From Candidatus Nitronereus thalassa (GTDB lineage Bacteria; Nitrospirota; Nitrospiria; Nitrospirales; UBA8639): a stretch of DNA of 64,000 bases. Each line of letters opens with the position of its first letter. The stretch's first letter is position 1. The notes below the pieces were generated by a model. That model worked only from the letters and a program-made list of their open reading frames with translations. It made no database searches and had not been told where the DNA came from. Below are positions 1-64,000 of this stretch, piece by piece. The position numbers were made by a program, and so were the translations under genes. Location of the stretch: assembly GCF_032191465.1 (NCBI RefSeq), contig NZ_JAQOUE010000001.1, positions 1,674,001-1,738,000 on the forward strand, given 5' to 3'.

Positions 1-933
1 CCCGACATCGGCCTCAATTCCCCTAATGGAAAACGAAGGCACCACGATGAGCTCATCAGTATGTCCTTTTTGACGAAGAGCAAAATTTCGCAAGGTCATC
101 GTGCCCTTATTCAACACCACTCCCACTGGATCTTGGGCCATATCCACATCATAGATCACTTGCAAGTCTAGGAGCCCTTGAGAAATTTCAAAACGAAATT
201 GGTCTTCAACATATTCCCAAAGGGATCCCGCTCTCAGACTGGAGATTTCCACCTGACCTTGGGAGCGAAGAGGATCCATGGACACATTACCCTGCCATTG
301 CACACGTTCTCCCTCGCTCAACTCAGCCGCCAGAAAGTAGGAATTTTGATTCCCGGGACGCGTACTAAAATTTCTCAAGGTCACTTGAAGCGGTACGATG
401 TCAGCAATAAATGTGGGAGATTTTGATTCATCACGAAACTCCAGAGCCCCTTGTTCGATGGACAAGAGGCCAATGTCTACCAAGAATGGCTTCTCGTCTG
501 CGGAAAGACTGGTTGATGACTCCTGCTCTGGAGCCGAGGGCTCACCGGAAATTCCCCCGACCTCCGCAAGATTCAGCCGTCCATCTTTCAGGATTTTCAC
601 CAACCCAAAAGGGAGGCTCAGGCGAATGATATCAAATCGATAGGCATCAGAAAGGAGGGAAGTGGCCTCGAAGTTCACAAACAATTGTTCAAAACCCACG
701 AGAGGCGAGCCATCGGTATCACGAATTTCAAATCCTTCGAGCTTGAGATTGAAGGCAAAGGGATCAAAACTCATATCCCGCAACATCACAGGACGTTCAA
801 GAATCTTTGAAACCTCCGGAACTCCATATTTCTTTACTGCCCAGGGCACACCAAGAAATCCTATCGCGGCATAGAGCCCCACCAGCCCGAGAGCAATAAG
901 CACCAGGATTCTGAGAATTTTAAAGATCCGCAT
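1..933 (-). CDS. AsmA-like / DUF748 family protein, C-terminus cut by window edge
   Basis: My own translation of the minus strand gives 311 codons from an ATG at 933 to the window edge with no stop, so the gene is partial. Residues 5-28 form one hydrophobic membrane anchor. They are followed by a pattern typical of DUF748/AsmA-like proteins: a conserved stretch around residues 45-75 (LERPVMLRDMSFDPFAFNL, then LEGFEIRDTDGSPL) and alternating beta-strand segments. Members of this family are inner-membrane anchored, with a long periplasmic beta-rich part linked to lipid or envelope homeostasis. The ribosome site is weak. A Glu/Ser-rich linker lies near residues 130-148. Family assignment is fairly secure; substrate is unknown. 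Confidence 0.75.
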   Translation of the reverse strand, partial: MRIFKILRILVLIALGLVGLYAAIGFLGVPWAVKKYGVPEVSKILERPVMLRDMSFDPFAFNLKLEGFEIRDTDGSPLVGFEQLFVNFEATSLLSDAYRFDIIRLSLPFGLVKILKDGRLNLAEVGGISGEPSAPEQESSTSLSADEKPFLVDIGLLSIEQGALEFRDESKSPTFIADIVPLQVTLRNFSTRPGNQNSYFLAAELSEGERVQWQGNVSMDPLRSQGQVEISSLRAGSLWEYVEDQFRFEISQGLLDLQVIYDVDMAQDPVGVVLNKGTMTLRNFALRQKGHTDELIVVPSFSIRGIEADVG

Positions 934-1093
934 CGCGCTCTGTTATAGCAGGTTTACGCTGTCTCTGGAAATCATGGCCGAGGAGAATGGGCAGAGGAAT
1001 ATTTGGGGGAACTAAAAAGAAAAATACACCATCATCTGACAACCAGCTTGGCAACAGTCCAGATCGTTGAACGGGGAAGACTGAATGGAAATC

Positions 1094-1954
1094 TCAATCA
1101 AAAATGACGGTCTTTTTGCCATATACTAACACTCGATGCTCGATGTGATTCCGCACGGCCCTGGCCAGAACGAAGGTTTCCAGATCTCGTCCTTTCCTAA
1201 CCAAATCATCGATCGTATCTCGATGGCCAATGCGCATGACGTCCTGCTCAATGATGGGGCCTTCATCAAGATCCTGTGTGGCATAATGCGCGGTCGCCCC
1301 AATGATTTTCACCCCCCGCTCATAGGCTTGGTGATAGGGCTTTGCGCCAATAAACGCCGGCAAAAAAGAATGATGAATATTGATGACGGGACATCCCACG
1401 GTATCTAAAAAGTTATTGCTCAAAATCTGCATATACCTGGCCATGACCACGACATCCACCTGATGCCGATGCAACACTTCCAGCACTTGTTGTTCCTGTT
1501 CAGGTTTTTTTCCGGGTGTCACGGGAAAATGGCAATAGGGCACTTCAAAACGATCAGCCCAAAACTGGCATTCGGAATGATTCGAAATGATCATGGGAAT
1601 ATCGACGGCCAATTCCCCTCGACGCTGCCGTTGCAATAGATCGACTAAGCAATGTTCGTATTTGGACACCATCAAGGCCATGCGTGGCCGGGAATCTGAA
1701 AAATGCAGGGTCGAGGTCATCCCAAAAATTTTGGCAATGGGAGCAAACGAGGCGTGAATGTCCTCACGAGAAAGTTGAAAGTGCGCTAGATCAAAAACCA
1801 TACGCATCAAGAAATCACCCGTCTCACGATCGGTGTGGTGGTCGGAGTCCACGATGTTTCCCCCGAAGTCATGGAGGAAACTCGCCACTCGCGCCACAAT
1901 CCCCTTTTGATCTTGGCAACGAACCAACAATATTCCGAACGGTTTGGTGCTCAC
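1094..1954 (-). CDS. purU: Formyltetrahydrofolate deformylase
   Basis: Hydrolyses 10-formyl-THF to formate and THF in the cytoplasm, balancing one-carbon pools and supplying formate for purine synthesis. The 286 residues match the family length. An N-terminal ACT domain (about 6-85) starts with GILLVRCQDQKGIVARVASF. The formyltransferase domain follows, with INIHHSFLPAF (Asn192, His194) and the Asp in TQDLDEGPI (near 230) forming the expected Asn/His/Asp catalytic set. The ACT domain of the family senses methionine/glycine. The start chosen, MSTKPFG, fits directly before the ACT domain. It stands alone between the DUF748 gene and a gene-poor stretch. Confidence 0.95.
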   Translation of the reverse strand: MSTKPFGILLVRCQDQKGIVARVASFLHDFGGNIVDSDHHTDRETGDFLMRMVFDLAHFQLSREDIHASFAPIAKIFGMTSTLHFSDSRPRMALMVSKYEHCLVDLLQRQRRGELAVDIPMIISNHSECQFWADRFEVPYCHFPVTPGKKPEQEQQVLEVLHRHQVDVVVMARYMQILSNNFLDTVGCPVINIHHSFLPAFIGAKPYHQAYERGVKIIGATAHYATQDLDEGPIIEQDVMRIGHRDTIDDLVRKGRDLETFVLARAVRNHIEHRVLVYGKKTVIFD

Positions 1955-2392
1955 AAACGTCTCCTGGTCTCTCTCATATATTGGGCAGTATTATAGGAAA
2001 TCCTCCATCGAGTGTATATGTCCAAGCAGACCTCGCATCCATCGATTCTTTCAACGCTCGCTAGGGGCAAATCGACACAGCGAAAGATATTTACAGTTTC
2101 GATGGCCTTCCACGGAATACGCGTTCTCTCCCCGTAGGGCTTATGATTCATTGACACTACACCGGCTAAGGTATAGGGTAAATCCATGACGTATGAATCC
2201 TCGTTGACATTCCCATCCCTCGCGCTTTTCCATTTCCTCACAGCGCGTCTGATTCCGCTGTCCGCGCCGCGCTACGCCTAACCTTTTCTCAACAGTCTCC
2301 GCCGCTTTCGGTGTTGATTGGAACGCTGGTCGTCAGACCAGGTTCTTGAAGAGGCCATTCCCGACCTTCACGGTCAAACAAAGAGGTGCATT
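1955..2392. other. Gene-poor stretch downstream of the purU start
   Basis: About 440 bases without a convincing gene. A 96-codon minus-strand frame (1951-2241) overlaps the purU start but has no recognisable domain and no good ribosome site, so I do not call it. The stretch presumably holds the purU promoter on the minus strand and the promoter of the small gene at 2393. Confidence 0.5.
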
Positions 2393-2506
2393 ATGTATCC
2401 ATTTGAAGTCCTCTTAGGGCTCATGCTTCTATTTTGGACTATAACCATGTGGGTGACCTTTCCCCTCGAACTTCCATTTAAAGAAGTACCGCCTACGCCT
2501 CTATAA
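2393..2506 (+). CDS. Small single-pass membrane protein (37 aa)
   Basis: ATG at 2393 is preceded by AAAGAGGTG at a good distance. The 37 residues consist of a short N-terminus, one hydrophobic helix (about residues 4-24, with two Trp) and a Pro-rich tail ending PPTPL. The same frame is open further upstream, but the ribosome site favours this start. No family is recognised. It is followed by a structured element at 2510-2596 and another small membrane gene at 2697, so it may belong to one transcript of tiny envelope proteins. A random open frame cannot be excluded. Confidence 0.45.
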   Translation: MYPFEVLLGLMLLFWTITMWVTFPLELPFKEVPPTPL

Positions 2507-2509
2507 CGA

Positions 2510-2596
2510 GCGGGAGTACCTCAATTGGTAGTTGGCAGGTTCATTGGACGAGAGAAGTCGACCTCTGAACCTTCCGCACCAGAGTGGTACTCGCCG
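2510..2596 (+). other. Structured element whose 5' end resembles tRNA-Gly
   Basis: The first 22 bases (GCGGGAGTACCTCAATTGGT and AG) closely resemble the acceptor and D-arm of bacterial tRNA-Gly, but no anticodon arm or matching 3' acceptor follows. The segment can instead fold with an outer stem, GAGTACC (2514-2520) with GGTACTC (2586-2592), extended by CGG/CCG, and an inner stem, AGGTTCA (2537-2543) with TGAACCT (2566-2572). It lies between two small membrane-protein genes. It could be a decayed tRNA, a tRNA-like RNA, or an mRNA processing element. No function is claimed. Confidence 0.5.
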
Positions 2597-2696
2597 TAAA
2601 TCTCAAAAGAGCAGAGCGACATTTTGAAAAAATGACACACCAAGCGCATTCCATGAAAAAGCCACTAGCTTTTGACAAAACGAGAGAGGTTCAAAA

Positions 2697-2990
2697 ATGA
2701 TAAATCTGAGTTCAGGATTAGAAGCAGGAATAGCCGCTGCCGGCCTAATTTTCATGCTAGGATTAGCCGTTTGGCTCATGTTTCGGCGTGAAACAGGTGG
2801 GGAGGATTCACTGTTCTTGAAGATGATCGATCCCTTTGATGACGAAACTGAATCACCGACACCCAAACCGCTGCTCTTGCCATCCAATCCAGGCAAGGCC
2901 TTAACGAATCTTTCACCAACAATGAGCCACGGCATTGAGAATTTGAATCAGAACATGAGACTGGCTCCATTGGAACACCACGTAAAGTAG
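2697..2990 (+). CDS. Small membrane-anchored protein of unknown function (97 aa)
   Basis: ATG at 2697 follows GAGAGG at about 8 bases. Residues about 7-29 form a glycine/alanine-rich transmembrane helix ending at FRRE (positive-inside). A polar, Pro-rich tail follows (TESPTPKPLLLP) that would face the cytoplasm. No known domain. It lies downstream of the structured element at 2510 and upstream of a secreted small protein, in a run of small envelope genes. The clear ribosome site and typical membrane topology make it likely real. Confidence 0.6.
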   Translation: MINLSSGLEAGIAAAGLIFMLGLAVWLMFRRETGGEDSLFLKMIDPFDDETESPTPKPLLLPSNPGKALTNLSPTMSHGIENLNQNMRLAPLEHHVK

Positions 2991-3109
2991 TGAAGGCTTA
3001 CCTAATTCTCATGATTATTAGCAAAAAACTGCGTGGAGCCCTGTCAGACCTTAGCAGCAGACGGCATTCGACATCGGCACCTCGCCTACGCCTAAGAAGT
3101 ATTTTGGAA

Positions 3110-3136
3110 GGACGCGTCCTCGTGATTCCCACGAGG
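3110..3136. repeat. Palindrome plus hairpin in the leader of the next gene
   Basis: GGACGCGTCC (3110-3119) is a perfect 10-base palindrome. It overlaps a hairpin of CCTCGTG (3118-3124) and CACGAGG (3130-3136) with a five-base loop. There is no T-tract, so it is a poor intrinsic terminator. It may stabilise or regulate the transcript of the gene at 3182. Confidence 0.6.
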
Positions 3137-3181
3137 TTCATGTCAAGTATGGCTGTATTTCACAACAAAGGAGATTGAACC

Positions 3182-3463
3182 ATGAAACATAATCTTTTTA
3201 TCAATCGCACCATTCTGTTCGCATTTTTACTGGTGTTTCCGCTGATCCTGCCAATTGGGTCTCAGGCTGCGGAGCGAGGAGAAGGATCGAGAGCCTTACA
3301 AGACGAAGGGCTCAAACAAATTGCGGTAGAAAGTGTCCAAGATACACTTAAACTCTGCCTAAGCCGAATCCCCGCAGATGCGAGTAACGGTCAGCTGATG
3401 TTGGCCAAACAAAACTGCCAACAGGTCGAAGTCGAACGGCAGAGAAAACAATTATCATTCTAG
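3182..3463 (+). CDS. Small exported protein with two cysteines (93 aa)
   Basis: ATG at 3182 has a strong ribosome site (AAAGGAG). A clear Sec signal peptide covers residues 1-29: positive MKHN start, long hydrophobic core, cleavage after GSQA-A. The mature part is about 63 residues, mostly helical, with two cysteines (in LKLCLSRI and KQNCQQVE) that could form a disulfide in the periplasm, and a Gln/Lys/Arg-rich C-terminus. No family recognised. It lies among other small envelope genes separated by inverted repeats. Confidence 0.7.
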   Translation: MKHNLFINRTILFAFLLVFPLILPIGSQAAERGEGSRALQDEGLKQIAVESVQDTLKLCLSRIPADASNGQLMLAKQNCQQVEVERQRKQLSF

Positions 3464-3479
3464 AGGCTTAACTCCACAT

Positions 3480-3551
3480 ATCCTTCCATGGGATTCAGGC
3501 AGAACGGAGGAGAAAGCAAAAACTTTTCCGTACTGTCGGCCATGGAAGGAT
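3480..3551. repeat. Perfect 12-bp inverted repeat with nested hairpin
   Basis: ATCCTTCCATGG (3480-3491) is mirrored exactly by CCATGGAAGGAT (3540-3551). The 48-base interior contains ACGGA and TCCGT, which can form a second hairpin. It lies between the exported protein gene ending at 3463 and the lipoprotein gene starting at 3636. It could be a transcript-end structure or a small palindromic repeat unit. Confidence 0.7.
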
Positions 3552-3635
3552 GTCTTGGGACCTGTGCGGAAGTTCTTTCGTTTCCACCGCACGGTTTCAG
3601 TCGATTGAATGGGGAAGGTCACTAGAGGAAGGCAC

Positions 3636-4094
3636 ATGAAAAAATCAGTCGGCGTATATATGTTCGTGGGTATGATCTGCTTGATAGCCCCTGGCTGCAA
3701 TACTTCTGAATCTGAGCCCTCTGATGAATCTTCGTCGGCTGAAAAAGGTACAGCTTTGAAGAACCAAGAAATTGTCGACACGAGACACGCACCCGTTGAA
3801 GAAGATCTCAATGGCTATGTCAAAACCGTAGAAAGTCAATTGGACCAGTTACATGTCAAACATGTGAACCTCGTGGCCCGCGTTCAGCAGATGAAATTGC
3901 AATCTGAACCCCGGGCAGCGTTTAACACCACTCTAGATGAACTCATCAAGAAAAGAAAAGAGGTTCACATTCATATCGAGGCACTGAAAACTGCAAAGAG
4001 GAAAGACTGGTCCGCACTTCAATTAGGCATGAATCATGAGTTAGAGGATTTGTCTCGTTTATATGATACAGCTCTCGCCCAGTTTGCTGGGTAG
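3636..4094 (+). CDS. Helical lipoprotein of unknown function (152 aa)
   Basis: The ATG at 3636 is chosen over an in-frame upstream ATG (3609) because AGAGGAAGG sits just before it and because it gives a proper lipoprotein signal: MKKSVGVYMF start, hydrophobic core, and LIAPGC lipobox with the lipidated Cys at about residue 21. An acidic Ser/Glu linker follows (SESEPSDESSSAEKG), then a long amphipathic helical part (about residues 55-150, LDQLHVKHVNLVARVQQMK) that resembles a coiled coil. Likely anchored in a membrane facing the periplasm. No known domain. Confidence 0.7.
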   Translation: MKKSVGVYMFVGMICLIAPGCNTSESEPSDESSSAEKGTALKNQEIVDTRHAPVEEDLNGYVKTVESQLDQLHVKHVNLVARVQQMKLQSEPRAAFNTTLDELIKKRKEVHIHIEALKTAKRKDWSALQLGMNHELEDLSRLYDTALAQFAG

Positions 4095-4246
4095 ACATCC
4101 GTGGGTCTATGAAATCCAAATAATCCCGAAGGTCCTTTTTCATTCCCGCCTCCGGATAGATTCATTTTCCTCGATTTAACAGAATTTTCTGGATGGCAAT
4201 CTAGCTGGCCTTGCTGGTTTATTCCACAGGAGAGAGTCTTCACGAG

Positions 4247-4297
4247 CCATCTTCATGCCAGGATTGGTCCTGCCTATCAGTCCTGGCATGAAGACGG
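4247..4297. repeat. Long inverted repeat upstream of the PsiE-like gene
   Basis: CTTCATGCCAGGA (4251-4263) and TCCTGGCATGAAG (4281-4293) are perfect 13-base inverted copies with a 17-base loop. The outer four bases extend the stem with one mismatch. It ends a few bases before the PsiE-like coding frame. With no T-tract on either side, a leader structure or operator is as likely as a terminator. Confidence 0.7.
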
Positions 4298-4301
4298 AAC
4301 C

Positions 4302-4925
4302 ATGGGGAGAGATTTCATTAACGGGTTAGGTTGTGACAAACCCAGCGACATAACAGGGGAGATGATGGATACACATACCGAAACCAAAAAACCAACTTCG
4401 GTGAGCCGTTGGTCAATATTTGATCGGACCGTTAATGGGGTGATGATCAATCTGATGGAAACCCTCGATGGAATGGGATACATCGCCACGGGCTTCAGCT
4501 TCCTCGTGATCGGCATGGTGGTCTTTGTGCATTCCTGGTACGCCTTTGCCCTTGTGGTTGGAACAAATGCGGTTTCTGCGGTGCTGGCATTGGTTCATGA
4601 TCTCTTGCTCGTCATTATTTTGTTAGAACTATTCCGCACCATCATCAACTTTCTCAAAACCAAGGTGATTACCCTAGAACCATTTTTATACATCTGCGTG
4701 ATTGCCTCGACCCGACGCATTCTGACGATTGGAGCCGAGATCGCCTATATGGAAGATGTGAGTGAGGTAGTATTTAACCGGTATCTCCTCGATCTTGGAG
4801 CGAATGTGCTAGTGATTGTCGCATTAGTCATCGCCGTATACCTTGCCCGTCGGATTTCTCCCCCGATTTCCATTTCGGAACGAGGAGAGACTTCTGCCAC
4901 GGAACCGATTGCGATCAAAAATTGA
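4302..4925 (+). CDS. Phosphate-starvation-inducible PsiE-like membrane protein
   Basis: Up to 207 residues. About four transmembrane helices lie between residues 60 and 195. The most telling stretch is the middle, LLLVIILLELFRTIINFLK followed by LEPFLYICVIASTRRIL, typical of the PsiE family (PF06146), an inner-membrane family of unknown biochemical role. In E. coli, psiE responds to phosphate and cAMP, but no Pho box is evident here. Two adjacent in-frame ATGs at 4362/4365 follow AGGGGAG, so the true start may be there, giving about 187 residues. The gene is preceded by a strong inverted repeat. Confidence 0.7.
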   Translation: MGRDFINGLGCDKPSDITGEMMDTHTETKKPTSVSRWSIFDRTVNGVMINLMETLDGMGYIATGFSFLVIGMVVFVHSWYAFALVVGTNAVSAVLALVHDLLLVIILLELFRTIINFLKTKVITLEPFLYICVIASTRRILTIGAEIAYMEDVSEVVFNRYLLDLGANVLVIVALVIAVYLARRISPPISISERGETSATEPIAIKN

Positions 4926-5262
4926 CGTTCCAACAGATTCGGCGGCGGCCATGATTTATCGCCATGACAGACAAGCTCTAAAGCATTTGCTCTGAGTTCC
5001 AGCACAATTCGGTTACTACCCCACTTTGGATTTTTACCTTAGGAACCTCCACCTCAGCCTAAACAGTGAATGAACATGGCCATCGACCGGTTACTGGCTA
5101 ATGTTTTGAAAGCACGGAGCGGGATTTTTTGGCAACCACCGAGCAATAAGCCTATGCTGCGCTGATTGTCAGAGCTCACGGAAGGAGCACGTCATAGTTA
5201 TCAAAAATTTCGTATTTTCAGCACGTTCACAGAATGCGCTGCGTAATGCGCAGGATACCGAG

Positions 5263-8200
5263 TTGCTGCGCTCGGAGATTCTTAGCATCGAGCAACTGAA
5301 GCGGCACGCGGTCAGCCTTGCTGCCCAACATAGAATAGATCCGCGTCCGGGGCCGGACCGGTTATTGTCTCGACTCGCAGACAATGAGAGCGTTCTGCTG
5401 GCAGCATATGATGTCGTGACAGCCGCGGCTACGCCGGGAGAACGGATCGGACCGGCAGAAACCTGGTTGCTCGATAATTTCTATCTCATCGAGCAGCAGA
5501 TCGTCCAGGCGCGTCGACATTTACCTCGGGGGTACAGCCGGCAATTACCGCGATTGGCTGATGGCCTATCAGCCGGATTTCCGCGAATCTACAACCTGGC
5601 GTTGGAATTGATCTCCCATATGGACGGTCGTGTCGACAGCGATAACGCCACTCAATTCGTCGCCGCCTACCAGACCGCTGAACCTTTACAACTCGGCGAA
5701 TTGTGGGCATTCCCGATCATGCTGCAATTGGCTCTATTGGAAAACCTTCGCCGCATTGGGTTGCGTATTGCCCGTCGGCGCGAGGAGCGTGACGCAGCCA
5801 TCGCTTGGGCAACCCGTATGCACACGACGGCCGAGAGTGAGCCGAAAAAGCTTGTTCAGTTGCTCGCCGAGTTTGCCAATGCGGATGTACCTCTGACCGC
5901 ACCGTTTGTGGAGGAGTTTTACGCAAGACTTGAGGCTCTGGGGCCTCCTATGGCGTTTATCCAAACCTGGGTCGAGCAGAAACTACTCGAACAGGGGGTA
6001 ACCGCCACTCAATTGTCGGAAGCAGCTGGCAGAACGGCTGCGACTAATCAGATCTCCTTCGCCAACAGTATCGGAAGTCTGCATTTCATCGGTGCCCTAG
6101 ACTGGAGAAATTTCGTCGAGTCGCTCAGTGTCGTCGAACAGACATTGCGTGAAGACCCGACAGAGATGCATTCCATCCAGGATTTTTCGACACGAGATCG
6201 GTACCGTCATGTCATCGAAGACGTGGCGAGGAGCAGTTCGCGCAGTGAGTTAGCGGTAGCACGCGAAGCCATTGTTCTTGCACAGGCTGCTGCGGCACGA
6301 TTGAGTACCCATGACCGCACCGCCCATGTCGGATATTACCTGATTGATCAGGGACGGCCCCTACTGGAGCGTGCTGTCGGCTGCGGTGTGTCGTGGAAAT
6401 TTCGTGCCAATCAAGCAAGCCTCCAATTCCGTCTGTTCCTGTACCTCGGCCCCATCTTGTTACTCACTGCCTTGGTCACATCCATTGTGCTGTTTTCTTT
6501 CGACGGGTTCGACCTGGGAAATTGGCAGTTCTGGTTTTTGGGGATGGCCGGGATCATCGGTGGATCGGCGATGGCCGTCTCGCTGGTGAACCTACTAGTC
6601 ACTCTTCTCTTGACGCCTCGGGCATTACCTCGATTAGATTTTCCTCAGGGCATTCCATTCGTTCACCGCACGATGGTCGTAGTGCCCACTTTACTGAGCA
6701 GGCCGCAAGAGATTGATGATCTTCTCGAAGCCTTGGAGATCCGCTATTTAGGTAATCGGGATCCCCATCTGTTCTTTGCCTTGCTGACGGATTTCCGTGA
6801 CGCGCCTGAGCGTACCTTACCGGATGATGACGCCTTGCTCGCCCGCGCACGCGAAGGTATCCAGGCCCTCAACGAGACCTACCGCGAGGACCGCCCGTGC
6901 ATCTTCTATTTGTTTCACCGACCCAGGGTGTGGAATCCATACGAACGGGTGTGGATGGGATATGAGCGCAAACGCGGAAAACTGGAGCAGTTTAATGCCT
7001 TGCTGCGGGGAGGGGAGCAAACCGCATTCTCGGATATAGTCGGTGATTCGTCTATCCTGGATTCGATCCAGTATGTCATCACCTTGGATACCGACACGCA
7101 ATTGCCCCGCGACACAGCACGCACACTGATAGGAAACCTCGCGCATCCTCTCAATCGGCCGGTGTACGATCCGGACAAGGGTCGCATCGTCGAAGGCTAC
7201 GCGATCCTGCAACCACGTACGTCGATCAGCCTGACAAGCGCAGGCCAATCCCAGTTTGCAAAACTGTTCGCTGGAGAGTCAGGCATCGATCCCTACACCC
7301 GCGAGGTCTCGGATGTCTATCAGGATATTTTCGGGGAGGGGTCGTTCATCGGCAAAGGGATCTATGATGTGGACGCGTTTCGTCAGGCGGTCGATGGACG
7401 CTTTCCGGAGAATCTCATTCTCAGTCACGACTTACTGGAAAGCGGGTATGCGCGTTCGGCATTGGTGACCGATGTCGACATCATTGAAGAACACCCGGCT
7501 AGTTATGCCATAGAGGCCAGCCGGCGACACCGGTGGATACGCGGCGACTGGCAAATTGCCGGCTGGCTGCTCCCGCATGTGCCAGGACCGCCCCGTTCAA
7601 ACCAATCGATCGAGCCAAATGGATCGAAAGCGAAGCGGCAACCGAACCCGCTCACACCCTTATCGGTGTGGAAAATTTTCGACAACTTGCGACGCAGTCT
7701 CGTGCCGCCGTCACTGCTGGCCTTGCTGGCAGGTGGTTGGCTGTTTGCCCAGGGATCGGCGTGGATCTGGACCCTGCTGGTTGCCAGTGTGGTGTTCTTG
7801 CCCCCCTTGCTGGGAACCGCCATCGAGTTCATTCGTAAGCCTGAAGAACGTGATTGGCTTGTACACCTAATCCTAAAAAGCAAATCTGCAGGCGGGCCGA
7901 TCATGCTCGCGTTGCTGACTCTGGTTTTTTTGCCCTACGACACCCTGATAAGCCTGAATGCGATTCTAGGCTCTGGTATGCGAATGCTGTTCACTCGACG
8001 TGGATTGTTGATCTGGCATATGCGATCGTATGCCACTCGCAACGCGCGCCACACGCTAGCCGGTTTTTATATAGAGATGTGGATCGCGCCTGTTCTGGCT
8101 GTCGTACTAGCCTTCGCATTGGGGTGGGGCAACCGGTCAGAGGAGTGGCTCTTCTGTGCGCCCCTCTTGTTGCTCTGGCTGGCGTCGCCTGGCGTCGCCT

Positions 8201-11200
8201 GGCGGATCAGCATGCCGATCATGTCTCCCACACCGGGCTTGACTGTTGATCAACTAGCGTTCTTGCGTGCGTCCGCCCGCCGCACGTGGCGCTTCTTCGC
8301 GAAGTTTGTCGGTCCGCAGGACCACTGGCTGCCACCCGATAACTTCCAGGAATATCCGGCTGCGGGCATCGCCTCCCGCACCTCACCTACGAACATGGGC
8401 ATGTCGCTACTGGCGAACCTGGCTGCGTACGATTTCGGTTACCTTTCTGCCGGTGAATTCCTGCGACGTACCGATCACACATTGGCGACGATGGAAAAGT
8501 TGGAACGCTACCGCGGGCATTTTTACAATTGGTACGACACACGCACGCTGAAACCGCTTCGTCCCCTTTATGTTTCTTCGGTGGACAGCGGCAACCTCGC
8601 CGGTAGCTTACTCACGTTGCAAGCGGGACTGGCTGAGTTGAAAGATCAGCCGGTGCTGTCTTCGTGCCCGTTTCGGGGGCTGCAGGACACCTTGCAGGTA
8701 CTGGCGGACCACGTGCCCTCCTTACCAGCCCCGGATCTTGCCAAGAAGATCAAGCTTCTTCAGGACAATCTTCACACACTGACGCTGAATGGGGAGCCAA
8801 CGACATTGGCTGCCGCCGATAGGCTGCTGGATGAGATTCACCGCACTGCCGGGGAGCTGGTGTCTTGGCTCCCAGCAGATAGTGATATCGATGGCGAACT
8901 GTATCACTGGGCACAGGCATTCGATCAGCAATCCCGCGCCCTGAGAGAGGACCTGAGATGGTTGGTGCCCGAGCCGCAATACGTCAGCAACATTCCGACA
9001 CTAGCGGAATTGGCCAGAGAGAGAGCCCTAGGCACTGAAACGCTGTCGTCAGCCGGGAAAGCCCCGTCGCCTGTGTCCCATTATACGGGCGCGGTGGAGC
9101 GACTCAAAATCATTGACGATTTGGTGGAGCGTTGCCGCGAACTGGCGGTGATGGATTTCGAATTCCTCTACGATTCGTCGTGCGGTTTGCTGAATATTGG
9201 ATACGATGTAGGCGAACGACGCCGAGATCCATCCTGGTACGACCTGCTCGCATCAGAAGCACGCCTAGCCAGTTTCCTACTGATCGCGCAGGGACAGGTA
9301 CCGCAGAAACATTGGTTCTTACTCGGCCGCCAGCTGACAAGTTATGGGGGCGACGTCAGTTTGATCTCTTGGAGCGGATCGATGTTCGAGTATCTCATGC
9401 CGCAACTCATCATGCCGAGCCACGAGAACACCTTGTTGGGGAAGACTTGCAAGGCTGCAGTGTCTCGCCAGATCGAATATGGACGACAACGCATGGTGCC
9501 CTGGGGCATTTCCGAGTCCTGCTATAACGCGACCGATATGCACCACGTCTACCAATATCGGGCATTCGGCGTACCCGGGCTGGGTTTCAAGCGCGGGCTG
9601 GGAGACGACCTGGTCATCGCGCCTTACGCCAGCGCCCTGGCGCTGACAGTGATGCCCCGGGAAGCCTGCCGCAACTTACAGACGCTGGCAGCCAATGGGT
9701 TCCGAGGCATGTATGGGTTCTACGAGGCGGTGGATTACACACCATCGCGCGTGCCGCGGGGTAAAGATCACGCCATCGTGCGCACATTCATGGCGCATCA
9801 TCAAGGCATGAGCCTTTTAGCCTTTGCGCATGTCCTGCTCGACCGGCCAATGCAGCGCAGATTCATGTCGGCTCCCCTCGTGCAAGCAACGGAATTATTG
9901 CTCCAGGAGCGTGTGCCGAAGAAAGGAGCGACGTTGCACCCCCACGCGGCCGAAGTGAGCGCCGCCGCACGCCCACCAGCGGTGGAAGCAGCCTCGATCA
10001 TGCGAGTATTTACCGACCCGAACACGCCGACACCTGAAGTTCACCTGTTGTCCAACGGCCGATACCACGTCATGGCAACCAATTCCGGTGGAGGCTACAG
10101 CCAATGGGGTGACCTGGCCATCACTCGTTGGCGAGAGGACGCAACTTCCGACTGCTGGGGCACGTTCATTTATTTGCGCGACCGTGACTCGGGACGGTTT
10201 TGGTCAACCGCGTATCAACCGACTTTGCGCAAGGCCGATCACTATGAGGCAATTTTCGTGCAAGCGCGCGCGGAATTCCGGCGGCGCGATCAGGGGATCG
10301 AAGCGCACACCGAGATCACCGTGTCACCGGAAGACGACGTCGAAATTCGGCGTGTCACACTCACCAACCTGTCATCCCGTACCCGTCATATCGAGATAAC
10401 GAGTTACGCAGAGGTCGTGCTTGCTCCCTTCAATGCCGACCTGGCCCATCGCTCATTCAGCAATCTGTTCGTGCAAACTGAAATTCTACCAGACCGGCAG
10501 GCGATCCTCTGCAGGCGGCGCAGCCGCACTCCGGGAGAGCAGGGCATGTGGATGTTTCATCTGTTGGCCGCACCTGGCGCGAGGGCTGACGAGCCGTCAT
10601 ACGAGACGGACCGGGCTCAATTCCTCGGACGGGGTCGAACCGCGTTCAACCCGGTGGTATTGGATAGGCGTGCGAGCCCATCCACGTTGTCGAACACGGA
10701 TGGGTCGGTGCTCGATCCCATCGTGGCGATCCGCCGCACCGTTACGTTGTCACCGGACGAATCGGCGAACGTACAGATCATCTCAGGGATCGCAGGCACG
10801 CGCGAGGCCGCATTGGAATTGCTGGAGAAATATTGCGACCGGCACTTTGTTGAACGCGCCTTTGAAATGGCATGGTTTCAAAGTCAGGAGGTGCTGCGTT
10901 ACCTCAACAACGCCACCGAAGCCGAGGCTCAAGTCTATGGCCGCCTGGCGACTTCCGTCATTTTCGCCAGTGCCTGGCGCCGTGCCACACCCAGCGTCAT
11001 TGCCCGTAACCAGCTTGGCCAGTCCGGGTTGTGGCGCTTCGTCGTCTCGGGCGATCTGCCGATCGTCTTGCTACGCGTCGGCGACCGGAGCCGCATTGAC
11101 TTGGTCAAACAAGTGCTGCAAGCCCATGCATATTGGCGGATGAAGGGCTTGACTACAGACCTGGTGATCGTGAACGAAGATTTCTCGGGCTACCGGGCGA

Positions 11201-13902
11201 TTCTCCAAGACCAGATCATGGGGCTGATCAATGCAGGTCCCGAAGCACAAGTCATCGACAGACCGGGGGGGGTCTTCGTACGGCGCGCCGAAGAACTGTC
11301 CGAGGAGGACCGGGTCCTGTTCCAGACGGTTGCACGCGTCATACTCACCGATTCCGCCGAGACATTGCTCGAGCAGGTGGAACGCCCCCTGCCGGTTGAG
11401 CGTCTGCCGGACCGTCTGAAGCCATTGTTGGAACCGGCAGCGGAACCGTCCCAGCCGTTGGCAGCACGCGAACGGCTTTTCTTTAACGGCCTGGGGGGCT
11501 TTACACCCGACGGGCGCGAATACGTCATTACCCTTGAACCGGGTCAGAGTACGCCGGCGCCCTGGGTCAATGTCATTGCCAGCCCGCACATTGGCACGGT
11601 CGTCAGCGAGAGCGGGAGCGCGTATACCTGGGTGGAAAACGCTCACGAGTTTCGGCTGACCACATGGCACAATGACCCGCTTGGCGACGGCAGCGGCGAG
11701 GCGCTCTACATTCGCGACGAGGAAACAGGCGCGTTCTGGTCACCGACGCCATTACCCACCCACGGTCGATCCGGATATGTGTGCCGACACGGGTTCGGCT
11801 ACAGCATATTCGAACATGACGAAGCCGGGATCTCCTCGGAACTGTTCACCTACGTGGCCATGGACGCACCGGTAAAGTTTGCGGTGGTCAAGCTGCGCAA
11901 TCATTCGAAGCGCTCGCGGCGATTGTCACTGACCGGGTATTGGGAGCTTGTGCTCGGCGAGTGGCGTCACACCAATCTGATGCATATTGTGACCGAAATC
12001 GATCCGCACAGCGGAGCGCTGTTTGCCCGCAATGCGTATAGCCGGGAATGTGCCAATCGGGTGGTCTTCGGGCAGATCAGCGAACGAGAGCATACGGTGA
12101 CCGGAAACCGTACAGAGTTCATCGGACGCAATGGCTCGTTGGCTAGCCCGGCGGCAATGGGTCGCACGCGTTTGTCCGGCAAGACCGGTGCGGGCCTTGA
12201 TCCATGCGGAGCGATACAGGCAAAGATTGAACTGGCTGATGGAGAGGAACGCGAGATCGTATTTGTCTTTGGGGCGGCCCACAACAATGACGAAGCCCGG
12301 CATTTCATCCAGCGATTCAGCGGACCAGCTGGTGCAACCCAGGCATTAGAAGGGGTGTGGGAACACTGGAACCGCACCCTGGGCGTGGTACATGTAGAAA
12401 CTCCAGACCCGGCTTTAAATGTGCTGGCGAACGGCTGGCTGGTCTACCAGACATTGTCCTGCAGGTTCTGGGGCCGTAGCGGGTATTATCAGTCCGGCGG
12501 AGCCTACGGATTCCGCGATCAATTGCAGGACACTATGGCGCTGATCCATGCCACACCGTGGCTTGCACGCGAGCAGTTGCTGCGTTGTGCCGATCGCCAG
12601 TTCCTACAGGGTGACGTGCAACATTGGTGGCATCCGCCCAACGGACAAGGCGTGCGTACACATTTCTCCGATGACTATCTGTGGCTCCCGTATGCCGCCT
12701 GTCGGTATGTGCTGGCGACCGGCGATACGGGAGTCCTCGACGAGTCGGTACATTTCCTGGAGGGCCGCGAGTTGAAACCGGAAGAAGAGGCTTACTACGA
12801 CCAGCCCCAACGTTCGACTGAAGTAGCCAGCCTCTATGAACATTGCGTGCGTGCGATCAAACACGGGTTGCGATTCGGCGAACATCAATTACCGCTGATG
12901 GGCTGCGGCGACTGGAACGATGGGATGAATCTTGTCGGTCGTGACGGCAAGGGGGAGAGCGTGTGGTTGGCGTGGTTCCTCTACGAAAACCTTGAGCTGT
13001 TTGCCAGCCTGGCTCGTGGCCGAGGCGATAAGGCTTTTGCCGACATGTGCATCGGGCAGGCTTTAGTGCTGCGCAAGAATATTGAGGCCAATGCCTGGGA
13101 TGGGGGTTGGTACCGGAGGGCCTATTTCGATGATGGCACTCCCTTGGGCTCATCCCAAAATGAGGAATGCCAAATTGATTCGATCAGCCAGAGTTGGGCC
13201 GTCATTTCGGGGGGCGGTGATCCTCTCCGAATTCAACAGGCGATGGCGGCCGTAGATACACGCTTAATACGACGCGATGCTCGAATAATCCAACTGCTTG
13301 CCCCGCCCTTCGATACATCAGACCTTGAGCCCGGGTATATCAAAGGTTACGTACCCGGAGTTCGGGAGAACGGGGGCCAATATACCCACGCCGCGATATG
13401 GACCACGATGGCGTTTGCCATGATGGGGGACAGGGAACGGGCATGGGAAATGTTCGCCATGCTCAATCCTATCAATCACGGGAGTCAGCCGGAGGAAATC
13501 GAACGCTACAAGGTCGAGCCGTACGTCATGTGCGCCGATATTTACGGGGCACCGCCACACACAAGCCGTGGCGGATGGACGTGGTACACTGGAGCCGCAG
13601 GTTGGATGTATCGGCTGACCGTGGAAACACTCCTGGGCCTGCAACTGGAAGTGGACCATTTGCGCATAGCACCGTGTGTCCCGGCTCATTGGGAGTCGTA
13701 CAAAATCCACTATCGTTTTCGCGAGACCTTCTACCACATCACCATCAAGCGCGTTGGTGAAAAGTCAGAGCAGGTGATTCGCGTGACGGTGGATGGTGCC
13801 GTCGTCGATGTCGTTAGCAACGATGGGACAGCACGACCACAAGGCATGATTCCCCTGACAGACGACCGCCAGGAGCATTACGTCGAGGTTGAGCTGAGCT
13901 AA
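5263..13902 (+). CDS. ndvB: Cyclic beta-1,2-glucan synthase, NdvB/ChvB type (GT84 + GH94)
   Basis: A 2879-residue multidomain membrane enzyme that makes and cyclises beta-1,2-glucan from UDP-glucose; in the family the product goes to the periplasm and serves osmoadaptation. Order seen: helical N-terminus; membrane helices near 390-450; glycosyltransferase part with TLDTDTQLPRD (near 607) and RHRWIRGDWQ (near 753); more membrane helices near 830-980; a glycoamylase-like domain with PWGISESCYNA (near 1412); two carbohydrate-phosphorylase N-domains (near 1590 and 2100); and a GH94 catalytic domain with GDWNDGMN (Asp near 2550) that sets chain length. Full length for the family. GC is visibly higher than in the neighbours, suggesting transfer. 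TTG at 5263 follows AGGA, but the frame is open further up, and a much stronger site (GGAAGGAG, 5180-5187) precedes an in-frame ATA at 5194. Confidence 0.93.
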   Translation: MLRSEILSIEQLKRHAVSLAAQHRIDPRPGPDRLLSRLADNESVLLAAYDVVTAAATPGERIGPAETWLLDNFYLIEQQIVQARRHLPRGYSRQLPRLADGLSAGFPRIYNLALELISHMDGRVDSDNATQFVAAYQTAEPLQLGELWAFPIMLQLALLENLRRIGLRIARRREERDAAIAWATRMHTTAESEPKKLVQLLAEFANADVPLTAPFVEEFYARLEALGPPMAFIQTWVEQKLLEQGVTATQLSEAAGRTAATNQISFANSIGSLHFIGALDWRNFVESLSVVEQTLREDPTEMHSIQDFSTRDRYRHVIEDVARSSSRSELAVAREAIVLAQAAAARLSTHDRTAHVGYYLIDQGRPLLERAVGCGVSWKFRANQASLQFRLFLYLGPILLLTALVTSIVLFSFDGFDLGNWQFWFLGMAGIIGGSAMAVSLVNLLVTLLLTPRALPRLDFPQGIPFVHRTMVVVPTLLSRPQEIDDLLEALEIRYLGNRDPHLFFALLTDFRDAPERTLPDDDALLARAREGIQALNETYREDRPCIFYLFHRPRVWNPYERVWMGYERKRGKLEQFNALLRGGEQTAFSDIVGDSSILDSIQYVITLDTDTQLPRDTARTLIGNLAHPLNRPVYDPDKGRIVEGYAILQPRTSISLTSAGQSQFAKLFAGESGIDPYTREVSDVYQDIFGEGSFIGKGIYDVDAFRQAVDGRFPENLILSHDLLESGYARSALVTDVDIIEEHPASYAIEASRRHRWIRGDWQIAGWLLPHVPGPPRSNQSIEPNGSKAKRQPNPLTPLSVWKIFDNLRRSLVPPSLLALLAGGWLFAQGSAWIWTLLVASVVFLPPLLGTAIEFIRKPEERDWLVHLILKSKSAGGPIMLALLTLVFLPYDTLISLNAILGSGMRMLFTRRGLLIWHMRSYATRNARHTLAGFYIEMWIAPVLAVVLAFALGWGNRSEEWLFCAPLLLLWLASPGVAWRISMPIMSPTPGLTVDQLAFLRASARRTWRFFAKFVGPQDHWLPPDNFQEYPAAGIASRTSPTNMGMSLLANLAAYDFGYLSAGEFLRRTDHTLATMEKLERYRGHFYNWYDTRTLKPLRPLYVSSVDSGNLAGSLLTLQAGLAELKDQPVLSSCPFRGLQDTLQVLADHVPSLPAPDLAKKIKLLQDNLHTLTLNGEPTTLAAADRLLDEIHRTAGELVSWLPADSDIDGELYHWAQAFDQQSRALREDLRWLVPEPQYVSNIPTLAELARERALGTETLSSAGKAPSPVSHYTGAVERLKIIDDLVERCRELAVMDFEFLYDSSCGLLNIGYDVGERRRDPSWYDLLASEARLASFLLIAQGQVPQKHWFLLGRQLTSYGGDVSLISWSGSMFEYLMPQLIMPSHENTLLGKTCKAAVSRQIEYGRQRMVPWGISESCYNATDMHHVYQYRAFGVPGLGFKRGLGDDLVIAPYASALALTVMPREACRNLQTLAANGFRGMYGFYEAVDYTPSRVPRGKDHAIVRTFMAHHQGMSLLAFAHVLLDRPMQRRFMSAPLVQATELLLQERVPKKGATLHPHAAEVSAAARPPAVEAASIMRVFTDPNTPTPEVHLLSNGRYHVMATNSGGGYSQWGDLAITRWREDATSDCWGTFIYLRDRDSGRFWSTAYQPTLRKADHYEAIFVQARAEFRRRDQGIEAHTEITVSPEDDVEIRRVTLTNLSSRTRHIEITSYAEVVLAPFNADLAHRSFSNLFVQTEILPDRQAILCRRRSRTPGEQGMWMFHLLAAPGARADEPSYETDRAQFLGRGRTAFNPVVLDRRASPSTLSNTDGSVLDPIVAIRRTVTLSPDESANVQIISGIAGTREAALELLEKYCDRHFVERAFEMAWFQSQEVLRYLNNATEAEAQVYGRLATSVIFASAWRRATPSVIARNQLGQSGLWRFVVSGDLPIVLLRVGDRSRIDLVKQVLQAHAYWRMKGLTTDLVIVNEDFSGYRAILQDQIMGLINAGPEAQVIDRPGGVFVRRAEELSEEDRVLFQTVARVILTDSAETLLEQVERPLPVERLPDRLKPLLEPAAEPSQPLAARERLFFNGLGGFTPDGREYVITLEPGQSTPAPWVNVIASPHIGTVVSESGSAYTWVENAHEFRLTTWHNDPLGDGSGEALYIRDEETGAFWSPTPLPTHGRSGYVCRHGFGYSIFEHDEAGISSELFTYVAMDAPVKFAVVKLRNHSKRSRRLSLTGYWELVLGEWRHTNLMHIVTEIDPHSGALFARNAYSRECANRVVFGQISEREHTVTGNRTEFIGRNGSLASPAAMGRTRLSGKTGAGLDPCGAIQAKIELADGEEREIVFVFGAAHNNDEARHFIQRFSGPAGATQALEGVWEHWNRTLGVVHVETPDPALNVLANGWLVYQTLSCRFWGRSGYYQSGGAYGFRDQLQDTMALIHATPWLAREQLLRCADRQFLQGDVQHWWHPPNGQGVRTHFSDDYLWLPYAACRYVLATGDTGVLDESVHFLEGRELKPEEEAYYDQPQRSTEVASLYEHCVRAIKHGLRFGEHQLPLMGCGDWNDGMNLVGRDGKGESVWLAWFLYENLELFASLARGRGDKAFADMCIGQALVLRKNIEANAWDGGWYRRAYFDDGTPLGSSQNEECQIDSISQSWAVISGGGDPLRIQQAMAAVDTRLIRRDARIIQLLAPPFDTSDLEPGYIKGYVPGVRENGGQYTHAAIWTTMAFAMMGDRERAWEMFAMLNPINHGSQPEEIERYKVEPYVMCADIYGAPPHTSRGGWTWYTGAAGWMYRLTVETLLGLQLEVDHLRIAPCVPAHWESYKIHYRFRETFYHITIKRVGEKSEQVIRVTVDGAVVDVVSNDGTARPQGMIPLTDDRQEHYVEVELS

Positions 13903-13930
13903 CGGTTTTTAATGGAACCGTGAAACCGTT
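13901..13930 (+). terminator. Possible weak terminator after the glucan synthase gene
   Basis: AACGGTTT (13901-13908) overlaps the stop codon and pairs with AAACCGTT (13923-13930). An alternative CGGTT/AACCG pairing exists inside it. No real T-tract follows, so efficiency is doubtful. Confidence 0.35.
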
Positions 13931-14691
13931 AAAGATTGCTTAACCGACTTTCGTTGTTGAATTGCCCAAGCGACTCAAAAATGAGAAGATGAAAGGTGAG
14001 GAAATGGCCTTCCCCACCTCAACTTTGGCAAGTTGAATGCGCGGAAAAAAGAAAAGGGCTAGGAAATTCCTCCTCTAGCACTAAAATTTTCGTTGGTTGC
14101 GTGGGCTCGATTTGGTCAGTATGTTAGGTAACACCATGATATTTTTAATGACGGACTCGAGATTCCTTTCTGAGCAAAATGAAAGTATTTCAATGATTTC
14201 GATAAATTAATCGCGATCAACCTTTGATCTGTTGCTGGTCGATATTCTCCCCAAACCAACAACCTCAACCGATTGACCGATCAAGCAGAAAGATCTAGTC
14301 TCGGCATCGTTAACGTTTGACCCGACTCGGCCCTATGCTCACCCTCACCTCATACCAAGACAGGGAAACTATCCATGAACTTTTTGTCGACATGGCCCGG
14401 AAGCAAACACCCCAACAAAAAAAAGGCATTCAGGCCAAAAACAAAATTCAAATCATCGACATTTGTCCTCTCACCGGAAAAAGAAAAAGCTTTCCCGAAT
14501 TCCATGGATGAAATCAGGCGTCAGGCTATCACGATGTCAAGCACTGGGTTTGGACCAAGCACCATATCATCTATTATTTCCAAACCGGGGAAAAACAGAA
14601 AAATCAAGTAACGCTGATTCGCCAATCACCTTGCCAGAGTGCCCTCGCCCAGGCTTCTTGCCAAAATCAATCGTCCCTTCCCCCTAGAAAC
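13931..14691. other. Long gene-poor stretch with one doubtful decayed frame
   Basis: About 760 bases between the glucan synthase gene and the cold-shock gene's terminator. Apart from the possible broken frame at 14392-14690, listed separately, I see no gene, RNA gene or repeat. Confidence 0.5.
14392..14690 (+). pseudogene. Possible small gene broken by an in-frame TGA
   Basis: An ATG at 14392 opens a basic 39-codon peptide (MARKQTPQQKKG...) that stops at TGA 14509-14511. The same frame then stays open for over 60 codons with protein-like content (HDVKHWVWTKHHIIYYFQ, then CQSALAQASC). This could be one small cytoplasmic protein of about 100 residues interrupted by a nonsense mutation. No ribosome site and no recognised family. 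Other frames here are also open, which weakens the case. Confidence 0.25.
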
Positions 14692-14727
14692 AAAAAAATG
14701 GCCCACCAGGTTTGAACCCAGTGGGCC
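14692..14727 (-). terminator. Rho-independent terminator of the cold-shock gene
   Basis: Read on the minus strand, GGCCCAC (14727-14721) pairs with GTGGGCC (14706-14700). The stem extends inward through TGGGTT/AACCTG with G-T pairs, and it is followed at once by seven T's after one A (14698-14692). It lies about 190 bases after the stop of the cold-shock gene at 14914, with nothing in between. Confidence 0.85.
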
Positions 14728-14913
14728 TTAATCTCACACAGGCTTAGGTTTAAGTTGTCAATTCACAGGCACCTTGATGCCTCATTACCCCGTGAATGCC
14801 TCACCCAATTGTGTTAGAAAAATTGAGTGAAGGGTCAATTCGCTGGCCAAACCAGGCTGAGGTCACAAATTAACAACCTGCCTATGGGCAAAAAAATTCT
14901 GTCAATTACCCAA

Positions 14914-15117
14914 TCAACTCGGTGTCACGTTTTTTGCGCAGGGGCCTTTCTGCCCCTCGCCAACTTCATATTCGACTTTCTGGCCTTCATCTAGCGTGGC
15001 ATAGCCCGAGGTTTTGACTTCAGAATGGTGTACGAATAAATCCTTCCCACCATCGTCAGGAGTGATAAACCCATACCCTTTGTTTGAATTGAACCATTTT
15101 ACTGTCCCCGTACTCAT
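14914..15117 (-). CDS. Cold-shock domain protein (CspA family)
   Basis: 67 residues, the standard size of single CSD proteins that bind single-stranded RNA and DNA and melt RNA structures in the cytoplasm. RNP-1 (KGYGFITP) and RNP-2 (DLFVHHSEV) motifs with their aromatic residues are intact, and the N-terminal [11 protein letters not shown] is canonical. A strong AAGGAG lies before the ATG. It is monocistronic, with a long untranslated trailer ending in the terminator at 14692-14727. A long leader upstream is typical of thermoregulated csp mRNAs, but the sequence alone does not show regulation. Confidence 0.95.
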
Positions 15118-15536
15118 ACCGTACTTCTCCTTGTTAAATTAAAATAAAAGACATCGCAGCACACTTATTGTCGACACAAACCTTTCGTAGAGTGAGCCAG
15201 AGACTGACCTTGTTCCAAGGCTTGAGGCTTCCAGGATTTTTTCAGGATTCTGGATGAAGGGCAGGTCTTTAATTGGGTCATTCGCATAAAGGGTTAAGGC
15301 AGGAGCCGTGCCGCAACTCGTATCTTAACTGAGAGTCGTACACGGTCTTTACGGGTTTTGCAACATTTCGAGATCTAGAGAATAGGAATTCCTGGCGTTC
15401 ACCTTAAAAATGGCAGCCAAATCTAGGTGATGATGATGGTTATTTTTACCTAAGTAACCAACACTTTGGATTTTCGAATTGCAAACGAAATCAGTCCCAC
15501 CATAATACTAAATTCTTTGGTAATATCGAGATTGAA
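15118..15536. other. Leader and promoter region of the cold-shock gene
   Basis: About 420 bases with no gene. The minus strand must hold the csp promoter and 5' leader. I cannot place the promoter with confidence. The upstream half merges with the end of the dead GlcG-like gene. Confidence 0.5.
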
Positions 15537-15731
15537 TCAGTGTTGTTCAACCTGTGATTCTTTATCGAACACTGTCACGCTCACCTAATAGCCATCGGCG
15601 AAACATCTATTAACCGTCGCATGGGCGGCCTTCATGGCTGAGGCCAGTGGCAGGACACTTTCTTTTGGTAACTCCGCAGCTGACACATGCCCAACCATCG
15701 CTTCTACCAGACAACTTGTGAGAAGGCCAAG
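15537..15731 (-). pseudogene. Dead GlcG/HbpS-like heme-binding protein gene
   Basis: On the minus strand an exported-type leader ending in GHVSAAELPKE is followed by LPLASAMKAAHATVNRCFADGY, then TAG (15587-15585). The same frame then continues as VSVTVFDKESQVEQH before a second stop (TGA, 15539-15537). GlcG/HbpS-type proteins carry this continuous pattern (…AVAACEAKGY-x-VSVAVVDRDG…), so the first TAG interrupts the conserved core, probably at a former Gln or Arg codon, and the remaining 80-100 residues are missing. No start with a ribosome site is evident. The gene is a remnant downstream of the ankyrin gene. Confidence 0.65.
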
Positions 15732-15835
15732 TTTTGTCCGAATACCCTGCGTGTACCTTATCCCTATCCTCCGTATGAGTAAAAAATTATGATGTGCATT
15801 CTTCGCCCATCCGAAATTCCAATTAAATTTCCACA

Positions 15836-16534
15836 CTATTGCACTCCGGCAGACTCTAGAACCTTTACAATTTCGCTAAATCCTTTTTGCCGAGCATGCT
15901 CCAAGGGCGTGACTCCTTGGTTATCGGCAATATGGACATCCGCTCCGGCATCCACCAGTATCTGCACAATCTTTTGATGGCGCGGACCACCATCACTCAA
16001 CACAATGGCTTCTAATAATGCCGTCCATCCCAGGTGATTCACATGATTGATATCGACCTTCGTATTCACTAACAATTTGACCATGTCCACATGGCCGCGT
16101 TCAGCGGCGGGGATGAGTGGGGTACCTCCAAAGCGGTTATACAAACTGAAATCTGGCTTGGCCTGTAGGATCAACCTCATAATGTCTACCGTGCCTTCGG
16201 CTCCTGCCAACAACAACGGACTATCTTTTTTGTCATCCTGCACATTCACATCCGCTCCAGCCTTGAGTAACACTTTTGCACTTTCAAAATAATGCCCCTC
16301 AACGGCGACAAGTAAGGCCGTCCGCCCTCGGGCATCCTGAGCGTTGACATTGATCCCTTGCTTCACCAAATTCCTTATAGTGGCTAGATCGTCTTGGGCT
16401 ACAGCCTCGAGCAAGCGTTGTTCTTCGGCGTTCATAAACATTGTGGGTTTTGCGAAACTCAGGATGGTCACAAGAACTCCTAGCCCGAGTAGTGAAGAAA
16501 AGAAAACTATTTTCATCCGTTGGGCACGTCTCAT
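15836..16534 (-). CDS. Exported or membrane-anchored ankyrin-repeat protein
   Basis: 232 residues. The N-terminal positive stretch and hydrophobic segment (about 8-28) form a signal peptide or anchor, so the repeats lie in the periplasm. From residue about 35 on there are roughly six ankyrin repeats, with the signatures DARGRTALLVAVEGHYFESA, GGTPLIPAAERGHVDMVKLL and NQGVTPLEHARQKGFSEIV. Such proteins mediate protein binding; the partner is unknown. The ribosome site (AAAGGA) lies inside a 16-base palindrome at 16547-16562. In several bacteria, periplasmic ankyrin proteins sit beside heme or peroxidase genes, and here the dead heme-binding gene follows directly downstream. Confidence 0.9.
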   Translation of the reverse strand: MRRAQRMKIVFFSSLLGLGVLVTILSFAKPTMFMNAEEQRLLEAVAQDDLATIRNLVKQGINVNAQDARGRTALLVAVEGHYFESAKVLLKAGADVNVQDDKKDSPLLLAGAEGTVDIMRLILQAKPDFSLYNRFGGTPLIPAAERGHVDMVKLLVNTKVDINHVNHLGWTALLEAIVLSDGGPRHQKIVQILVDAGADVHIADNQGVTPLEHARQKGFSEIVKVLESAGVQ

Positions 16535-16546
16535 AATTCAGTGATC

Positions 16547-16562
16547 CTTTATCACGATAAAG
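16547..16562 (-). promoter_or_regulatory. Palindrome covering the ankyrin gene's ribosome site
   Basis: CTTTATCACGATAAAG is a perfect inverted repeat (7-base arms, 2-base centre). The minus-strand ribosome site AAAGGA overlaps one arm. It could be a repressor site or a translation-blocking hairpin for the ankyrin gene. Function is inferred only from position. Confidence 0.4.
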
Positions 16563-16619
16563 CAAGGAAAATAGACATTAAACTGGTGTGCTATTCACCT
16601 GCCCTGTTCGTCAGTGACA

Positions 16620-17066
16620 TCATAAAACGAGTGGCTTGGTGGGAGACAGAGCTAACTTAGGATTTTCTTCCCAGTTACTTCCTGGCACATCGATATAGAG
16701 CTCCACTTCGTTTCCATCCGGGTCATGAAGATAGAGGCTTTGACTCACGGTATGGTCGCTCATGCCGGAAATAGGGATGTCGTTACGCTCGAGTTCCTTT
16801 TTGGCGGATCGCAGTTCCTCCAAACTTTCTCCAATCTTTATGCCGATATGGTAGAGCCCACGCCGAACTCCGTCAGGAGGACCAGGAGCATCACCCACTT
16901 CGATCAAGAGCAACTCATGATGCGTCCGACCGGAGGTCAACCCTGCGGCTTTCCCGTTAAACGCTTGGCCAATTTCCGTGAAGCCCAAAAGGTCCCGATA
17001 AAATTTGAGCGACCGTTCCAAATCTTTGACATAAAAAACCACATGTCCCAAATACTGTACTTTCAT
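16620..17066 (-). CDS. VOC (glyoxalase/dioxygenase fold) family protein
   Basis: 148 residues, two beta-alpha-beta-beta-beta modules. Candidate metal ligands are His8 (YLGHVVFYV), a second His in LYHIGIKI, and Glu in DGNEVELYID, the usual positions in glyoxalase I and type I extradiol dioxygenases. The stretch YLHDPDGNEVELY is characteristic of catechol-dioxygenase-like and fosfomycin-resistance-like members. Substrate cannot be told. The start is preceded by a GGAGAAAGGAAA-like ribosome site. Probably a stand-alone cytoplasmic enzyme. Confidence 0.88.
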   Translation of the reverse strand: MKVQYLGHVVFYVKDLERSLKFYRDLLGFTEIGQAFNGKAAGLTSGRTHHELLLIEVGDAPGPPDGVRRGLYHIGIKIGESLEELRSAKKELERNDIPISGMSDHTVSQSLYLHDPDGNEVELYIDVPGSNWEENPKLALSPTKPLVL

Positions 17067-17220
17067 GGTGTTTCCTTTCTCCCCAGATTGCTCAGATCAT
17101 TTCGTGACCCGCATGAAGGTCAACGGGTTTGGCAAATCTTCCCTAAAGCCGTTGGTCTATCACGTTCAGGTCACCTTGCACCCCTCTATCTTTGAATGTG
17201 AACTGGCGCTCAAAAAGCGT

Positions 17221-18114
17221 CTAATCTTTATCCGGCCTCCACGGAAAGGGTCCCATCCATTCATCAAGGAGGATACGCCAGGCGTTCATCGGCAGCCATT
17301 CCTTATACATCGCCCAATCTTTATATTTGGGAAGCTGCACGACATTCGGAACCATCATTGGATTCGTACCCTTCTTAAATTCTGCAAAAATAGCCCCCCG
17401 TAAGTCTTGCATGAATTGTAAATACTTCGTTACGTCCTGCTTGGTTCCACCTAACAACGGAGTGGGGTTATGGCTGTGAGAATAGACAGCTTTATCGAAA
17501 TCCATTTGCTCAATGACTCTTAACGATCGCTCCCATTCTTTTATGTTGAAATCTGGCACAATAGTAAACATGACTCGATTCGGGACAACGAGGTCGGCGA
17601 TATAGGCAATTTTTTCTTGAGGCAAGAGAAACACGGTCATGCCAAGCCCGTGATTCATGCCTAAGTAGTGCAATTCAACGTTAGTGCCACCAAGGGTGAT
17701 ATCTTTTCGATTTCCTTCCCAACTTTCGTCGGGAACCACCATGTCTGGGCCAGGGTTCGCCTTCATCCACGTATAGGCTTCCTCATGGGCGATCAACGTT
17801 GCACCAGCATCACGAAACACTTTTCCGCCACTGGAATGATCCCAATGGTTGTGGCTGTGCAGGAGATACCGAATGGGTTGACCTGTTATAGCCTTGATGG
17901 CTTTGATCATACCCGCTGCATGTTGGGAGCTAACGGATTCAATGGCGATGACGCCGTCCTCGGTCACCATAAACATGGAAAAATAGCCATTGGCTGGGTT
18001 CCCATAGCTATACACTCCAGGCGCGATCTTTGCCGTGTTGGGAGGAAGATCTTTTGCAAGGGCTATGTTGGATATGAGGAGGGTCATGACAAGCATACCA
18101 ATGAAATGTTTCAT
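17221..18114 (-). CDS. Exported metallo-beta-lactamase-fold hydrolase
   Basis: Start taken at 18114 (MKHFIGM), which follows AAAGGAG at 7-8 bases; an upstream frame start at 18135 lacks this. Residues 1-20 form a signal peptide ending in IALA. The zinc motif HSHNHWDHSSGG (HxHxDH) lies near residue 92, and later ligands are plausible in MNHGLG, YIADLV and SHSHNPTP. The family hydrolyses diverse thioesters and lactone-type substrates; exported versions with this spacing resemble SoxH-like and quinoprotein-relay hydrolases. Substrate unknown. It lies downstream of the STAS/DoxX pair, 79 bases after it and in the same direction, so it may share its transcript. Confidence 0.85.
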   Translation of the reverse strand: MKHFIGMLVMTLLISNIALAKDLPPNTAKIAPGVYSYGNPANGYFSMFMVTEDGVIAIESVSSQHAAGMIKAIKAITGQPIRYLLHSHNHWDHSSGGKVFRDAGATLIAHEEAYTWMKANPGPDMVVPDESWEGNRKDITLGGTNVELHYLGMNHGLGMTVFLLPQEKIAYIADLVVPNRVMFTIVPDFNIKEWERSLRVIEQMDFDKAVYSHSHNPTPLLGGTKQDVTKYLQFMQDLRGAIFAEFKKGTNPMMVPNVVQLPKYKDWAMYKEWLPMNAWRILLDEWMGPFPWRPDKD

Positions 18115-18193
18115 ATGATGAACTCCTTTACTCAACAGGTGATTTCGAAAAAAAACGAACGATTCATCAAGCGTAAATAGTTGGCCTTAGAGT

Positions 18194-18511
18194 TCATTTC
18201 GAGGGGGAGGCCATACTTTTCGGTTTCGAATTCTCCGATGGTCTCGCGGTGACCTCTTCCACAATGGCCTTGGTCTGGCATCCTGAGGCAATCAACAATC
18301 CACCATTTTGATGAACCTGTTGCAACACCACCTTGCCGTTCTCATCGATCGAGGTGACGGCATTCAAAACCACGCGGATGGTGTCCCTTTCTTTTGATCC
18401 CCGAATGGATTGCCAATATGCTTTTAATTCTTGCACCCACGGACCAACCAATCGACCTTCGAGTCTGATGGTTGGCCCGGACGGGTGTTCTTCAAAAGTG
18501 ATGCGAAGCAT
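18194..18511 (-). CDS. STAS-like domain protein (105 aa)
   Basis: Start taken at 18511 (MLRITFEEH), which leaves a 22-base gap after the DoxX gene and avoids overlap. The sequence has a STAS-like core: IRLEGRLVGPWVQELKAYW, then RVVLNAVTSIDENGKVVLQQVH, where STAS anti-anti-sigma proteins carry a phosphorylatable DSSG; here the loop reads DENG, so it is probably not phosphorylated. A Ser/Lys-rich tail follows. It is co-directional with DoxX and likely in one operon. Role unknown; a ligand-binding or partner-binding role is inferred. Confidence 0.7.
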   Translation of the reverse strand: MLRITFEEHPSGPTIRLEGRLVGPWVQELKAYWQSIRGSKERDTIRVVLNAVTSIDENGKVVLQQVHQNGGLLIASGCQTKAIVEEVTARPSENSKPKSMASPSK

Positions 18512-18533
18512 ACGTGTCTTCCAAATCTGAGGG

Positions 18534-19034
18534 TTAGGCCGCAGACGTTGCCAATTTCCGATTGACGACATCCTTCTCGGTCGAAGACTCGCTCAGTTTC
18601 TGCGCAATCACTCCATCAACCGACCACTTGCCACCGCCATTGGCCACCAATGCCAAGGCCATACCGATCACCAACAGGTGAAACTCGAATCCTTCACCGG
18701 CTTGTTGCCCGAACCAGTTCATGAAAAAACCATGAGGCCAGTGCACCATCGCGATGGCACCTAACATAATGACGCCGAGGCTTGCAGCTGAAAACCGTGT
18801 GAAGAACCCAGCGGCCAGCGCGAGGGCGCCGATAGATTCCCCGATGATGACTAGAAACGCGATGAGCCAGGGCAGTCCCGCTTGTTGTGTGAAGAACCCC
18901 ATGGTGCCCTCGAATCCATTCCCGCCAAACCAGCCCAGTAGTTTTTGTGCACCATGCGGGAAAATAACCAAGGCCAACATGACTCGAATGATGAATCCCG
19001 ACCACCGATCGTCTGTTTGAAAAAATTGTTTCAT
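18534..19034 (-). CDS. DoxX family membrane protein
   Basis: Start at 19034 (MKQFFQTDD), preceded by AAGGAG; the frame is open further up, but that would overlap the promoter. 166 residues with four membrane helices. The motifs FPHGAQKLLGWFGG and the glycine-rich GESIGALALAAGFFTRFSA are typical of DoxX (PF07681). Family members are linked to thiosulfate oxidation, thiol and oxidative-stress control. A sigma-54 promoter lies about 65 bases upstream, so expression should need the activator encoded at 19245-21299. Confidence 0.92.
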   Translation of the reverse strand: MKQFFQTDDRWSGFIIRVMLALVIFPHGAQKLLGWFGGNGFEGTMGFFTQQAGLPWLIAFLVIIGESIGALALAAGFFTRFSAASLGVIMLGAIAMVHWPHGFFMNWFGQQAGEGFEFHLLVIGMALALVANGGGKWSVDGVIAQKLSESSTEKDVVNRKLATSAA

Positions 19035-19100
19035 GACTCTTCTCCTTATTGAAAAAATTGTTTGAGTTCTCCCTAGAACAGCTTTCACCTTTTTAATACC

Positions 19101-19115
19101 GCAAAGGCCATACCA
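19101..19115 (-). promoter_or_regulatory. Sigma-54 (-24/-12) promoter of the DoxX-STAS operon
   Basis: On the minus strand, TGGTATGGCCTTTGC has TGG and TTGC at exactly the -24/-12 spacing of the sigma-54 consensus TGGCACG-N4-TTGC, including the G seven bases in. Transcription would start near 19089, giving a leader of about 55 bases before DoxX. A sigma-54 activator gene ends about 130 bases upstream. Confidence 0.8.
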
Positions 19116-19209
19116 TTATTATTTTTCAAATTTACTTTTATAAGTAATTGAAATTAAACGTAAAATTTAATTGTTTCTGGAGTGGAGGAATGGAGGAGAC
19201 GAAAACATG

Positions 19210-19241
19210 TGACGATATTTCGTCATATGACGAAGTGACGA
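19210..19241. promoter_or_regulatory. Palindromic upstream activator sites for the sigma-54 regulator
   Basis: Four TGACGA half-sites in 32 bases: 19210-19215 (+), 19220-19225 (-), 19228-19233 (+) and 19236-19241 (+). The centre, TTCGTCATATGACGAA (19219-19234), is a perfect 16-base palindrome. It lies about 100-130 bases upstream of the sigma-54 promoter, a usual place for enhancer-binding proteins, and directly after the regulator's stop codon. Confidence 0.7.
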
Positions 19242-19244
19242 AAC

Positions 19245-21299
19245 CTAAAGAGATCTGGAAATATTCAATTTTTTCATCTTGGAGTGTAAAGTCGTTCGCT
19301 TCATACCAAGGCGCTGTGCGGCTCCATCCGGTCCACCAATGACCCATTTGGAATCCTGAAGCACCTTGAGGATGTGCGCGCGTTCAGCTGAGTTGAGGGT
19401 GGCGTTCGAGGGAAGAGATTTTTGACGTGTCTGTTTGAGGGCCCCTAAGTCCACCACAAGTTCCGATCCTTGAGACAGAATCACCGCCCGTTCGATGAGA
19501 TTTTCCAATTCCCGAACATTTCCCGGCCAATGGTATTGGGAAAGGTGATCCATGGTTTTTTGAGGAATCGTTTCGATGGGTTTTTTCATGCGGGAGGCAT
19601 AACGCTGCGTAAAATACCGAACGAGAATAGGAATGTCTTCTGGCCTCTCTCGAAGAGCAGGAACGGTAATCGGAAACACGTTCAATCGGTAATACAAATC
19701 ACTTCGAAATTGATTGGCCCCGACCATGCTTTCCAGATCACGGTTGGTCGCGGCAATGAGCCGAACATCTACCTTGATCGTTTTTGTGCTTCCCAATCGT
19801 TCAAATTCTTGTTCCTGCAACACGCGTAATAATTTCGATTGAAGCTCTAAGGAGATCTCCCCAATCTCATCTAAAAAAATACTCCCTTCATGCGCCAATT
19901 CAAAACGTCCGACTTTCTGACTAATGGCGCCGGTGAATGCTCCTTTCTCGTGGCCAAAGAGTTCGCTTTCCAATAACCCTGTAGGAATCGCAGCACAGTT
20001 GAGTTTAACGAAGGAACGTTCTTTGCGTGTACTCAACTGGTGCAGAGCCCTTGCGATCAATTCTTTTCCTGTCCCAGTTTCCCCGAGAATGAGAACCGTG
20101 GAACTTGTTGGTGCCACGATCTCCAATTGCTGAAGCACACGTTTTAGCGCAACACTTTCCCCAATAATATCTTCAAAGTTATGCTCCGTCCTGATTTCTT
20201 CCTCAAGGTAGAGCTTCTCCTTGGCCAGACGATTTTTTAGATTGTTGACTTCTTGAAACCTCAGAGCATTGTCAATGGCCAACGCAATCTGCGTGGCGAC
20301 TTGAGTCAGCAGAGTGACTTCATGTTTCGGAAAAGCGTGTTTCTTGCGACTGCCAACATTTAATGTGCCAATGATTTGATTCGGTGAGGAAAGGGGAATC
20401 GCACAAACAGCCTGAATCCCTTCTTGTTTCAAGACTTTGATGAAATCTGATTGATACCCGCGCAAGGCCACAACGTCGGCAACCACAGGCCTATTTTCTT
20501 TGAAGGCCTGACCAGCTGGGGTGTCATCCATTTCAGTTTCTAACCCCTCTTGTAAAAGCCCCTTTCCACTGGGGAAGTCTAAAATATGCGTGCGCATGCG
20601 ATGGGATTGAGGGTCATGCAAGGCAAGGCTGGTATAGCCGTGTTGCAGGTTTTTTCTGAGGCTCTGACTGATCTTTTCAAATAGGCTTCGCAAATCCAAA
20701 GATGAGATGACCGTATTGTTGACTTCCAAAAGGAGACTCAGTCGATCTCGTTCCCGAATGAGTTCTTGATGGTGAAGAACATTATCAACAGCGACGGCAA
20801 CCTGTTTAGCGACATGATGCAAGAACTCTAAATGAGATTCCTGATACGTACCTTGTTGTCTGCTCGCGAAAACAATGGACCCCACTTGGCGTAAGGACGA
20901 AGTCAAAGGCAGCACACACAGTGCCACCACTCCATCCTCTTGCATCAAAGGAAAGGCTTCAGGGTAACGATGATCCTGAGAAATATCCGCTACCAGAAAA
21001 GCTTTTTGGGTTTGAAACACCGTTCCTGCGGGGTGCGCATCCAACTGCCACTTTTTTCCGCCCTGAATGTCCCCGGCCACGTTCGCCTGAATGATGAAGT
21101 CTTCAATCAATTGAGATTCTGGATCAAACAACAAGAGTGCGAGAAAATCTACCTGTACAATCCCGGGCAGAACTTGGGCCAAGCGACGAAAAAGGGCAAA
21201 CAAATCCTGATCCTTGGAAATGGTCTCTGAAATCTCCAAAAGGGTTTTGTATTTACGTTGGTCTTTCGAGTGGGATCCAAGAGTATCTTTGTTCGCCAT
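19245..21299 (-). CDS. Sigma-54-dependent activator, GAF-GAF-AAA+-Fis
   Basis: 684 residues. Two GAF sensor domains (about 20-175 and 195-350), a linker, a sigma-54-interacting AAA+ domain (about 378-610) with Walker A GETGTGKE (406-413), the sigma-54-contacting loop GAFTGA (453-458) and Walker B FLDEIG (475-480), then a Fis-type helix-turn-helix at the C-terminus (MKRTTLHSKMKKLNI). The architecture is that of FhlA-like activators that sense small molecules directly rather than by phosphorylation. It is followed by palindromic sites and a sigma-54 promoter driving DoxX, so that operon is its probable target. The GAF ligand is unknown. Confidence 0.95.
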   Translation of the reverse strand: MANKDTLGSHSKDQRKYKTLLEISETISKDQDLFALFRRLAQVLPGIVQVDFLALLLFDPESQLIEDFIIQANVAGDIQGGKKWQLDAHPAGTVFQTQKAFLVADISQDHRYPEAFPLMQEDGVVALCVLPLTSSLRQVGSIVFASRQQGTYQESHLEFLHHVAKQVAVAVDNVLHHQELIRERDRLSLLLEVNNTVISSLDLRSLFEKISQSLRKNLQHGYTSLALHDPQSHRMRTHILDFPSGKGLLQEGLETEMDDTPAGQAFKENRPVVADVVALRGYQSDFIKVLKQEGIQAVCAIPLSSPNQIIGTLNVGSRKKHAFPKHEVTLLTQVATQIALAIDNALRFQEVNNLKNRLAKEKLYLEEEIRTEHNFEDIIGESVALKRVLQQLEIVAPTSSTVLILGETGTGKELIARALHQLSTRKERSFVKLNCAAIPTGLLESELFGHEKGAFTGAISQKVGRFELAHEGSIFLDEIGEISLELQSKLLRVLQEQEFERLGSTKTIKVDVRLIAATNRDLESMVGANQFRSDLYYRLNVFPITVPALRERPEDIPILVRYFTQRYASRMKKPIETIPQKTMDHLSQYHWPGNVRELENLIERAVILSQGSELVVDLGALKQTRQKSLPSNATLNSAERAHILKVLQDSKWVIGGPDGAAQRLGMKRTTLHSKMKKLNISRSL

Positions 21300-21580
21300 G
21301 GATTCTTTCCGAAAAGGGCTAGGGATGGAATGGTATCCTAACGATAAGTGAAAAGAGAGTAAATCATCTTACAATTCTGGATGATCAAATTTCATTATAG
21401 GTTAGAAACAAAACGACTCTTGACGGGTAGGGACTAAATCTACTGCAAGAATTTTTTTGGGAACAGTTGTGAAAGAGAGGCTTATAGAGTTGGCGAGGAC
21501 AACAAATTAGATTCTTATGAATCGAAAATTCGATGGCGGTTTAAGGTCTTCTGATAACTCTTAAACTTTGGTGAGGAAAA
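21300..21580. other. Upstream region of the sigma-54 activator, no gene
   Basis: Non-coding, AT-rich. It presumably holds the activator's own promoter on the minus strand, which I cannot place. It ends where the tRNA-Gln-derived repeat begins. Confidence 0.5.
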
Positions 21581-21616
21581 TTGATGGCTGGGGGAGAAGG
21601 ATTCGAACCCTCACAG
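21581..21616 (-). repeat. 36-bp copy of the tRNA-Gln 3' end (att-like direct repeat)
   Basis: Identical over 36 bases, and in the same orientation, to 35535-35570, which is the T-arm and acceptor 3' end (with CCA) of tRNA-Gln plus four flanking bases. Beyond 21616 the sequence no longer resembles the tRNA. A direct repeat of a tRNA 3' end 14 kb from the intact tRNA is the classic footprint of tyrosine-recombinase integration, so this is probably the distal attachment site. Confidence 0.8.
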
Positions 21617-22289
21617 TCCCTAAAAAATCGACCAAATGTGATTAAGCATTTCCAGATGTTAATAAATGGCTTCATGGCCTCATCCACACTACGCTACAAA
21701 AAAGGCTAAACCGACTCACAGATTCCAATTAGATGAAAATTCAACTCACAAAATTCCCAAATTTATGCCCAAAAGGCATGACTTAATTGTAGTGTAGGTT
21801 TCAAAGTCAAAGAATTCGCTTGAAACCAAAATCCTAGGAATTTTTAGTGAAGGTAATTATGTAATTTGTATTAATTTTTTTGTCTAATTTACTTCTGGCA
21901 AATGACTCTATATACTTTTCCTAATGAAAAATTTTAGATGTACCGTAATTAGGTTTTAATATACGGGAAATTTCGACAGAAAAAGGGTTATTGTGAAACC
22001 GGGGTAGCCCCTTTCAACGGCTTTTCATCTAGCATTTACCCACGCCGTCCAAACTCTCCGTTTCTATTTTATGGGCTGGACCAACTGGAACAAGGCCCCT
22101 TCTATATCACGAGAGAAATCCAGCATCCCTCTTATTCCTATCGTCTGAGTAGAAAAAGAAGTCATCTTTTAAAAAAAGGGCATCACAAGAAAGCCCAATT
22201 TTTTCTATTTTCTTATTCTATTACTTATCGGGAGCAGTTAAGTATAGGCACGTGCTTATACCCAGATTACTCCATGTTGGGTCAATCAG
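21617..22289. other. AT-rich non-coding entry region of the island
   Basis: About 670 bases with no gene. Strongly AT-rich near 21830-21980. It probably includes the promoter of the kinase at 22290. No integrase frame or integrase fragment is visible here. Confidence 0.5.
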
Positions 22290-23840
22290 TTGGAATTTAA
22301 GGTAAGACCACGATCGATGAAAAACTTTAAAACCACACAAGAGCTTCTGACAGAAAACCTTGCTCTTAGGAAACAAATAACTAGATTAGAATATCTGAGG
22401 GAGGAGTTTCAATTCACTGAACTGACATACCGCCAGATCTTGGATGCCATCAATGACATGGTGTTGGTAAAAGGACCAGGGTCGAAAATTATGTGGGCCA
22501 ATAAAGCCTTTCGTGACTATTACGGAATGACCAATTCAGAACTCCAGAATATGATTGATGCACCCTTTAATGACCCAGATTATACGGAACAATACCTCAA
22601 AGATGATGAGTTCGTGTTTACCACGGGAAAAGTCCTTAATATTCCATGTGAACCGGTGACTAACTGCAATGGAAACATTCGGTATTTTCATACGGTCAAG
22701 TCGCCTATCCTCGATCCAAATGGAAAAGTAGCTCGACTAGTCGCGGTCTGTCGGGACATTACTAAGGAAAGGCATACCAAGGCCCTCATTCGGGAAGGAG
22801 AACGACGGTGGCAAGCTATTTTTGATCAGGCCCCTACAGGCATTGCTATTTTGGACTCCCTCAGTGGACAGTTCCAACATATCAACAAACGGTATTGCGA
22901 CATTGTTGGTTTCCCCCTAGAGGAAATGCTTGCACTTTCCTTTAAAGACATCACTTATCCTGATGATCTTCCACCAGACCTGGAAAATATGCAGAAACTC
23001 TTGTCAGGAAAGATCCGGACCTTTCAGATGGAGAAACGCTATATTAGAAAAGATGGAGCCCTTATTTGGGTCAATTTAACTTGCGTCCCGTTATGGTTGG
23101 ATGAGAACGATCCTCGACAGCATATCGCCATCGTAGAAGATATCACCGAGCGGAAAAAATATGAGGCAATGCTAATCGACCAACAAGGCAAACTGAAAAG
23201 ATGGGCGGTCTTAGCCTCCAAAGCCCAAGAGCGGGAACGTCAACGAATTGCCCTTGGTCTTCACGATGAAATTGGGCAAATCCTGGCCACCCTAAAACTC
23301 CGGCTGAGAAATTCGAGAGAACAAAAGGACGTTTTGATTACAGTCGGTCAAATTAAGGATATCAACCATCTTCTTGATGAGGCCATTCGGGCTACACGCT
23401 CACTCACCTTCGAATTGGGATCACCCATCCTTTACAATCTGGGCCTCTTGGCGGCGCTGCAAAGTCTGGTCGAAAAAACAAGCGAACGACATCCCGACAT
23501 TCAGTTCATCGTCGAGATTTGCCAAGAGCCCCCGAATCTTGAAATGGAGATCGCCACCATCATTTATCGTGCCATTCAGGAACTCCTGAGAAACATTGAA
23601 AAGCACGCCCATCCTCAAACAGTGACCCTGAGGGTTACCAAAGATAAAAATTACCTTTGCATTACCGTGGAAGATGATGGAGCGGGGTTTCCGGTTGTCC
23701 AAACCTTGGGAGAGAATCTTTCCCTTAAGAAATTTGGTCTCTTCAGCATTAACGAACAACTCAAGAGTATTGGAGGAGCCTTTGAGATTCAATCTATTCA
23801 GGGAAAGGGCACGCAAGCGATAATTCTTGCGCCCTTGTAA
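22290..23840 (+). CDS. PAS-PAS histidine kinase, NarL/DegS type (HisKA_3)
   Basis: 516 residues from 22290; an in-frame ATG at 22317 is an equally possible start. There is a short coiled coil (20-40), PAS 1 (about 45-165, with ILDAINDMVLVKG), PAS 2 (about 170-290, with QAPTGIAILD), then a HisKA_3 domain with the phosphorylated His in RIALGLHDEIGQ (near 325) and an HATPase domain with NIEKHAHPQ, VEDDGAGF and FGLFSINEQLKSIGG. No membrane helix, so it is a cytoplasmic sensor. The LuxR-type regulator 81 bases downstream is the obvious partner. PAS 1 closely resembles the second PAS of the kinase at 44865-47909. Confidence 0.93.
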   Translation: MEFKVRPRSMKNFKTTQELLTENLALRKQITRLEYLREEFQFTELTYRQILDAINDMVLVKGPGSKIMWANKAFRDYYGMTNSELQNMIDAPFNDPDYTEQYLKDDEFVFTTGKVLNIPCEPVTNCNGNIRYFHTVKSPILDPNGKVARLVAVCRDITKERHTKALIREGERRWQAIFDQAPTGIAILDSLSGQFQHINKRYCDIVGFPLEEMLALSFKDITYPDDLPPDLENMQKLLSGKIRTFQMEKRYIRKDGALIWVNLTCVPLWLDENDPRQHIAIVEDITERKKYEAMLIDQQGKLKRWAVLASKAQERERQRIALGLHDEIGQILATLKLRLRNSREQKDVLITVGQIKDINHLLDEAIRATRSLTFELGSPILYNLGLLAALQSLVEKTSERHPDIQFIVEICQEPPNLEMEIATIIYRAIQELLRNIEKHAHPQTVTLRVTKDKNYLCITVEDDGAGFPVVQTLGENLSLKKFGLFSINEQLKSIGGAFEIQSIQGKGTQAIILAPL

Positions 23841-23921
23841 GTCAAAGTAAAAAAAATTGCGGGAGGAGAGGAAATGTCAGGCCGGGGTTTTCAGAAATTT
23901 TAAAAGGAAAGACGCAACTTC

Positions 23922-24572
23922 ATGACTTTACGTATCATCCTCGTCGATGACCACCAGCTCTTTCGGGATGGCTTGCATTCGTTATTTGAACAGCAGGAGG
24001 GATTCGCTATCGTTGGGGAAGCCAAAGACGGGCGAAATGCTCTTCGGTTGGTCCAGGAAATACGGCCCGACGTCCTCATCATGGATGCCTCGATGCCGGG
24101 GATGAATGGGATTGAGGCAACCCGCCAAATAAAGGCTGATTATCCCGAAGTCAAGGTGTTAGTTGTTTCCATGCATGAGGACAGGCGTTTTGTGGTGGCC
24201 GCATTGGAAGCAGGGGCTGACGGATATCTGGTCAAGGATTGTCCGTGGGAAGAGTTTATTCAAGCCGTCCATGCCGTGCAAGCAAATTATTCTTACCTGT
24301 GTCCACAGGTCGCCGGATATATCGCCGATGCGTATCGGAAACCCCAAGCGTCTTCAGGCACCACCGGTCTCTTGCCCCTAACAGGAAGAGAACGTGAGGT
24401 CCTGCAGCTGCTTGCCGAAGGCCAGACCACAGAGCACATCGCCACCCTCCTTCACATAAGCAACAAAACTGTACATACCCATCGGAACCACATCATGAAC
24501 AAACTTCACATTGACAATCTTGCTGATCTCACCAAGTATGCAATTCGGGAAGGCTTAACTACCCTGGAATAA
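23922..24572 (+). CDS. NarL/LuxR-family response regulator
   Basis: 216 residues. Receiver domain with acidic pair DD (9-10), phospho-acceptor Asp55 (VLIMDASMPG) and Lys105 (YLVKDC). LuxR-type helix-turn-helix at about 150-210 (LTGREREVLQLLAEGQTTE, then NKTVHTHRNHIMNKL). All catalytic residues are intact. It follows the HisKA_3 kinase at 22290 and is presumably phosphorylated by it. It acts as a DNA-binding transcription factor; targets unknown. Confidence 0.95.
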   Translation: MTLRIILVDDHQLFRDGLHSLFEQQEGFAIVGEAKDGRNALRLVQEIRPDVLIMDASMPGMNGIEATRQIKADYPEVKVLVVSMHEDRRFVVAALEAGADGYLVKDCPWEEFIQAVHAVQANYSYLCPQVAGYIADAYRKPQASSGTTGLLPLTGREREVLQLLAEGQTTEHIATLLHISNKTVHTHRNHIMNKLHIDNLADLTKYAIREGLTTLE

Positions 24573-24962
24573 TAGCCCAGTGGGCCACCACTCCTAAGCT
24601 TGGCCTGACCCCTGTCTCACTTTTTTTTCAAATTCTTCAAACTCAAATCCCTGCTCCCAAGATTCGACGAATCATCCTCTACGTATTTTCATCTGGACAC
24701 CGTAATCCCAGGAAATATTTTACGTAGATTTTTTTAATCAAAATGCCCTTGAAGGCTATGGACAATATAAGAAATTAACACCCTATAAATCAGAATATGT
24801 CCGATTGACCCCACCTTCTGCTTTGGCGTTATTATCAGCGAAATTTTTAAACGACTCAAAAGATTGGGGTTTCATTCATAATGAGTGGTTTTATTCAGGA
24901 CCTCCGACCAAAAAATCCAAGAGGGAGATATATGGGCAACCTAGATTGGGAGGCTATCAATT
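24573..24962. other. Non-coding stretch after the LuxR regulator
   Basis: About 390 bases. A short GCCCAGTGGGC palindrome lies just after the stop codon (about 24575-24585). A start-like ATG at 24932 follows AGAGGGAG, but its frame has no recognisable protein content and overlaps the CxxC gene. Nothing else is seen. Confidence 0.45.
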
Positions 24963-25187
24963 ATGAACATGGAGACAAGATTGGCGTCATTCCTGGAACA
25001 AATGCAGGGACGGGAATGTTGCGACCAATGCGTGATGGAAAAGGTCACTCGGCAGGAAGCCGATTCCTTAGAACTTATGGATATTCGAGAATCGGCATGG
25101 GTGTTAGCGGAATCGTCTGATTTTCATCGTTCACTGGGCAAATGCTCGTTTTGCAAAGAAGTAAAAATAGTGACAAGAGTTTGTTAA
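24963..25187 (+). CDS. Small CxxC/CxxC zinc-binding-type protein (74 aa)
   Basis: The order of elements is a helical N-terminus (METRLASFLEQMQG), a first knuckle CCDQC, a helical middle, a second knuckle CSFCKEVKIVTRV, then the end. Small bacterial proteins with this plan (CDDC near the start, then about 35-40 residues later CSxCxxxKxVTR) are widespread and probably bind zinc and fold like a DNA-binding winged helix. GGGAGG lies about 9 bases before the ATG. It sits between two signalling units. Its role is not known. Confidence 0.7.
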   Translation: MNMETRLASFLEQMQGRECCDQCVMEKVTRQEADSLELMDIRESAWVLAESSDFHRSLGKCSFCKEVKIVTRVC

Positions 25188-25341
25188 ATTTTCCGTTTAT
25201 TCAAAATTTGTTTTACCTGACATTCACAAAGATCGAAGCATGTTGACAAAGATGAATTCAATCCCATGAATCATGACCCTCCCCCATCAACAATCATATA
25301 ATTTTCATTCCCATTTTTTTGGGAGAAAGGATGGTGCAGTC

Positions 25342-25773
25342 ATGGGAGAACGCTCAGCAGGAATGTTTAGTGGAAAACCGTGCAACGGCCGTGTGCTGAT
25401 TATGGATGACGAGCCTGACATCAGAAAAGTAGTCCGTGTCAACCTGGAAAAGGCCGGCTATGAGGTGATGGAAGCCGAAGATGGGGAAAAGGCCATCGAA
25501 GAAATTCACCGTGATGAAAACCCCATCCTGATGGATGCGATTATCTGCGACATCCGCATGCCAAAAATTAATGGTGTCGAAGCCATCAACTATTTTCAAA
25601 CGCAATTTCCCCGAGTGCCCCTTATTGTAATGACCGGTCATCCAGATGTTGAAATGGCCTCGTCATTTCTCCAAAGCGGGGTGACGGATTATCTGGTGAA
25701 GCCCGTCGACTCTGAAAAGTTGCGCGCTGTCGTCGCCAAAGCCGTCGAGTCCAAGGATAACAGTTTTGTGTAA
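25342..25773 (+). CDS. Single-domain response regulator (CheY-like)
   Basis: The start at 25342 (MGERSAG) follows AAAGGATGG; the frame is open upstream. 143 residues: acidic residues DDE (22-24), phospho-acceptor Asp70 (AIICDIRMPKING), switch Thr in IVMTGHPD and Lys in YLVKPVDSEKL. No output domain. It lies just before two histidine kinases in the same direction and may shuttle phosphate between them or act by protein binding. Confidence 0.92.
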   Translation: MGERSAGMFSGKPCNGRVLIMDDEPDIRKVVRVNLEKAGYEVMEAEDGEKAIEEIHRDENPILMDAIICDIRMPKINGVEAINYFQTQFPRVPLIVMTGHPDVEMASSFLQSGVTDYLVKPVDSEKLRAVVAKAVESKDNSFV

Positions 25774-25929
25774 ATAAACGTTCGAAATCCTGTTTTCTCC
25801 AATCGGTCTTAAACAGCGGGGGGCCGGTATTATTTACCTAATTAAATGAATCGAGGAAGGTTCTTTCCAAAGGAACCTTCCCGCCCCCCTTTATTCATTG
25901 CATTTGAATTATTGATGAAAGAGGTGGGT

Positions 25930-26967
25930 ATGATTGATCAATCAATTATTCGGGTCCTTGTTCTTGGAGGGGGACAAGGCGGCACAGCATTATTAGAACT
26001 CTTCTTTCAACTTCCCCACATTCAGATTGTTGGCATTGTCGATACCAATCCGCATGCCCCGGGTTTACTAAAAGCCAAACAGTTACACATTCCCGTGTTC
26101 AGCAATTATATGCAGCTGAATAATCAAAAGGATGTTGACCTCATCGTTGATGTTACCGGGGACCCTGAGGTGTCCAAGTTTTTGCGTCAACAAAGAAATC
26201 CTACAACGGAAATCCTGGATGGTGCCACCGCGAAACTCTTCTGGGAAATCCTTGGGCATGAGAAGCAAATGGAGGGGTGTTTATTGCAAACGGAAAAGCT
26301 GGCCTCCATTGGTACCTTCGTCTCCAGTATTGCCCATGATGTGAATAATCCACTCTACATGATCCTCGGGCATGGGCAAAATATTGCTGAGGACACTGAA
26401 GAGCAATCGACAAAAGAATCGGCTCAATGCATTGTCGCGGCGACCAAACGCATTACAAAAATCTGTCGAGGTCTGACATTGTATTCCCGCGCACCCTCTC
26501 CTGAAAAAATGGAAATGGTCCATGTGAATTCACAACTTGATGAGGCATGGAATATTGCCAGTTTTGCAGCCAATCACCAAGATGTGATCATTGAGAAACA
26601 CTACGACTGCAGTGCCGCTATTCAGGCCAATCAGGATGATATTCTTCAGGTGTTGGTAAATTTAATAGTGAATGCCCTTCATGCAATGGAAGGAGTAGGA
26701 GTATTGACGTTGGCTTCTGTGTGCCAGAATGGGTCGGTCACTCTTCACATCGCGGATACCGGATCGGGAATCCCTGAGAATCATTTACCCAATCTTTTCC
26801 TTCCATTTTTTACGACCAAGCCCAAAGGGATGGGAACAGGGTTGGGCCTTTATTCCGCCAAATCCATCACGGAAAAATACGGGGGACAGATTTGTGTGGA
26901 GAGCGAGGTTGGAAAAGGCACGGCCTTTTCACTTCAATTTCCTGCAATTGAACACGCCCCAACGTAA
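25930..26967 (+). CDS. Rossmann-fold / histidine kinase fusion
   Basis: The start at 25930 (MIDQSIIRV) is supported by AGAGGTGGG just before it; an upstream frame adds 28 residues without domain content. Residues about 6-110 form a dinucleotide-binding Rossmann fold: VLVLGGGQGG, an acidic residue at the end of strand 2 (VGIVDTNP) and DLIVDVTGDPEV, like NAD-binding domains of oxidoreductases. A HisKA domain with His136 (SIAHDVNNPLYMILGH) and an HATPase domain (NLIVNALHAM, DTGSGIP, GMGTGLGL) follow. No membrane helix. The domain pairing suggests direct sensing of NAD(H) or another nucleotide, which is inference. Confidence 0.88.
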   Translation: MIDQSIIRVLVLGGGQGGTALLELFFQLPHIQIVGIVDTNPHAPGLLKAKQLHIPVFSNYMQLNNQKDVDLIVDVTGDPEVSKFLRQQRNPTTEILDGATAKLFWEILGHEKQMEGCLLQTEKLASIGTFVSSIAHDVNNPLYMILGHGQNIAEDTEEQSTKESAQCIVAATKRITKICRGLTLYSRAPSPEKMEMVHVNSQLDEAWNIASFAANHQDVIIEKHYDCSAAIQANQDDILQVLVNLIVNALHAMEGVGVLTLASVCQNGSVTLHIADTGSGIPENHLPNLFLPFFTTKPKGMGTGLGLYSAKSITEKYGGQICVESEVGKGTAFSLQFPAIEHAPT

Positions 26968-27004
26968 TCAACTGTTGTAGAGCTCCCAAAAGGGAGGGCC
27001 ACAT

Positions 27005-29479
27005 ATGGCCGGGACGTCCAGACAAGGCGGATTCACCAAAAAGCTCATTCTCTCGATGCTCTTGGTAGGACTTCTGCCTCTGCTTATTGGTTTGTCGTTG
27101 GCATTTTATTTTGGCATGCGAGAAATTCGCGAAGTGAATGGCGCCAATTTTCAGGCCCTTGCCGTGGAAACTGCCCGAAGGTTGGACCTTGTGGTAGTCG
27201 ACGAACAAACAAGGAACCAACAAATTGCCAAATTACCGGTAATTATTCAGGAACTGGAGAACCTTCGAGACCAAATCCAGCAGTTATCTCCTGAACAAGT
27301 TCAAGCTCGTCTTTCCAAGGAAGATGCCGCATGGAAGTCGCAAGATTCAACCTTTCAAGCCACAATAATTGAACATCCGCTCACCCAGACTCTCATCCGC
27401 AGCGTTCTTGGGACCAACACTGGGTTTTCATCAACTTCTTCTATGGTGGCACGGTCTGCCACTCGGGTGCTCTATGTGACCGATATCCTCGGCCGAGTGG
27501 TGGCGACGACCAATGCGAATGTGTCCTACCTCCATCAACAGTCAGACTGGTGGAAAGGGGCCTTTCACACTGGGGTAGGGAAACCCTATATCAGCAATTT
27601 AGAATTTGACGATTTATTGCGTACGTACACGTTTTCCATCGCGGTGCCGGTAATGGATAGTATTCGATACCGGGCCGTCGGCGTGTTACACCGCGTCTAT
27701 GATGCCAAAGAATTTTTCGCACCATCTATTGATGTGATTCATTTTGGGAAAACGGGCCATGTGATGCTGATGGATAGTGATGGCCGTGTGATTAGCTGTC
27801 CAATTCTCAACACTGGTGAAAAAATTGCCGACTCCCAATTAATTCCCTTGGTCACACCTCTTATCCCAGGATGGACCTTGGGCACCACCGACGGACATGG
27901 CGGCCAGGACCAGTCGATTATTGGATTCTCGGCCTTGCCAACAATGTCCAGGGTCATGATGGATTCGACAGGAAAGCCGTGGCATTTGTTTGTCTGGCAG
28001 TCTTCAGAAGAGCTGTTTGCGCCCGTATATAACCTACGCATTTGGATCGTTTCCTTTGGCCTTATTTCTTCGGTTCTGTTATTGATCCTTGGGGTTTTGG
28101 TGTCGAGACAAGTCGTCCGTCCCCTTCGTGATTTACAAAGTGCCGCCCAACGCATTGCCAATCGGGAGATGACAGATCCGATTACCATTAAGACCGGCGA
28201 TGAAATCGAGGATCTGGCAGAAGAGATTAATCACATGAATATGCAACTCCAGGCAGCGTTTTCCGGATTACTCAGCGAAGTCGAGACGAAGACACAGGAA
28301 GTCAAGTATCTCCGTGAATCCACTACTCAGATCCTCGAAGGAATTCCCGACCCGGTCATCATGGTAGATGAGCATCTCGATGTGAAGTATATGAATCAGG
28401 CTTTTATGCATGCGGCTGGACTTACAAATGGCTGGGGTGACAATCAAAATTTATTGCAATTGATTTCCCCGAGCTCACAAGAACAGCAGCAACTCCGCCA
28501 GGAGGTTCATAACTTGTTGGACCTTTCTCCCACTGATACTTCAGCGAACGGGGATGGAGAGACGCGTATGGCGAAACAAATTAATGATCCGCTCCTCCAA
28601 CATAACACCGATTCGCCTTCGGCCCACGAACACCTTCTCACCATCGAAAACCGGATTTTCCGGTACGACTGGTTCCCTGTCGGTCTTCGTCCAGGAGAAA
28701 ATCCCAAATATGGAATTTTGTTACGAGATACGACTGACGAAAAACGGCTCCAGGATCAACTCATAAACAGTGAAAAGTCGACCAGTTTGGGGGTTCTCTG
28801 TTCAGGCATTGGCCATGAACTCAACAACCCATTGGTCGGTGTCATTGGATTGGCCGAAGCCATTCAAGATGAGGAAGATGTACAAAAGGCTAAAAGTCAT
28901 GCCAAAGCCATTGTTCAGCAGGGCCAACGCATGGCCAAAGTGATACGAGATCTGGTCGGACAAATCAGGAATCAGGAAGCAGCGATTCCAACGGCTCTTG
29001 ATCTCAATGTGCATTTAGACCTGATTGTGCAATACATGAACGTCAAAGGGGACTATCCCGAGGTCACTATTCGGAAGGAGTACCACGATCTTCCTCCATT
29101 TTACGGGCAAACCGACGAAATACGCCTTCTATTTTTTCATGTGATCAAGAATGCGATCCAAGCCATGGAAGGGAAAGGTCTGCTCACCTTAAGAACTCAT
29201 ACCTCGGATTCAGGCAATATTGAAATACGGATTGAAGACACGGGTATCGGTATTTCACCAAATCTTCTGGCTAAGGTGTTTGACCCCTTTTTCACGACTA
29301 AGTTTCAAGGAGAGGGTAGCGGGCTTGGGTTAACCATTGTACAGAGGATTGTACAAAAATATGGAGGCCGGGTGGGATTGGAAAGTGTAGAAGGTCAAGG
29401 AACGCAATGCAGCATCATCCTCCCGGGCGAAAACCAGGCTCATAATAAGGAGGAGGAGGAGAAGGGAAATCTTGCATGA
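27005..29479 (+). CDS. Membrane histidine kinase, Cache-HAMP-PAS-HisKA-HATPase
   Basis: 824 residues. The first membrane helix is at about 14-36, followed by a large periplasmic double-Cache-type domain (about 40-345, with VLYVTDILGRVVATT and HVMLMDSDGRVI), the second helix at about 350-372, HAMP (about 372-425), PAS (about 440-590), HisKA with His604 (CSGIGHELNNPLVGVIG) and HATPase (IKNAIQAM, DTGIGIS, GSGLGL). The Cache domain points to an extracytoplasmic ligand. Its stop overlaps the start of the heme protein at 29476 (ATGA), implying translational coupling and joint function. RBS-like GGGAGGG precedes the ATG. Confidence 0.95.
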   Translation: MAGTSRQGGFTKKLILSMLLVGLLPLLIGLSLAFYFGMREIREVNGANFQALAVETARRLDLVVVDEQTRNQQIAKLPVIIQELENLRDQIQQLSPEQVQARLSKEDAAWKSQDSTFQATIIEHPLTQTLIRSVLGTNTGFSSTSSMVARSATRVLYVTDILGRVVATTNANVSYLHQQSDWWKGAFHTGVGKPYISNLEFDDLLRTYTFSIAVPVMDSIRYRAVGVLHRVYDAKEFFAPSIDVIHFGKTGHVMLMDSDGRVISCPILNTGEKIADSQLIPLVTPLIPGWTLGTTDGHGGQDQSIIGFSALPTMSRVMMDSTGKPWHLFVWQSSEELFAPVYNLRIWIVSFGLISSVLLLILGVLVSRQVVRPLRDLQSAAQRIANREMTDPITIKTGDEIEDLAEEINHMNMQLQAAFSGLLSEVETKTQEVKYLRESTTQILEGIPDPVIMVDEHLDVKYMNQAFMHAAGLTNGWGDNQNLLQLISPSSQEQQQLRQEVHNLLDLSPTDTSANGDGETRMAKQINDPLLQHNTDSPSAHEHLLTIENRIFRYDWFPVGLRPGENPKYGILLRDTTDEKRLQDQLINSEKSTSLGVLCSGIGHELNNPLVGVIGLAEAIQDEEDVQKAKSHAKAIVQQGQRMAKVIRDLVGQIRNQEAAIPTALDLNVHLDLIVQYMNVKGDYPEVTIRKEYHDLPPFYGQTDEIRLLFFHVIKNAIQAMEGKGLLTLRTHTSDSGNIEIRIEDTGIGISPNLLAKVFDPFFTTKFQGEGSGLGLTIVQRIVQKYGGRVGLESVEGQGTQCSIILPGENQAHNKEEEEKGNLA

Positions 29480-30066
29480 AAAATCCACGAGTCGGCATGT
29501 TCGGATTGGTCTTTCTGTTTACATGCTGGATGAATGCTTTCACAAGTGATGCAAAACGTACGGAACACATCCCCGGCATTCCCCCTGATGTGGTGGCGTC
29601 GTATATTCATTCCATCATCCAAGCTGATCGAACCATTTATTCGTCCTTCATTGTCAATCGCCTTCATGAAAATAAAATATTGGATGCAAACGAAGCATGG
29701 GAACAAACGAATTCTCTTCTTCTTCCTGCCCAATTCCTTCAAAAATCTGGAAGATTAGTGGCTGAGCATGGGACCGGAATTCGATTTCGATTGATCAGCT
29801 TATGGCCCATCTATGAACGAAATGGTCCTGTAACTGACTTTGAACGAAAGGGATTGAAAGCTGTAGAAAATAACCCAGATCAGCCGTATTCAGGAGTCAT
29901 TCAAAGTGGGAAGATTTCCTTTTTTCAAGCCATCTATGCTGATCAAGCAGTGACAGCATCCTGTGTCAATTGTCATAATACCCACCCACTCAGTCCCAAA
30001 CGAAATTTCAAACTGAATGACGTCATGGGAGCTATTGTCATTACCATCCCCTTACCAGACAAATGA
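29476..30066 (+). CDS. Exported mono-heme protein, Tll0287-like / DUF3365
   Basis: 196 residues with an N-terminal signal peptide. The body resembles the Tll0287-like (DUF3365, PF11845) sensor domain, and a single c-type heme site CVNCH lies at about 163-167, followed by NTHPLSP. Family proteins are periplasmic or N-terminal sensor modules of kinases and cyclases, thought to report redox or gas state. A GA-rich ribosome site (AAGGAGGAGGAGG) lies before ATG. The 4-base overlap with the kinase gene suggests it is the kinase's detachable periplasmic sensor. Functional link is inferred. Confidence 0.85.
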   Translation: MKNPRVGMFGLVFLFTCWMNAFTSDAKRTEHIPGIPPDVVASYIHSIIQADRTIYSSFIVNRLHENKILDANEAWEQTNSLLLPAQFLQKSGRLVAEHGTGIRFRLISLWPIYERNGPVTDFERKGLKAVENNPDQPYSGVIQSGKISFFQAIYADQAVTASCVNCHNTHPLSPKRNFKLNDVMGAIVITIPLPDK

Positions 30067-30833
30067 TAGAGAGGGCATGGAATACACAATCAGAACATAC
30101 ATGAGATCATCAACCTGAAAAGTTGTCACATTCCTTACTGGGTATTGCCACCCTCCTTGGTGATGGTCAACTAAGGGGGAAGGGCTGAGGCAAGATAATT
30201 TCACAGAAAAGGAGATTCTCTTAAATCCTGAAATCTAAACTGGGATGAGTCATGCTATCACCCCTTACTCTGAGCACTTTCCAGAAGAAATTCACAGTGG
30301 AAGTTTAGTTTGACCAGGGTGTGACACCTTGAAGACAGGAAGCCCGCGCCCTTTCACAAATGAAGCCTCGCAACTTATTGGCTTCCAAGAAGCCAATTGA
30401 TGGCTGGCCTTACTGGACGATTTTCGAACTTTTCGGATCAACGCTACTGGTCTCAACCTCAGTGAATTTGTTGCCGCTTAAGGGTATTTTGAAGCATATG
30501 GCGTTAGGTGATTGGCAAAGAAGTGTTCCAACCTTTGTAATAGAGAACAGGCATCCTTTTTAACAAGACATCATTCCTACATACCTTCCCTCCAATAGCC
30601 TTCTGGCCCGCTGATTAAGAGTCCAAAGCATCCCAACCCAGCGCAGCCTAGCGCAACCCAAGACACCGAAAGTTCAGAGGGTAAACATGAACCAAGGCAA
30701 TCCTGAAGTAGCTTGGTGTGCCTACGGTTGGCACCAAGTTGGCACCAAAGTACCCGATGGTTCCGCCACAATCTTTCCCTGAATTATCCCCCTGCAACCC
30801 GCTGACAGTTACGACATGCCGCAAAATTGTTAA
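30067..30833. other. Gene-poor, scrambled stretch within the island
   Basis: About 770 bases with no credible gene. Short palindromic and repeated words occur, such as GGTGTGACACC near 30317, and a 13-base AATTGATGGCTGG near 30397 that matches the start of the att-like repeat. The mix of composition and the adjoining reverse-transcriptase fragment suggest decayed mobile DNA. Confidence 0.45.
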
Positions 30834-31065
30834 ACCAGGAATTGGGCGAGGTCTCGACACCCCCTCGGGAAGCGGATCGAGCACGGGTTTGACTTTCGGG
30901 GCTATCACTTTAGCCCGACGGGGCTGACCGTCGCCCGGACGACGGTCGAACGGTTCGTCGCACGCGCCACCCCACTTTTCGAGCAAGAGCCGGGGGAGGC
31001 GTTCACCTCCGCCCGGTTCGGGTTGTACGTTCAGCGATGGGTCAGATGGGGGCGTTCAGCGAGTT
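30834..31065 (+). pseudogene. C-terminal remnant of a reverse transcriptase
   Basis: One frame reads KRIEHGFDFRGYHF, then TGLTVARTTVERFVARA, then RFGLYVQRWVRWG. This is the order seen after the catalytic domain in group II-type and related bacterial reverse transcriptases (…I-x-K-GFDFLGYHFSP-x-GL…VRRWVRW). Only this C-terminal part is present, without start, YADD box or ribosome site, and its GC is higher than that of its surroundings. It marks former mobile DNA inside the tRNA-bounded island. Confidence 0.65.
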
Positions 31066-31105
31066 GTGGGGATATTCATTTCCACTGGACCCATCCCTTG
31101 GTGTT

Positions 31106-31452
31106 CTACATATCGATCGTGTCCCAATAACCGGACGGTAAGGACCGCCGGTTATACCAGAACCCCAGCGACGCGCTGTACTGGTCTTCCTTGTTCCCGT
31201 TGAGCACTATGTTAGGGAATGCGCCGCCGGGGGTATGGGTGCGGGAGAGTTTTCTTTACATTGAAGGTTCCCATTGACGAGGGTATTGGAGCCGATTACC
31301 CCACCCCCGGAGTTCTTGAACGTTTGCATATCGCCATTGGAGACTGTGTCACTTAGTATAAACAAAATCCCATTCTCCTCTAGTTGCATGTTTCCGTTCA
31401 TAATGGTCGTACTAGTGATTGATACGCCCTTTGTTCCTTTCACTCGGTTCAC
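31106..31452 (-). pseudogene. Frameshifted repeat protein (NGN-[ML]-Q repeats)
   Basis: On the minus strand, three repeats spaced about 20 residues apart carry NGNMQ, NGDMQ and NGNLQCKENSPAP. A stop follows soon after, but the shifted frame continues with TPGGAF…VLNGNKEDQYSASLGFW up to a TAG at 31106-31108. The pattern NLQCKEN-x-PAPTGG…NGNKEDQC is familiar from exported parallel-beta-helix-like proteins, so one ancestral frame has been broken near CACCCATACCCC. The 5' end and signal peptide are missing. Confidence 0.6.
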
Positions 31453-31734
31453 AAAGCGTTTTGGATAGGTGGCAATTGCCGAAGGCCTCGCTCAAATAGT
31501 GGGAGAGGTATCTGTCGGTCCTCTACTCCGCAAGCTGCAGCTGACCAACTGGTTACGGATATGCCCCAGGCTCAAACTTTGCCACCACAGTTCATATCGA
31601 AGGGTTGTATGTTCATATAAATTTTGACAATTGAGGGAATTAGAGAATGCATTTTGAAACTTACCTTTAATTTTAGAAACAGGAAAATTCGGAGGGTTAC
31701 CGATTGCAGTGTAATCGAGTTGGAAGGTTTTCTG

Positions 31735-33051
31735 TTAATTCGTGTTGAAGGGGCAATTAATATTTCTTCCATCGGCCTTTTCTTTAGGAACAAGCCGGCA
31801 TCCTTTTAAGAACTGCTTTGAAGCTGTCATTAAAGCCAAAACTTTTTGTCGCCCATTCTCCGGATAAGACGAAGAAGCTTTTATTGAACGCTCATTCTCT
31901 CTTATTTTATCGAGAGTTTGCTTACGTGCTGCGTGAAAATCACCTGTACGAAGATAATTTCTTAGCATTTGGATATTTAACAAGATCTTAAAAGTCCGGT
32001 CATATCCTTGATAAGGGGTTTCCAAATAAGGAGAGACCTTTATAGCTTTTTCATAATCATTTAGTACATTTTCAAATCGCTCTTGTTCGACGACCAAACG
32101 AAGTGTATTGTTCGCCTCTTTTGTTAGGATTGTAGTACTCTCCTCCTTAGGTTCAAGTTTTAAAGCCCCAAGACCTAAATGGCTCTCAGCCAAATATGTA
32201 TGACTAATTCCATCGGTCCTATTGTCCCTCCAATTCTTCTGCGCTAAATATTGGTTCAGGTAATCGATACTTTTTTCATAGCGTTCCAAGTAATAACTTG
32301 TCATGCCGGCCAACAAGTGAACCAGTCCCTGCAGTCCCTCAGGGAGTTTAGGTATTTCTAGAACGACATTTTTATATTCGCCGCTCTTGGTGAGATGATC
32401 AGTTATTATGCCTTTCAATTGATTGGTTTGTTTGTCATATTCTGAGGCAATAAAATTCATGTTATCCTCAAAATTGACCTCAATTTTTGCGAGATTCCCG
32501 TTTTTATCAGAGGTTAAAACATCAATTTTTTTTTGGTGGGAAAGGTATTCTGCGTAATCTGATGTTAGGGCCATTAGGGGGAAATTTAATCGGGCATACT
32601 CCCTATATTGTGATACCTTGACCGAGGAATGGCTCAAGTGGAAACTAACGACGTATTGGTCTCCAAAGGATAAAATTTCTCCCCACACAATTAAGGGAAC
32701 TTTATATTGGCGAGCAACCTCTTCAGCCCCAATGTGCAAATCCCGATTCACCTTCTTTACGAGTTCCGAGTCCGGAATTCGAACTACTCCGATTTCATGG
32801 GGGAGTAGTTTAATCAAATTTAAGCTGAGATCGACTGCTAGACGTGATCCCATATCAGGATGGTCTACAGCGTGAAAATGCATGATTCCTATAGCTGGCC
32901 GCAGCTTATCTTGATCTATGAGTTCAGCAACTGGGTTGAGTCTAGGCGTGGCGGGAATAGCGGGTGAGTTTGAAAAACTACTAAAGGTCATAATTATCCC
33001 CAGAAAAGCCAAAATCTTTAAGAGATAAAATGAAGAAAATTTCCTATTCAC
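31735..33051 (-). CDS. Exported protein with TPR-like helical part, unknown function
   Basis: 438 residues. Signal peptide or anchor at about 8-30. Residues 45-160 look like a beta-rich domain (RPAIGIMHFHAVDHPDMGSR, then VPLIVWGEILSF), similar to domains of exported proteins that assemble a response value per request. Residues about 255-410 are helical with TPR-like spacing (YLERYEKSIDYLNQYLAQ, then ENVLNDYEKAIKVSPYLETPYQGYDR). AT-rich compared with flanking core genes. It lies 9 bases after the lipase-like gene at 33061 in the same direction, so the two form one operon inside the island. Confidence 0.7.
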   Translation of the reverse strand: MNRKFSSFYLLKILAFLGIIMTFSSFSNSPAIPATPRLNPVAELIDQDKLRPAIGIMHFHAVDHPDMGSRLAVDLSLNLIKLLPHEIGVVRIPDSELVKKVNRDLHIGAEEVARQYKVPLIVWGEILSFGDQYVVSFHLSHSSVKVSQYREYARLNFPLMALTSDYAEYLSHQKKIDVLTSDKNGNLAKIEVNFEDNMNFIASEYDKQTNQLKGIITDHLTKSGEYKNVVLEIPKLPEGLQGLVHLLAGMTSYYLERYEKSIDYLNQYLAQKNWRDNRTDGISHTYLAESHLGLGALKLEPKEESTTILTKEANNTLRLVVEQERFENVLNDYEKAIKVSPYLETPYQGYDRTFKILLNIQMLRNYLRTGDFHAARKQTLDKIRENERSIKASSSYPENGRQKVLALMTASKQFLKGCRLVPKEKADGRNINCPFNTN

Positions 33052-33060
33052 TAAAGGACC

Positions 33061-34494
33061 TCAGTTAGATGGTGTGTTTTCAATATTATGAATATAACTA
33101 CATATTGCGTCATCAATATTCTGATTATTGTTATTTTTCGGACAATTTTGATTCATTTTATACTGTCCCGCCCTTCTGAAAAAATGCTCGGCGAAGATTG
33201 GTTCGTTGAAACCGTATTCACGTACCCCGAGTGCATACAACGTTGTTTTAAGGTAAGTGCGCCTAATTTCTTGAATATCATCCTGAAAGTCACGTAATTC
33301 CACTTGTACAGATACGTAAGGGTCGTTGAGAAGACCTTTATATTCACCCAAAAAGATCCGCGAATTGAATTTTATATTATTCCCTTTGCCGGATGACCCT
33401 AAACCAAAAATCAATTCAATTGCCCCATGAAGTCTTTGCAACCCTAGTAAATATTGAGGATCTAATGTAGGCAGATTATTTGAATCGACACGAACGTTAG
33501 CCTTAGATTGCGTACCACTTAAACAATCAGAGTCTTTTATTCCTTGGTCACTGCAAATGGTTTGTAATTCACTTCTTATTGCTGCATCCAAGTGGTGCAG
33601 AAGGACGTATGACAATGAGGTCTGATCGGCATTGGGTGAGGCATGAGGGTATATCAAAATAGTATTTGCATACAATTGCTCTTGGGCATGTTGTTTTATT
33701 TTGGTAAAAGAGTGATGTTTCACATTTTTACCGGGACGGATAATTTTAGAATGGGTCCCATCCACATTTTCACAGGGGAATACCCCACAAGCACTCCACT
33801 CTGGAACCAATTCATCACCTATACCGGCATGAGCGTGTAAAGAAATACACCGATCGAGACCAGCGGATTCATAGCACTTAATGATCACACGTGTTACCCA
33901 TTCTCGTAAAAACCGGGTAATTACGTTGCTAGCCAATTCCATATCGGCAATTTGAACATTCAAGATGCTAACCCAATTGGCTTCTGGCACACCAAAATGA
34001 GGGGTGCCATATGTAAGGATCTTTTTTATTGGATGAAGAACATACTCCTGATCTTCTGAAATGAGGTGCAAAACTGCACCAACAATAACGAGTCCACCCA
34101 TACTGTGCCCAACAGGAAGAATGTTTGAATAACGTTTTGTATCGGCGAATAACTTGAGTTCAGCAGCCAAATATCGCCCTGTTTGGGGAATGTCATTTTT
34201 CGAATCCCACAACTCTGTAGGATAGCCGAATAACAAAATGTTATGCCCTTTCATTTCAGGGTCAGAGCACAAAAGACTAACTAGTTGGGTCCATGCGGAT
34301 CTATTTGTGGAATTAAAACCATGGACAAAAAGCAAAAGGCTACGGTTCCTTGGATTGTCTCGAACATAAATGCGTTTCGGGGTTCTATCGGAGTGGTGAG
34401 AGGTATCCTGGCTTAAGAAGCAATTTGTTTCGGCAAAACTCGGTGAAACTCCCAAGAAAAATGCTAATAAGAAGATCATTGAATTGAATATCAT
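33061..34494 (-). CDS. Exported alpha/beta-hydrolase, lipase-like
   Basis: 477 residues. The signal peptide (IFLLAFFLGVSPSFA) is cleaved near residue 22. The hydrolase core starts with LLLFVHGFNS (oxyanion strand), and the nucleophile Ser lies in PVGHSMGGLVIVGAV (near 130), with GTPHFG downstream, as in lipases and PGAP1-like esterases. The second half (about 290-477) is of unknown fold. Substrate is probably an acyl ester in the envelope. Gene is AT-rich and heads a two-gene operon with the TPR-like protein. Confidence 0.82.
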   Translation of the reverse strand: MIFNSMIFLLAFFLGVSPSFAETNCFLSQDTSHHSDRTPKRIYVRDNPRNRSLLLFVHGFNSTNRSAWTQLVSLLCSDPEMKGHNILLFGYPTELWDSKNDIPQTGRYLAAELKLFADTKRYSNILPVGHSMGGLVIVGAVLHLISEDQEYVLHPIKKILTYGTPHFGVPEANWVSILNVQIADMELASNVITRFLREWVTRVIIKCYESAGLDRCISLHAHAGIGDELVPEWSACGVFPCENVDGTHSKIIRPGKNVKHHSFTKIKQHAQEQLYANTILIYPHASPNADQTSLSYVLLHHLDAAIRSELQTICSDQGIKDSDCLSGTQSKANVRVDSNNLPTLDPQYLLGLQRLHGAIELIFGLGSSGKGNNIKFNSRIFLGEYKGLLNDPYVSVQVELRDFQDDIQEIRRTYLKTTLYALGVREYGFNEPIFAEHFFRRAGQYKMNQNCPKNNNNQNIDDAICSYIHNIENTPSN

Positions 34495-34663
34495 GGTAGG
34501 TTTAATTTTTACTTAAAATATGGCTCGCGAAAAATTTTTTTCGCAGTTTCTCATCACTAGTTTTATTGAGCCCTTCTTTAAAAGGGTAAAACCATGGTGA
34601 TCTGAGAAAACGGAACAACTTTAATATTGAAATTTTACCTTATTTAATCACCCAAAGTCATTC

Positions 34664-34942
34664 TTAAAGGAAGGTCTTTGTCACTGACAATAACTTCACA
34701 ATTGGGGTTTCTGGGGTCTGAAATAGGGCTTCAGGAAAGGCATTTACGGAGCATAAAAATAGGCGAATTTGATTGAGAAAGGTATTGGTGTCGAAGCTGG
34801 GACTGTGATGGAGGGAATTGCTCAACTCATTGATAACTTGGGCAATCTCCCGCTCCCTACCTGCATATTCTAAGATTGCCTCTTTGCCAGATTTTGCCTT
34901 TCTTCGCCTGAATTCGCACGAATTTGTCTGTATGTCTACCAC
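34664..34942 (-). CDS. Doubtful small gene (92 aa)
   Basis: Open frame from GTG at 34942 with AGGTG upstream. Mostly helical, with a basic N-terminus (EFRRRKAKSGKE) and a hydrophobic patch (IRLFLCSVNAF). No family recognised. It may be a remnant of a longer protein in a decayed zone, or chance. Confidence 0.3.
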   Translation of the reverse strand: MVDIQTNSCEFRRRKAKSGKEAILEYAGREREIAQVINELSNSLHHSPSFDTNTFLNQIRLFLCSVNAFPEALFQTPETPIVKLLSVTKTFL

Positions 34943-35534
34943 CTATTTAACACCTGGAAAATCGTTTAGAAATGAGGGGGGGGTATCTTCGGTCAGGGGG
35001 GTGGCTGTTTAGGGAACCCGACGACTTGCCATACATACCCCTCTCCCGAAACCTCTCGGCATTATAGCTTTGGTGCTTTCCCAAAAAATAGGAGATGACG
35101 TGCCCCCTTTATACCACCCAATGGTCTATGTTAGAGGCTTGAGTAAAAACGGATCGACCATGCGACGTCTTGACTTATCCATCAAACAATCCATAAGGAA
35201 GCTTGGATCTTAGACTTCTCAATCTAAGATACAGCCTAAGGATGGGGAATCCCTGGAGTCGCCCAAACGCCTTGATATAAGGAGGCTCTTCGCGAAGATG
35301 TGGAGGAACTCTGGTAGTAGAAAAGACGAGGAGACCTTTGAATGCCAAAGGGTGCTGATGGCGTATCAGCTGCTCCAATTTTTAACACAAATTTGGAACA
35401 GAGAGAAAAAAGTGAAGCGGAAATCCGATATTTCTTCTTGAAAGGATTAGAGCAGGAAAGAGGGAATTTGCGAACGGAAAGTTCGATTCCTGGTTGGTTT
35501 TACATTGCTAACCATTCAATATTATTGATGAAAT
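34943..35534. other. Gene-poor end of the island before tRNA-Gln
   Basis: About 590 bases with no credible gene. An 8-base hairpin, ATCTTAGA (35207-35214) with TCTAAGAT (35223-35230), lies in the middle. A plus-strand frame at 35342 runs into the tRNA and is not credible. No integrase gene is seen at this junction, where one would be expected. Confidence 0.5.
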
Positions 35535-35570
35535 TTGATGGCTGGGGGAGAAGGATTCGAACCCTCACAG
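35535..35570 (-). repeat. Second copy of the 36-bp att-like direct repeat
   Basis: Covers four flanking bases plus the 3' CCA, acceptor and T-arm of tRNA-Gln. Identical to 21581-21616 in the same orientation. With the intact tRNA here, this would be the proximal attachment site of the island. Confidence 0.8.
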
Positions 35571-35612
35571 CCAGAACCAGAATCTGACGTCCTACCCTTA
35601 GACGATCCCCCA
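35539..35612 (-). tRNA. tRNA-Gln (anticodon CUG)
   Basis: Read on the minus strand: acceptor TGGGGGA/TCCCCCA, D-arm GTCT…GGAC, anticodon stem TCAGA/TCTGG with loop TTCTGGT (anticodon CTG), T-arm GAGGG-TTCGAAT-CCTTC, discriminator G and encoded CCA. 74 bases with CCA. It lies 72 bases downstream of gltX on the same strand. Its 3' end is duplicated at 21581-21616. Confidence 0.97.
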
Positions 35613-35684
35613 AACCTTGGAAAAGCTTAATCTAGCCCTCTGTTTCAGTCAAGAAAGCCTTCACCTGCCAGCCCCTAGGACCAA

Positions 35685-37097
35685 TTAGGATGTTTTTCTT
35701 TGGAGAACCTGTTCAATACGGGCCAGCGTCCGGTCTTTGCCCAACAATTGCATCACCTCATGAATGCCGGGGCTAAAGGTTCGTCCGGTAAGGGCCACCC
35801 GAAGGGGTTGGGCAAATTTTCCCATTTTCAGACCATCCTCTTCCAACACGGATTGGATCACGGGGTCGACGTCCTCTTTGGAAAGGCTACTGAGTCCACT
35901 GAGCCGTTCGGCAAACTTTTTTAGGCTTGGCGTTATCGCCGGCGTAAGAAATTTCGTGGCTGCCTCCTCATCCATGGTGACTGGTTCGGTCACAAATGGC
36001 ATGACCCAATCGGCCATCTCAATCAGAGTCTTGGCCCGTTCCCGAACATGCGGAATGACGGCCACTAACCCACCCTGAGGTTGGACCGGTCCGTTGGGAT
36101 CATACCCGTGTTGGGTCAACAACGGGACCAGCAATTCCGCAAGATGCCGAGGGTCTGCTTGTTTAATATGTTCGGCATTCAACCAAAGGAGTTTTTCGGG
36201 ATTAAACACTGCTGCGGAAGCCTGGACATGCTTCAACGAAAACTTTTCGATCATTTCCTGGATCGTAAAAATTTCTTGATCGCCATGGGACCAGCCAAGC
36301 CGAACCAAATAATTCACCAAGGCCTCCGGCAAATACCCCATGTCCCGATACGCCAATACTGATGTGGCGCCATGGCGTTTGGAAAGACGGGCTTTATCCG
36401 AACCAAGGATCATCGGCAAATGCGCGAATTGGGGTACTTGATAACCCAGGGCCTCAAACATGGGTACTTGCCTGGGGGTGTTATTGACATGATCATCACC
36501 GCGAATGACATGGGTGATACCCATGAGCGCATCATCAATCACAACCGAAAAATTATAGGTGGGATAGTTGTTGGAACGAAGAATAATCAAATCATCGAGC
36601 ACGGCATTGTCGAAAACAATTTTCCCTTTAATCAGATCATCAACGATCGTCTGCCCTTCCTGCGGCGATTTAAATCGCATGGCTGCAGGCTCCTTCGGAG
36701 AGGCAATACCTTTCTCGCGGCATCGCCCATCGTATTTGATCGACTCCCCTTTGGCCTGAGCCTCCTTTCGACGGGCTTCCAAGTCTTCGGGGGTGCACAC
36801 ACACCAATACGCTTTCCCTTGTTGAAGAAGTTCCTGCGCTTTCCCTCGATAGAGGTCCAGTCGATCGGTTTGACGAAACGGACCTTCGTCCCAATCCAGC
36901 CCAGTCCAACGCATACCCTGAAGAATTGCATCAATAGCCTCATCCGTAGATCGGTCTCGATCCGTATCCTCAATCCGCAACACAAAGGTCCCCCCGTGAT
37001 GCCGGGCAAACAACCAATTAAATAAGGCGGTTCGTACTCCGCCAATATGCAGATAGCCTGTAGGGCTAGGCGCAAAGCGCACTCGAACATCCGTCAT
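35685..37097 (-). CDS. gltX: Glutamyl-tRNA synthetase
   Basis: 470 residues, normal for bacterial GluRS. Attaches Glu to tRNA-Glu in the cytoplasm. Class I signatures are APSPTGYLHIGGVRTALFNW (HIGH variant, about 9-28) and KARLSKRHG (KMSKS variant, near 245). The four-helix anticodon-binding C-terminus is complete. It sits next to tRNA-Gln. In bacteria without GlnRS, GluRS also misacylates tRNA-Gln for the GatCAB amidotransferase; whether this enzyme is non-discriminating cannot be told here. Confidence 0.97.
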   Translation of the reverse strand: MTDVRVRFAPSPTGYLHIGGVRTALFNWLFARHHGGTFVLRIEDTDRDRSTDEAIDAILQGMRWTGLDWDEGPFRQTDRLDLYRGKAQELLQQGKAYWCVCTPEDLEARRKEAQAKGESIKYDGRCREKGIASPKEPAAMRFKSPQEGQTIVDDLIKGKIVFDNAVLDDLIILRSNNYPTYNFSVVIDDALMGITHVIRGDDHVNNTPRQVPMFEALGYQVPQFAHLPMILGSDKARLSKRHGATSVLAYRDMGYLPEALVNYLVRLGWSHGDQEIFTIQEMIEKFSLKHVQASAAVFNPEKLLWLNAEHIKQADPRHLAELLVPLLTQHGYDPNGPVQPQGGLVAVIPHVRERAKTLIEMADWVMPFVTEPVTMDEEAATKFLTPAITPSLKKFAERLSGLSSLSKEDVDPVIQSVLEEDGLKMGKFAQPLRVALTGRTFSPGIHEVMQLLGKDRTLARIEQVLQRKTS

Positions 37098-37383
37098 GCT
37101 GATTCACCCTTTACTTTGAAGAATATTGTGTTGGGAGTTGGGACCCATTCTTTCATTACTCTCCCTGGCCATCAAAAACGGAATAGGAGGAATTCTTCCT
37201 CAGGTTCAACATCTGATGGAGAACCTCCGAGCTACTGCATTCTTCTAACAAAGATCCATGCATCCATGCCACTCATTTTCCTTAAATATAGGCGATTCCC
37301 TCTTCTTGACCGAGGTACCCCTACATGATAGATTCAAATCCATTAAGTCTGTTTTCTCAATAACCGACAATTATCAGTGGAGT

Positions 37384-37459
37384 GGGGCTGTGGCGCAGTT
37401 GGGAGCGCGCGTGAATGGCATTCACGAGGTCGCCGGTTCAATCCCGGCCAGCTCCACCA
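37384..37459 (+). tRNA. tRNA-Ala (anticodon GGC)
   Basis: 76 bases including encoded CCA. Acceptor GGGGCTG/CAGCTCC, anticodon stem CGTGA/TCACG with loop ATGGCAT (anticodon GGC), T-arm CCGG-TTCAATC-CCGG, discriminator A. Lies between gltX and the ABC-F gene. Confidence 0.97.
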
Positions 37460-37591
37460 AACATTCCAAAGGTTGTATCATCCAACGGTAATCCTGCCTT
37501 TATCCCGCATTCAGTTTTCATTCCTTTTCGTGTGTTGTTCCTGAATGTCGCAACCATCAAGGCCGTGCCAGGATCGATCGTCTCATAAGCC

Positions 37592-39442
37592 ATGATTCAT
37601 ATTGAAGCTCTGACCAAAGAATATCCAACCAAAACCCTGTTTAATGGAGCCTCGGCCCATCTGCGTCCGGAGACACGTGTTGGGTTAGTAGGACGAAACG
37701 GAACTGGCAAAACCACCCTGCTCCGAATGATAATCGGCCAAGATACTGCAGACGAGGGCTCCATCCGACAACGGCCCTGGCTCCGTATTGGCTATCTGCC
37801 GCAAGAGCTGGATACTCCGACGAACCTGACGGTTCTCCAGGCCGCCCACAAAGATCAATACCCTGAGCATGAGGCCAAACGAATCCTCTCTGGACTAGGA
37901 TTTGGAGAAGGAGATTGGCATCGAACGTTGGCCACTTATTCCGGCGGCTATCGGATGCGCGTGGCACTTGGGCATCTGCTGCTTTCTCATCCCGATGTGT
38001 TGATGCTCGACGAGCCCACAAACCATTTGGATAAACCGACCCAAGCGTGGTTTGAGTCGTTTCTCATGAATTCCAACATGACCATGCTCATCATTAGCCA
38101 TGATACGGCCTTTCTGGACCGCGTCGTGACGCATATTTGGGAAATTCGCGATGCACAGCTGCAGGAGTTCCGTGGAAATTATTCCACATTTCAAAAGCTC
38201 CGACTCCAACTCGACACCCAACAATCTGCCGCGGCCCAACGACAAGCCAAAGAAGTCGCCCGCGTCCAAAAGTTTGTGGATCGATTCCGATACAAAGCCA
38301 ATAAAGCCAAGCAGGTTCAATCCCGGATCAAGCAATTAGAAAAGGTCAAATTGATTGAAGGCAAGCGGGATACCAAGCGCCTTCGCTTTCGTTTTCCCGA
38401 GCCCAAGCCCAGCGGAAAACTGGTCCTTACCCTGGACGGCATCCGAAAACAATACGGCGAAAAAGTCGTCTATAAAAACTTAGACTTTTCCGTAGAACGA
38501 GGACAGCGCGTTGCCCTGGTCGGCGAAAACGGCGCTGGCAAAACCACGTTACTGAAAATTTTATCCGGTGTGTTGCCGTTCGAAGCTGGCAAGCGCACTG
38601 AGGGTCATGGTGTTTCGATCCATTATTTTGCACAACATCAGGCAGAAATCCTCAATCCCGAACATAGCATTTTGGAATCCTTGGCCGAAGCCGCGCCACA
38701 GGCCGAAATGAATTATCTGCGCGGCATCGCCGGTGTGTTTCTCTTCTCTGGCGATGATCAGAAAAAACCCATCAAGGCATTAAGCGGTGGAGAGCGCAAT
38801 CGCGTGGCCTTGGCTCGGATGCTCGTCGAACCTGCAAATACCCTCCTGCTTGATGAGCCGACCAATCATTTAGACCCGATCTCTGTCGACGTCCTCACCG
38901 ACGCCATGACTGATTTTCCCGGCACTATCGTGTTTATCTCACATGACCCGGTATTTTTGAGTCGGGTTTCCACGCGAGTGGTGGAAATTGAAGAAGGCGT
39001 CCCCACAGACTACATTGGCGATTACGAATACTATCTGTGGAAACAATCCAAAGAACTCGAAGAACTTCAAAAACAAGAAGAAGCCAAATCTGAGGCGCAA
39101 CCCAAGAAAAAAAATCGCAAAGAAAAAACGAACGGGGCTGCACCCGTCGAATCACCTTCTCGCGAAAAATCACCTAACCGTCGAGACCTGACAAAATCCA
39201 TCAACCGGTTGGAAAGACAAGTCGCTCAAGCTGAAGAAGAGATTGCTGGGTTAGAAGAACAGATCAACGAGCGAGCTACAGAATTGGCCGCGCCTGATTT
39301 ATATAAAGACTTCGCTCGCTGGAACGACTTGCATCAAGAGCACGAACGTTGGAAGCACAACCTCGAAATCATGACGAACAAATGGTCTGACCTTTCCTCC
39401 CAACTGGAAATCAAAAAACAACAGATGGAACAGGTGGGATAG
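37592..39442 (+). CDS. ABC-F family ATPase (Uup/YheS-type)
   Basis: 616 residues, soluble, with two ABC domains and no membrane part. First: Walker A GRNGTGKTT, signature YSGGYRMRVALG, Walker B LMLDEPTNHLD. Between them lies the ABC-F linker (about 240-290, VDRFRYKANKAKQVQSRIKQ). Second: GENGAGKTT, LSGGERNRVALAR, LLLDEPTNHLD. A Lys/Glu-rich C-terminal coiled coil (about 510-616) resembles Uup/YheS. ABC-F proteins bind the ribosomal E site and aid translation or ribosome rescue. The ATG has no obvious ribosome site. Converges on rarA across a hairpin terminator. Confidence 0.95.
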   Translation: MIHIEALTKEYPTKTLFNGASAHLRPETRVGLVGRNGTGKTTLLRMIIGQDTADEGSIRQRPWLRIGYLPQELDTPTNLTVLQAAHKDQYPEHEAKRILSGLGFGEGDWHRTLATYSGGYRMRVALGHLLLSHPDVLMLDEPTNHLDKPTQAWFESFLMNSNMTMLIISHDTAFLDRVVTHIWEIRDAQLQEFRGNYSTFQKLRLQLDTQQSAAAQRQAKEVARVQKFVDRFRYKANKAKQVQSRIKQLEKVKLIEGKRDTKRLRFRFPEPKPSGKLVLTLDGIRKQYGEKVVYKNLDFSVERGQRVALVGENGAGKTTLLKILSGVLPFEAGKRTEGHGVSIHYFAQHQAEILNPEHSILESLAEAAPQAEMNYLRGIAGVFLFSGDDQKKPIKALSGGERNRVALARMLVEPANTLLLDEPTNHLDPISVDVLTDAMTDFPGTIVFISHDPVFLSRVSTRVVEIEEGVPTDYIGDYEYYLWKQSKELEELQKQEEAKSEAQPKKKNRKEKTNGAAPVESPSREKSPNRRDLTKSINRLERQVAQAEEEIAGLEEQINERATELAAPDLYKDFARWNDLHQEHERWKHNLEIMTNKWSDLSSQLEIKKQQMEQVG

Positions 39443-39471
39443 AATAATGAATAAAACCCCGTTGTCAGTAT

Positions 39472-39515
39472 TTCGTATCTCGTATTTCGTATATGATTCC
39501 ATCACGAGATACGAA
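39472..39515. terminator. Hairpin of repeat-family DNA between convergent genes
   Basis: TTCGTATCTCGT (39472-39483) pairs perfectly with ACGAGATACGAA (39504-39515). The flanks hold further copies of the same short words (ATTTCGTAT, AAATACGAACGAC). It sits between the ABC-F gene and rarA, which run towards each other, so it likely ends both transcripts. A related unit occurs at 55720-55741. Confidence 0.6.
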
Positions 39516-39544
39516 TAACGAAATACGAACGACGCATCTTCCCC

Positions 39545-40900
39545 CTATCGTTCCTCATCTGCAAAATCCTCACCCTTCCCTTTCTTCTTCGTATCCAAAT
39601 GAGGCCGATAGTACCGTCGTCCTTCCAAGGAAGGCGGAAGATGGGCTTGTTCACCCTGTGCCTCGGGATCATCATGAACATATCGGTAGTCTTTGCCATA
39701 CCCACTCTCTTTCATCAGAGAGGTCACGGCATTGCGAAGGTGCAACGGGACCGGCAAATTGCCAAATTGTTTAGCATCGGCCAGCGCTTCTTTTAACCCG
39801 ACATACGAGGCATTGCTCTTGGGAGAGGACGCCATATAAGTGGTGCCATGGGCCAAATTGATTTGTGCTTCAGGTAACCCGACTTGTACCACTGCCTGAA
39901 AAATCGCCGTCGCGACTGTGATGGCCATGGGTTGAGCATTGCCGATATCTTCTGAGGCAAAGATGACCATTCGTCGGGCGATGAATTTCGGATCTTCTCC
40001 CCCCTCCAGCATTCGGGCTAACCAATACAATGCGCCATGAGGATCAGAGTCTCGCAGACTCTTGATATATGCTGAAATGAGGTTGTAATGCTCCTCCCCG
40101 TCTTTGTCATATCGAATGGACTTCTTTTGAAGAATATGTTTGAGTTTATGTTGATCCAGCACTTGAGGATTTCTGTTCTTGGTCGCCACCTGCCTGACCG
40201 CATATTCCAAAGCCGTGAGCATTGAGCGCGCATCCCCGTTGCCATAGTGGATTAACCCCATTCGCGCTTCACTGCTCAACGTCACATTGTACTTTCCTAA
40301 GCCTCGCTCCTGATCTTTCATCACCCGATCGATAATGGTTCCCATAGCCAGATCATCCAAGGAATGAAGCTCCACCACCAATGAACGAGACAGCAACGGA
40401 GCAATCACCTCAAAAGACGGATTTTGAGTCGTGGCGCCAATCAGGGTAATATCCCCCCGTTCCACATAGGGCAGAAACGCATCCTGTTGCGCTTTGTTAA
40501 ATCGATGGATTTCATCGACAAAGAGAATCGTTCGCTGACCGGACATGCGTCGACGTTGCACCGCTTCTTTAATGATGATTCGAAGTTCGGGCACACCACT
40601 CACCACTGCAGAAAATGGGACAAAAGCTGCCTGTGAATGTCGGGCAATCAGGTTTGCCAACGTCGTTTTACCAGACCCCGGCGGGCCCCAAAGAATGAGC
40701 GAGGGCACTTGATCGGATTCAATGGCCTGTCTCAACGCTTGGTTTTCAGACAGCAGGTGTTCTTGCCCTAAAAATTCTGACAATGATTGAGGCCGAAACC
40801 GCTCGGCAAGAGGGCCAACAGACAAGGAAATAGGGTCGTGCGTAGGTTGTGTGGAATCTTGAAACAAATCAGGTTGTTGGGAGTGATCACTCAAAGACAT
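39545..40900 (-). CDS. rarA: Replication-associated recombination protein A
   Basis: 451 residues. AAA+ ATPase of the RarA/MgsA/WRNIP1 family, acting at stalled replication forks. N-terminus with RPQSLSEFLGQEHLL, Walker A LWGPPGSGKTTLAN (near 70), Walker B ILFVDEIHRFN, sensor 1 GATTQNPSFEV and the family-specific C-terminal domain with DPHGALYWLARMLEGGEDP and EDIGNAQP. All motifs intact and length normal. A ribosome site is not obvious. Confidence 0.96.
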   Translation of the reverse strand: MSLSDHSQQPDLFQDSTQPTHDPISLSVGPLAERFRPQSLSEFLGQEHLLSENQALRQAIESDQVPSLILWGPPGSGKTTLANLIARHSQAAFVPFSAVVSGVPELRIIIKEAVQRRRMSGQRTILFVDEIHRFNKAQQDAFLPYVERGDITLIGATTQNPSFEVIAPLLSRSLVVELHSLDDLAMGTIIDRVMKDQERGLGKYNVTLSSEARMGLIHYGNGDARSMLTALEYAVRQVATKNRNPQVLDQHKLKHILQKKSIRYDKDGEEHYNLISAYIKSLRDSDPHGALYWLARMLEGGEDPKFIARRMVIFASEDIGNAQPMAITVATAIFQAVVQVGLPEAQINLAHGTTYMASSPKSNASYVGLKEALADAKQFGNLPVPLHLRNAVTSLMKESGYGKDYRYVHDDPEAQGEQAHLPPSLEGRRYYRPHLDTKKKGKGEDFADEER

Positions 40901-41035
40901 AAGGCCTCGACAAATGCTAAACGACGAGTCACAGATACGTCGAAGAATCTTCTTATGCTATATCGATAGGGAGAAATCCTGCAAACCGTCGTTTAATCCA
41001 TTGTATCGCCAGAAGGAGAAACGAAGGAGGGCGCT

Positions 41036-41824
41036 GTGAAAGTACACATCAACAAAATCGATCTCGCCTATTCAGATGAAGGACAGGGGCAGCCGGTTGT
41101 ATTTCTTCATGCCTTTCCCTTAAACCGAACCATGTGGAACCTGCAGGCCGACGCGCTGAAAAATCAATTTCGAGTCATAACTGTAGATTTACGAGGCCAT
41201 GGGGAATCCGATGCTCCCATGTGGCGTTATACCTTGGAACAATTTGCCGATGACATCATTTCCTTACTCCAACACCTCCAGATCCCCAGGGCCACATTCG
41301 TCGGACTGTCTATGGGCGGGTATATCCTGTTTGCGTTGTATCGAAAATATCCCAAGTTTGTGCGAGCTCTGGTGCTCGCCGATACCCGCGCTCAAGCCGA
41401 CACGCCGGAAGGCAAAGCCACGCGATTTTCCATGGCACAAGTGGCCTATAGGCGTGGCTCATCGGCCATTGCCGAACTCATGCTGCCCAAACTCTTAAGT
41501 CCCTCCGGAATGGAACACAACCACGAGTTGGTGGGCCAACTAAAAACCATGATCGTCGGCAATCAAATTTCAGGAATCGTTGGTGATCTCATGGCCATGG
41601 AAGAACGCCCTGATGCCACGCCGCTGGCCCAGACCATCGAGGTGCCGACGCTGGTCATCGTCGGGGAACAAGACATTCCCTCCCCTCCTGAAGAAGTGGA
41701 ACACATGGCCAACCACATCCCGGGAGCGACCTTCATTCGGATTCCCAAAGCCGGACATCTGTCCAACATGGAAAACCCCCAGGCATTCAATGCGGCATTG
41801 CAGCACTTTTTGGAACAGAGTTAA
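41036..41824 (+). CDS. Alpha/beta-hydrolase (PcaD-like)
   Basis: 262 residues from GTG at 41036, which follows GAAGGAGG. Canonical cytoplasmic hydrolase: oxyanion region FLHAFPLNRTMW, DLRGHGES, nucleophile Ser in FVGLSMGGY (near 92), acid in VIVGEQDIP and catalytic His in KAGHLSNMENP (near 242). The closest general pattern is 3-oxoadipate enol-lactonase and related esterases, but no neighbouring aromatic-degradation gene supports that reaction. Confidence 0.9.
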   Translation: MKVHINKIDLAYSDEGQGQPVVFLHAFPLNRTMWNLQADALKNQFRVITVDLRGHGESDAPMWRYTLEQFADDIISLLQHLQIPRATFVGLSMGGYILFALYRKYPKFVRALVLADTRAQADTPEGKATRFSMAQVAYRRGSSAIAELMLPKLLSPSGMEHNHELVGQLKTMIVGNQISGIVGDLMAMEERPDATPLAQTIEVPTLVIVGEQDIPSPPEEVEHMANHIPGATFIRIPKAGHLSNMENPQAFNAALQHFLEQS

Positions 41825-42033
41825 ACGAGAAAGCCGGTTACTCTCCTGTGTATAGTGTTGAAGGGATACTCATGGACTACCATATTATGGCTAACGGGAA
41901 AAGCATACTCTCAAGGGCTATAATGAGGAACGGCAACTCTTGGCATGGGAATTGGGTGGGAATCGAAGATCCAATTGTCTCGTACCTCGAATATCTTGGA
42001 AACGAAACAATCCATAACAGGCGGGAAAACTTT

Positions 42034-42462
42034 TTAAGGGTTGAAGCCTCCGCTATGACACCTGACTTGATCTCCAAGAGCCTCATGGACATGGGAAAGG
42101 ATGTCATCAGGGCTATAGGGAGCCGTCACAATCGCGAAGACACCTTCCCGTTGAAGGGCAGGCGTTTCATGGGCTTCCCAAGGAAGAATGAGCGCGATGA
42201 CGGGAATATTGTTCAGAGGGGCACAGCTCTTCATATATCTCAACAAGTCCATACCACTAACCCGGGGCGCTCCTAATTCAGTTATGACAAGGTCGATAGA
42301 TGTTTCCTCAAGGACAGCCATAGCCTGCGCCCCACCGCTGGCCAACTTCACGACATACTCCCTATTCTCAAGGGCCTCACAGAGAGACATTTGGGACACC
42401 CACCCATCACTCACGAGGAGAACTCGCTTCGGATATTGTGGGGTCTCGGTCATGGGTAACAA
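42034..42462 (-). CDS. Degenerate receiver-domain protein
   Basis: 142 residues, receiver fold throughout, but the phospho-acceptor position reads LVITELGAP (Glu in place of Asp), the acidic pair is reduced to LLVSDGW, and the switch Lys is replaced by VTAPYSP (Ala). The domain therefore cannot be phosphorylated in the normal way and may be locked in an active-like state. It may start at the second Met, MTETPQ (42453). It lies 24 bases after the receiver at 42487 in the same direction. Such pseudo-receivers work by binding partners. Confidence 0.85.
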   Translation of the reverse strand: MLPMTETPQYPKRVLLVSDGWVSQMSLCEALENREYVVKLASGGAQAMAVLEETSIDLVITELGAPRVSGMDLLRYMKSCAPLNNIPVIALILPWEAHETPALQREGVFAIVTAPYSPDDILSHVHEALGDQVRCHSGGFNP

Positions 42463-42486
42463 TTGGAAGCCTCGTCAATTGCCTGG

Positions 42487-42873
42487 TCAGTGATCCGCAA
42501 TAGAGCTTTCTGAAAGAATGTCCTTAACGGTCTCCAGAAATTTTTCAAGAGCAAAGGGTTTTTCAAGGACTTGAGTTGCACCAAATTTTTTGGCCATGTG
42601 GAGGACATCAATTGAGTCAGCGAAATAGCCACCGGACATCGCAAGAGTTTTGATGCTGGGAAAGGCGTCATGCAATTCCCTGATGGTTTCCAGCCCATCC
42701 TTCTTGGGCATGAATACATCGATGATGACAAGCTGGATTTCCTGCATTCGGCATAGGGACATTCCCTTGTCACCGTCTTCGGCCTCAAACACGGTATACC
42801 CTTCATTGAGCAATAATTCTTTTAAAAGCAACCGAATTTGTTCGTCATCATCAATGATTAGTAAAGATTCCAT
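42487..42873 (-). CDS. Single-domain response regulator
   Basis: Start taken at 42873 (MESLLIIDDDEQ), where the receiver fold begins; the frame extends 26 codons upstream without domain content. 128 residues with DDD (8-10), phospho-acceptor Asp in LVIIDVFMPKKDG, switch Ser in AMSGGYF and Lys in VLEKPFALEKFL. All residues needed for phosphorylation are present. Next to the degenerate receiver and in the same direction. Confidence 0.92.
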   Translation of the reverse strand: MESLLIIDDDEQIRLLLKELLLNEGYTVFEAEDGDKGMSLCRMQEIQLVIIDVFMPKKDGLETIRELHDAFPSIKTLAMSGGYFADSIDVLHMAKKFGATQVLEKPFALEKFLETVKDILSESSIADH

Positions 42874-43049
42874 ATTGGAGACAGCACCCCATTTATATTG
42901 AAAAAATTGTTTGCAACCACTATCAGCTAAATCTGATGCAGGAATATCCAAATCCTTATTCCGTGCTTGGTCTCCTCCCCTACGCCTGCTTCACGTGACC
43001 CATATTGGATTCAACTTCAGGGTGAAAGTTCTTTTTGATTTTTTGCCAC

Positions 43050-43454
43050 CTACTCATCCTGGTGATCAAGGGGCTTGGTCTTAAAGGATTTTGACCCTAT
43101 GACTTGGTCCACGGCCTCAAGCAAAAATTGAAAATCAAACGGTTTAATAATCGTTTGATAGACACCAATCTTTCTGGCAATATTCTGAATGTTCGGATCG
43201 GGATTCCCCGTCATCAGGATGATGGGAATATCAGAAAAGTTCTTTCGCTTTTTCACTTCTTCGATTAACCCTAATCCGTTTCTCCCCGGCATATCATGGT
43301 CGGTTAACAAGAGATCAAAAGGGCGAGTGGACAACAATGTGAGGGCTTGGTCTACGGTCCTGGCTGACTCGCATACATGACCAGCACTGTCCAGGTTCGC
43401 ACACATGGTCTCAAGAAATATTGGTTCATCATCGACCACCAATATGTCACCCAT
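43050..43454 (-). CDS. Single-domain response regulator
   Basis: 134 residues: DDE at 8-10 (ILVVDDEP), phospho-acceptor Asp in LLLTDHDMPGRNG, switch Thr in ILMTGNPDPN and Lys in TIIKPFDF. Complete receiver without an output domain. Separate from the neighbouring receivers by 170-180 bases on each side. Confidence 0.93.
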   Translation of the reverse strand: MGDILVVDDEPIFLETMCANLDSAGHVCESARTVDQALTLLSTRPFDLLLTDHDMPGRNGLGLIEEVKKRKNFSDIPIILMTGNPDPNIQNIARKIGVYQTIIKPFDFQFLLEAVDQVIGSKSFKTKPLDHQDE

Positions 43455-43637
43455 GCTTTACCTCACGAGAAAAAACTGTCAACCCCATGTCTTTCCCTCT
43501 ATCATCGCTTTTACCTTGCCTTATTTGGATCGGAAGAACACTGAAATTACGATTGAGAATTGAGGATAACGGTAGTCCCTTTTTATCCTACAAGGGATAG
43601 GTTTTAGGTTATGGATAATCCGACCAGGAAATATCAA

Positions 43638-44000
43638 TCATAAATATTTTTTTCGGGTGAGCAAGGCTTGTAGGAGTGAAAAATCTAGAGATTTGTCCAA
43701 AACATCATCGGCTCCGGCCTGTTTAAAAACCTGCTCATGTTCAGGTGTAAACACATTAGACAGAATAATGACCCGGGCCTGAGGTTGAATCCTCTTGAGA
43801 TGTTGAATCGATTGTGTCGCCGGGCTCTTGAGAATATCCTGATCAATGATGCCTACTTCATAGGATAATTCAGGAAGTTGAGCAACTACCTCCCCCCAGA
43901 TTGAAGCTTCACCGACAATCTGGATATTGGGAATTTCCCTAAGCAGTTCAATAAATTTCCCTCGGATAGTCCAGGAGGGATCAGCAATAAACACACGCAA
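43638..44000 (-). CDS. Divergent single-domain receiver protein
   Basis: 120 residues. Begins MRVFIADPSWTIRGKFIELL, like LuxR-type receivers. The phospho-acceptor Asp is in VGIIDQDILKSP, the switch Ser in IILSNVFTP and the Lys in DVLDKSLDFSLL. Only one acidic residue of the usual pair is seen (IADPS), so phosphorylation may be weaker. No output domain. Lies upstream of the other three receivers, same strand. Confidence 0.87.
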   Translation of the reverse strand: MRVFIADPSWTIRGKFIELLREIPNIQIVGEASIWGEVVAQLPELSYEVGIIDQDILKSPATQSIQHLKRIQPQARVIILSNVFTPEHEQVFKQAGADDVLDKSLDFSLLQALLTRKKYL

Positions 44001-44233
44001 GAAGTTTGTCCTTTGTCAAATGCAACCCATAACTTTAAAGAAGAAGTTACGTTTTACTAAAATATATGGGTTGGGGGTGTCCGATAACCCGGAAAACATT
44101 TGTAGGACTAATCAGATCCTTGCGTAAGGTTTTGGCCGATAATGAAAGTGGGCGAAAACAAGGGAGGGAAAAAGAGGAAGGGAGGGTACAGAAAAATTCT
44201 ACAGAAGGGATACAAAATGGGAATGGCGGTGAA

Positions 44234-44863
44234 TTACTTTTCTAGGTGATGATCAATCACATAGCGTATCAGTTCCGGGGTCGTGCGGAGATTTAATTTC
44301 TCTAAAATGCGGGCTCGATAGGTACTAATGGTTTTGACGCTGAGACATAACTGTTCCGCAATTTCCCCAGCCTGCATTCCCTTGCCAATTAAACGAAGGA
44401 CTTCTAATTCCCGGTCTGATAAACGATCATGGGGCGTGTCCGACACTTCCCCAGCGAGATTGTCGGCTAGTTTTTCACCAACTGAGGCTGAAACATATTT
44501 TCCGCCCTGCAGAACTTTTTGGATGGCCCGGACTAATTCTTCAGGAGCACTTTCTTTGGTGAGATAGCTCGAGGCTCCGGCTTTAATGGCTCTCAACGCG
44601 TATTGCTCCTCTGAATACAGGCTTAAAATAATCACAGGGACACTGGCTCGTTTCAGTTTGATTTCCTTTAACACATCCATGCCATTCTTATCAGGAAGGT
44701 TAATATCCAGGATCACTATTTCATACTCTCCTTGATCGATCAGAAGACAGGCCTCGCTTCCAGACTTGACTTCCACAACGGACGATCCAGGGAAATCCTG
44801 TTCCAGAATTTCCTTGATTCCACGGCGAACAATGGCATGATCATCAACAATAAGAAACTTCAT
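44234..44863 (-). CDS. NarL/LuxR-family response regulator
   Basis: The start at 44863 (MKFLIVDDHAIVRRG) comes 1 base after the kinase's stop codon, so the two are translationally linked. 209 residues: DD (7-8), phospho-acceptor Asp in IVILDINLPDKNG, Lys in YLTKESAPEE, and a C-terminal LuxR helix-turn-helix (LSDRELEVLRLIGKGMQAG, then VKTISTYRARILEKLNL). It is the cognate regulator of the kinase at 44865-47909. Confidence 0.96.
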   Translation of the reverse strand: MKFLIVDDHAIVRRGIKEILEQDFPGSSVVEVKSGSEACLLIDQGEYEIVILDINLPDKNGMDVLKEIKLKRASVPVIILSLYSEEQYALRAIKAGASSYLTKESAPEELVRAIQKVLQGGKYVSASVGEKLADNLAGEVSDTPHDRLSDRELEVLRLIGKGMQAGEIAEQLCLSVKTISTYRARILEKLNLRTTPELIRYVIDHHLEK

Positions 44864-44864
44864 T

Positions 44865-47800
44865 CTAGTTCTCGTTTGATGATTGGGAAGGAATCTTACG
44901 ATCAATCCTTACCTTCACCTCAGTACCCTTTGCAGGGCTGCCAGAGATTTGAAACTGCCCCCCCACACTGATGGCCCGCTCTTTCATCCCGAGGATGCCT
45001 AACGAACGCGAATTAGTAATTTGCTCGGTCGTGATACCTGATCCATTATCCCTCAAAATTAGCACCAAGGCCTCATCGGTATTCGCCAACACGACCTCCA
45101 CCCGGGAAGCCCGGGAATGTCTCAAGGCATTGGTCAGGAATTCCTGGGAAATTCGGTACAGAGCTGTGGCAACCTCCCCCCCAATATCCTCACCCTCGTC
45201 ACGAACCGCTTGTTCAATGTTCACAACACACTGAATGCCTGTCCGTTGGTGAAATTCCCGGAACTCACTTTCTAACGCCTCGACCAACCCGAGATCATCA
45301 AGAACTGCAGGTCGAAGCGAGCTGGCAATCCTCCGGACTGATTGAATGATACTCACCACCGTGGATGACATGGAATGAAACTTGGTGAGGATATCCTGTT
45401 TGCTAAGAAAATCACTCGTCTTATCCAATTGTTTCATCATCCATGTCAGATCGAAATTTAAACCAGTTAACGCCTGGCCGAATTCGTCGTGGAGCTCCCG
45501 AGCAATTCGTTTTCGTTCCTGTTCTTGAGCCGAGGATAATTGTCCAGTTAAATCACGCAATTGGGCCAATGTTCTGGCATTCTCATTTTCTGCCCTCATC
45601 CGTTCCAATTCGGCTGCGGCCCTAGCACCAAAAATGTTCAAAATGGATTGTGCACGAGCGACATCGGAAAGGTTATCGTCATTTACGATACATAGATGAC
45701 CAATGGGTTTTCCTTCTGATCCCTTCAGAGATATGCCCAGATAGGCCTCCGCATTAATGTCTTGAAGATCTGTATCAGCCGGAAACAAGCCACGCACGCC
45801 TTTTGGGTAATAGACCAATCCCTCTTTCAGTACCTCCTGGCAAGGGGTACCGGAAACATCGTATTGAAAGGAATCCCCCATTAATTTTTCATTCCAGCAA
45901 CCAAGCGACCGTAACCGAGGAGGATTTTCCAGAATGAGTTCGGTAACTAGAGCAAAGCGAACGCCAAGGGCGAGGGCGATTTGCTCAATCAACACATCGA
46001 AAAAAGCTTCTCCCACCTGGGACGCAGTACCCTGTACAAGCGTTCGAAAGGTTCCCTCTATCTGTTTTTGTTCAGAAATGTCTTGGGTCAGACCCATAAT
46101 TTTTTCCACCCTTCCGCCGGAATCCAGAATGGGAACGAAAGAGGCTTGAAAACAGGCTCTAGCGCTTGTCCAAAATTCGAAGGTGCAGGAAGTTCCCTGT
46201 AATGCTTGATCGAGTAGCGCCCCAATTCTTCCCTGATCTTGTTCCCCCACAAAATCCAAATAGGGTCTCCCCAATACATCCTTTTCATTATCGAGTCGCA
46301 ACATGCGAAGTCCTGCCCGATTCATCGACACCAATGCGCCATCAAGATTGATTTCATGGATACAATAGGGGGAATGCTCCACCAATGTTCGATAACGCTC
46401 TTCGCTTTCCCTCAATGCTTCTTCGGCTAATTTACTTTCTGTAAGATTCTCATGGGCCACGACCACCCGGATGGGACCCTGCCCCGGGAAACGTGTCACC
46501 TTGACGACAAACCATCGCCGTTCAGTGGGTGAATGACATGGGTAGACCCAGGAAAAGTTCTGTTGCAACCCCTGTATCACCGATCGAATGCCTCGGGCTA
46601 CTGTCCATGCCTCTTCAGAGCAGTCTCCCGTGGCCTGTTCGCACACCTGCAAGTAGTTATCTCCAACCGTAAACTGCTTGGAAAGAAGGCCGTTTCCTAG
46701 ACCAAACTGTTTCCAACTTTCGTTGATGGTGAGGATGGTGCCTACTTCGTCAAGCACGCAGATATGGGCCGACAAAGCATCCATCGTGGAATAGGCAAAC
46801 CGTTCGGACTCTTGTAGGGCCCTTTGGGCTTGTTTATGTTCTGTAATATCACGGGCCACCGCGACGAGCATGGCGACCTGGTCATTTTCCCCAAAAATGG
46901 GAGACTTGATTGTCTGAAACAGTCGGATTTCCCCGTCATGACGAGTCACGTGTTCCTCTTGAATGAATTGGGTCTGTCCTGTCTCAAATACCCTCTGATC
47001 ATCTTCAAGATACTGTTCTGTATTGTGGGGATCATTGAAGGGGGCATCCATCAGATCCTTTAGCTCCGCATTCGTCATTCCATAATATGATTGAAAGGCT
47101 TTATTCGCCCATAAAATCCTTGACAAGGGATCTTTTACGAGTACCAAATCGGTCGTCGCATCTAAGATCTGTTGAGTCATGTTCTCAGTTTCTCGGAGCG
47201 TCATCTCGACTCGCTTGCGACTAGTGATATCCCGCCACACCGATCGGCTTTGGATGATGCGTCCTTGTTCATCACGAATAGAAGACACGTTCAGCAGCAC
47301 GTCGATTGTGGTTCCATCTTTCCTCTTCAACTGCAGTTCGGCATCCCTGACCTCTCCTGTGGAAGAGAAGGTGTGAAAAGCCTGTCGCGCGTCTTCCAAC
47401 GAATCGGGGTGATATAGGTCAAAGACTGGCCTGTCCACGATTTCCTGCTTGGTATAGCCCGTGGAGGAAACTAACGTTTGGTTACATTGAAGAACCCGCC
47501 CAGTTTTGGCATCGACCGAGACAAACATATCAGGAGCATTTTCATAGAGGTCCTGATATCGGATCTCCGACGCACGAAGCGCCTCCCCCTTGGCGACTTG
47601 TTCATTAATAAATGTTCGAAGGTACAACACAGCCGTAAAGGCTAAACCACTTACCAGGAGCCCGGGAATTTCTTCAGGGTTGGAAAATAACACCACCGTC
47701 CAATTTTCTGTCTCTACCACAAGAGCCAAACCCTGTCGCAGTGCCATGAAGGCCAGGAAAAGACTAAACAACCCCATACGCCAATCTTTGAGTCGTCGCA

Positions 47801-47909
47801 CCAGGGTAATGGATACGACCAAGGCCACAAGACAGATGCCTGTCGATATCAGAAGGGTCAAACTCACTAGATCTCCCCAACGGTTAAATAAGACAACGGG
47901 GAACACCAC
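44865..47909 (-). CDS. Large multi-PAS/GAF membrane histidine kinase
   Basis: 1014 residues. About three membrane helices (12-100) with no large periplasmic part, four PAS domains (about 115-240, 240-365, 365-490, 490-610), a GAF domain (about 620-780), HisKA_3 with His in RIARELHDEFGQALTGL (near 800) and HATPase (NALRHSRASRVEV, RDNGSGI, LGILGMKERAISVGG). The second PAS (DLVLVKDPLSRILWANKAF) is closely related to PAS 1 of the island kinase at 22290. The DNA-binding partner starts 1 base downstream. Signal unknown. Confidence 0.95.
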   Translation of the reverse strand: MVFPVVLFNRWGDLVSLTLLISTGICLVALVVSITLVRRLKDWRMGLFSLFLAFMALRQGLALVVETENWTVVLFSNPEEIPGLLVSGLAFTAVLYLRTFINEQVAKGEALRASEIRYQDLYENAPDMFVSVDAKTGRVLQCNQTLVSSTGYTKQEIVDRPVFDLYHPDSLEDARQAFHTFSSTGEVRDAELQLKRKDGTTIDVLLNVSSIRDEQGRIIQSRSVWRDITSRKRVEMTLRETENMTQQILDATTDLVLVKDPLSRILWANKAFQSYYGMTNAELKDLMDAPFNDPHNTEQYLEDDQRVFETGQTQFIQEEHVTRHDGEIRLFQTIKSPIFGENDQVAMLVAVARDITEHKQAQRALQESERFAYSTMDALSAHICVLDEVGTILTINESWKQFGLGNGLLSKQFTVGDNYLQVCEQATGDCSEEAWTVARGIRSVIQGLQQNFSWVYPCHSPTERRWFVVKVTRFPGQGPIRVVVAHENLTESKLAEEALRESEERYRTLVEHSPYCIHEINLDGALVSMNRAGLRMLRLDNEKDVLGRPYLDFVGEQDQGRIGALLDQALQGTSCTFEFWTSARACFQASFVPILDSGGRVEKIMGLTQDISEQKQIEGTFRTLVQGTASQVGEAFFDVLIEQIALALGVRFALVTELILENPPRLRSLGCWNEKLMGDSFQYDVSGTPCQEVLKEGLVYYPKGVRGLFPADTDLQDINAEAYLGISLKGSEGKPIGHLCIVNDDNLSDVARAQSILNIFGARAAAELERMRAENENARTLAQLRDLTGQLSSAQEQERKRIARELHDEFGQALTGLNFDLTWMMKQLDKTSDFLSKQDILTKFHSMSSTVVSIIQSVRRIASSLRPAVLDDLGLVEALESEFREFHQRTGIQCVVNIEQAVRDEGEDIGGEVATALYRISQEFLTNALRHSRASRVEVVLANTDEALVLILRDNGSGITTEQITNSRSLGILGMKERAISVGGQFQISGSPAKGTEVKVRIDRKIPSQSSNEN

Positions 47910-48229
47910 CTCAATTTTTCCTGGAATCTTTCAAATTTAAGTGTTTCTTTTTGACTCTGTTTTTTGACCTTTCCCTTTAGGTTAAAAATCACCTGGAATA
48001 GTGACGATTCTATTGGGACATTCTCCTAATCCTGATCTTCAATCAGATTTGGTGTCAAGCAAAATAGCCTCAATAGGCACATTCATTTGGGAAAAGGAAG
48101 AGATTAGCTTGGGTAAATGAAAAGAAATCCACTATGCGGCAGGGTTTTAACTTAGGAAATGCTATGGGGAACTGATTTGTTGAGTTTATAGGTAGAGGGG
48201 GGACAAGACCGAGGAATAGCTCAATATTT
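47910..48229. other. Intergenic stretch between the kinase and folE
   Basis: About 320 bases, with the kinase start on one side and the folE stop on the other. It should hold the kinase promoter on the minus strand. No gene, RNA or clear terminator is seen. Confidence 0.5.
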
Positions 48230-48895
48230 CTAATTTGGACTAGGGCCAATGAGTTTAAGAAATTCCTCACGGGTTTGTTGCTGTTTACGAAAAGCTCCGA
48301 GCATATGGCTGGTCACCGCCAAGGTATTTTGTTTTTCGACACCTCGCATCATCATGCATAAATGACGCGCCTCAACGACCACTCCCACACCAACAGGTTT
48401 TAATTTTGCCTGCAAGGTTTCTGCAATTTGGACCGTGAGCCGTTCTTGAACTTGAAGGCGACGGCTAAAGACATCCACGATCCGAGGAATTTTACTTAAC
48501 CCCACGACCTTTTTATCGGGAATATAACCGACATGGCATTTCCCAAAAAACGGTAAGAGATGATGTTCACACAAACTGAAAAAATCAATGTTACGCACGA
48601 TCACCATTTCATCGTAATCAATCGGGAACAGCGCCCCATTGACCAGATCATCCACATTTTCCTGATAGCCCTTGGTAAAAAAGGAAAAGGCTTTGGCAAC
48701 CCGTTTTGGGGTTTCTTCCAACCCACTACGCTTAGGATCTTCGCCTAGCACCGTGAGAAGTTGCGTGATAAGCCCTTCCAGGTTCGTGGATTGCCCCGTC
48801 TCGGAAACTCTGGCCACTCGACCAAGCTTTCCTTTGACCTGTTTCGATGCAGCATTGCGGGCAGAGGATTGATGAGTGGAGGATTTACGATTCAT
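48230..48895 (-). CDS. folE: GTP cyclohydrolase I
   Basis: 221 residues. Converts GTP to 7,8-dihydroneopterin triphosphate, the first step of folate, biopterin and some deazapurine paths. Zinc ligands lie in [12 protein letters not shown] and [10 protein letters not shown], with the signature [15 protein letters not shown]. An N-terminal Ser/Lys-rich extension of about 40 residues precedes the fold. It is the last gene of the four-gene operon with PTPS, ferredoxin and NuoF-like genes, so the operon probably feeds a pterin path. Confidence 0.96.
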
Positions 48896-48949
48896 GGTTA
48901 TTTAGTAGTGGAAAAAAGAAGTGTATCTGCGGAACAACATCTACGAAGG

Positions 48950-49363
48950 TTAATCGCTTTGATATTCAAAATAGTTATCCCGAGTTTCGATTAATCCAAT
49001 TTTGGCTAATTGTCCCACCGGAATCTCTTCAACAAGTTCATCCCATATAAATTTCGCGAGATTTTCCCCAGTCGTGACCACATCTTGAAAGGCCCGGTCA
49101 TGATTGAGATGCCGATGGTCAAACCGCTCAACAATTTTCGTGTTCACCAAGTCATCCAAACGAGTGATATCCGTCACTTCGCCGGTCTGAGGATCGATAT
49201 CGCCCTTCACCGTTACCAGAACCGTGTAATTATGTCCATGCCCATGGAGATTATTGCATTTCCCAAACACCTTTCGATTGACATCATCGGACAGTTCTTG
49301 GGCGTGGAGCCGGTGGGCCGCGCAAAAACGATATCTACGAGTCACACGTGCTTGGACATTCAT
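48950..49363 (-). CDS. 6-pyruvoyltetrahydropterin synthase / QueD family enzyme
   Basis: 137 residues. Zinc His ligands lie in FCAAHRLHA and in NNLHGHGHNY, with the catalytic Cys just before (FGKCNNLHGHGHNY), and the family end signature ETRDNYFEY. The CNNxxGHGHNY and DIDPQTG features look more like the tetrahydrobiopterin-making PTPS than E. coli QueD (CGRLHGH), but both reactions use dihydroneopterin triphosphate, the FolE product. It lies between folE and the ferredoxin gene in one operon. Confidence 0.9.
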   Translation of the reverse strand: MNVQARVTRRYRFCAAHRLHAQELSDDVNRKVFGKCNNLHGHGHNYTVLVTVKGDIDPQTGEVTDITRLDDLVNTKIVERFDHRHLNHDRAFQDVVTTGENLAKFIWDELVEEIPVGQLAKIGLIETRDNYFEYQSD

Positions 49364-49367
49364 GAGT

Positions 49368-49712
49368 TTACGACTGAGACGTTTCGCTTTCTTCTTTGAC
49401 GGATTCCGTCGTTCCCCATTTTTCTTCGGGAACTTGGACCATCACATCGCCATGAATTTTGGCCTGGCAACTTAATCGGTGATACGGCTCCGTGAGCGCT
49501 TCCCGATCCAATAAGTCTTGTTCTTCAAAGTCGATTTCTGATAAATGCTCGCCACCCACCATGACCTCTACCCGACAGGTGGAACACGAGGCATTACCCC
49601 CACAATCATGTTCCATGGGAAAGCCCAACATTTCGGCGGCTTCGAGAACGGTGAGGTTTTCCGGCACCTCTCCGCTTTTTCCCTGCGAGTGAATAAAGGT
49701 GATACGCGGCAT
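49368..49712 (-). CDS. 2Fe-2S ferredoxin
   Basis: 114 residues. The plant/adrenodoxin-like fold has cysteines in HDCGGNASCSTCRVEV and in HRLSCQAKI, the usual four cluster ligands. Its charged C-terminal tail is rich in Glu/Ser. It starts 30 bases after the NuoF-like gene and ends 4 bases before the PTPS gene, so it is co-transcribed. It may pass electrons between the NAD-linked flavoprotein and a pterin-dependent or other oxidoreductase. Partner inferred. Confidence 0.94.
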   Translation of the reverse strand: MPRITFIHSQGKSGEVPENLTVLEAAEMLGFPMEHDCGGNASCSTCRVEVMVGGEHLSEIDFEEQDLLDREALTEPYHRLSCQAKIHGDVMVQVPEEKWGTTESVKEESETSQS

Positions 49713-49742
49713 GACGAATGAATTATTTTTTAAAAAACATAG

Positions 49743-51029
49743 TTATACGGGTGCTGGCGCAAAGGGACAAGCATGGTTGGCCACATGCGCATCGAATTCT
49801 GATCGAAAAAGGCGAAGACTATTCTGCACCAGAACTGAAGCCCCGGTCACTAATGTGCAAAACCCCGTGCCCTTAATATAGCCGGATATTTGCATGATAC
49901 GATCAAGATCTTGCTGAGTCCCTTGTCCTTCTTCAATTTTTTTGACCAATTCTTCCAAATTTTCAGTTCCAATATAACATGGCGGACATTGTCCACAGCT
50001 TTCTTCACGAAAAAAACTCGAGAGCTTCAAGGTTTGTCTCACCATGCACGTCGCATCATCCACCACTATGACGCCCGCTGATCCGAGCCCGGTTCCGGCT
50101 TTCTTTAACGAATCAAAATCCATATGAAGATCCAATTGATCCGGTCCGATCATGGCAAACGATGGACCTCCAGGGAACACGGCTTTGACTTTTTTCCCAT
50201 TGGGGACACCGCCGCCACATTCTTCAATGAGGTGACGAAGAGATGTTCCCAGAGGTAATTCATAAACACCAGGCCGATTCACGGCTCCGCTCAAGGAAAA
50301 GAGCATCGTACCCGGGCTTTGTTCTGGCCCAACTTGGGTAAACCATTCCGGTCCATTTCGAAGAATATGAGGAACATGCGACAGGGTTTCGACATTATTG
50401 ACAAGTGTGGGTTTCCCATGAAGCCCAAAATCCGTAGGATAAAACGGTGGTTTTTGTTTAGGTTGCGCAGGCCGGCCCTGCATCGATTCCAGCATGGCGG
50501 TTTCCTCTCCTGCGACATAACTGCCATGCCCATCATAAATTTCAATCTCCAGGTTCACCCCGGAACCGAGAATATTTTTTCCCAGAAATCCTCGTTCCCT
50601 GGCCTCACCCATGGCTTTTTCTAGATTGGCCCGAGCCTCGGTAAATTCCGCATTCAAGTATATAAAGGATTCTTTGGCCCCCACAGTAAATGAAGCGATT
50701 AGGCATCCCTCGATCAACTGATGAGGGCTGTGGGTAATCAGATGCCGATCTTTAAAAGTTCCCGGCTCGTGCTCTCCAGCATTACAGACAAAGTACCGTT
50801 CAGCACTTCGATGATGAAACACCTTTTCCCATTTCAAACCAGTGGGAAATCCGGCGCCACCCCGTCCTCGCAAAGATGCCCGCTTGAGTGTGGAAATAAC
50901 ACTATCCGGGTTATTTTCTCGCAGACATCGTTGCCAGGCCTCATAGCCACCCTTCTGGCAATAGGCCTCGATATTCCAAGGATTTCCTTCCAATGGCTGA
51001 AGCAGACGTAGGTGATTATTATTGGTCAT
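49743..51029 (-). CDS. Stand-alone NuoF-like NADH-binding subunit
   Basis: 428 residues. FMN/NADH-binding region RGRGGAGFPTGLKWEK (about 50-67) and YVAGEETAMLESMQG, SLBB-like domain, and a 4Fe-4S site in ESCGQCPPCYIG. All features of complex I subunit F / HoxF are present. However, no nuoE or nuoG is adjacent; instead a 2Fe-2S ferredoxin, PTPS and folE follow. It may form an NADH:ferredoxin-type oxidoreductase outside complex I. First gene of the operon. Confidence 0.93.
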   Translation of the reverse strand: MTNNNHLRLLQPLEGNPWNIEAYCQKGGYEAWQRCLRENNPDSVISTLKRASLRGRGGAGFPTGLKWEKVFHHRSAERYFVCNAGEHEPGTFKDRHLITHSPHQLIEGCLIASFTVGAKESFIYLNAEFTEARANLEKAMGEARERGFLGKNILGSGVNLEIEIYDGHGSYVAGEETAMLESMQGRPAQPKQKPPFYPTDFGLHGKPTLVNNVETLSHVPHILRNGPEWFTQVGPEQSPGTMLFSLSGAVNRPGVYELPLGTSLRHLIEECGGGVPNGKKVKAVFPGGPSFAMIGPDQLDLHMDFDSLKKAGTGLGSAGVIVVDDATCMVRQTLKLSSFFREESCGQCPPCYIGTENLEELVKKIEEGQGTQQDLDRIMQISGYIKGTGFCTLVTGASVLVQNSLRLFRSEFDAHVANHACPFAPAPV

Positions 51030-51401
51030 TTAGTGATCCGTATTGGAAAAAACTTCTTTATTTATAATGCGAGTCTCAGAACCGCTGACTATACGGGTGA
51101 GTACATATTTTCGTCAAGCATTGGGGCTGGACAATTGGCCAAAAAACACAATACTCTCATATGGTTATGAAGCCACTACCGTAGGCCATACCACCAAAAT
51201 CTAAAACTAAGTATAAACCCTTTTTCTTAAAAAATTCCCTCAGGGTTTTCTTGCTATCATGAACCAAATGGATTCAGTGGGATAGGTTTGTAAATAGATG
51301 AATGACTTTGTAAAATCTCGAACTTTTCGTGGATGCCCCGTGAGTAAAAGCCGACGGCATTTCAATCATGTTAACGAAAACCAATTAAAGGAGATTCACA
51401 C
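51030..51401. other. Divergent promoter region
   Basis: About 370 bases between the NuoF-like operon (minus) and purE (plus). It must contain promoters for both. I cannot identify a convincing operator. A short frame at 51298-51591 overlaps purE and is not credible. Confidence 0.5.
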
Positions 51402-51905
51402 GTGGGCACGGAGAACGCAACACCATTGGTCGGCATTCTTATGGGAAGTAAAAGTGACTGGGACGTCATGCGTCTCGCCAGCGAAACACTCACACAACTG
51501 GGCATTTCCAATGAATGCCGGGTCATTTCCGCGCATCGTGCACCTGATGCGCTGTTTGAATACGTCACCCAAGCAGAATCACGGGGTCTGAAAGTCATCA
51601 TTGCGGGGGCCGGCGGTGCAGCCCATTTACCGGGAGTCATTGCCGCTAAAACGACGCTGCCAGTCCTGGGGTGCCCCTTGCAATCCAAAGCACTCCAGGG
51701 GATGGATTCCCTTTTGTCGATTGTCCAAATGCCCAAGGGCATTCCCGTCGCGACATTGGCAATTGGCGAAGCAGGCGCGGCCAATGCAGGACTGTTTGCC
51801 GCGGCCATTTTGGCGTTATCCGATTCTGCAATTAAACAACGGCTGGAAAACTATCGAAAGAAACAAACGGAGAAGGTGTTAGCGGATACCCACTTAAAAT
51901 TGTAA
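51402..51905 (+). CDS. purE: N5-carboxyaminoimidazole ribonucleotide mutase
   Basis: 167 residues from GTG at 51402, with AAAGGAG upstream. Class I PurE, moving the carboxyl group from N5-CAIR to CAIR in purine synthesis. Signatures: [21 protein letters not shown] with the catalytic His, and [12 protein letters not shown]. purK is not next to it, which is unusual. A short duplicate of its 3' end survives at 54077-54124. Confidence 0.97.
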
Positions 51906-52044
51906 GGCTGCTGAAGAGTAAATTTCCGTCTTGGGCCTGCCTTAGCCTTAGCGAAGGCTGACGGCTCATTAACACTGGCAAGCCGAGTTTGCACCTCCGG
52001 CTTAGCCGCGACCTCCGCAAAGCTATTAACAGAACCAAGGTCAT

Positions 52045-52076
52045 GCAAGAGGTGGGAGTGAGACCCCACCTCTTGC
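52045..52076. terminator. Strong hairpin between convergent purE and di-heme gene
   Basis: GCAAGAGGTGGG (52045-52056) and CCCACCTCTTGC (52065-52076) form a perfect 12-base stem with an 8-base loop. purE ends before it and the di-heme gene ends just after it on the other strand. No T-tract, so it may act as a processing or bidirectional end structure. Confidence 0.6.
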
Positions 52077-52101
52077 CCTCACCAGATACATCTGGACTGC
52101 G

Positions 52102-53727
52102 TTATTCGGGGTCAGTCGGGTCGTTAAAAAGAACCGACAACTTAATGCTCCCGTGGCCCGACTGTGGGAACCCAGGGTCATCGGGATTTCCAGGATCTAG
52201 GTTGGATGCCGTATCCGGTGGCCCAAACAGTACGAGAGATTCCAAAAATTCCAGTACCGCACCTTGCTGTCCACTGTTCAATCGGGCAAATCGATCTCTC
52301 GATTTTTTGGCTTCTCCGCCATGACGAAGGATGACTTCGCGTAAATTGATGCTTCTGCCGTCATGTCCATAAGTTGGGGTCGAGCCCACGCCCCAGAGTG
52401 GTTCTGTAACAAATTCCTTCGTCACACTCCCGTCGAATTGTCTTTCATAAAAATTGGGGCCGAGGTCATGTCGCTTCAGGTCACTGTAAAAATTTTCCAC
52501 GACAAATGGTTGCCCCCCCGGAGACTTCAGCGAGGGCAATCCTAAGCCATCCTGGTTTTCGGTGAACAGCGGAATGGCCGTCGCAAAGAGTTGATTAAAC
52601 ACCCCGCGACGATCATAGACCGTTTTCACATCCGCGACACGGCGATCCTTTTCAATGGTGAGATTCGGGATATGACAGGACGTGCATTTGATGTTCTCCA
52701 GGAGCCGCTGCCCTTTCCTGATCGAAGATGGTTCGAGTCTATCCGAACGCGTGCGCCTAGACGAAGCAGGTTGATAGGTGCCAGGTTTAAAATAATTCAA
52801 CAGGTAGAATTCCAAATGATCGACCAGACTGACTGGGATCTCATTTGCAACGCCATCAAGATCCGCATCATCTGACTCACTGAAAACCGGCGGTGCTTCA
52901 ATCGCATCAAGGCTCCCGTCAAGCACCATACCGGAAGGCGTCACAACCCGTTGCCCGGCAGCCGCATTGGCTAAATCCGGGTCGAACGCCTCTAGTCCCA
53001 TCTCTGCATTCAAGGCGCCGACCACAAATTCGCGAATCGAGATTGTCCCGCCATGATGAAAAAATGGCCGAACCCGAAGATCCGGATTCACCCCTTCGAC
53101 TTCCGACGTATCGACCGTTCCATCGGGATGCCCGATAATTTTTCCAAAACTTATGCCTTTACTCTTCAAACGCAGGGTCTTTGGCGCACCTTGCTCTTGC
53201 GCACGTTGAATGGCTAAGGAGCGAATGTTTCGGAGATCGGTCGTGATTTCATCACCAAGCATCTCGACGAGGCCCAAGCCAAACAAATGCGGGGCATCAC
53301 GGCTGTCCGGCCTGGTAAAGACATTGCCGCCAAAGCCGGCCGACCCACGGGGACGCCCATGGCATCCTGCACAACTATCAACCAAACCAGCCCCGATCGA
53401 TAATTCCGTCTCGATATCACCGACACCATCTCCGGTGCGTGGGCCAAAACCTTGGCTGACTGTAAACTTTCGCTGAAAGAGATTGCGCCCGCGCGCAATG
53501 GATCGAAAGGGATCGCGTTGGATAAGATAGAGGGAACTTCCCGGAATGCTGTTGTCTCCGCGTCCCTCTCCGATTTCGTCTTCCAAAGACTTCTTGATTC
53601 CCGCATTCGCGGCATTCGGGGTTTGAGTCACATCTGTTTCTTGCGCCAATATAGGATCGGCAACAAGCGTCACCAGCGCACAGACAAAAACAGCTGACTT
53701 CCACGGTGTGGAGGTTGCAGGTGCCAT
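52102..53727 (-). CDS. Exported di-heme c-type oxidoreductase (DHOR/DUF1111)
   Basis: 541 residues with a signal peptide cleaved near LAQ-E (residue 29). Two c-type heme sites: SCAGCHGRPRGSAG (near 118) and IKCTSCHIPN (near 345). The overall pattern (HLFGLGLVEMLGDEI, PLWGVGSTPTYGHDGRS) matches the DHOR/DUF1111 family of peroxidase-like periplasmic proteins, known as thiol oxidoreductase-like. The physiological donor is unknown. ATG follows GGAGAGG-like sequence. Confidence 0.93.
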   Translation of the reverse strand: MAPATSTPWKSAVFVCALVTLVADPILAQETDVTQTPNAANAGIKKSLEDEIGEGRGDNSIPGSSLYLIQRDPFRSIARGRNLFQRKFTVSQGFGPRTGDGVGDIETELSIGAGLVDSCAGCHGRPRGSAGFGGNVFTRPDSRDAPHLFGLGLVEMLGDEITTDLRNIRSLAIQRAQEQGAPKTLRLKSKGISFGKIIGHPDGTVDTSEVEGVNPDLRVRPFFHHGGTISIREFVVGALNAEMGLEAFDPDLANAAAGQRVVTPSGMVLDGSLDAIEAPPVFSESDDADLDGVANEIPVSLVDHLEFYLLNYFKPGTYQPASSRRTRSDRLEPSSIRKGQRLLENIKCTSCHIPNLTIEKDRRVADVKTVYDRRGVFNQLFATAIPLFTENQDGLGLPSLKSPGGQPFVVENFYSDLKRHDLGPNFYERQFDGSVTKEFVTEPLWGVGSTPTYGHDGRSINLREVILRHGGEAKKSRDRFARLNSGQQGAVLEFLESLVLFGPPDTASNLDPGNPDDPGFPQSGHGSIKLSVLFNDPTDPE

Positions 53728-54218
53728 GAGTATCTCCTCTCCAATGAAGAATCGGACTTGTAATTGTTTTGGATAACTCTGTTTTCGGCAACTGACTGCA
53801 TTCCTTGCCTAGCCATTATTTAAGCTCATCGAGCAATCATGACGGGGATGCCTCGTTTTGAATTCGATGACTGGAGGAAAATGCTAGCGACTGATCAAAG
53901 GGAGTAGATTTAATCCGACGAAAGTAAGGATAAAACATAAGGGAAAAGAATTGGAGTCACAGACGGGGCAAATTTCAGAAGGGGCCGTGGTCACCGAGGC
54001 AGTCGAAGGAAAGTGGGTATTTCATTTTCTATTGCAGAGCAAAACATAATTTCTGGAAACATGGGAATGCACCGAGAAGAAACAAACGGAAAAGGAGTTG
54101 GCGGATACAGTATTAAAACCGTGAAGCGTAATGCATTTCGTATGTTGCGGAGAAAAATTAAAGAAGCTTCGCCTGCCTTAGGCTTGGCGCATAGGGGGCC
54201 ACCTATCTATGGTTTTCA
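53728..54218. other. Intergenic region with a purE-derived fragment
   Basis: About 490 bases. The left part should hold the di-heme gene's promoter. The right part contains a remnant of a second purE end (54077-54124) and a plus-strand frame (54013-54372) that is not credible. No other gene is seen. Confidence 0.5.
54077..54124 (+). pseudogene. Fragment of a duplicated purE 3' end
   Basis: Translates as KKQTEKELADTVLKP-stop, against [15 protein letters not shown]-stop at the end of purE (51861-51905). The bases AAGAAACAAACGG are identical, and similarity continues past the stop into the GCCTGCCTTAG region. This is the last trace of a second purE copy or of a duplication of the purE 3' end that lost the rest. 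Confidence 0.6.
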
Positions 54219-55163
54219 TCAACCCGCATCCAAAATTCCATCCACCTCGTCACATAGTTCTTGGACGCCTTTGGCCGATGTGTCAAAGGCGGACTTTTCT
54301 TCCGCCGTTAACTCATATTCTAAAATTTCTTCCACCCCATTTTTTCCAAGACGAACGGGGACTCCCATATAGGTACCCTTTAAGCCGTACTCACCTTCGC
54401 ATCGTGCCGCACAAGGAAGGACCTTGTGCTCATCCTTAATGATTGCCTCGACCATTTCCACAGCAGCGGCCGCAGGCGCATAGAAAGCACTTCCGGTCTT
54501 CAGAAGGTTCACAATTTCGGCTCCGCCGCTACGCGTCCGTGTCACGATTTCCTCAAGCTTTTCTTTGGACATCCATTGGTCCACAGGCCGGCCACTGACG
54601 GTGGTGTAGCGAACCAAGGGCACCATGGCATCCCCATGACCGCCAAGTACCATCGCATGAACGTTCAGAACCGACACGTTTAATTCTTGAGCAATAAACG
54701 TACTAAAGCGAGCTGAATCCAGCACCCCGGCCATCCCAACCACGCGCTCTTTTGGAAAGCCACTCACTCGATGAGCCACATGGGTCATCGCATCCAGTGG
54801 GTTGGAAACAATGACTAATACGGCCGACGGAGAACGGGGCACGATTTCCTGCACTACCGAACGAACGATCTTCGTATTCTTTTCAAGCAACTCGGACCGG
54901 CTCATGCCTGGCTTTCGTGCCATGCCCGAAGTAATCACCACAACATCTGAATTGGCGGTCGCGTCATAATTGTTAGTTCCTACAATTTCAGAGTCATACC
55001 CACACACGGCCCCGGCTTGTGCCAAGTCGAGGGCCTTCCCTTGGGGCAACCCTTCCACGATATCGACCAAAGCGATGGCGTACCCTTCCCTTTCAGCCAG
55101 CCGTTGCGCGGCCGACCCACCCACATTTCCTGCTCCGACGATGGTGATTTTCTGTCGACTCAT
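54219..55163 (-). CDS. mdh: Malate dehydrogenase
   Basis: 314 residues of the LDH-like MDH group. It interconverts malate and oxaloacetate with NAD(H); in reductive-TCA organisms it runs towards malate. Motifs: [17 protein letters not shown] (dinucleotide site), the Asp in ALVDIVEG that selects [14 protein letters not shown] with substrate-binding Arg residues, and the catalytic His in [10 protein letters not shown]. Length and motifs are complete. It is the second gene after the small gene at 55197, 33 bases apart. Confidence 0.97.
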
Positions 55164-55196
55164 GACTCACCTTTTCTTTAGAATGCGAATACCCAC

Positions 55197-55610
55197 CTAG
55201 TCGTCATCGTGACTTTCCCATCCACCTACTTTGAAATTTATTGTGCAGACGAAATTATCTCCATCATAAAAATTTACTTTGATCTTTTTTCGACCATATT
55301 CCCGAGCCAAAAAATCCTCGGGAGCATCCACCAGGCCTTGATAGCCGCCCGCTGGATAGGCTCCTAAATCATTGAATCCCACGATCATACCCTGCTTCAC
55401 TTCCTGCAAAATCCTCGCGGTACACCGAGGATACACTTCCCAAAACTTCGTATCAATTTCATCGCGCGTGGGCTCAGAGCTTGCGTCACCGATTTTTCGA
55501 TCTTTTTTATCAAACTTGGCTAACCGCCGAACATAGGGATATTGGTGACCGGTAAACAATTTATACAGCCATGGGGGCACATTAGGTCTTTGGGATTCCT
55601 CTACCATCAT
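55197..55610 (-). CDS. Uncharacterised soluble protein upstream of mdh (137 aa)
   Basis: No signal peptide or membrane helix. Probably a compact alpha/beta domain: a Tyr/Trp-rich N-terminus (PPWLYKLFTGHQYPYVRRL), a central segment with FWEVYPRCTARILQEVKQG, and a basic beta-hairpin end (KKIKVNFYDGDNFVCTINF). I do not recognise the family. Directly upstream of mdh, probably co-transcribed, which hints at a role in central metabolism but does not prove it. Confidence 0.7.
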   Translation of the reverse strand: MMVEESQRPNVPPWLYKLFTGHQYPYVRRLAKFDKKDRKIGDASSEPTRDEIDTKFWEVYPRCTARILQEVKQGMIVGFNDLGAYPAGGYQGLVDAPEDFLAREYGRKKIKVNFYDGDNFVCTINFKVGGWESHDDD

Positions 55611-55654
55611 TTAACTCAAGGGGCGTGCAAAATTCGTGAGGGACCCGTAGGATC

Positions 55655-55741
55655 TCGTCGCTTGTCGCTCGTCGCTCGTAAAAAAATCACGCCGGTTGCA
55701 TTTCCTTTTCTTTTTTTTTCGAGATACAAAATACGAACGAC
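55655..55741. repeat. Intergenic repeat cluster
   Basis: Two parts. 55655-55680 repeats TCGCTCG/TCGCTTG-type heptamers, and 55719-55741 (CGAGATACAAAATACGAACG…) matches the outer arm of the hairpin unit at 39504-39535. It lies in the 134-base space between the mdh-operon gene start and the end of the VWA gene. Likely a dispersed short repeat family. Confidence 0.6.
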
Positions 55742-55744
55742 ACT

Positions 55745-58700
55745 TCACGTTCTTCCAGTTAGTCGTTGATACACCCGCGGCAACCGTTCCGGCAAGTCCA
55801 CGACATTATCCAGGACCAAATATTGCACATCTCCATACATCCGCTTGAGATACCCTGTCGTCTCCTGATCAATCGTCAGGCAAAATGGATTAATGCCACG
55901 TTGACGGGCCTCGTGCAAGGCCATCTTCGTATCCTCGAGGGCATATTCTTCGGCGTAACCTCCATCCAAGGGCTTCCCGTCACTCAGCAAAATAAGCAAT
56001 CGATGGCGCGCGGGACAGTGAAGCAATTTTTTTGTTGCGTGACGAATCGCGGCCCCGTCCCGATTTTGTTGCAACGGAGTCATGGCTTCAATGCGCTGGC
56101 CAACTTGACAACGCGCTGTCTCCTCGAAATCTTTGAGCACTAAGAAATCCACCTGTTCCCGCCCTTGCCCGGAAAACCCATACAAGGCATATTGATCGCC
56201 GATAGCATCCAACGCTTCCGCTAGTAGAACCAACCCTTCTTTTTCAATATCAATCACTCGCCCCGCACCAGATTCAATTTGCCGACCGGTCGATCCACTC
56301 ATGTCTACTAAAAAGGCGACGGCTACTTGCCGTTCGCGTTTATCTCGCCGAGAATAAATTCGGTCTGATGGTTCGGCACCTGCCCGTCTTGCCACGACTC
56401 GACTAATAGCAGCATCAAGGTCGAGTTCTTCTCCATGTTCATATCCATGGACTCGACGTAGAGCCGTTGGCCTGATCGTTTCAAAATATCGTCTCAATAT
56501 CCGGATCGACGATCCATGTTTTTCAAGAATCTCTTGGGCAAAGTCTGTGCTGCCTTCCGTTCCAGCGCGTTCAATCACCCGACACCACTTAAGACGATAA
56601 TCTTGAATCTTCCCATCCCACTCAGGATACAGAAAGGTCCGCTCCTCACTTTTTTGAATCGGCAACTCACCCTGGCCTGAGTCCTTGACGGCCCAATGGT
56701 CCTCTAGCACCCGATCCTGACCAGGGGAACCATCGCTGAGTTTTTGCGGCTGCTCGTCCAACAATTTCTTCTTGCCCGATCTATCGGCCCGTGAGGAAGA
56801 TGACTCACTCGCGCCCCCAAACTCTTTGAGGTCTGGACCTTTCTCTCCGGATGGAGCGATCCCCTCTTCTGATTCCGTGTCACCCTGAACCAACTCCGGG
56901 CTCATGTCTCCTCGATAAGCGAAGTTCGTAATTGGGCGATACGCGCCAGCAGTCTCTTCAGCCGCCCGCGGGCCAGCACCGATATCGGTTTCATCCTCTT
57001 GAGATTCCGGTGGCGGTTCCGTCGTAGGCAACTCATAAGTCCCAATCATGTCTTCCATGACTTGATAAATCTGATCCGCGACTTTTAGGACGTCCCCCGT
57101 CTTCGCATCAGGGTGTAATACCGATTGCGCCAGGGTCCAACACGATTCGATCACCGGCTTGAGCTCATCTTGGAAATGCACGGCTTCCGCCCCATCAGTC
57201 AAATGTAGCAACAACGCATCCAGAACCATTTCGCGGGCCGTCATCCCATGAAGAAATGAACGCATGCTGACTGAAGCCTTCGCCAATGCCGCAAGATCTT
57301 CACGAAGCCCTGGATATTCTTGCTGCAGAAGAAATTCCACGCGCGCATCTTCGAGGATGGTCCATAGGTCCTTTATCACTCCCTTTTGAGGAAACAAGGA
57401 GAAAAGTTCATCCAAAGTATGGATGGAGGCTAAAGGTTTTTGTTCATCCAGATACCGAGCCGCAACTGTTTGGCCCATCTCTTGTAAAAGTTGAGAGCTT
57501 ATTTGATAAGTCCCAAATTCCAGGTGGCCCACTTCATGAGCGACCATCACGGTGTAACATCGAAGATTCACTTCACGCGTCGGGTATTGATTCATTACCA
57601 TAGGCAATCGCACTCGCAGACCTTGGGCCGTTGTTTCAGTGTGGACCTGATTGCCGCCTTCAGGTAATGATTCAATAAGTACCGACTCCCCACAAATCAT
57701 CTGTGCAAAGAGCTTCAAGGAACGTGCCACCTGCCGAAGCGTCACGCCATTCATCGCCTGTTCAATTGAACGTAACGCCTTATCCGTTTCCAGCGCGAAA
57801 TACGCACGAGCGCCATCGACGCTATAATCCAGGACCTCCATTCCTCCTCGAAACCATGTTTCAAACGCCTTATGTTTCTCATCCGACCCCACTGCTACAT
57901 TCACTACTTCTGGACACCGACGGAGATAGTCCAAGGTGACGTTCGCATCACGTTCGGCCACCAGCAATCCATATTGCAGGACGAGAGTTTGCCATTCTGG
58001 TGAGGGCAAGGCTTTCATCAATACAGGGGCTTCGACCAAAAAAGTTAAGGCGGTTTCCGGGGACCGATCGGCGAGGGTCGAACCAAGAATCACCACTCGT
58101 GGTCGAAGTTCCTTCGAGTCTATTTCTTTGAGGAGGGAGGGACTGGTCCGAAAAAATTCCAAAATGCCTACATAGTCAGGTTTCCCAAGACTATTTTGCG
58201 TGATGAGCTTGGTACCAAAAGCCACCCAGGAGCGAACCTCATCGAGCGGGAGCACTTGGGCCACATTCACACATTCTCGAAAAAACTCAATGCCGAGGAC
58301 CTGGTTCCACTCCGTCAGCTCCTGCCCGACCTCGGCCCAGCCGGCCAAGTCGATGGAAGGGTCCGCAAACAATAGTTCCGGGGTTTTTCGAAAAAACTCA
58401 AACGCGCAATTCGCGGCATACTCCGAATCGCTATCCACGATTTCCAACACCGTTGATAACACCTGGTGTCGTTGGACCGGAGACTCCAAGATTCCGAGAG
58501 TCGGTGGGCTTTCCCGAAAATATTTCAGCGTGACAGCACCAGAGTGAGATGCCAATCCAATAGTCAGGTCTAACCAAGGGATCACGGTTTGCGGGTCACA
58601 TCGACGAAGCACTTCTGGTAAAGCCTCAATGGCACCACCCGCAAGTTTGGCGGAATTGTCCTGCAACTCAGTCAACAGTTCCAAAGCCTGAGGTGCCACA

Positions 58701-58801
58701 TTGGCTTCGACTAATTGCCGGGAAACCTCGTCAGCCGACTCTTGAGTCAGCCTGTTTTCAAAAATGGCTAGGAGTTGTTCTTTGTAGGATGAATGTGTCA
58801 T
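55745..58801 (-). CDS. NorD/CbbO-like VWA-domain protein
   Basis: 1018 residues. The N-terminal ~400 residues are HEAT-like helical repeats (about 35 residues each). A zinc-protease-like signature HEVGHLEFG lies near 422. A long acidic, low-complexity linker covers about 615-730, and the C-terminal VWA domain has an intact MIDAS, FLVDMSGSTGRQ (near 833), with GDQYALYGFSG and LILLSDGKPLDGG. NorD and CbbO work with the MoxR-type ATPases NorQ/CbbQ to insert or activate metal cofactors. No such ATPase gene lies nearby. The target enzyme is therefore unknown. Confidence 0.9.
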   Translation of the reverse strand: MTHSSYKEQLLAIFENRLTQESADEVSRQLVEANVAPQALELLTELQDNSAKLAGGAIEALPEVLRRCDPQTVIPWLDLTIGLASHSGAVTLKYFRESPPTLGILESPVQRHQVLSTVLEIVDSDSEYAANCAFEFFRKTPELLFADPSIDLAGWAEVGQELTEWNQVLGIEFFRECVNVAQVLPLDEVRSWVAFGTKLITQNSLGKPDYVGILEFFRTSPSLLKEIDSKELRPRVVILGSTLADRSPETALTFLVEAPVLMKALPSPEWQTLVLQYGLLVAERDANVTLDYLRRCPEVVNVAVGSDEKHKAFETWFRGGMEVLDYSVDGARAYFALETDKALRSIEQAMNGVTLRQVARSLKLFAQMICGESVLIESLPEGGNQVHTETTAQGLRVRLPMVMNQYPTREVNLRCYTVMVAHEVGHLEFGTYQISSQLLQEMGQTVAARYLDEQKPLASIHTLDELFSLFPQKGVIKDLWTILEDARVEFLLQQEYPGLREDLAALAKASVSMRSFLHGMTAREMVLDALLLHLTDGAEAVHFQDELKPVIESCWTLAQSVLHPDAKTGDVLKVADQIYQVMEDMIGTYELPTTEPPPESQEDETDIGAGPRAAEETAGAYRPITNFAYRGDMSPELVQGDTESEEGIAPSGEKGPDLKEFGGASESSSSRADRSGKKKLLDEQPQKLSDGSPGQDRVLEDHWAVKDSGQGELPIQKSEERTFLYPEWDGKIQDYRLKWCRVIERAGTEGSTDFAQEILEKHGSSIRILRRYFETIRPTALRRVHGYEHGEELDLDAAISRVVARRAGAEPSDRIYSRRDKRERQVAVAFLVDMSGSTGRQIESGAGRVIDIEKEGLVLLAEALDAIGDQYALYGFSGQGREQVDFLVLKDFEETARCQVGQRIEAMTPLQQNRDGAAIRHATKKLLHCPARHRLLILLSDGKPLDGGYAEEYALEDTKMALHEARQRGINPFCLTIDQETTGYLKRMYGDVQYLVLDNVVDLPERLPRVYQRLTGRT

Positions 58802-58879
58802 CGCCAGTGCGTAAACCTAAAGGTCGAGAATTATAGGAAGGCCCCCATGTGGTTGCAAACTTTTTTGGCATGCCGCCGA

Positions 58880-59170
58880 CTAGACTTTTGGGAGATTGAA
58901 TGTGGTTCGGAGGAAACCTTCAGTGACTCCAATAAGTTGGATCCGCTTGTTTCGACTAGCTGGCCCTGCATAAACTGACACCGCACCTTGAGGAAGCGCA
59001 AACAATTTAGCCAAATACTGGCATAACGCTAGATTCGCCTTCCCCTCCACTGGCGGTGCAGCGACTCGAAACTTAAGGGCGTCTCCGTGAACCCCGACAA
59101 ACTCCGTTTTGGAAGCCCTGGGTTGCAGGTACACCGAAAGAATTACCCCGGTGGATGTCGCCTCAATCAT
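58880..59170 (-). CDS. DUF167 / YggU family protein
   Basis: 96 residues, the standard family length. Core motifs VYLQPRASKTEFVGVHGDALKF, then VAAPPVEGKANLALCQYLAKLF, and ASRNKRIQLIGV are all present. Function unknown across bacteria. A single cytoplasmic gene on the minus strand downstream of the Fur-controlled gene's promoter region. Confidence 0.92.
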   Translation of the reverse strand: MIEATSTGVILSVYLQPRASKTEFVGVHGDALKFRVAAPPVEGKANLALCQYLAKLFALPQGAVSVYAGPASRNKRIQLIGVTEGFLRTTFNLPKV

Positions 59171-59247
59171 AACTCTTTCAATGACTTACGAAATTTTTCC
59201 TATTTTTTACGAAATCCACACACCATAAATTTTTTTCAAAAATCGTA

Positions 59248-59277
59248 TTGACAAGGAGGAGGGTTCGGGCATAGAAT
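59248..59277 (+). promoter_or_regulatory. Sigma-70 promoter of the Bfd-like gene
   Basis: TTGACA (59248-59253) and TAGAAT (59272-59277) with an 18-base spacer: six of six and five of six consensus bases. Transcription would start near 59284, just upstream of the Fur-like site. Confidence 0.75.
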
Positions 59278-59287
59278 TAACTTAAAT

Positions 59288-59306
59288 GATAACGGTAATC
59301 AATATC
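59288..59306 (+). promoter_or_regulatory. Fur box at the Bfd-like gene
   Basis: GATAACGGTAATCAATATC matches the 19-base Fur consensus (GATAATGATAATCATTATC) at 16 of 19 positions. It overlaps the predicted transcription start, so iron-loaded Fur would block expression. The Bfd family releases iron from bacterioferritin, so repression by iron makes sense. Confidence 0.8.
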
Positions 59307-59325
59307 GTATTCGTTGGAGGCCATC

Positions 59326-59532
59326 ATGTTTCTCTGTGTATGTAAAGGCATCAAAGAGTCAGACGTCCAAAAACTTGGACAAGCCGGGATGACCTGCCCC
59401 AAAGCCTTAGCTTGCACGCTAGGAATTGATGACGAAGACAATTGCTGCGGACGTTGCATCAATAACATCGATGATTTTGTGAATCTTGCCACGAGCGAAC
59501 TCATTCAACTCCGTTCTTCTGTGGAAGTGTAA
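59326..59532 (+). CDS. Bfd-like 2Fe-2S ferredoxin
   Basis: The start at 59326 (MFLCVCKG) has GGAGG at 6 bases. 68 residues; cysteines CVC (4, 6) and CCGRC (40, 41, 44) match the [2Fe-2S] site of bacterioferritin-associated ferredoxin (CxC…CxxC). Family role: reduces bacterioferritin iron so that it can leave the core. A good sigma-70 promoter and a Fur box lie directly upstream, so it is likely induced under iron limitation. Confidence 0.9.
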   Translation: MFLCVCKGIKESDVQKLGQAGMTCPKALACTLGIDDEDNCCGRCINNIDDFVNLATSELIQLRSSVEV

Positions 59533-59630
59533 TTTCAGCCCCCTCCCTTTCCTTTTCAGCGGTAAAAGCCTTATCCTCCAAGAACTACACTTTCCAACCC
59601 TAGTCACTGTCCCTTATTGAGGAATCGATA

Positions 59631-61568
59631 ATGCCCTCTCGTGTTGCGCCGTACGGATCGTGGGAATCTCCCCTCACGTCAGATCGGATTGTCTCAGAAT
59701 CCATCAAACTGGGACAAATGACCGTCGATCAAGATCAGGTCTATTGGATTGAGAGTCGGCCCTCCGAGGGCGGACGAAGCGCCATCGTTCGGCAGAATCG
59801 TGATGGCCGACAAGAGATCCTTACCCCTCCGCCATTTAATGTTCGAACACGAGTCCATGAATATGGTGGAGCCCCTTACCTTGTGTCCAACGGCATCATG
59901 TATTTCTCCAACTTTTCCGATCAACGGCTGTTTCGGCAATTGCCGGGACAGCCCCCTACCCCTTTGACCCCAGAAGCTTCTATTTTTTACGCCGATGGCA
60001 TTTATGACCAAACACACAATCGGTTGATTTATATTCAAGAAGATCACACCGCCTCAGATCAAGAGCCCATCAATACCATTTCCAGCATTCCGCTTCACCC
60101 TGAGGATAAACCTCACCTTGGGACCACGCTTGTCAGCGGCAACGATTTTTATGCGTCACCACGCCTGAGCCCCAATGGGCGCCAACTGGCCTGGCTCACA
60201 TGGAATCATCCCAACATGCCTTGGGATGGTACCGAATTGTGGATCGCGGATATTCAATCGGACGGCACTCTTACCCAGGCACGCCGTATTGCCGGAGGCC
60301 CCAACGAATCGATTTTCCAACCGGAATGGTCGCGGGAGGGATTTCTGTATTTTGTCTCGGACAAAAGTGGTTGGTGGAATCTGTATCGATGGCAAGACGA
60401 ACAGGCCTCTTCGTTATGCCCCATGGAGGCTGAATTCGGGCTGCCCCAATGGGTCTTTGGCCAGAGACTCTATGGGTTTGAATCCCCCTCCCGCATTATT
60501 TGTGCCTATACACGGAAAGGCATCTGGTATTTAGCTCGTTTAGACCTAAGCACGGAACACCTGGAAACATTTGATCTTCCCTACACCGATTTTGACCAGA
60601 TCCTTGTTCGAGGATCTCAAGTTTTCTGCACGGCAAGTTCCCCCGTTCATCCAAATTCAATTATTCGATTCGACCTGAATACCCAACAAATTACCACCCT
60701 TCGACAATCCACGGATTTCACGATTGATGAAACATTCGTATCAATCCCCACAGCCATTGAGTATCCAGCTCAGGATGGCTCCATTGCCCATGCGTTTTAC
60801 TACCCTCCGCACAATGCCAACTTTCAGGCTCCGACGAGTGAACGTCCGCCCCTTCTGGTCAAAAGTCATGGCGGCCCTACAAGCGCAGCCTCAACCTCCT
60901 TCAACCTGATGATTCAATTCTGGACGAGCCGAGGATTTGCCGTACTTGACGTCAACTATGGTGGAAGCACGGGATATGGACGCGCCTACCGAGAACGTCT
61001 GAATGGACAATGGGGAATTGTGGATGTGGATGATTGTGTGGGGGCAGTGCAATACCTCATTAACCAGGAAAAAGTCGACCCCTCACGAGTCACGATTACC
61101 GGCGGTAGCGCAGGCGGATATACCACGCTCTGTGCGCTAACCTTTCGAGATTGTTTTACAGCGGGATCGAGCTACTATGGCGTGTCAGATCTTGAAGCCT
61201 TGGTTCGCGATACACACAAATTTGAATCACGTTACTTAGACGGGCTCATAGGACCGTTCCCGGAACGCAAAGATCTATACGATCAACGCTCACCGATTTA
61301 TTTCACCGACCGTCTTTCGTGCCCACTCATTTTGTTCCAGGGGTTAGAGGATAGAGTCGTCCCGCCCAACCAAGCCGAAAAAATGTTCGAGGCAGTGAAA
61401 GCCAAAGGGCTCCCGGTAGCCTATATTGCGTTTGAAGGAGAACAGCATGGGTTTCGTAAATCAGAGAATATCAAACGAGTCCTAGACAATGAATTATTTT
61501 TTTATGCCAAGATTTTTGCCTTTGAACCTGCCGACACACTCGCACCCTTCGCAATTGAAAACTTGTAA
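59631..61568 (+). CDS. S9 family serine peptidase (acylaminoacyl-peptidase type)
   Basis: 645 residues. N-terminal beta-propeller (about 1-370, repeats of the SPNGRQLAWLTW and WSREGFLYFVSDKSGWWNL type), then the hydrolase domain with oxyanion region SHGGPTSAAS, nucleophile Ser in TGGSAGGYTTL (near 493), Asp in QGLEDRVVPP and His in EQHGFRKSE (near 607). No signal peptide, so cytoplasmic. It cleaves short peptides or N-acylated ones. GAGGAA precedes ATG. The relation to the Bfd gene upstream is only by position. Confidence 0.95.
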   Translation: MPSRVAPYGSWESPLTSDRIVSESIKLGQMTVDQDQVYWIESRPSEGGRSAIVRQNRDGRQEILTPPPFNVRTRVHEYGGAPYLVSNGIMYFSNFSDQRLFRQLPGQPPTPLTPEASIFYADGIYDQTHNRLIYIQEDHTASDQEPINTISSIPLHPEDKPHLGTTLVSGNDFYASPRLSPNGRQLAWLTWNHPNMPWDGTELWIADIQSDGTLTQARRIAGGPNESIFQPEWSREGFLYFVSDKSGWWNLYRWQDEQASSLCPMEAEFGLPQWVFGQRLYGFESPSRIICAYTRKGIWYLARLDLSTEHLETFDLPYTDFDQILVRGSQVFCTASSPVHPNSIIRFDLNTQQITTLRQSTDFTIDETFVSIPTAIEYPAQDGSIAHAFYYPPHNANFQAPTSERPPLLVKSHGGPTSAASTSFNLMIQFWTSRGFAVLDVNYGGSTGYGRAYRERLNGQWGIVDVDDCVGAVQYLINQEKVDPSRVTITGGSAGGYTTLCALTFRDCFTAGSSYYGVSDLEALVRDTHKFESRYLDGLIGPFPERKDLYDQRSPIYFTDRLSCPLILFQGLEDRVVPPNQAEKMFEAVKAKGLPVAYIAFEGEQHGFRKSENIKRVLDNELFFYAKIFAFEPADTLAPFAIENL

Positions 61569-61576
61569 GCAGGGCC

Positions 61577-62338
61577 TTACTTGTTTTTATCACCTGTCCA
61601 CGTATCTTTCAGAAGATTTTGGATGAAATTCCGAAGCCGGGCCAATTCCTTGGAATGAAAAGACCCTTTGGTCTTTTGGAGGACTTGTATCGTTTCGTAC
61701 AGACCATCGCGCAATCTGAGATAATCCACCAGTAAAGAAGACGTGTCACCCGTCGGCTGCAAAAGTTGATCCTGTTTTTCCAATGAATGCAAAATCTCTT
61801 CAATTTGCTCCTGCAATTTCTTAAGTTGAGGGTTGGCGCCCAGAGGCTCCTGAGAACTCCCCTCCAATTCCAAGCCCCGATATGCGACAAGGGTATCCTC
61901 TAATTCCGCCAACTGTTTTACCCGTAGAGCCGTTTCCTGTTTAGCTTTCTGCACGGACCGCCAAACCTTTTTATGGTGCACTCCGCGTTTGGTGGCATCC
62001 AATAATTTGGGAAAGTCCACGGGTTTAATCATATACTCCAAGACATTCAGACGAACCGACTCTACCGCGGTTGGAATCGATGGATAACCCGTCACCACAA
62101 TCACAGGAAGCGCGAAGGCACTCCCATGAATCTCATCGACCAGTTCCAGAACACGATTCCCGGGCATATTCAAATCCGTGATCAATAAATCAAAGTCCGT
62201 CGACTTTAAAGCACAAGACATTTCTTCAGCGTTTTTCACAGTGCGGCAATCAAAGCCCTCTTCCTTTAGAAGATCTTCCGTTGCCTCCAAAAATGTATCT
62301 TCGTCGTCGGCTAATAAGATAGTGCCTAGTCCTAGCAT
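61577..62338 (-). CDS. Response regulator with helical C-terminal part
   Basis: The start at 62338 (MLGLGTILLADDE) has AAGGAG at 8 bases. 253 residues: an intact receiver (ADDED, phospho-acceptor Asp in LLITDLNMPG, Thr in VVTGYPS, Lys in YMIKPVDF) and a ~110-residue helical tail (about 130-250) with coiled-coil character, no DNA-binding motif. Starts 15 bases after the kinase gene at 62354, so the two are partners. Output mode unknown. Confidence 0.93.
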   Translation of the reverse strand: MLGLGTILLADDEDTFLEATEDLLKEEGFDCRTVKNAEEMSCALKSTDFDLLITDLNMPGNRVLELVDEIHGSAFALPVIVVTGYPSIPTAVESVRLNVLEYMIKPVDFPKLLDATKRGVHHKKVWRSVQKAKQETALRVKQLAELEDTLVAYRGLELEGSSQEPLGANPQLKKLQEQIEEILHSLEKQDQLLQPTGDTSSLLVDYLRLRDGLYETIQVLQKTKGSFHSKELARLRNFIQNLLKDTWTGDKNK

Positions 62339-62353
62339 ACAAACCACTCCTTC

Positions 62354-64000
62354 TTACGATGCAGCCTTATGTAAAGGAATCGTGATACGAAAAGTTGTTC
62401 CGTATTCCAATTCTGTTGAAAAGTCAATGGATCCGCCACACGATTCCATGAGACGATGGGAGACCGCTAGCCCCAATCCCAATCCACCTTCTGTGGACGT
62501 CCCTTCTTTTGTGGTAAAAAATGGGTCAAAAATACGGGGAGCCACCTCTGGGGAAATGCCTGGTCCTTGATCAGAAACCAAGACAACCACGGAATCAGCA
62601 TGCTCCTCGATGCCGATATGGATCACCCTATTTCGATGTGACACATCCAGGGCGTTTTGAATAATATTACACAGGACTTGAGTCATACTCGTTCGAGAAA
62701 TTTTGGCGAAAGGCAAACTATTCGGGATGTTCTCAAGCAGACTGACGCCATGCCTCTTCGCGGAATCTTTCATGATCTCTATCGCCGACTGAAGAATTTC
62801 ATGTATCGGGACGGGTTCAAGGGAAGGCGAGTCGGGACGATACAATTGATACAGCTGCCGAACAATATGGGCCATCCGGTCAACGGAATCGTGAATTTTC
62901 CCTATATACTTATATCGAGGGTGCGTCACAGGAAGCGCGCGTTTGAGCACTTCCAAGGATTGACCAATGCTGGCAAGGGGATTATTGATCTCATGGGCCA
63001 CACCCGCTGCAATTTCCCCTAAAGCTGCGAGTTTTTCTACCTGCATTCGACGCTGCTCCAATTCTTTGATGCGCTCGGTTCGTCGTTTGACTTCCTCTTC
63101 TAGCTTTTGGTTATGACGCTGATTTGCCTCTTCCAAGATTTTTCGATCGGTAATGTCTTGAGCATATCCTCCAATTCTGTAGGGATTTCCCTGTTGGTCA
63201 CGAATGGGAAACCCCCGATCCCGAATCCATCGAATAGATCCATCGGCACGAATTATGCGATATTCCTGATCAAAATGACCCGTAGCCAAAATATTCATAA
63301 AGCTATCGACAACCTTGGGTCGATCTTCCAGATGGATGAGATTCACCCATTCCATAGGATTCTGGTAGAGGGCTTGCGCCGAACATCCCCACAATTTTTC
63401 GTAGGCGGGATTGACATAGAGGACTTGATGATTCACCCAATCGGTCAGCCAAATCACATCTTCGGCATTGTCGGCAAACTGTCGAAACCGTTCCTCACTA
63501 TCCCGAAGAGCCTTTTCTGCTTGCTTAAGCTCGGACATGTCAATGACATTGGCCACCCGATACAGCACTCGTCCCAAAAGATCCGTGATGGCCGAGACCG
63601 TCACAAGCGCAGGGAATGTTGAGCCATCCTTGCGATGATGATTGCATTCAAAGGAATATGATCCGCGTTTATGTATTTCTTGAATAATTTTCGGAAGCTG
63701 TTCTTTCCATTCCAGCGCGTAGACTTTAGCAATGGGCTGTCCAATTAATTCCTTAATCGCATACCCGTGCATACGAGCGAACGCTTCATTGACTAACTCG
63801 AAATGATAACTGTCCCCTGGACTCACGGCTACGCCCCATTGCGTATGTTGAAAAATCGTCGCCCATTTATTCACCATTTCCTGGGATTGCTTGGTGGCCG
63901 TGATGTCCTCAATAATGGCGATGGCATATTCAAATTCCCCGGCAGCGTACCGAATGGGAGTGACCGTCAAGTTCCCCCAGACCACGTGGCCATCTTTTCT
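62354..64000 (-). CDS. Multi-PAS histidine kinase, N-terminus cut by window edge
   Basis: The frame stays open to the window edge (AGA AAA GAT GGC at 64000), so the gene is partial; the in-frame ATG/GTG at 63985 lies within the conserved PAS stretch KDGHVVWGNLTV. 549 codons visible. There is the end of one PAS, two further PAS domains (about 30-150 and 160-290 from the window edge), a coiled coil, HisKA with GVAHEINNPLASIG and HATPase (IIQNALDVSH, VSDQGPGIS, GGLGLGLAVS). Partner of the receiver at 61577. Confidence 0.93.
   Translation of the reverse strand, partial: RKDGHVVWGNLTVTPIRYAAGEFEYAIAIIEDITATKQSQEMVNKWATIFQHTQWGVAVSPGDSYHFELVNEAFARMHGYAIKELIGQPIAKVYALEWKEQLPKIIQEIHKRGSYSFECNHHRKDGSTFPALVTVSAITDLLGRVLYRVANVIDMSELKQAEKALRDSEERFRQFADNAEDVIWLTDWVNHQVLYVNPAYEKLWGCSAQALYQNPMEWVNLIHLEDRPKVVDSFMNILATGHFDQEYRIIRADGSIRWIRDRGFPIRDQQGNPYRIGGYAQDITDRKILEEANQRHNQKLEEEVKRRTERIKELEQRRMQVEKLAALGEIAAGVAHEINNPLASIGQSLEVLKRALPVTHPRYKYIGKIHDSVDRMAHIVRQLYQLYRPDSPSLEPVPIHEILQSAIEIMKDSAKRHGVSLLENIPNSLPFAKISRTSMTQVLCNIIQNALDVSHRNRVIHIGIEEHADSVVVLVSDQGPGISPEVAPRIFDPFFTTKEGTSTEGGLGLGLAVSHRLMESCGGSIDFSTELEYGTTFRITIPLHKAAS

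Follow-up and report, generated by a model that had tools for sequence, protein, structure and literature searches.

The 3' end of the gene for tRNA-Gln(CUG) occurs twice in Candidatus Nitronereus thalassa, once in the intact gene and once standing alone some 14 kb away. This locus raises the question whether the two copies delimit a genomic island at the tRNA, as the initial annotation had proposed, and how the DNA between them came to lie there. The window analysed here is the whole stretch of 64,000 nucleotides at C1:1674001-1738000 of this genome (G000; 4.01 Mb in two contigs, with a chromosome contig of 3.36 Mb). Our reading is that the enclosed DNA, segment B, is quite probably a CIME-like, att-bounded and integrase-less stretch that arose from site-specific recombination at the tRNA-Gln(CUG) 3' end, within an accretion zone between glnS and gltX. 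The elements at its two ends are the following.

35539-35612, minus strand: intact tRNA-Gln(CUG), the putative insertion target, with its 3' end toward the left (ARAGORN; Rfam tRNA)
35535-35570, no strand: repeat copy 1, att-like, the tRNA 3' end plus 4 bp (repeat search)
21581-21616, no strand: repeat copy 2, att-like, a stand-alone tRNA-Gln 3' fragment (repeat search)

The 36-mer TTGATGGCTGGGGGAGAAGGATTCGAACCCTCACAG is present at 21581 and 35535 in two identical copies, composed of the final 32 nt of tRNA-Gln(CUG) and 4 further bp. ARAGORN and the repeat search agree with the initial annotation that a perfect 36-base direct repeat exists and that one copy ends the intact tRNA-Gln(CUG). A decayed leftward extension of the repeat covers 65 nt at 85%, and between 14.9 and 36 kb of the window there are no repeated 20-mers besides this pair. 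Relative to the tRNA, the stand-alone fragment is downstream and points the same way, as a displaced 3' end should. A chance match of 36 bases is so improbable that it can be dismissed: a search of the whole 4.01-Mb genome with the 32-nt tRNA part, allowing up to 3 mismatches, gives just two sites, the fragment being the sole non-tRNA match, and a reversed 32-mer control under the same tolerance has zero sites genome-wide. The Rfam search of the window returned no families other than tRNA, group II intron RNA included, and no plasmid match was found.

Repeat to repeat, segment B spans 21581-35538 (13,954 bp). Its contents are listed here.

21617-35534, no strand: segment B, att-bounded insertion without integrase (absent at the G001 site; no PF00589 or PF00239 match)
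22290-23840, plus strand: PAS-PAS histidine kinase (Pfam)
23922-24572, plus strand: LuxR-type response regulator (Pfam)
25273-30066, plus strand: four-gene cluster RR-HK-HK-Tll0287 (Pfam; homologue searches; tree)
30834-31130, plus strand: reverse-transcriptase C-terminal remnant (PADLOC RT_UG4 profile, E 9.6e-11)
31207-31491: broken repeat ORF
31735-34494, minus strand: AT-rich pair of an uncharacterised 438-aa protein and a DUF676-type alpha/beta hydrolase (GC 0.40)

The sensor kinases, heme protein, reverse-transcriptase remnant, frameshifted repeat protein and AT-rich genes named in the initial annotation are thus all present, the last four as the Tll0287-like protein, the RT_UG4 match, the broken ORF 31207-31491 and the genes of GC 0.40. 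The remnant at 30834-31130 has no match in Pfam or Rfam. A diverged second copy of the four-gene cluster is found at 2617-2621 kb of the same genome, and clusters of this kind are widespread in the order. We considered and rejected the idea that the HK cluster had been duplicated recently in this genome, as the window copy forms a long outlying branch and is 46% identical to the copy at 2618 kb. Segment B contains no recognisable relaxase or phage gene, and Pfam gave no relaxase or T4SS domain among its main ORFs. Searches with PF00589 and PF00239 found neither a tyrosine nor a serine integrase in segment B or near the window, in line with the earlier remark that none is visible. A candidate C-terminal integrase remnant beside the tRNA was discarded because essentially only tRNA-encoded residues matched.

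The limits of the acquired DNA follow from comparison with relatives. The nearest relatives of the window are Nitrospirales metagenome genomes, the best being G001 (JAQBUF010000002.1; gltX 88% identical), which is the only congener with the region contiguous; most relatives are draft or metagenome assemblies. At the G001 locus (C86, L025), the gene order runs from glnS via a formyltetrahydrofolate deformylase-like gene, cspA and tRNA-Gln to gltX. Three further features are needed for this comparison.

14914-15117, minus strand: cspA, the last gene in common with the G001 site (comparison with G001)
15368-21580, no strand: segment A, acquired DNA reaching from the cspA flank to the stand-alone fragment (absent at the G001 site)
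35685-37097, minus strand: gltX, the conserved flank (comparison with relatives)

Matches between the window and L025 run up to 1957, resume over cspA and its flank (14912-15367) and begin again at 35539. In G001 the cspA flank and tRNA-Gln are about 47 bp apart, with neither segment A nor segment B between them. Relative to G001, the extra DNA at tRNA-Gln is therefore 15368-35534, a stretch of about 20.2 kb that has the 21581 repeat in its interior. The proteins tested from 15.4-35 kb have no counterpart encoded at the cspA-tRNA junction of G001; within L025 they matched only a generic response-regulator domain, farther out in the flank. It had been predicted that an empty site would join the sequence left of 21581 directly to the tRNA. 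G001 joins cspA, at the equivalent of window position 15367, to the tRNA instead. The G001 site lacks segments A and B together and is no empty site for B alone; it has no single-copy site at the 21581 junction, and no intermediate genome catches the last insertion step. An island at the tRNA 3' end is thus supported in kind, while the limits first drawn for it are incomplete, as the zone of insertion measures 20.2 kb or more and the att-like copy at 21581 lies inside it. The housekeeping flanks expected on both sides are found only on the right, where gltX is conserved; on the left, 15.4-21.6 kb is not housekeeping DNA and is absent at the G001 site. Further left, 1958-14911 is a separate 13-kb insertion, also absent from G001. 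It contains one 2879-aa GH94/glucoamylase-type protein, cyclic beta-glucan synthase-like, and its GC reaches 0.60 against about 0.48 in the surroundings.

The difference from G001 could also have arisen by loss, with segments A and B ancestral, deleted in G001, and the tRNA fragment an old scar. Homologues of segment A in other genera and the wide occurrence in the order of diverged four-gene clusters like that of segment B are compatible with this scenario. The distance from glnS to tRNA-Gln speaks against it: the outgroup g4 genomes have a gap of 0.6-2.3 kb, against 6.4 kb in G001 and 38.8 kb in G000, so that gain in G000 is favoured over loss in G001. The genes of segment A (ankyrin, glyoxalase, MBL-fold, an unassigned 125-aa protein, DoxX and a sigma-54 activator) have their homologues at other genomic places, in genera g5 and g9. 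The MBL DNA is 86% identical to that of G014 and G019, from two other genera, a level far above the roughly 69-72% of gltX DNA over most of its length, which indicates horizontal transfer of the MBL stretch. We regard ancestral presence of both segments as very unlikely.

Were segments A and B a clean tandem of two elements, a third att copy would be expected at 15368. The candidate there was rejected as not significant, since 21-38 of 1000 shuffles reached its best alignment and other window tiles did equally well. Because this copy was not found, segment A is only possibly an older insertion at the same tRNA that has since lost its outer repeat, a reading for which the balance stands about even.

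Insertions at tRNA-Gln recur in the family. A survey of 49 family genomes turned up solitary pieces of tRNA-Gln(CUG), about 34-47 nt long, in G002, G014 and G062, and two of them in G058. The two in G058 are in cis, at 6.2 and 10.1 kb on the downstream side of the intact tRNA, and the fragment in G062 is likewise in cis, 0.75 kb downstream of its intact tRNA. Just past the outermost fragment, G058 and G062 have a lipoprotein-type and a small membrane-type ORF in common; their interiors differ. The G058 locus (L116, G058:C51, 4014-14149) has two stacked CUG fragments without an integrase, and its cargo includes an FGE-sulfatase/trypsin-domain protein. The CUG-fragment contigs of the four genomes yielded neither a tyrosine nor a serine recombinase, and the lack of an integrase at any of the five CUG loci is mildly unusual. 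At tRNA-Gln(UUG), the family has classic elements: G023:C8 carries a 16-kb element with a 444-aa PF00589 integrase abutting the tRNA and a 46-bp repeat 16 kb away, and G009:C23 carries a 13.5-kb element whose integrase is frameshifted (L196 1574-15137). Further tRNA-Gln(UUG) fragments are present in G054, G051, G049, G053 and G064. On the G051 contig (G051:C31, L194 221-1798), a 526-aa serine recombinase ORF abuts the fragment; the same contig also has tyrosine integrases, so that different recombinase types are found at one target. Both the tRNA-Gln(CUG) and the tRNA-Gln(UUG) gene are repeated insertion sites in this family.

Beside the two tRNA-Gln copies of the window, the similarity extends beyond the repeat itself.

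21485-21584, no strand: arm A, about 100 bp adjoining the stand-alone fragment (shuffle tests; alignment)
35439-35538, no strand: arm B, about 100 bp adjoining the tRNA, with similarity to arm A as well as the tRNA-Gln(UUG) flank (shuffle tests; alignment)

With the flank of tRNA-Gln(UUG) in G000 as C, the observed similarity was reached by 0/500 shuffles for A-B, 0/500 for A-C and 2/500 for B-C, and the B-C similarity reaches about 160 bp. The related arms of about 100 bp suggest shared element ends. Their presence at two isoacceptor genes is mildly unusual. The UUG elements of other genera have arms in common among themselves; a relationship of these to the right arm of the window was rejected as not significant (nhmmer E 17).

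The arms also bear on an explanation that requires no site-specific recombinase, a segmental duplication of the tRNA-Gln 3' half with 100 bp of trailer, the genes between having entered by ordinary recombination. Similarity running about 100 bp past the tRNA end and common to the other tRNA-Gln of G000 is what a duplicated trailer would give. Related arms are, however, absent at both tRNA-Gln genes of G001, the fragments in several genomes always retain the 3' end, their break falling within about 34-47 nt, and the integrase-bearing tRNA-Gln(UUG) elements break likewise, with arms shared between insertions. Duplication is thus an unlikely origin. A more specific form of the insertion model would be a family of integrase-less elements in G000 that share their ends (arms A and B and the tRNA-Gln(UUG) flank), use both tRNA-Gln isoacceptor genes and depend for movement on a resident integrase acting in trans, for example a 387-aa protein encoded elsewhere in the genome; we consider this rather doubtful. 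The gene for this protein lies at 2481 kb (L158 6838-7998). Its product is 53% identical to the tRNA-Gln(UUG) integrase of G023, and there is no tRNA within the 16 kb examined around it.

For site-specific insertion, our preferred reading, the course of events may be pictured as follows. Segment B would have inserted at the tRNA-Gln(CUG) 3' end by site-specific recombination, the element supplying the 3' end of the intact tRNA while the original 3' end was displaced and left at 21581. Since it has no integrase of its own, segment B would be decayed or never autonomous, and an integrase in trans would be needed. Segment A, to the left of B, is likewise acquired DNA, and both lie in an accretion zone from glnS to gltX. 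The repeat, the lack of this DNA at the G001 site, the recurring fragments at the tRNA in relatives and the missing integrase in cis are observations, whereas the action of a recombinase, the sequence of insertions and any present mobility are inferred. The earlier suggestion of site-specific insertion by an old element or one mobilised in trans fits the data, given the correct orientation of the fragment and the recurrent targeting of both tRNA-Gln genes. The region from glnS over tRNA-Gln to gltX would then be an accretion hotspot in these Nitrospirales, and part of the strain-specific sensing and accessory genes could be traced to insertions at two tRNA-Gln genes. The locus also calls for caution when island borders are read from a lone direct repeat, since such a repeat may mark a junction within the island rather than its outer boundary.

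Compared with known systems, one close likeness is to CIMEs (cis-mobilizable elements) and tandem accretion at tRNA genes, for which a model in three steps has been described, namely integration, decay to a CIME and accretion (PMC5704250). Shared features are att-like repeats at a tRNA 3' end, the lack of integration and transfer genes (PF00589/PF00239 searches; main ORFs) and more acquired DNA adjoining. attL and attR are retained as sequence, in two identical 36-bp copies of which one completes the tRNA, and on such features the architecture of segment B can be called CIME-like. It differs in that the window has no functional partner element in tandem; no ICE or IME remnant is recognisable in segment B, and descent from an ICE or IME, as well as mobilisation, is putative. 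Islander tDNA islands (PMC4383910) share the regenerated tRNA and the displaced fragment at their ends, here in the correct orientation; the window island differs from them in having no tyrosine integrase inside, and the locus fails as an autonomous integrase-bearing island. The tRNA-Gln(UUG) elements G023:C8 and G009:C23 come from the same host family and likewise use a tRNA-Gln 3' end with a displaced fragment downstream. In them, however, an integrase abuts the tRNA, and their arms are not detectably related to those of the window. The ssrA islands of Dehalococcoides are tandem and delimited by RNA-gene 3'-end fragments, and 15 of them are without integration modules (PMC3146451). They use a tmRNA target and a serine integrase, whereas the window has a tRNA-Gln target and no integrase in cis; the tandem architecture and the occurrence of integrase-less members are the same. 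Islands at tRNA genes are already well known, and the window locus is ordinary in kind.
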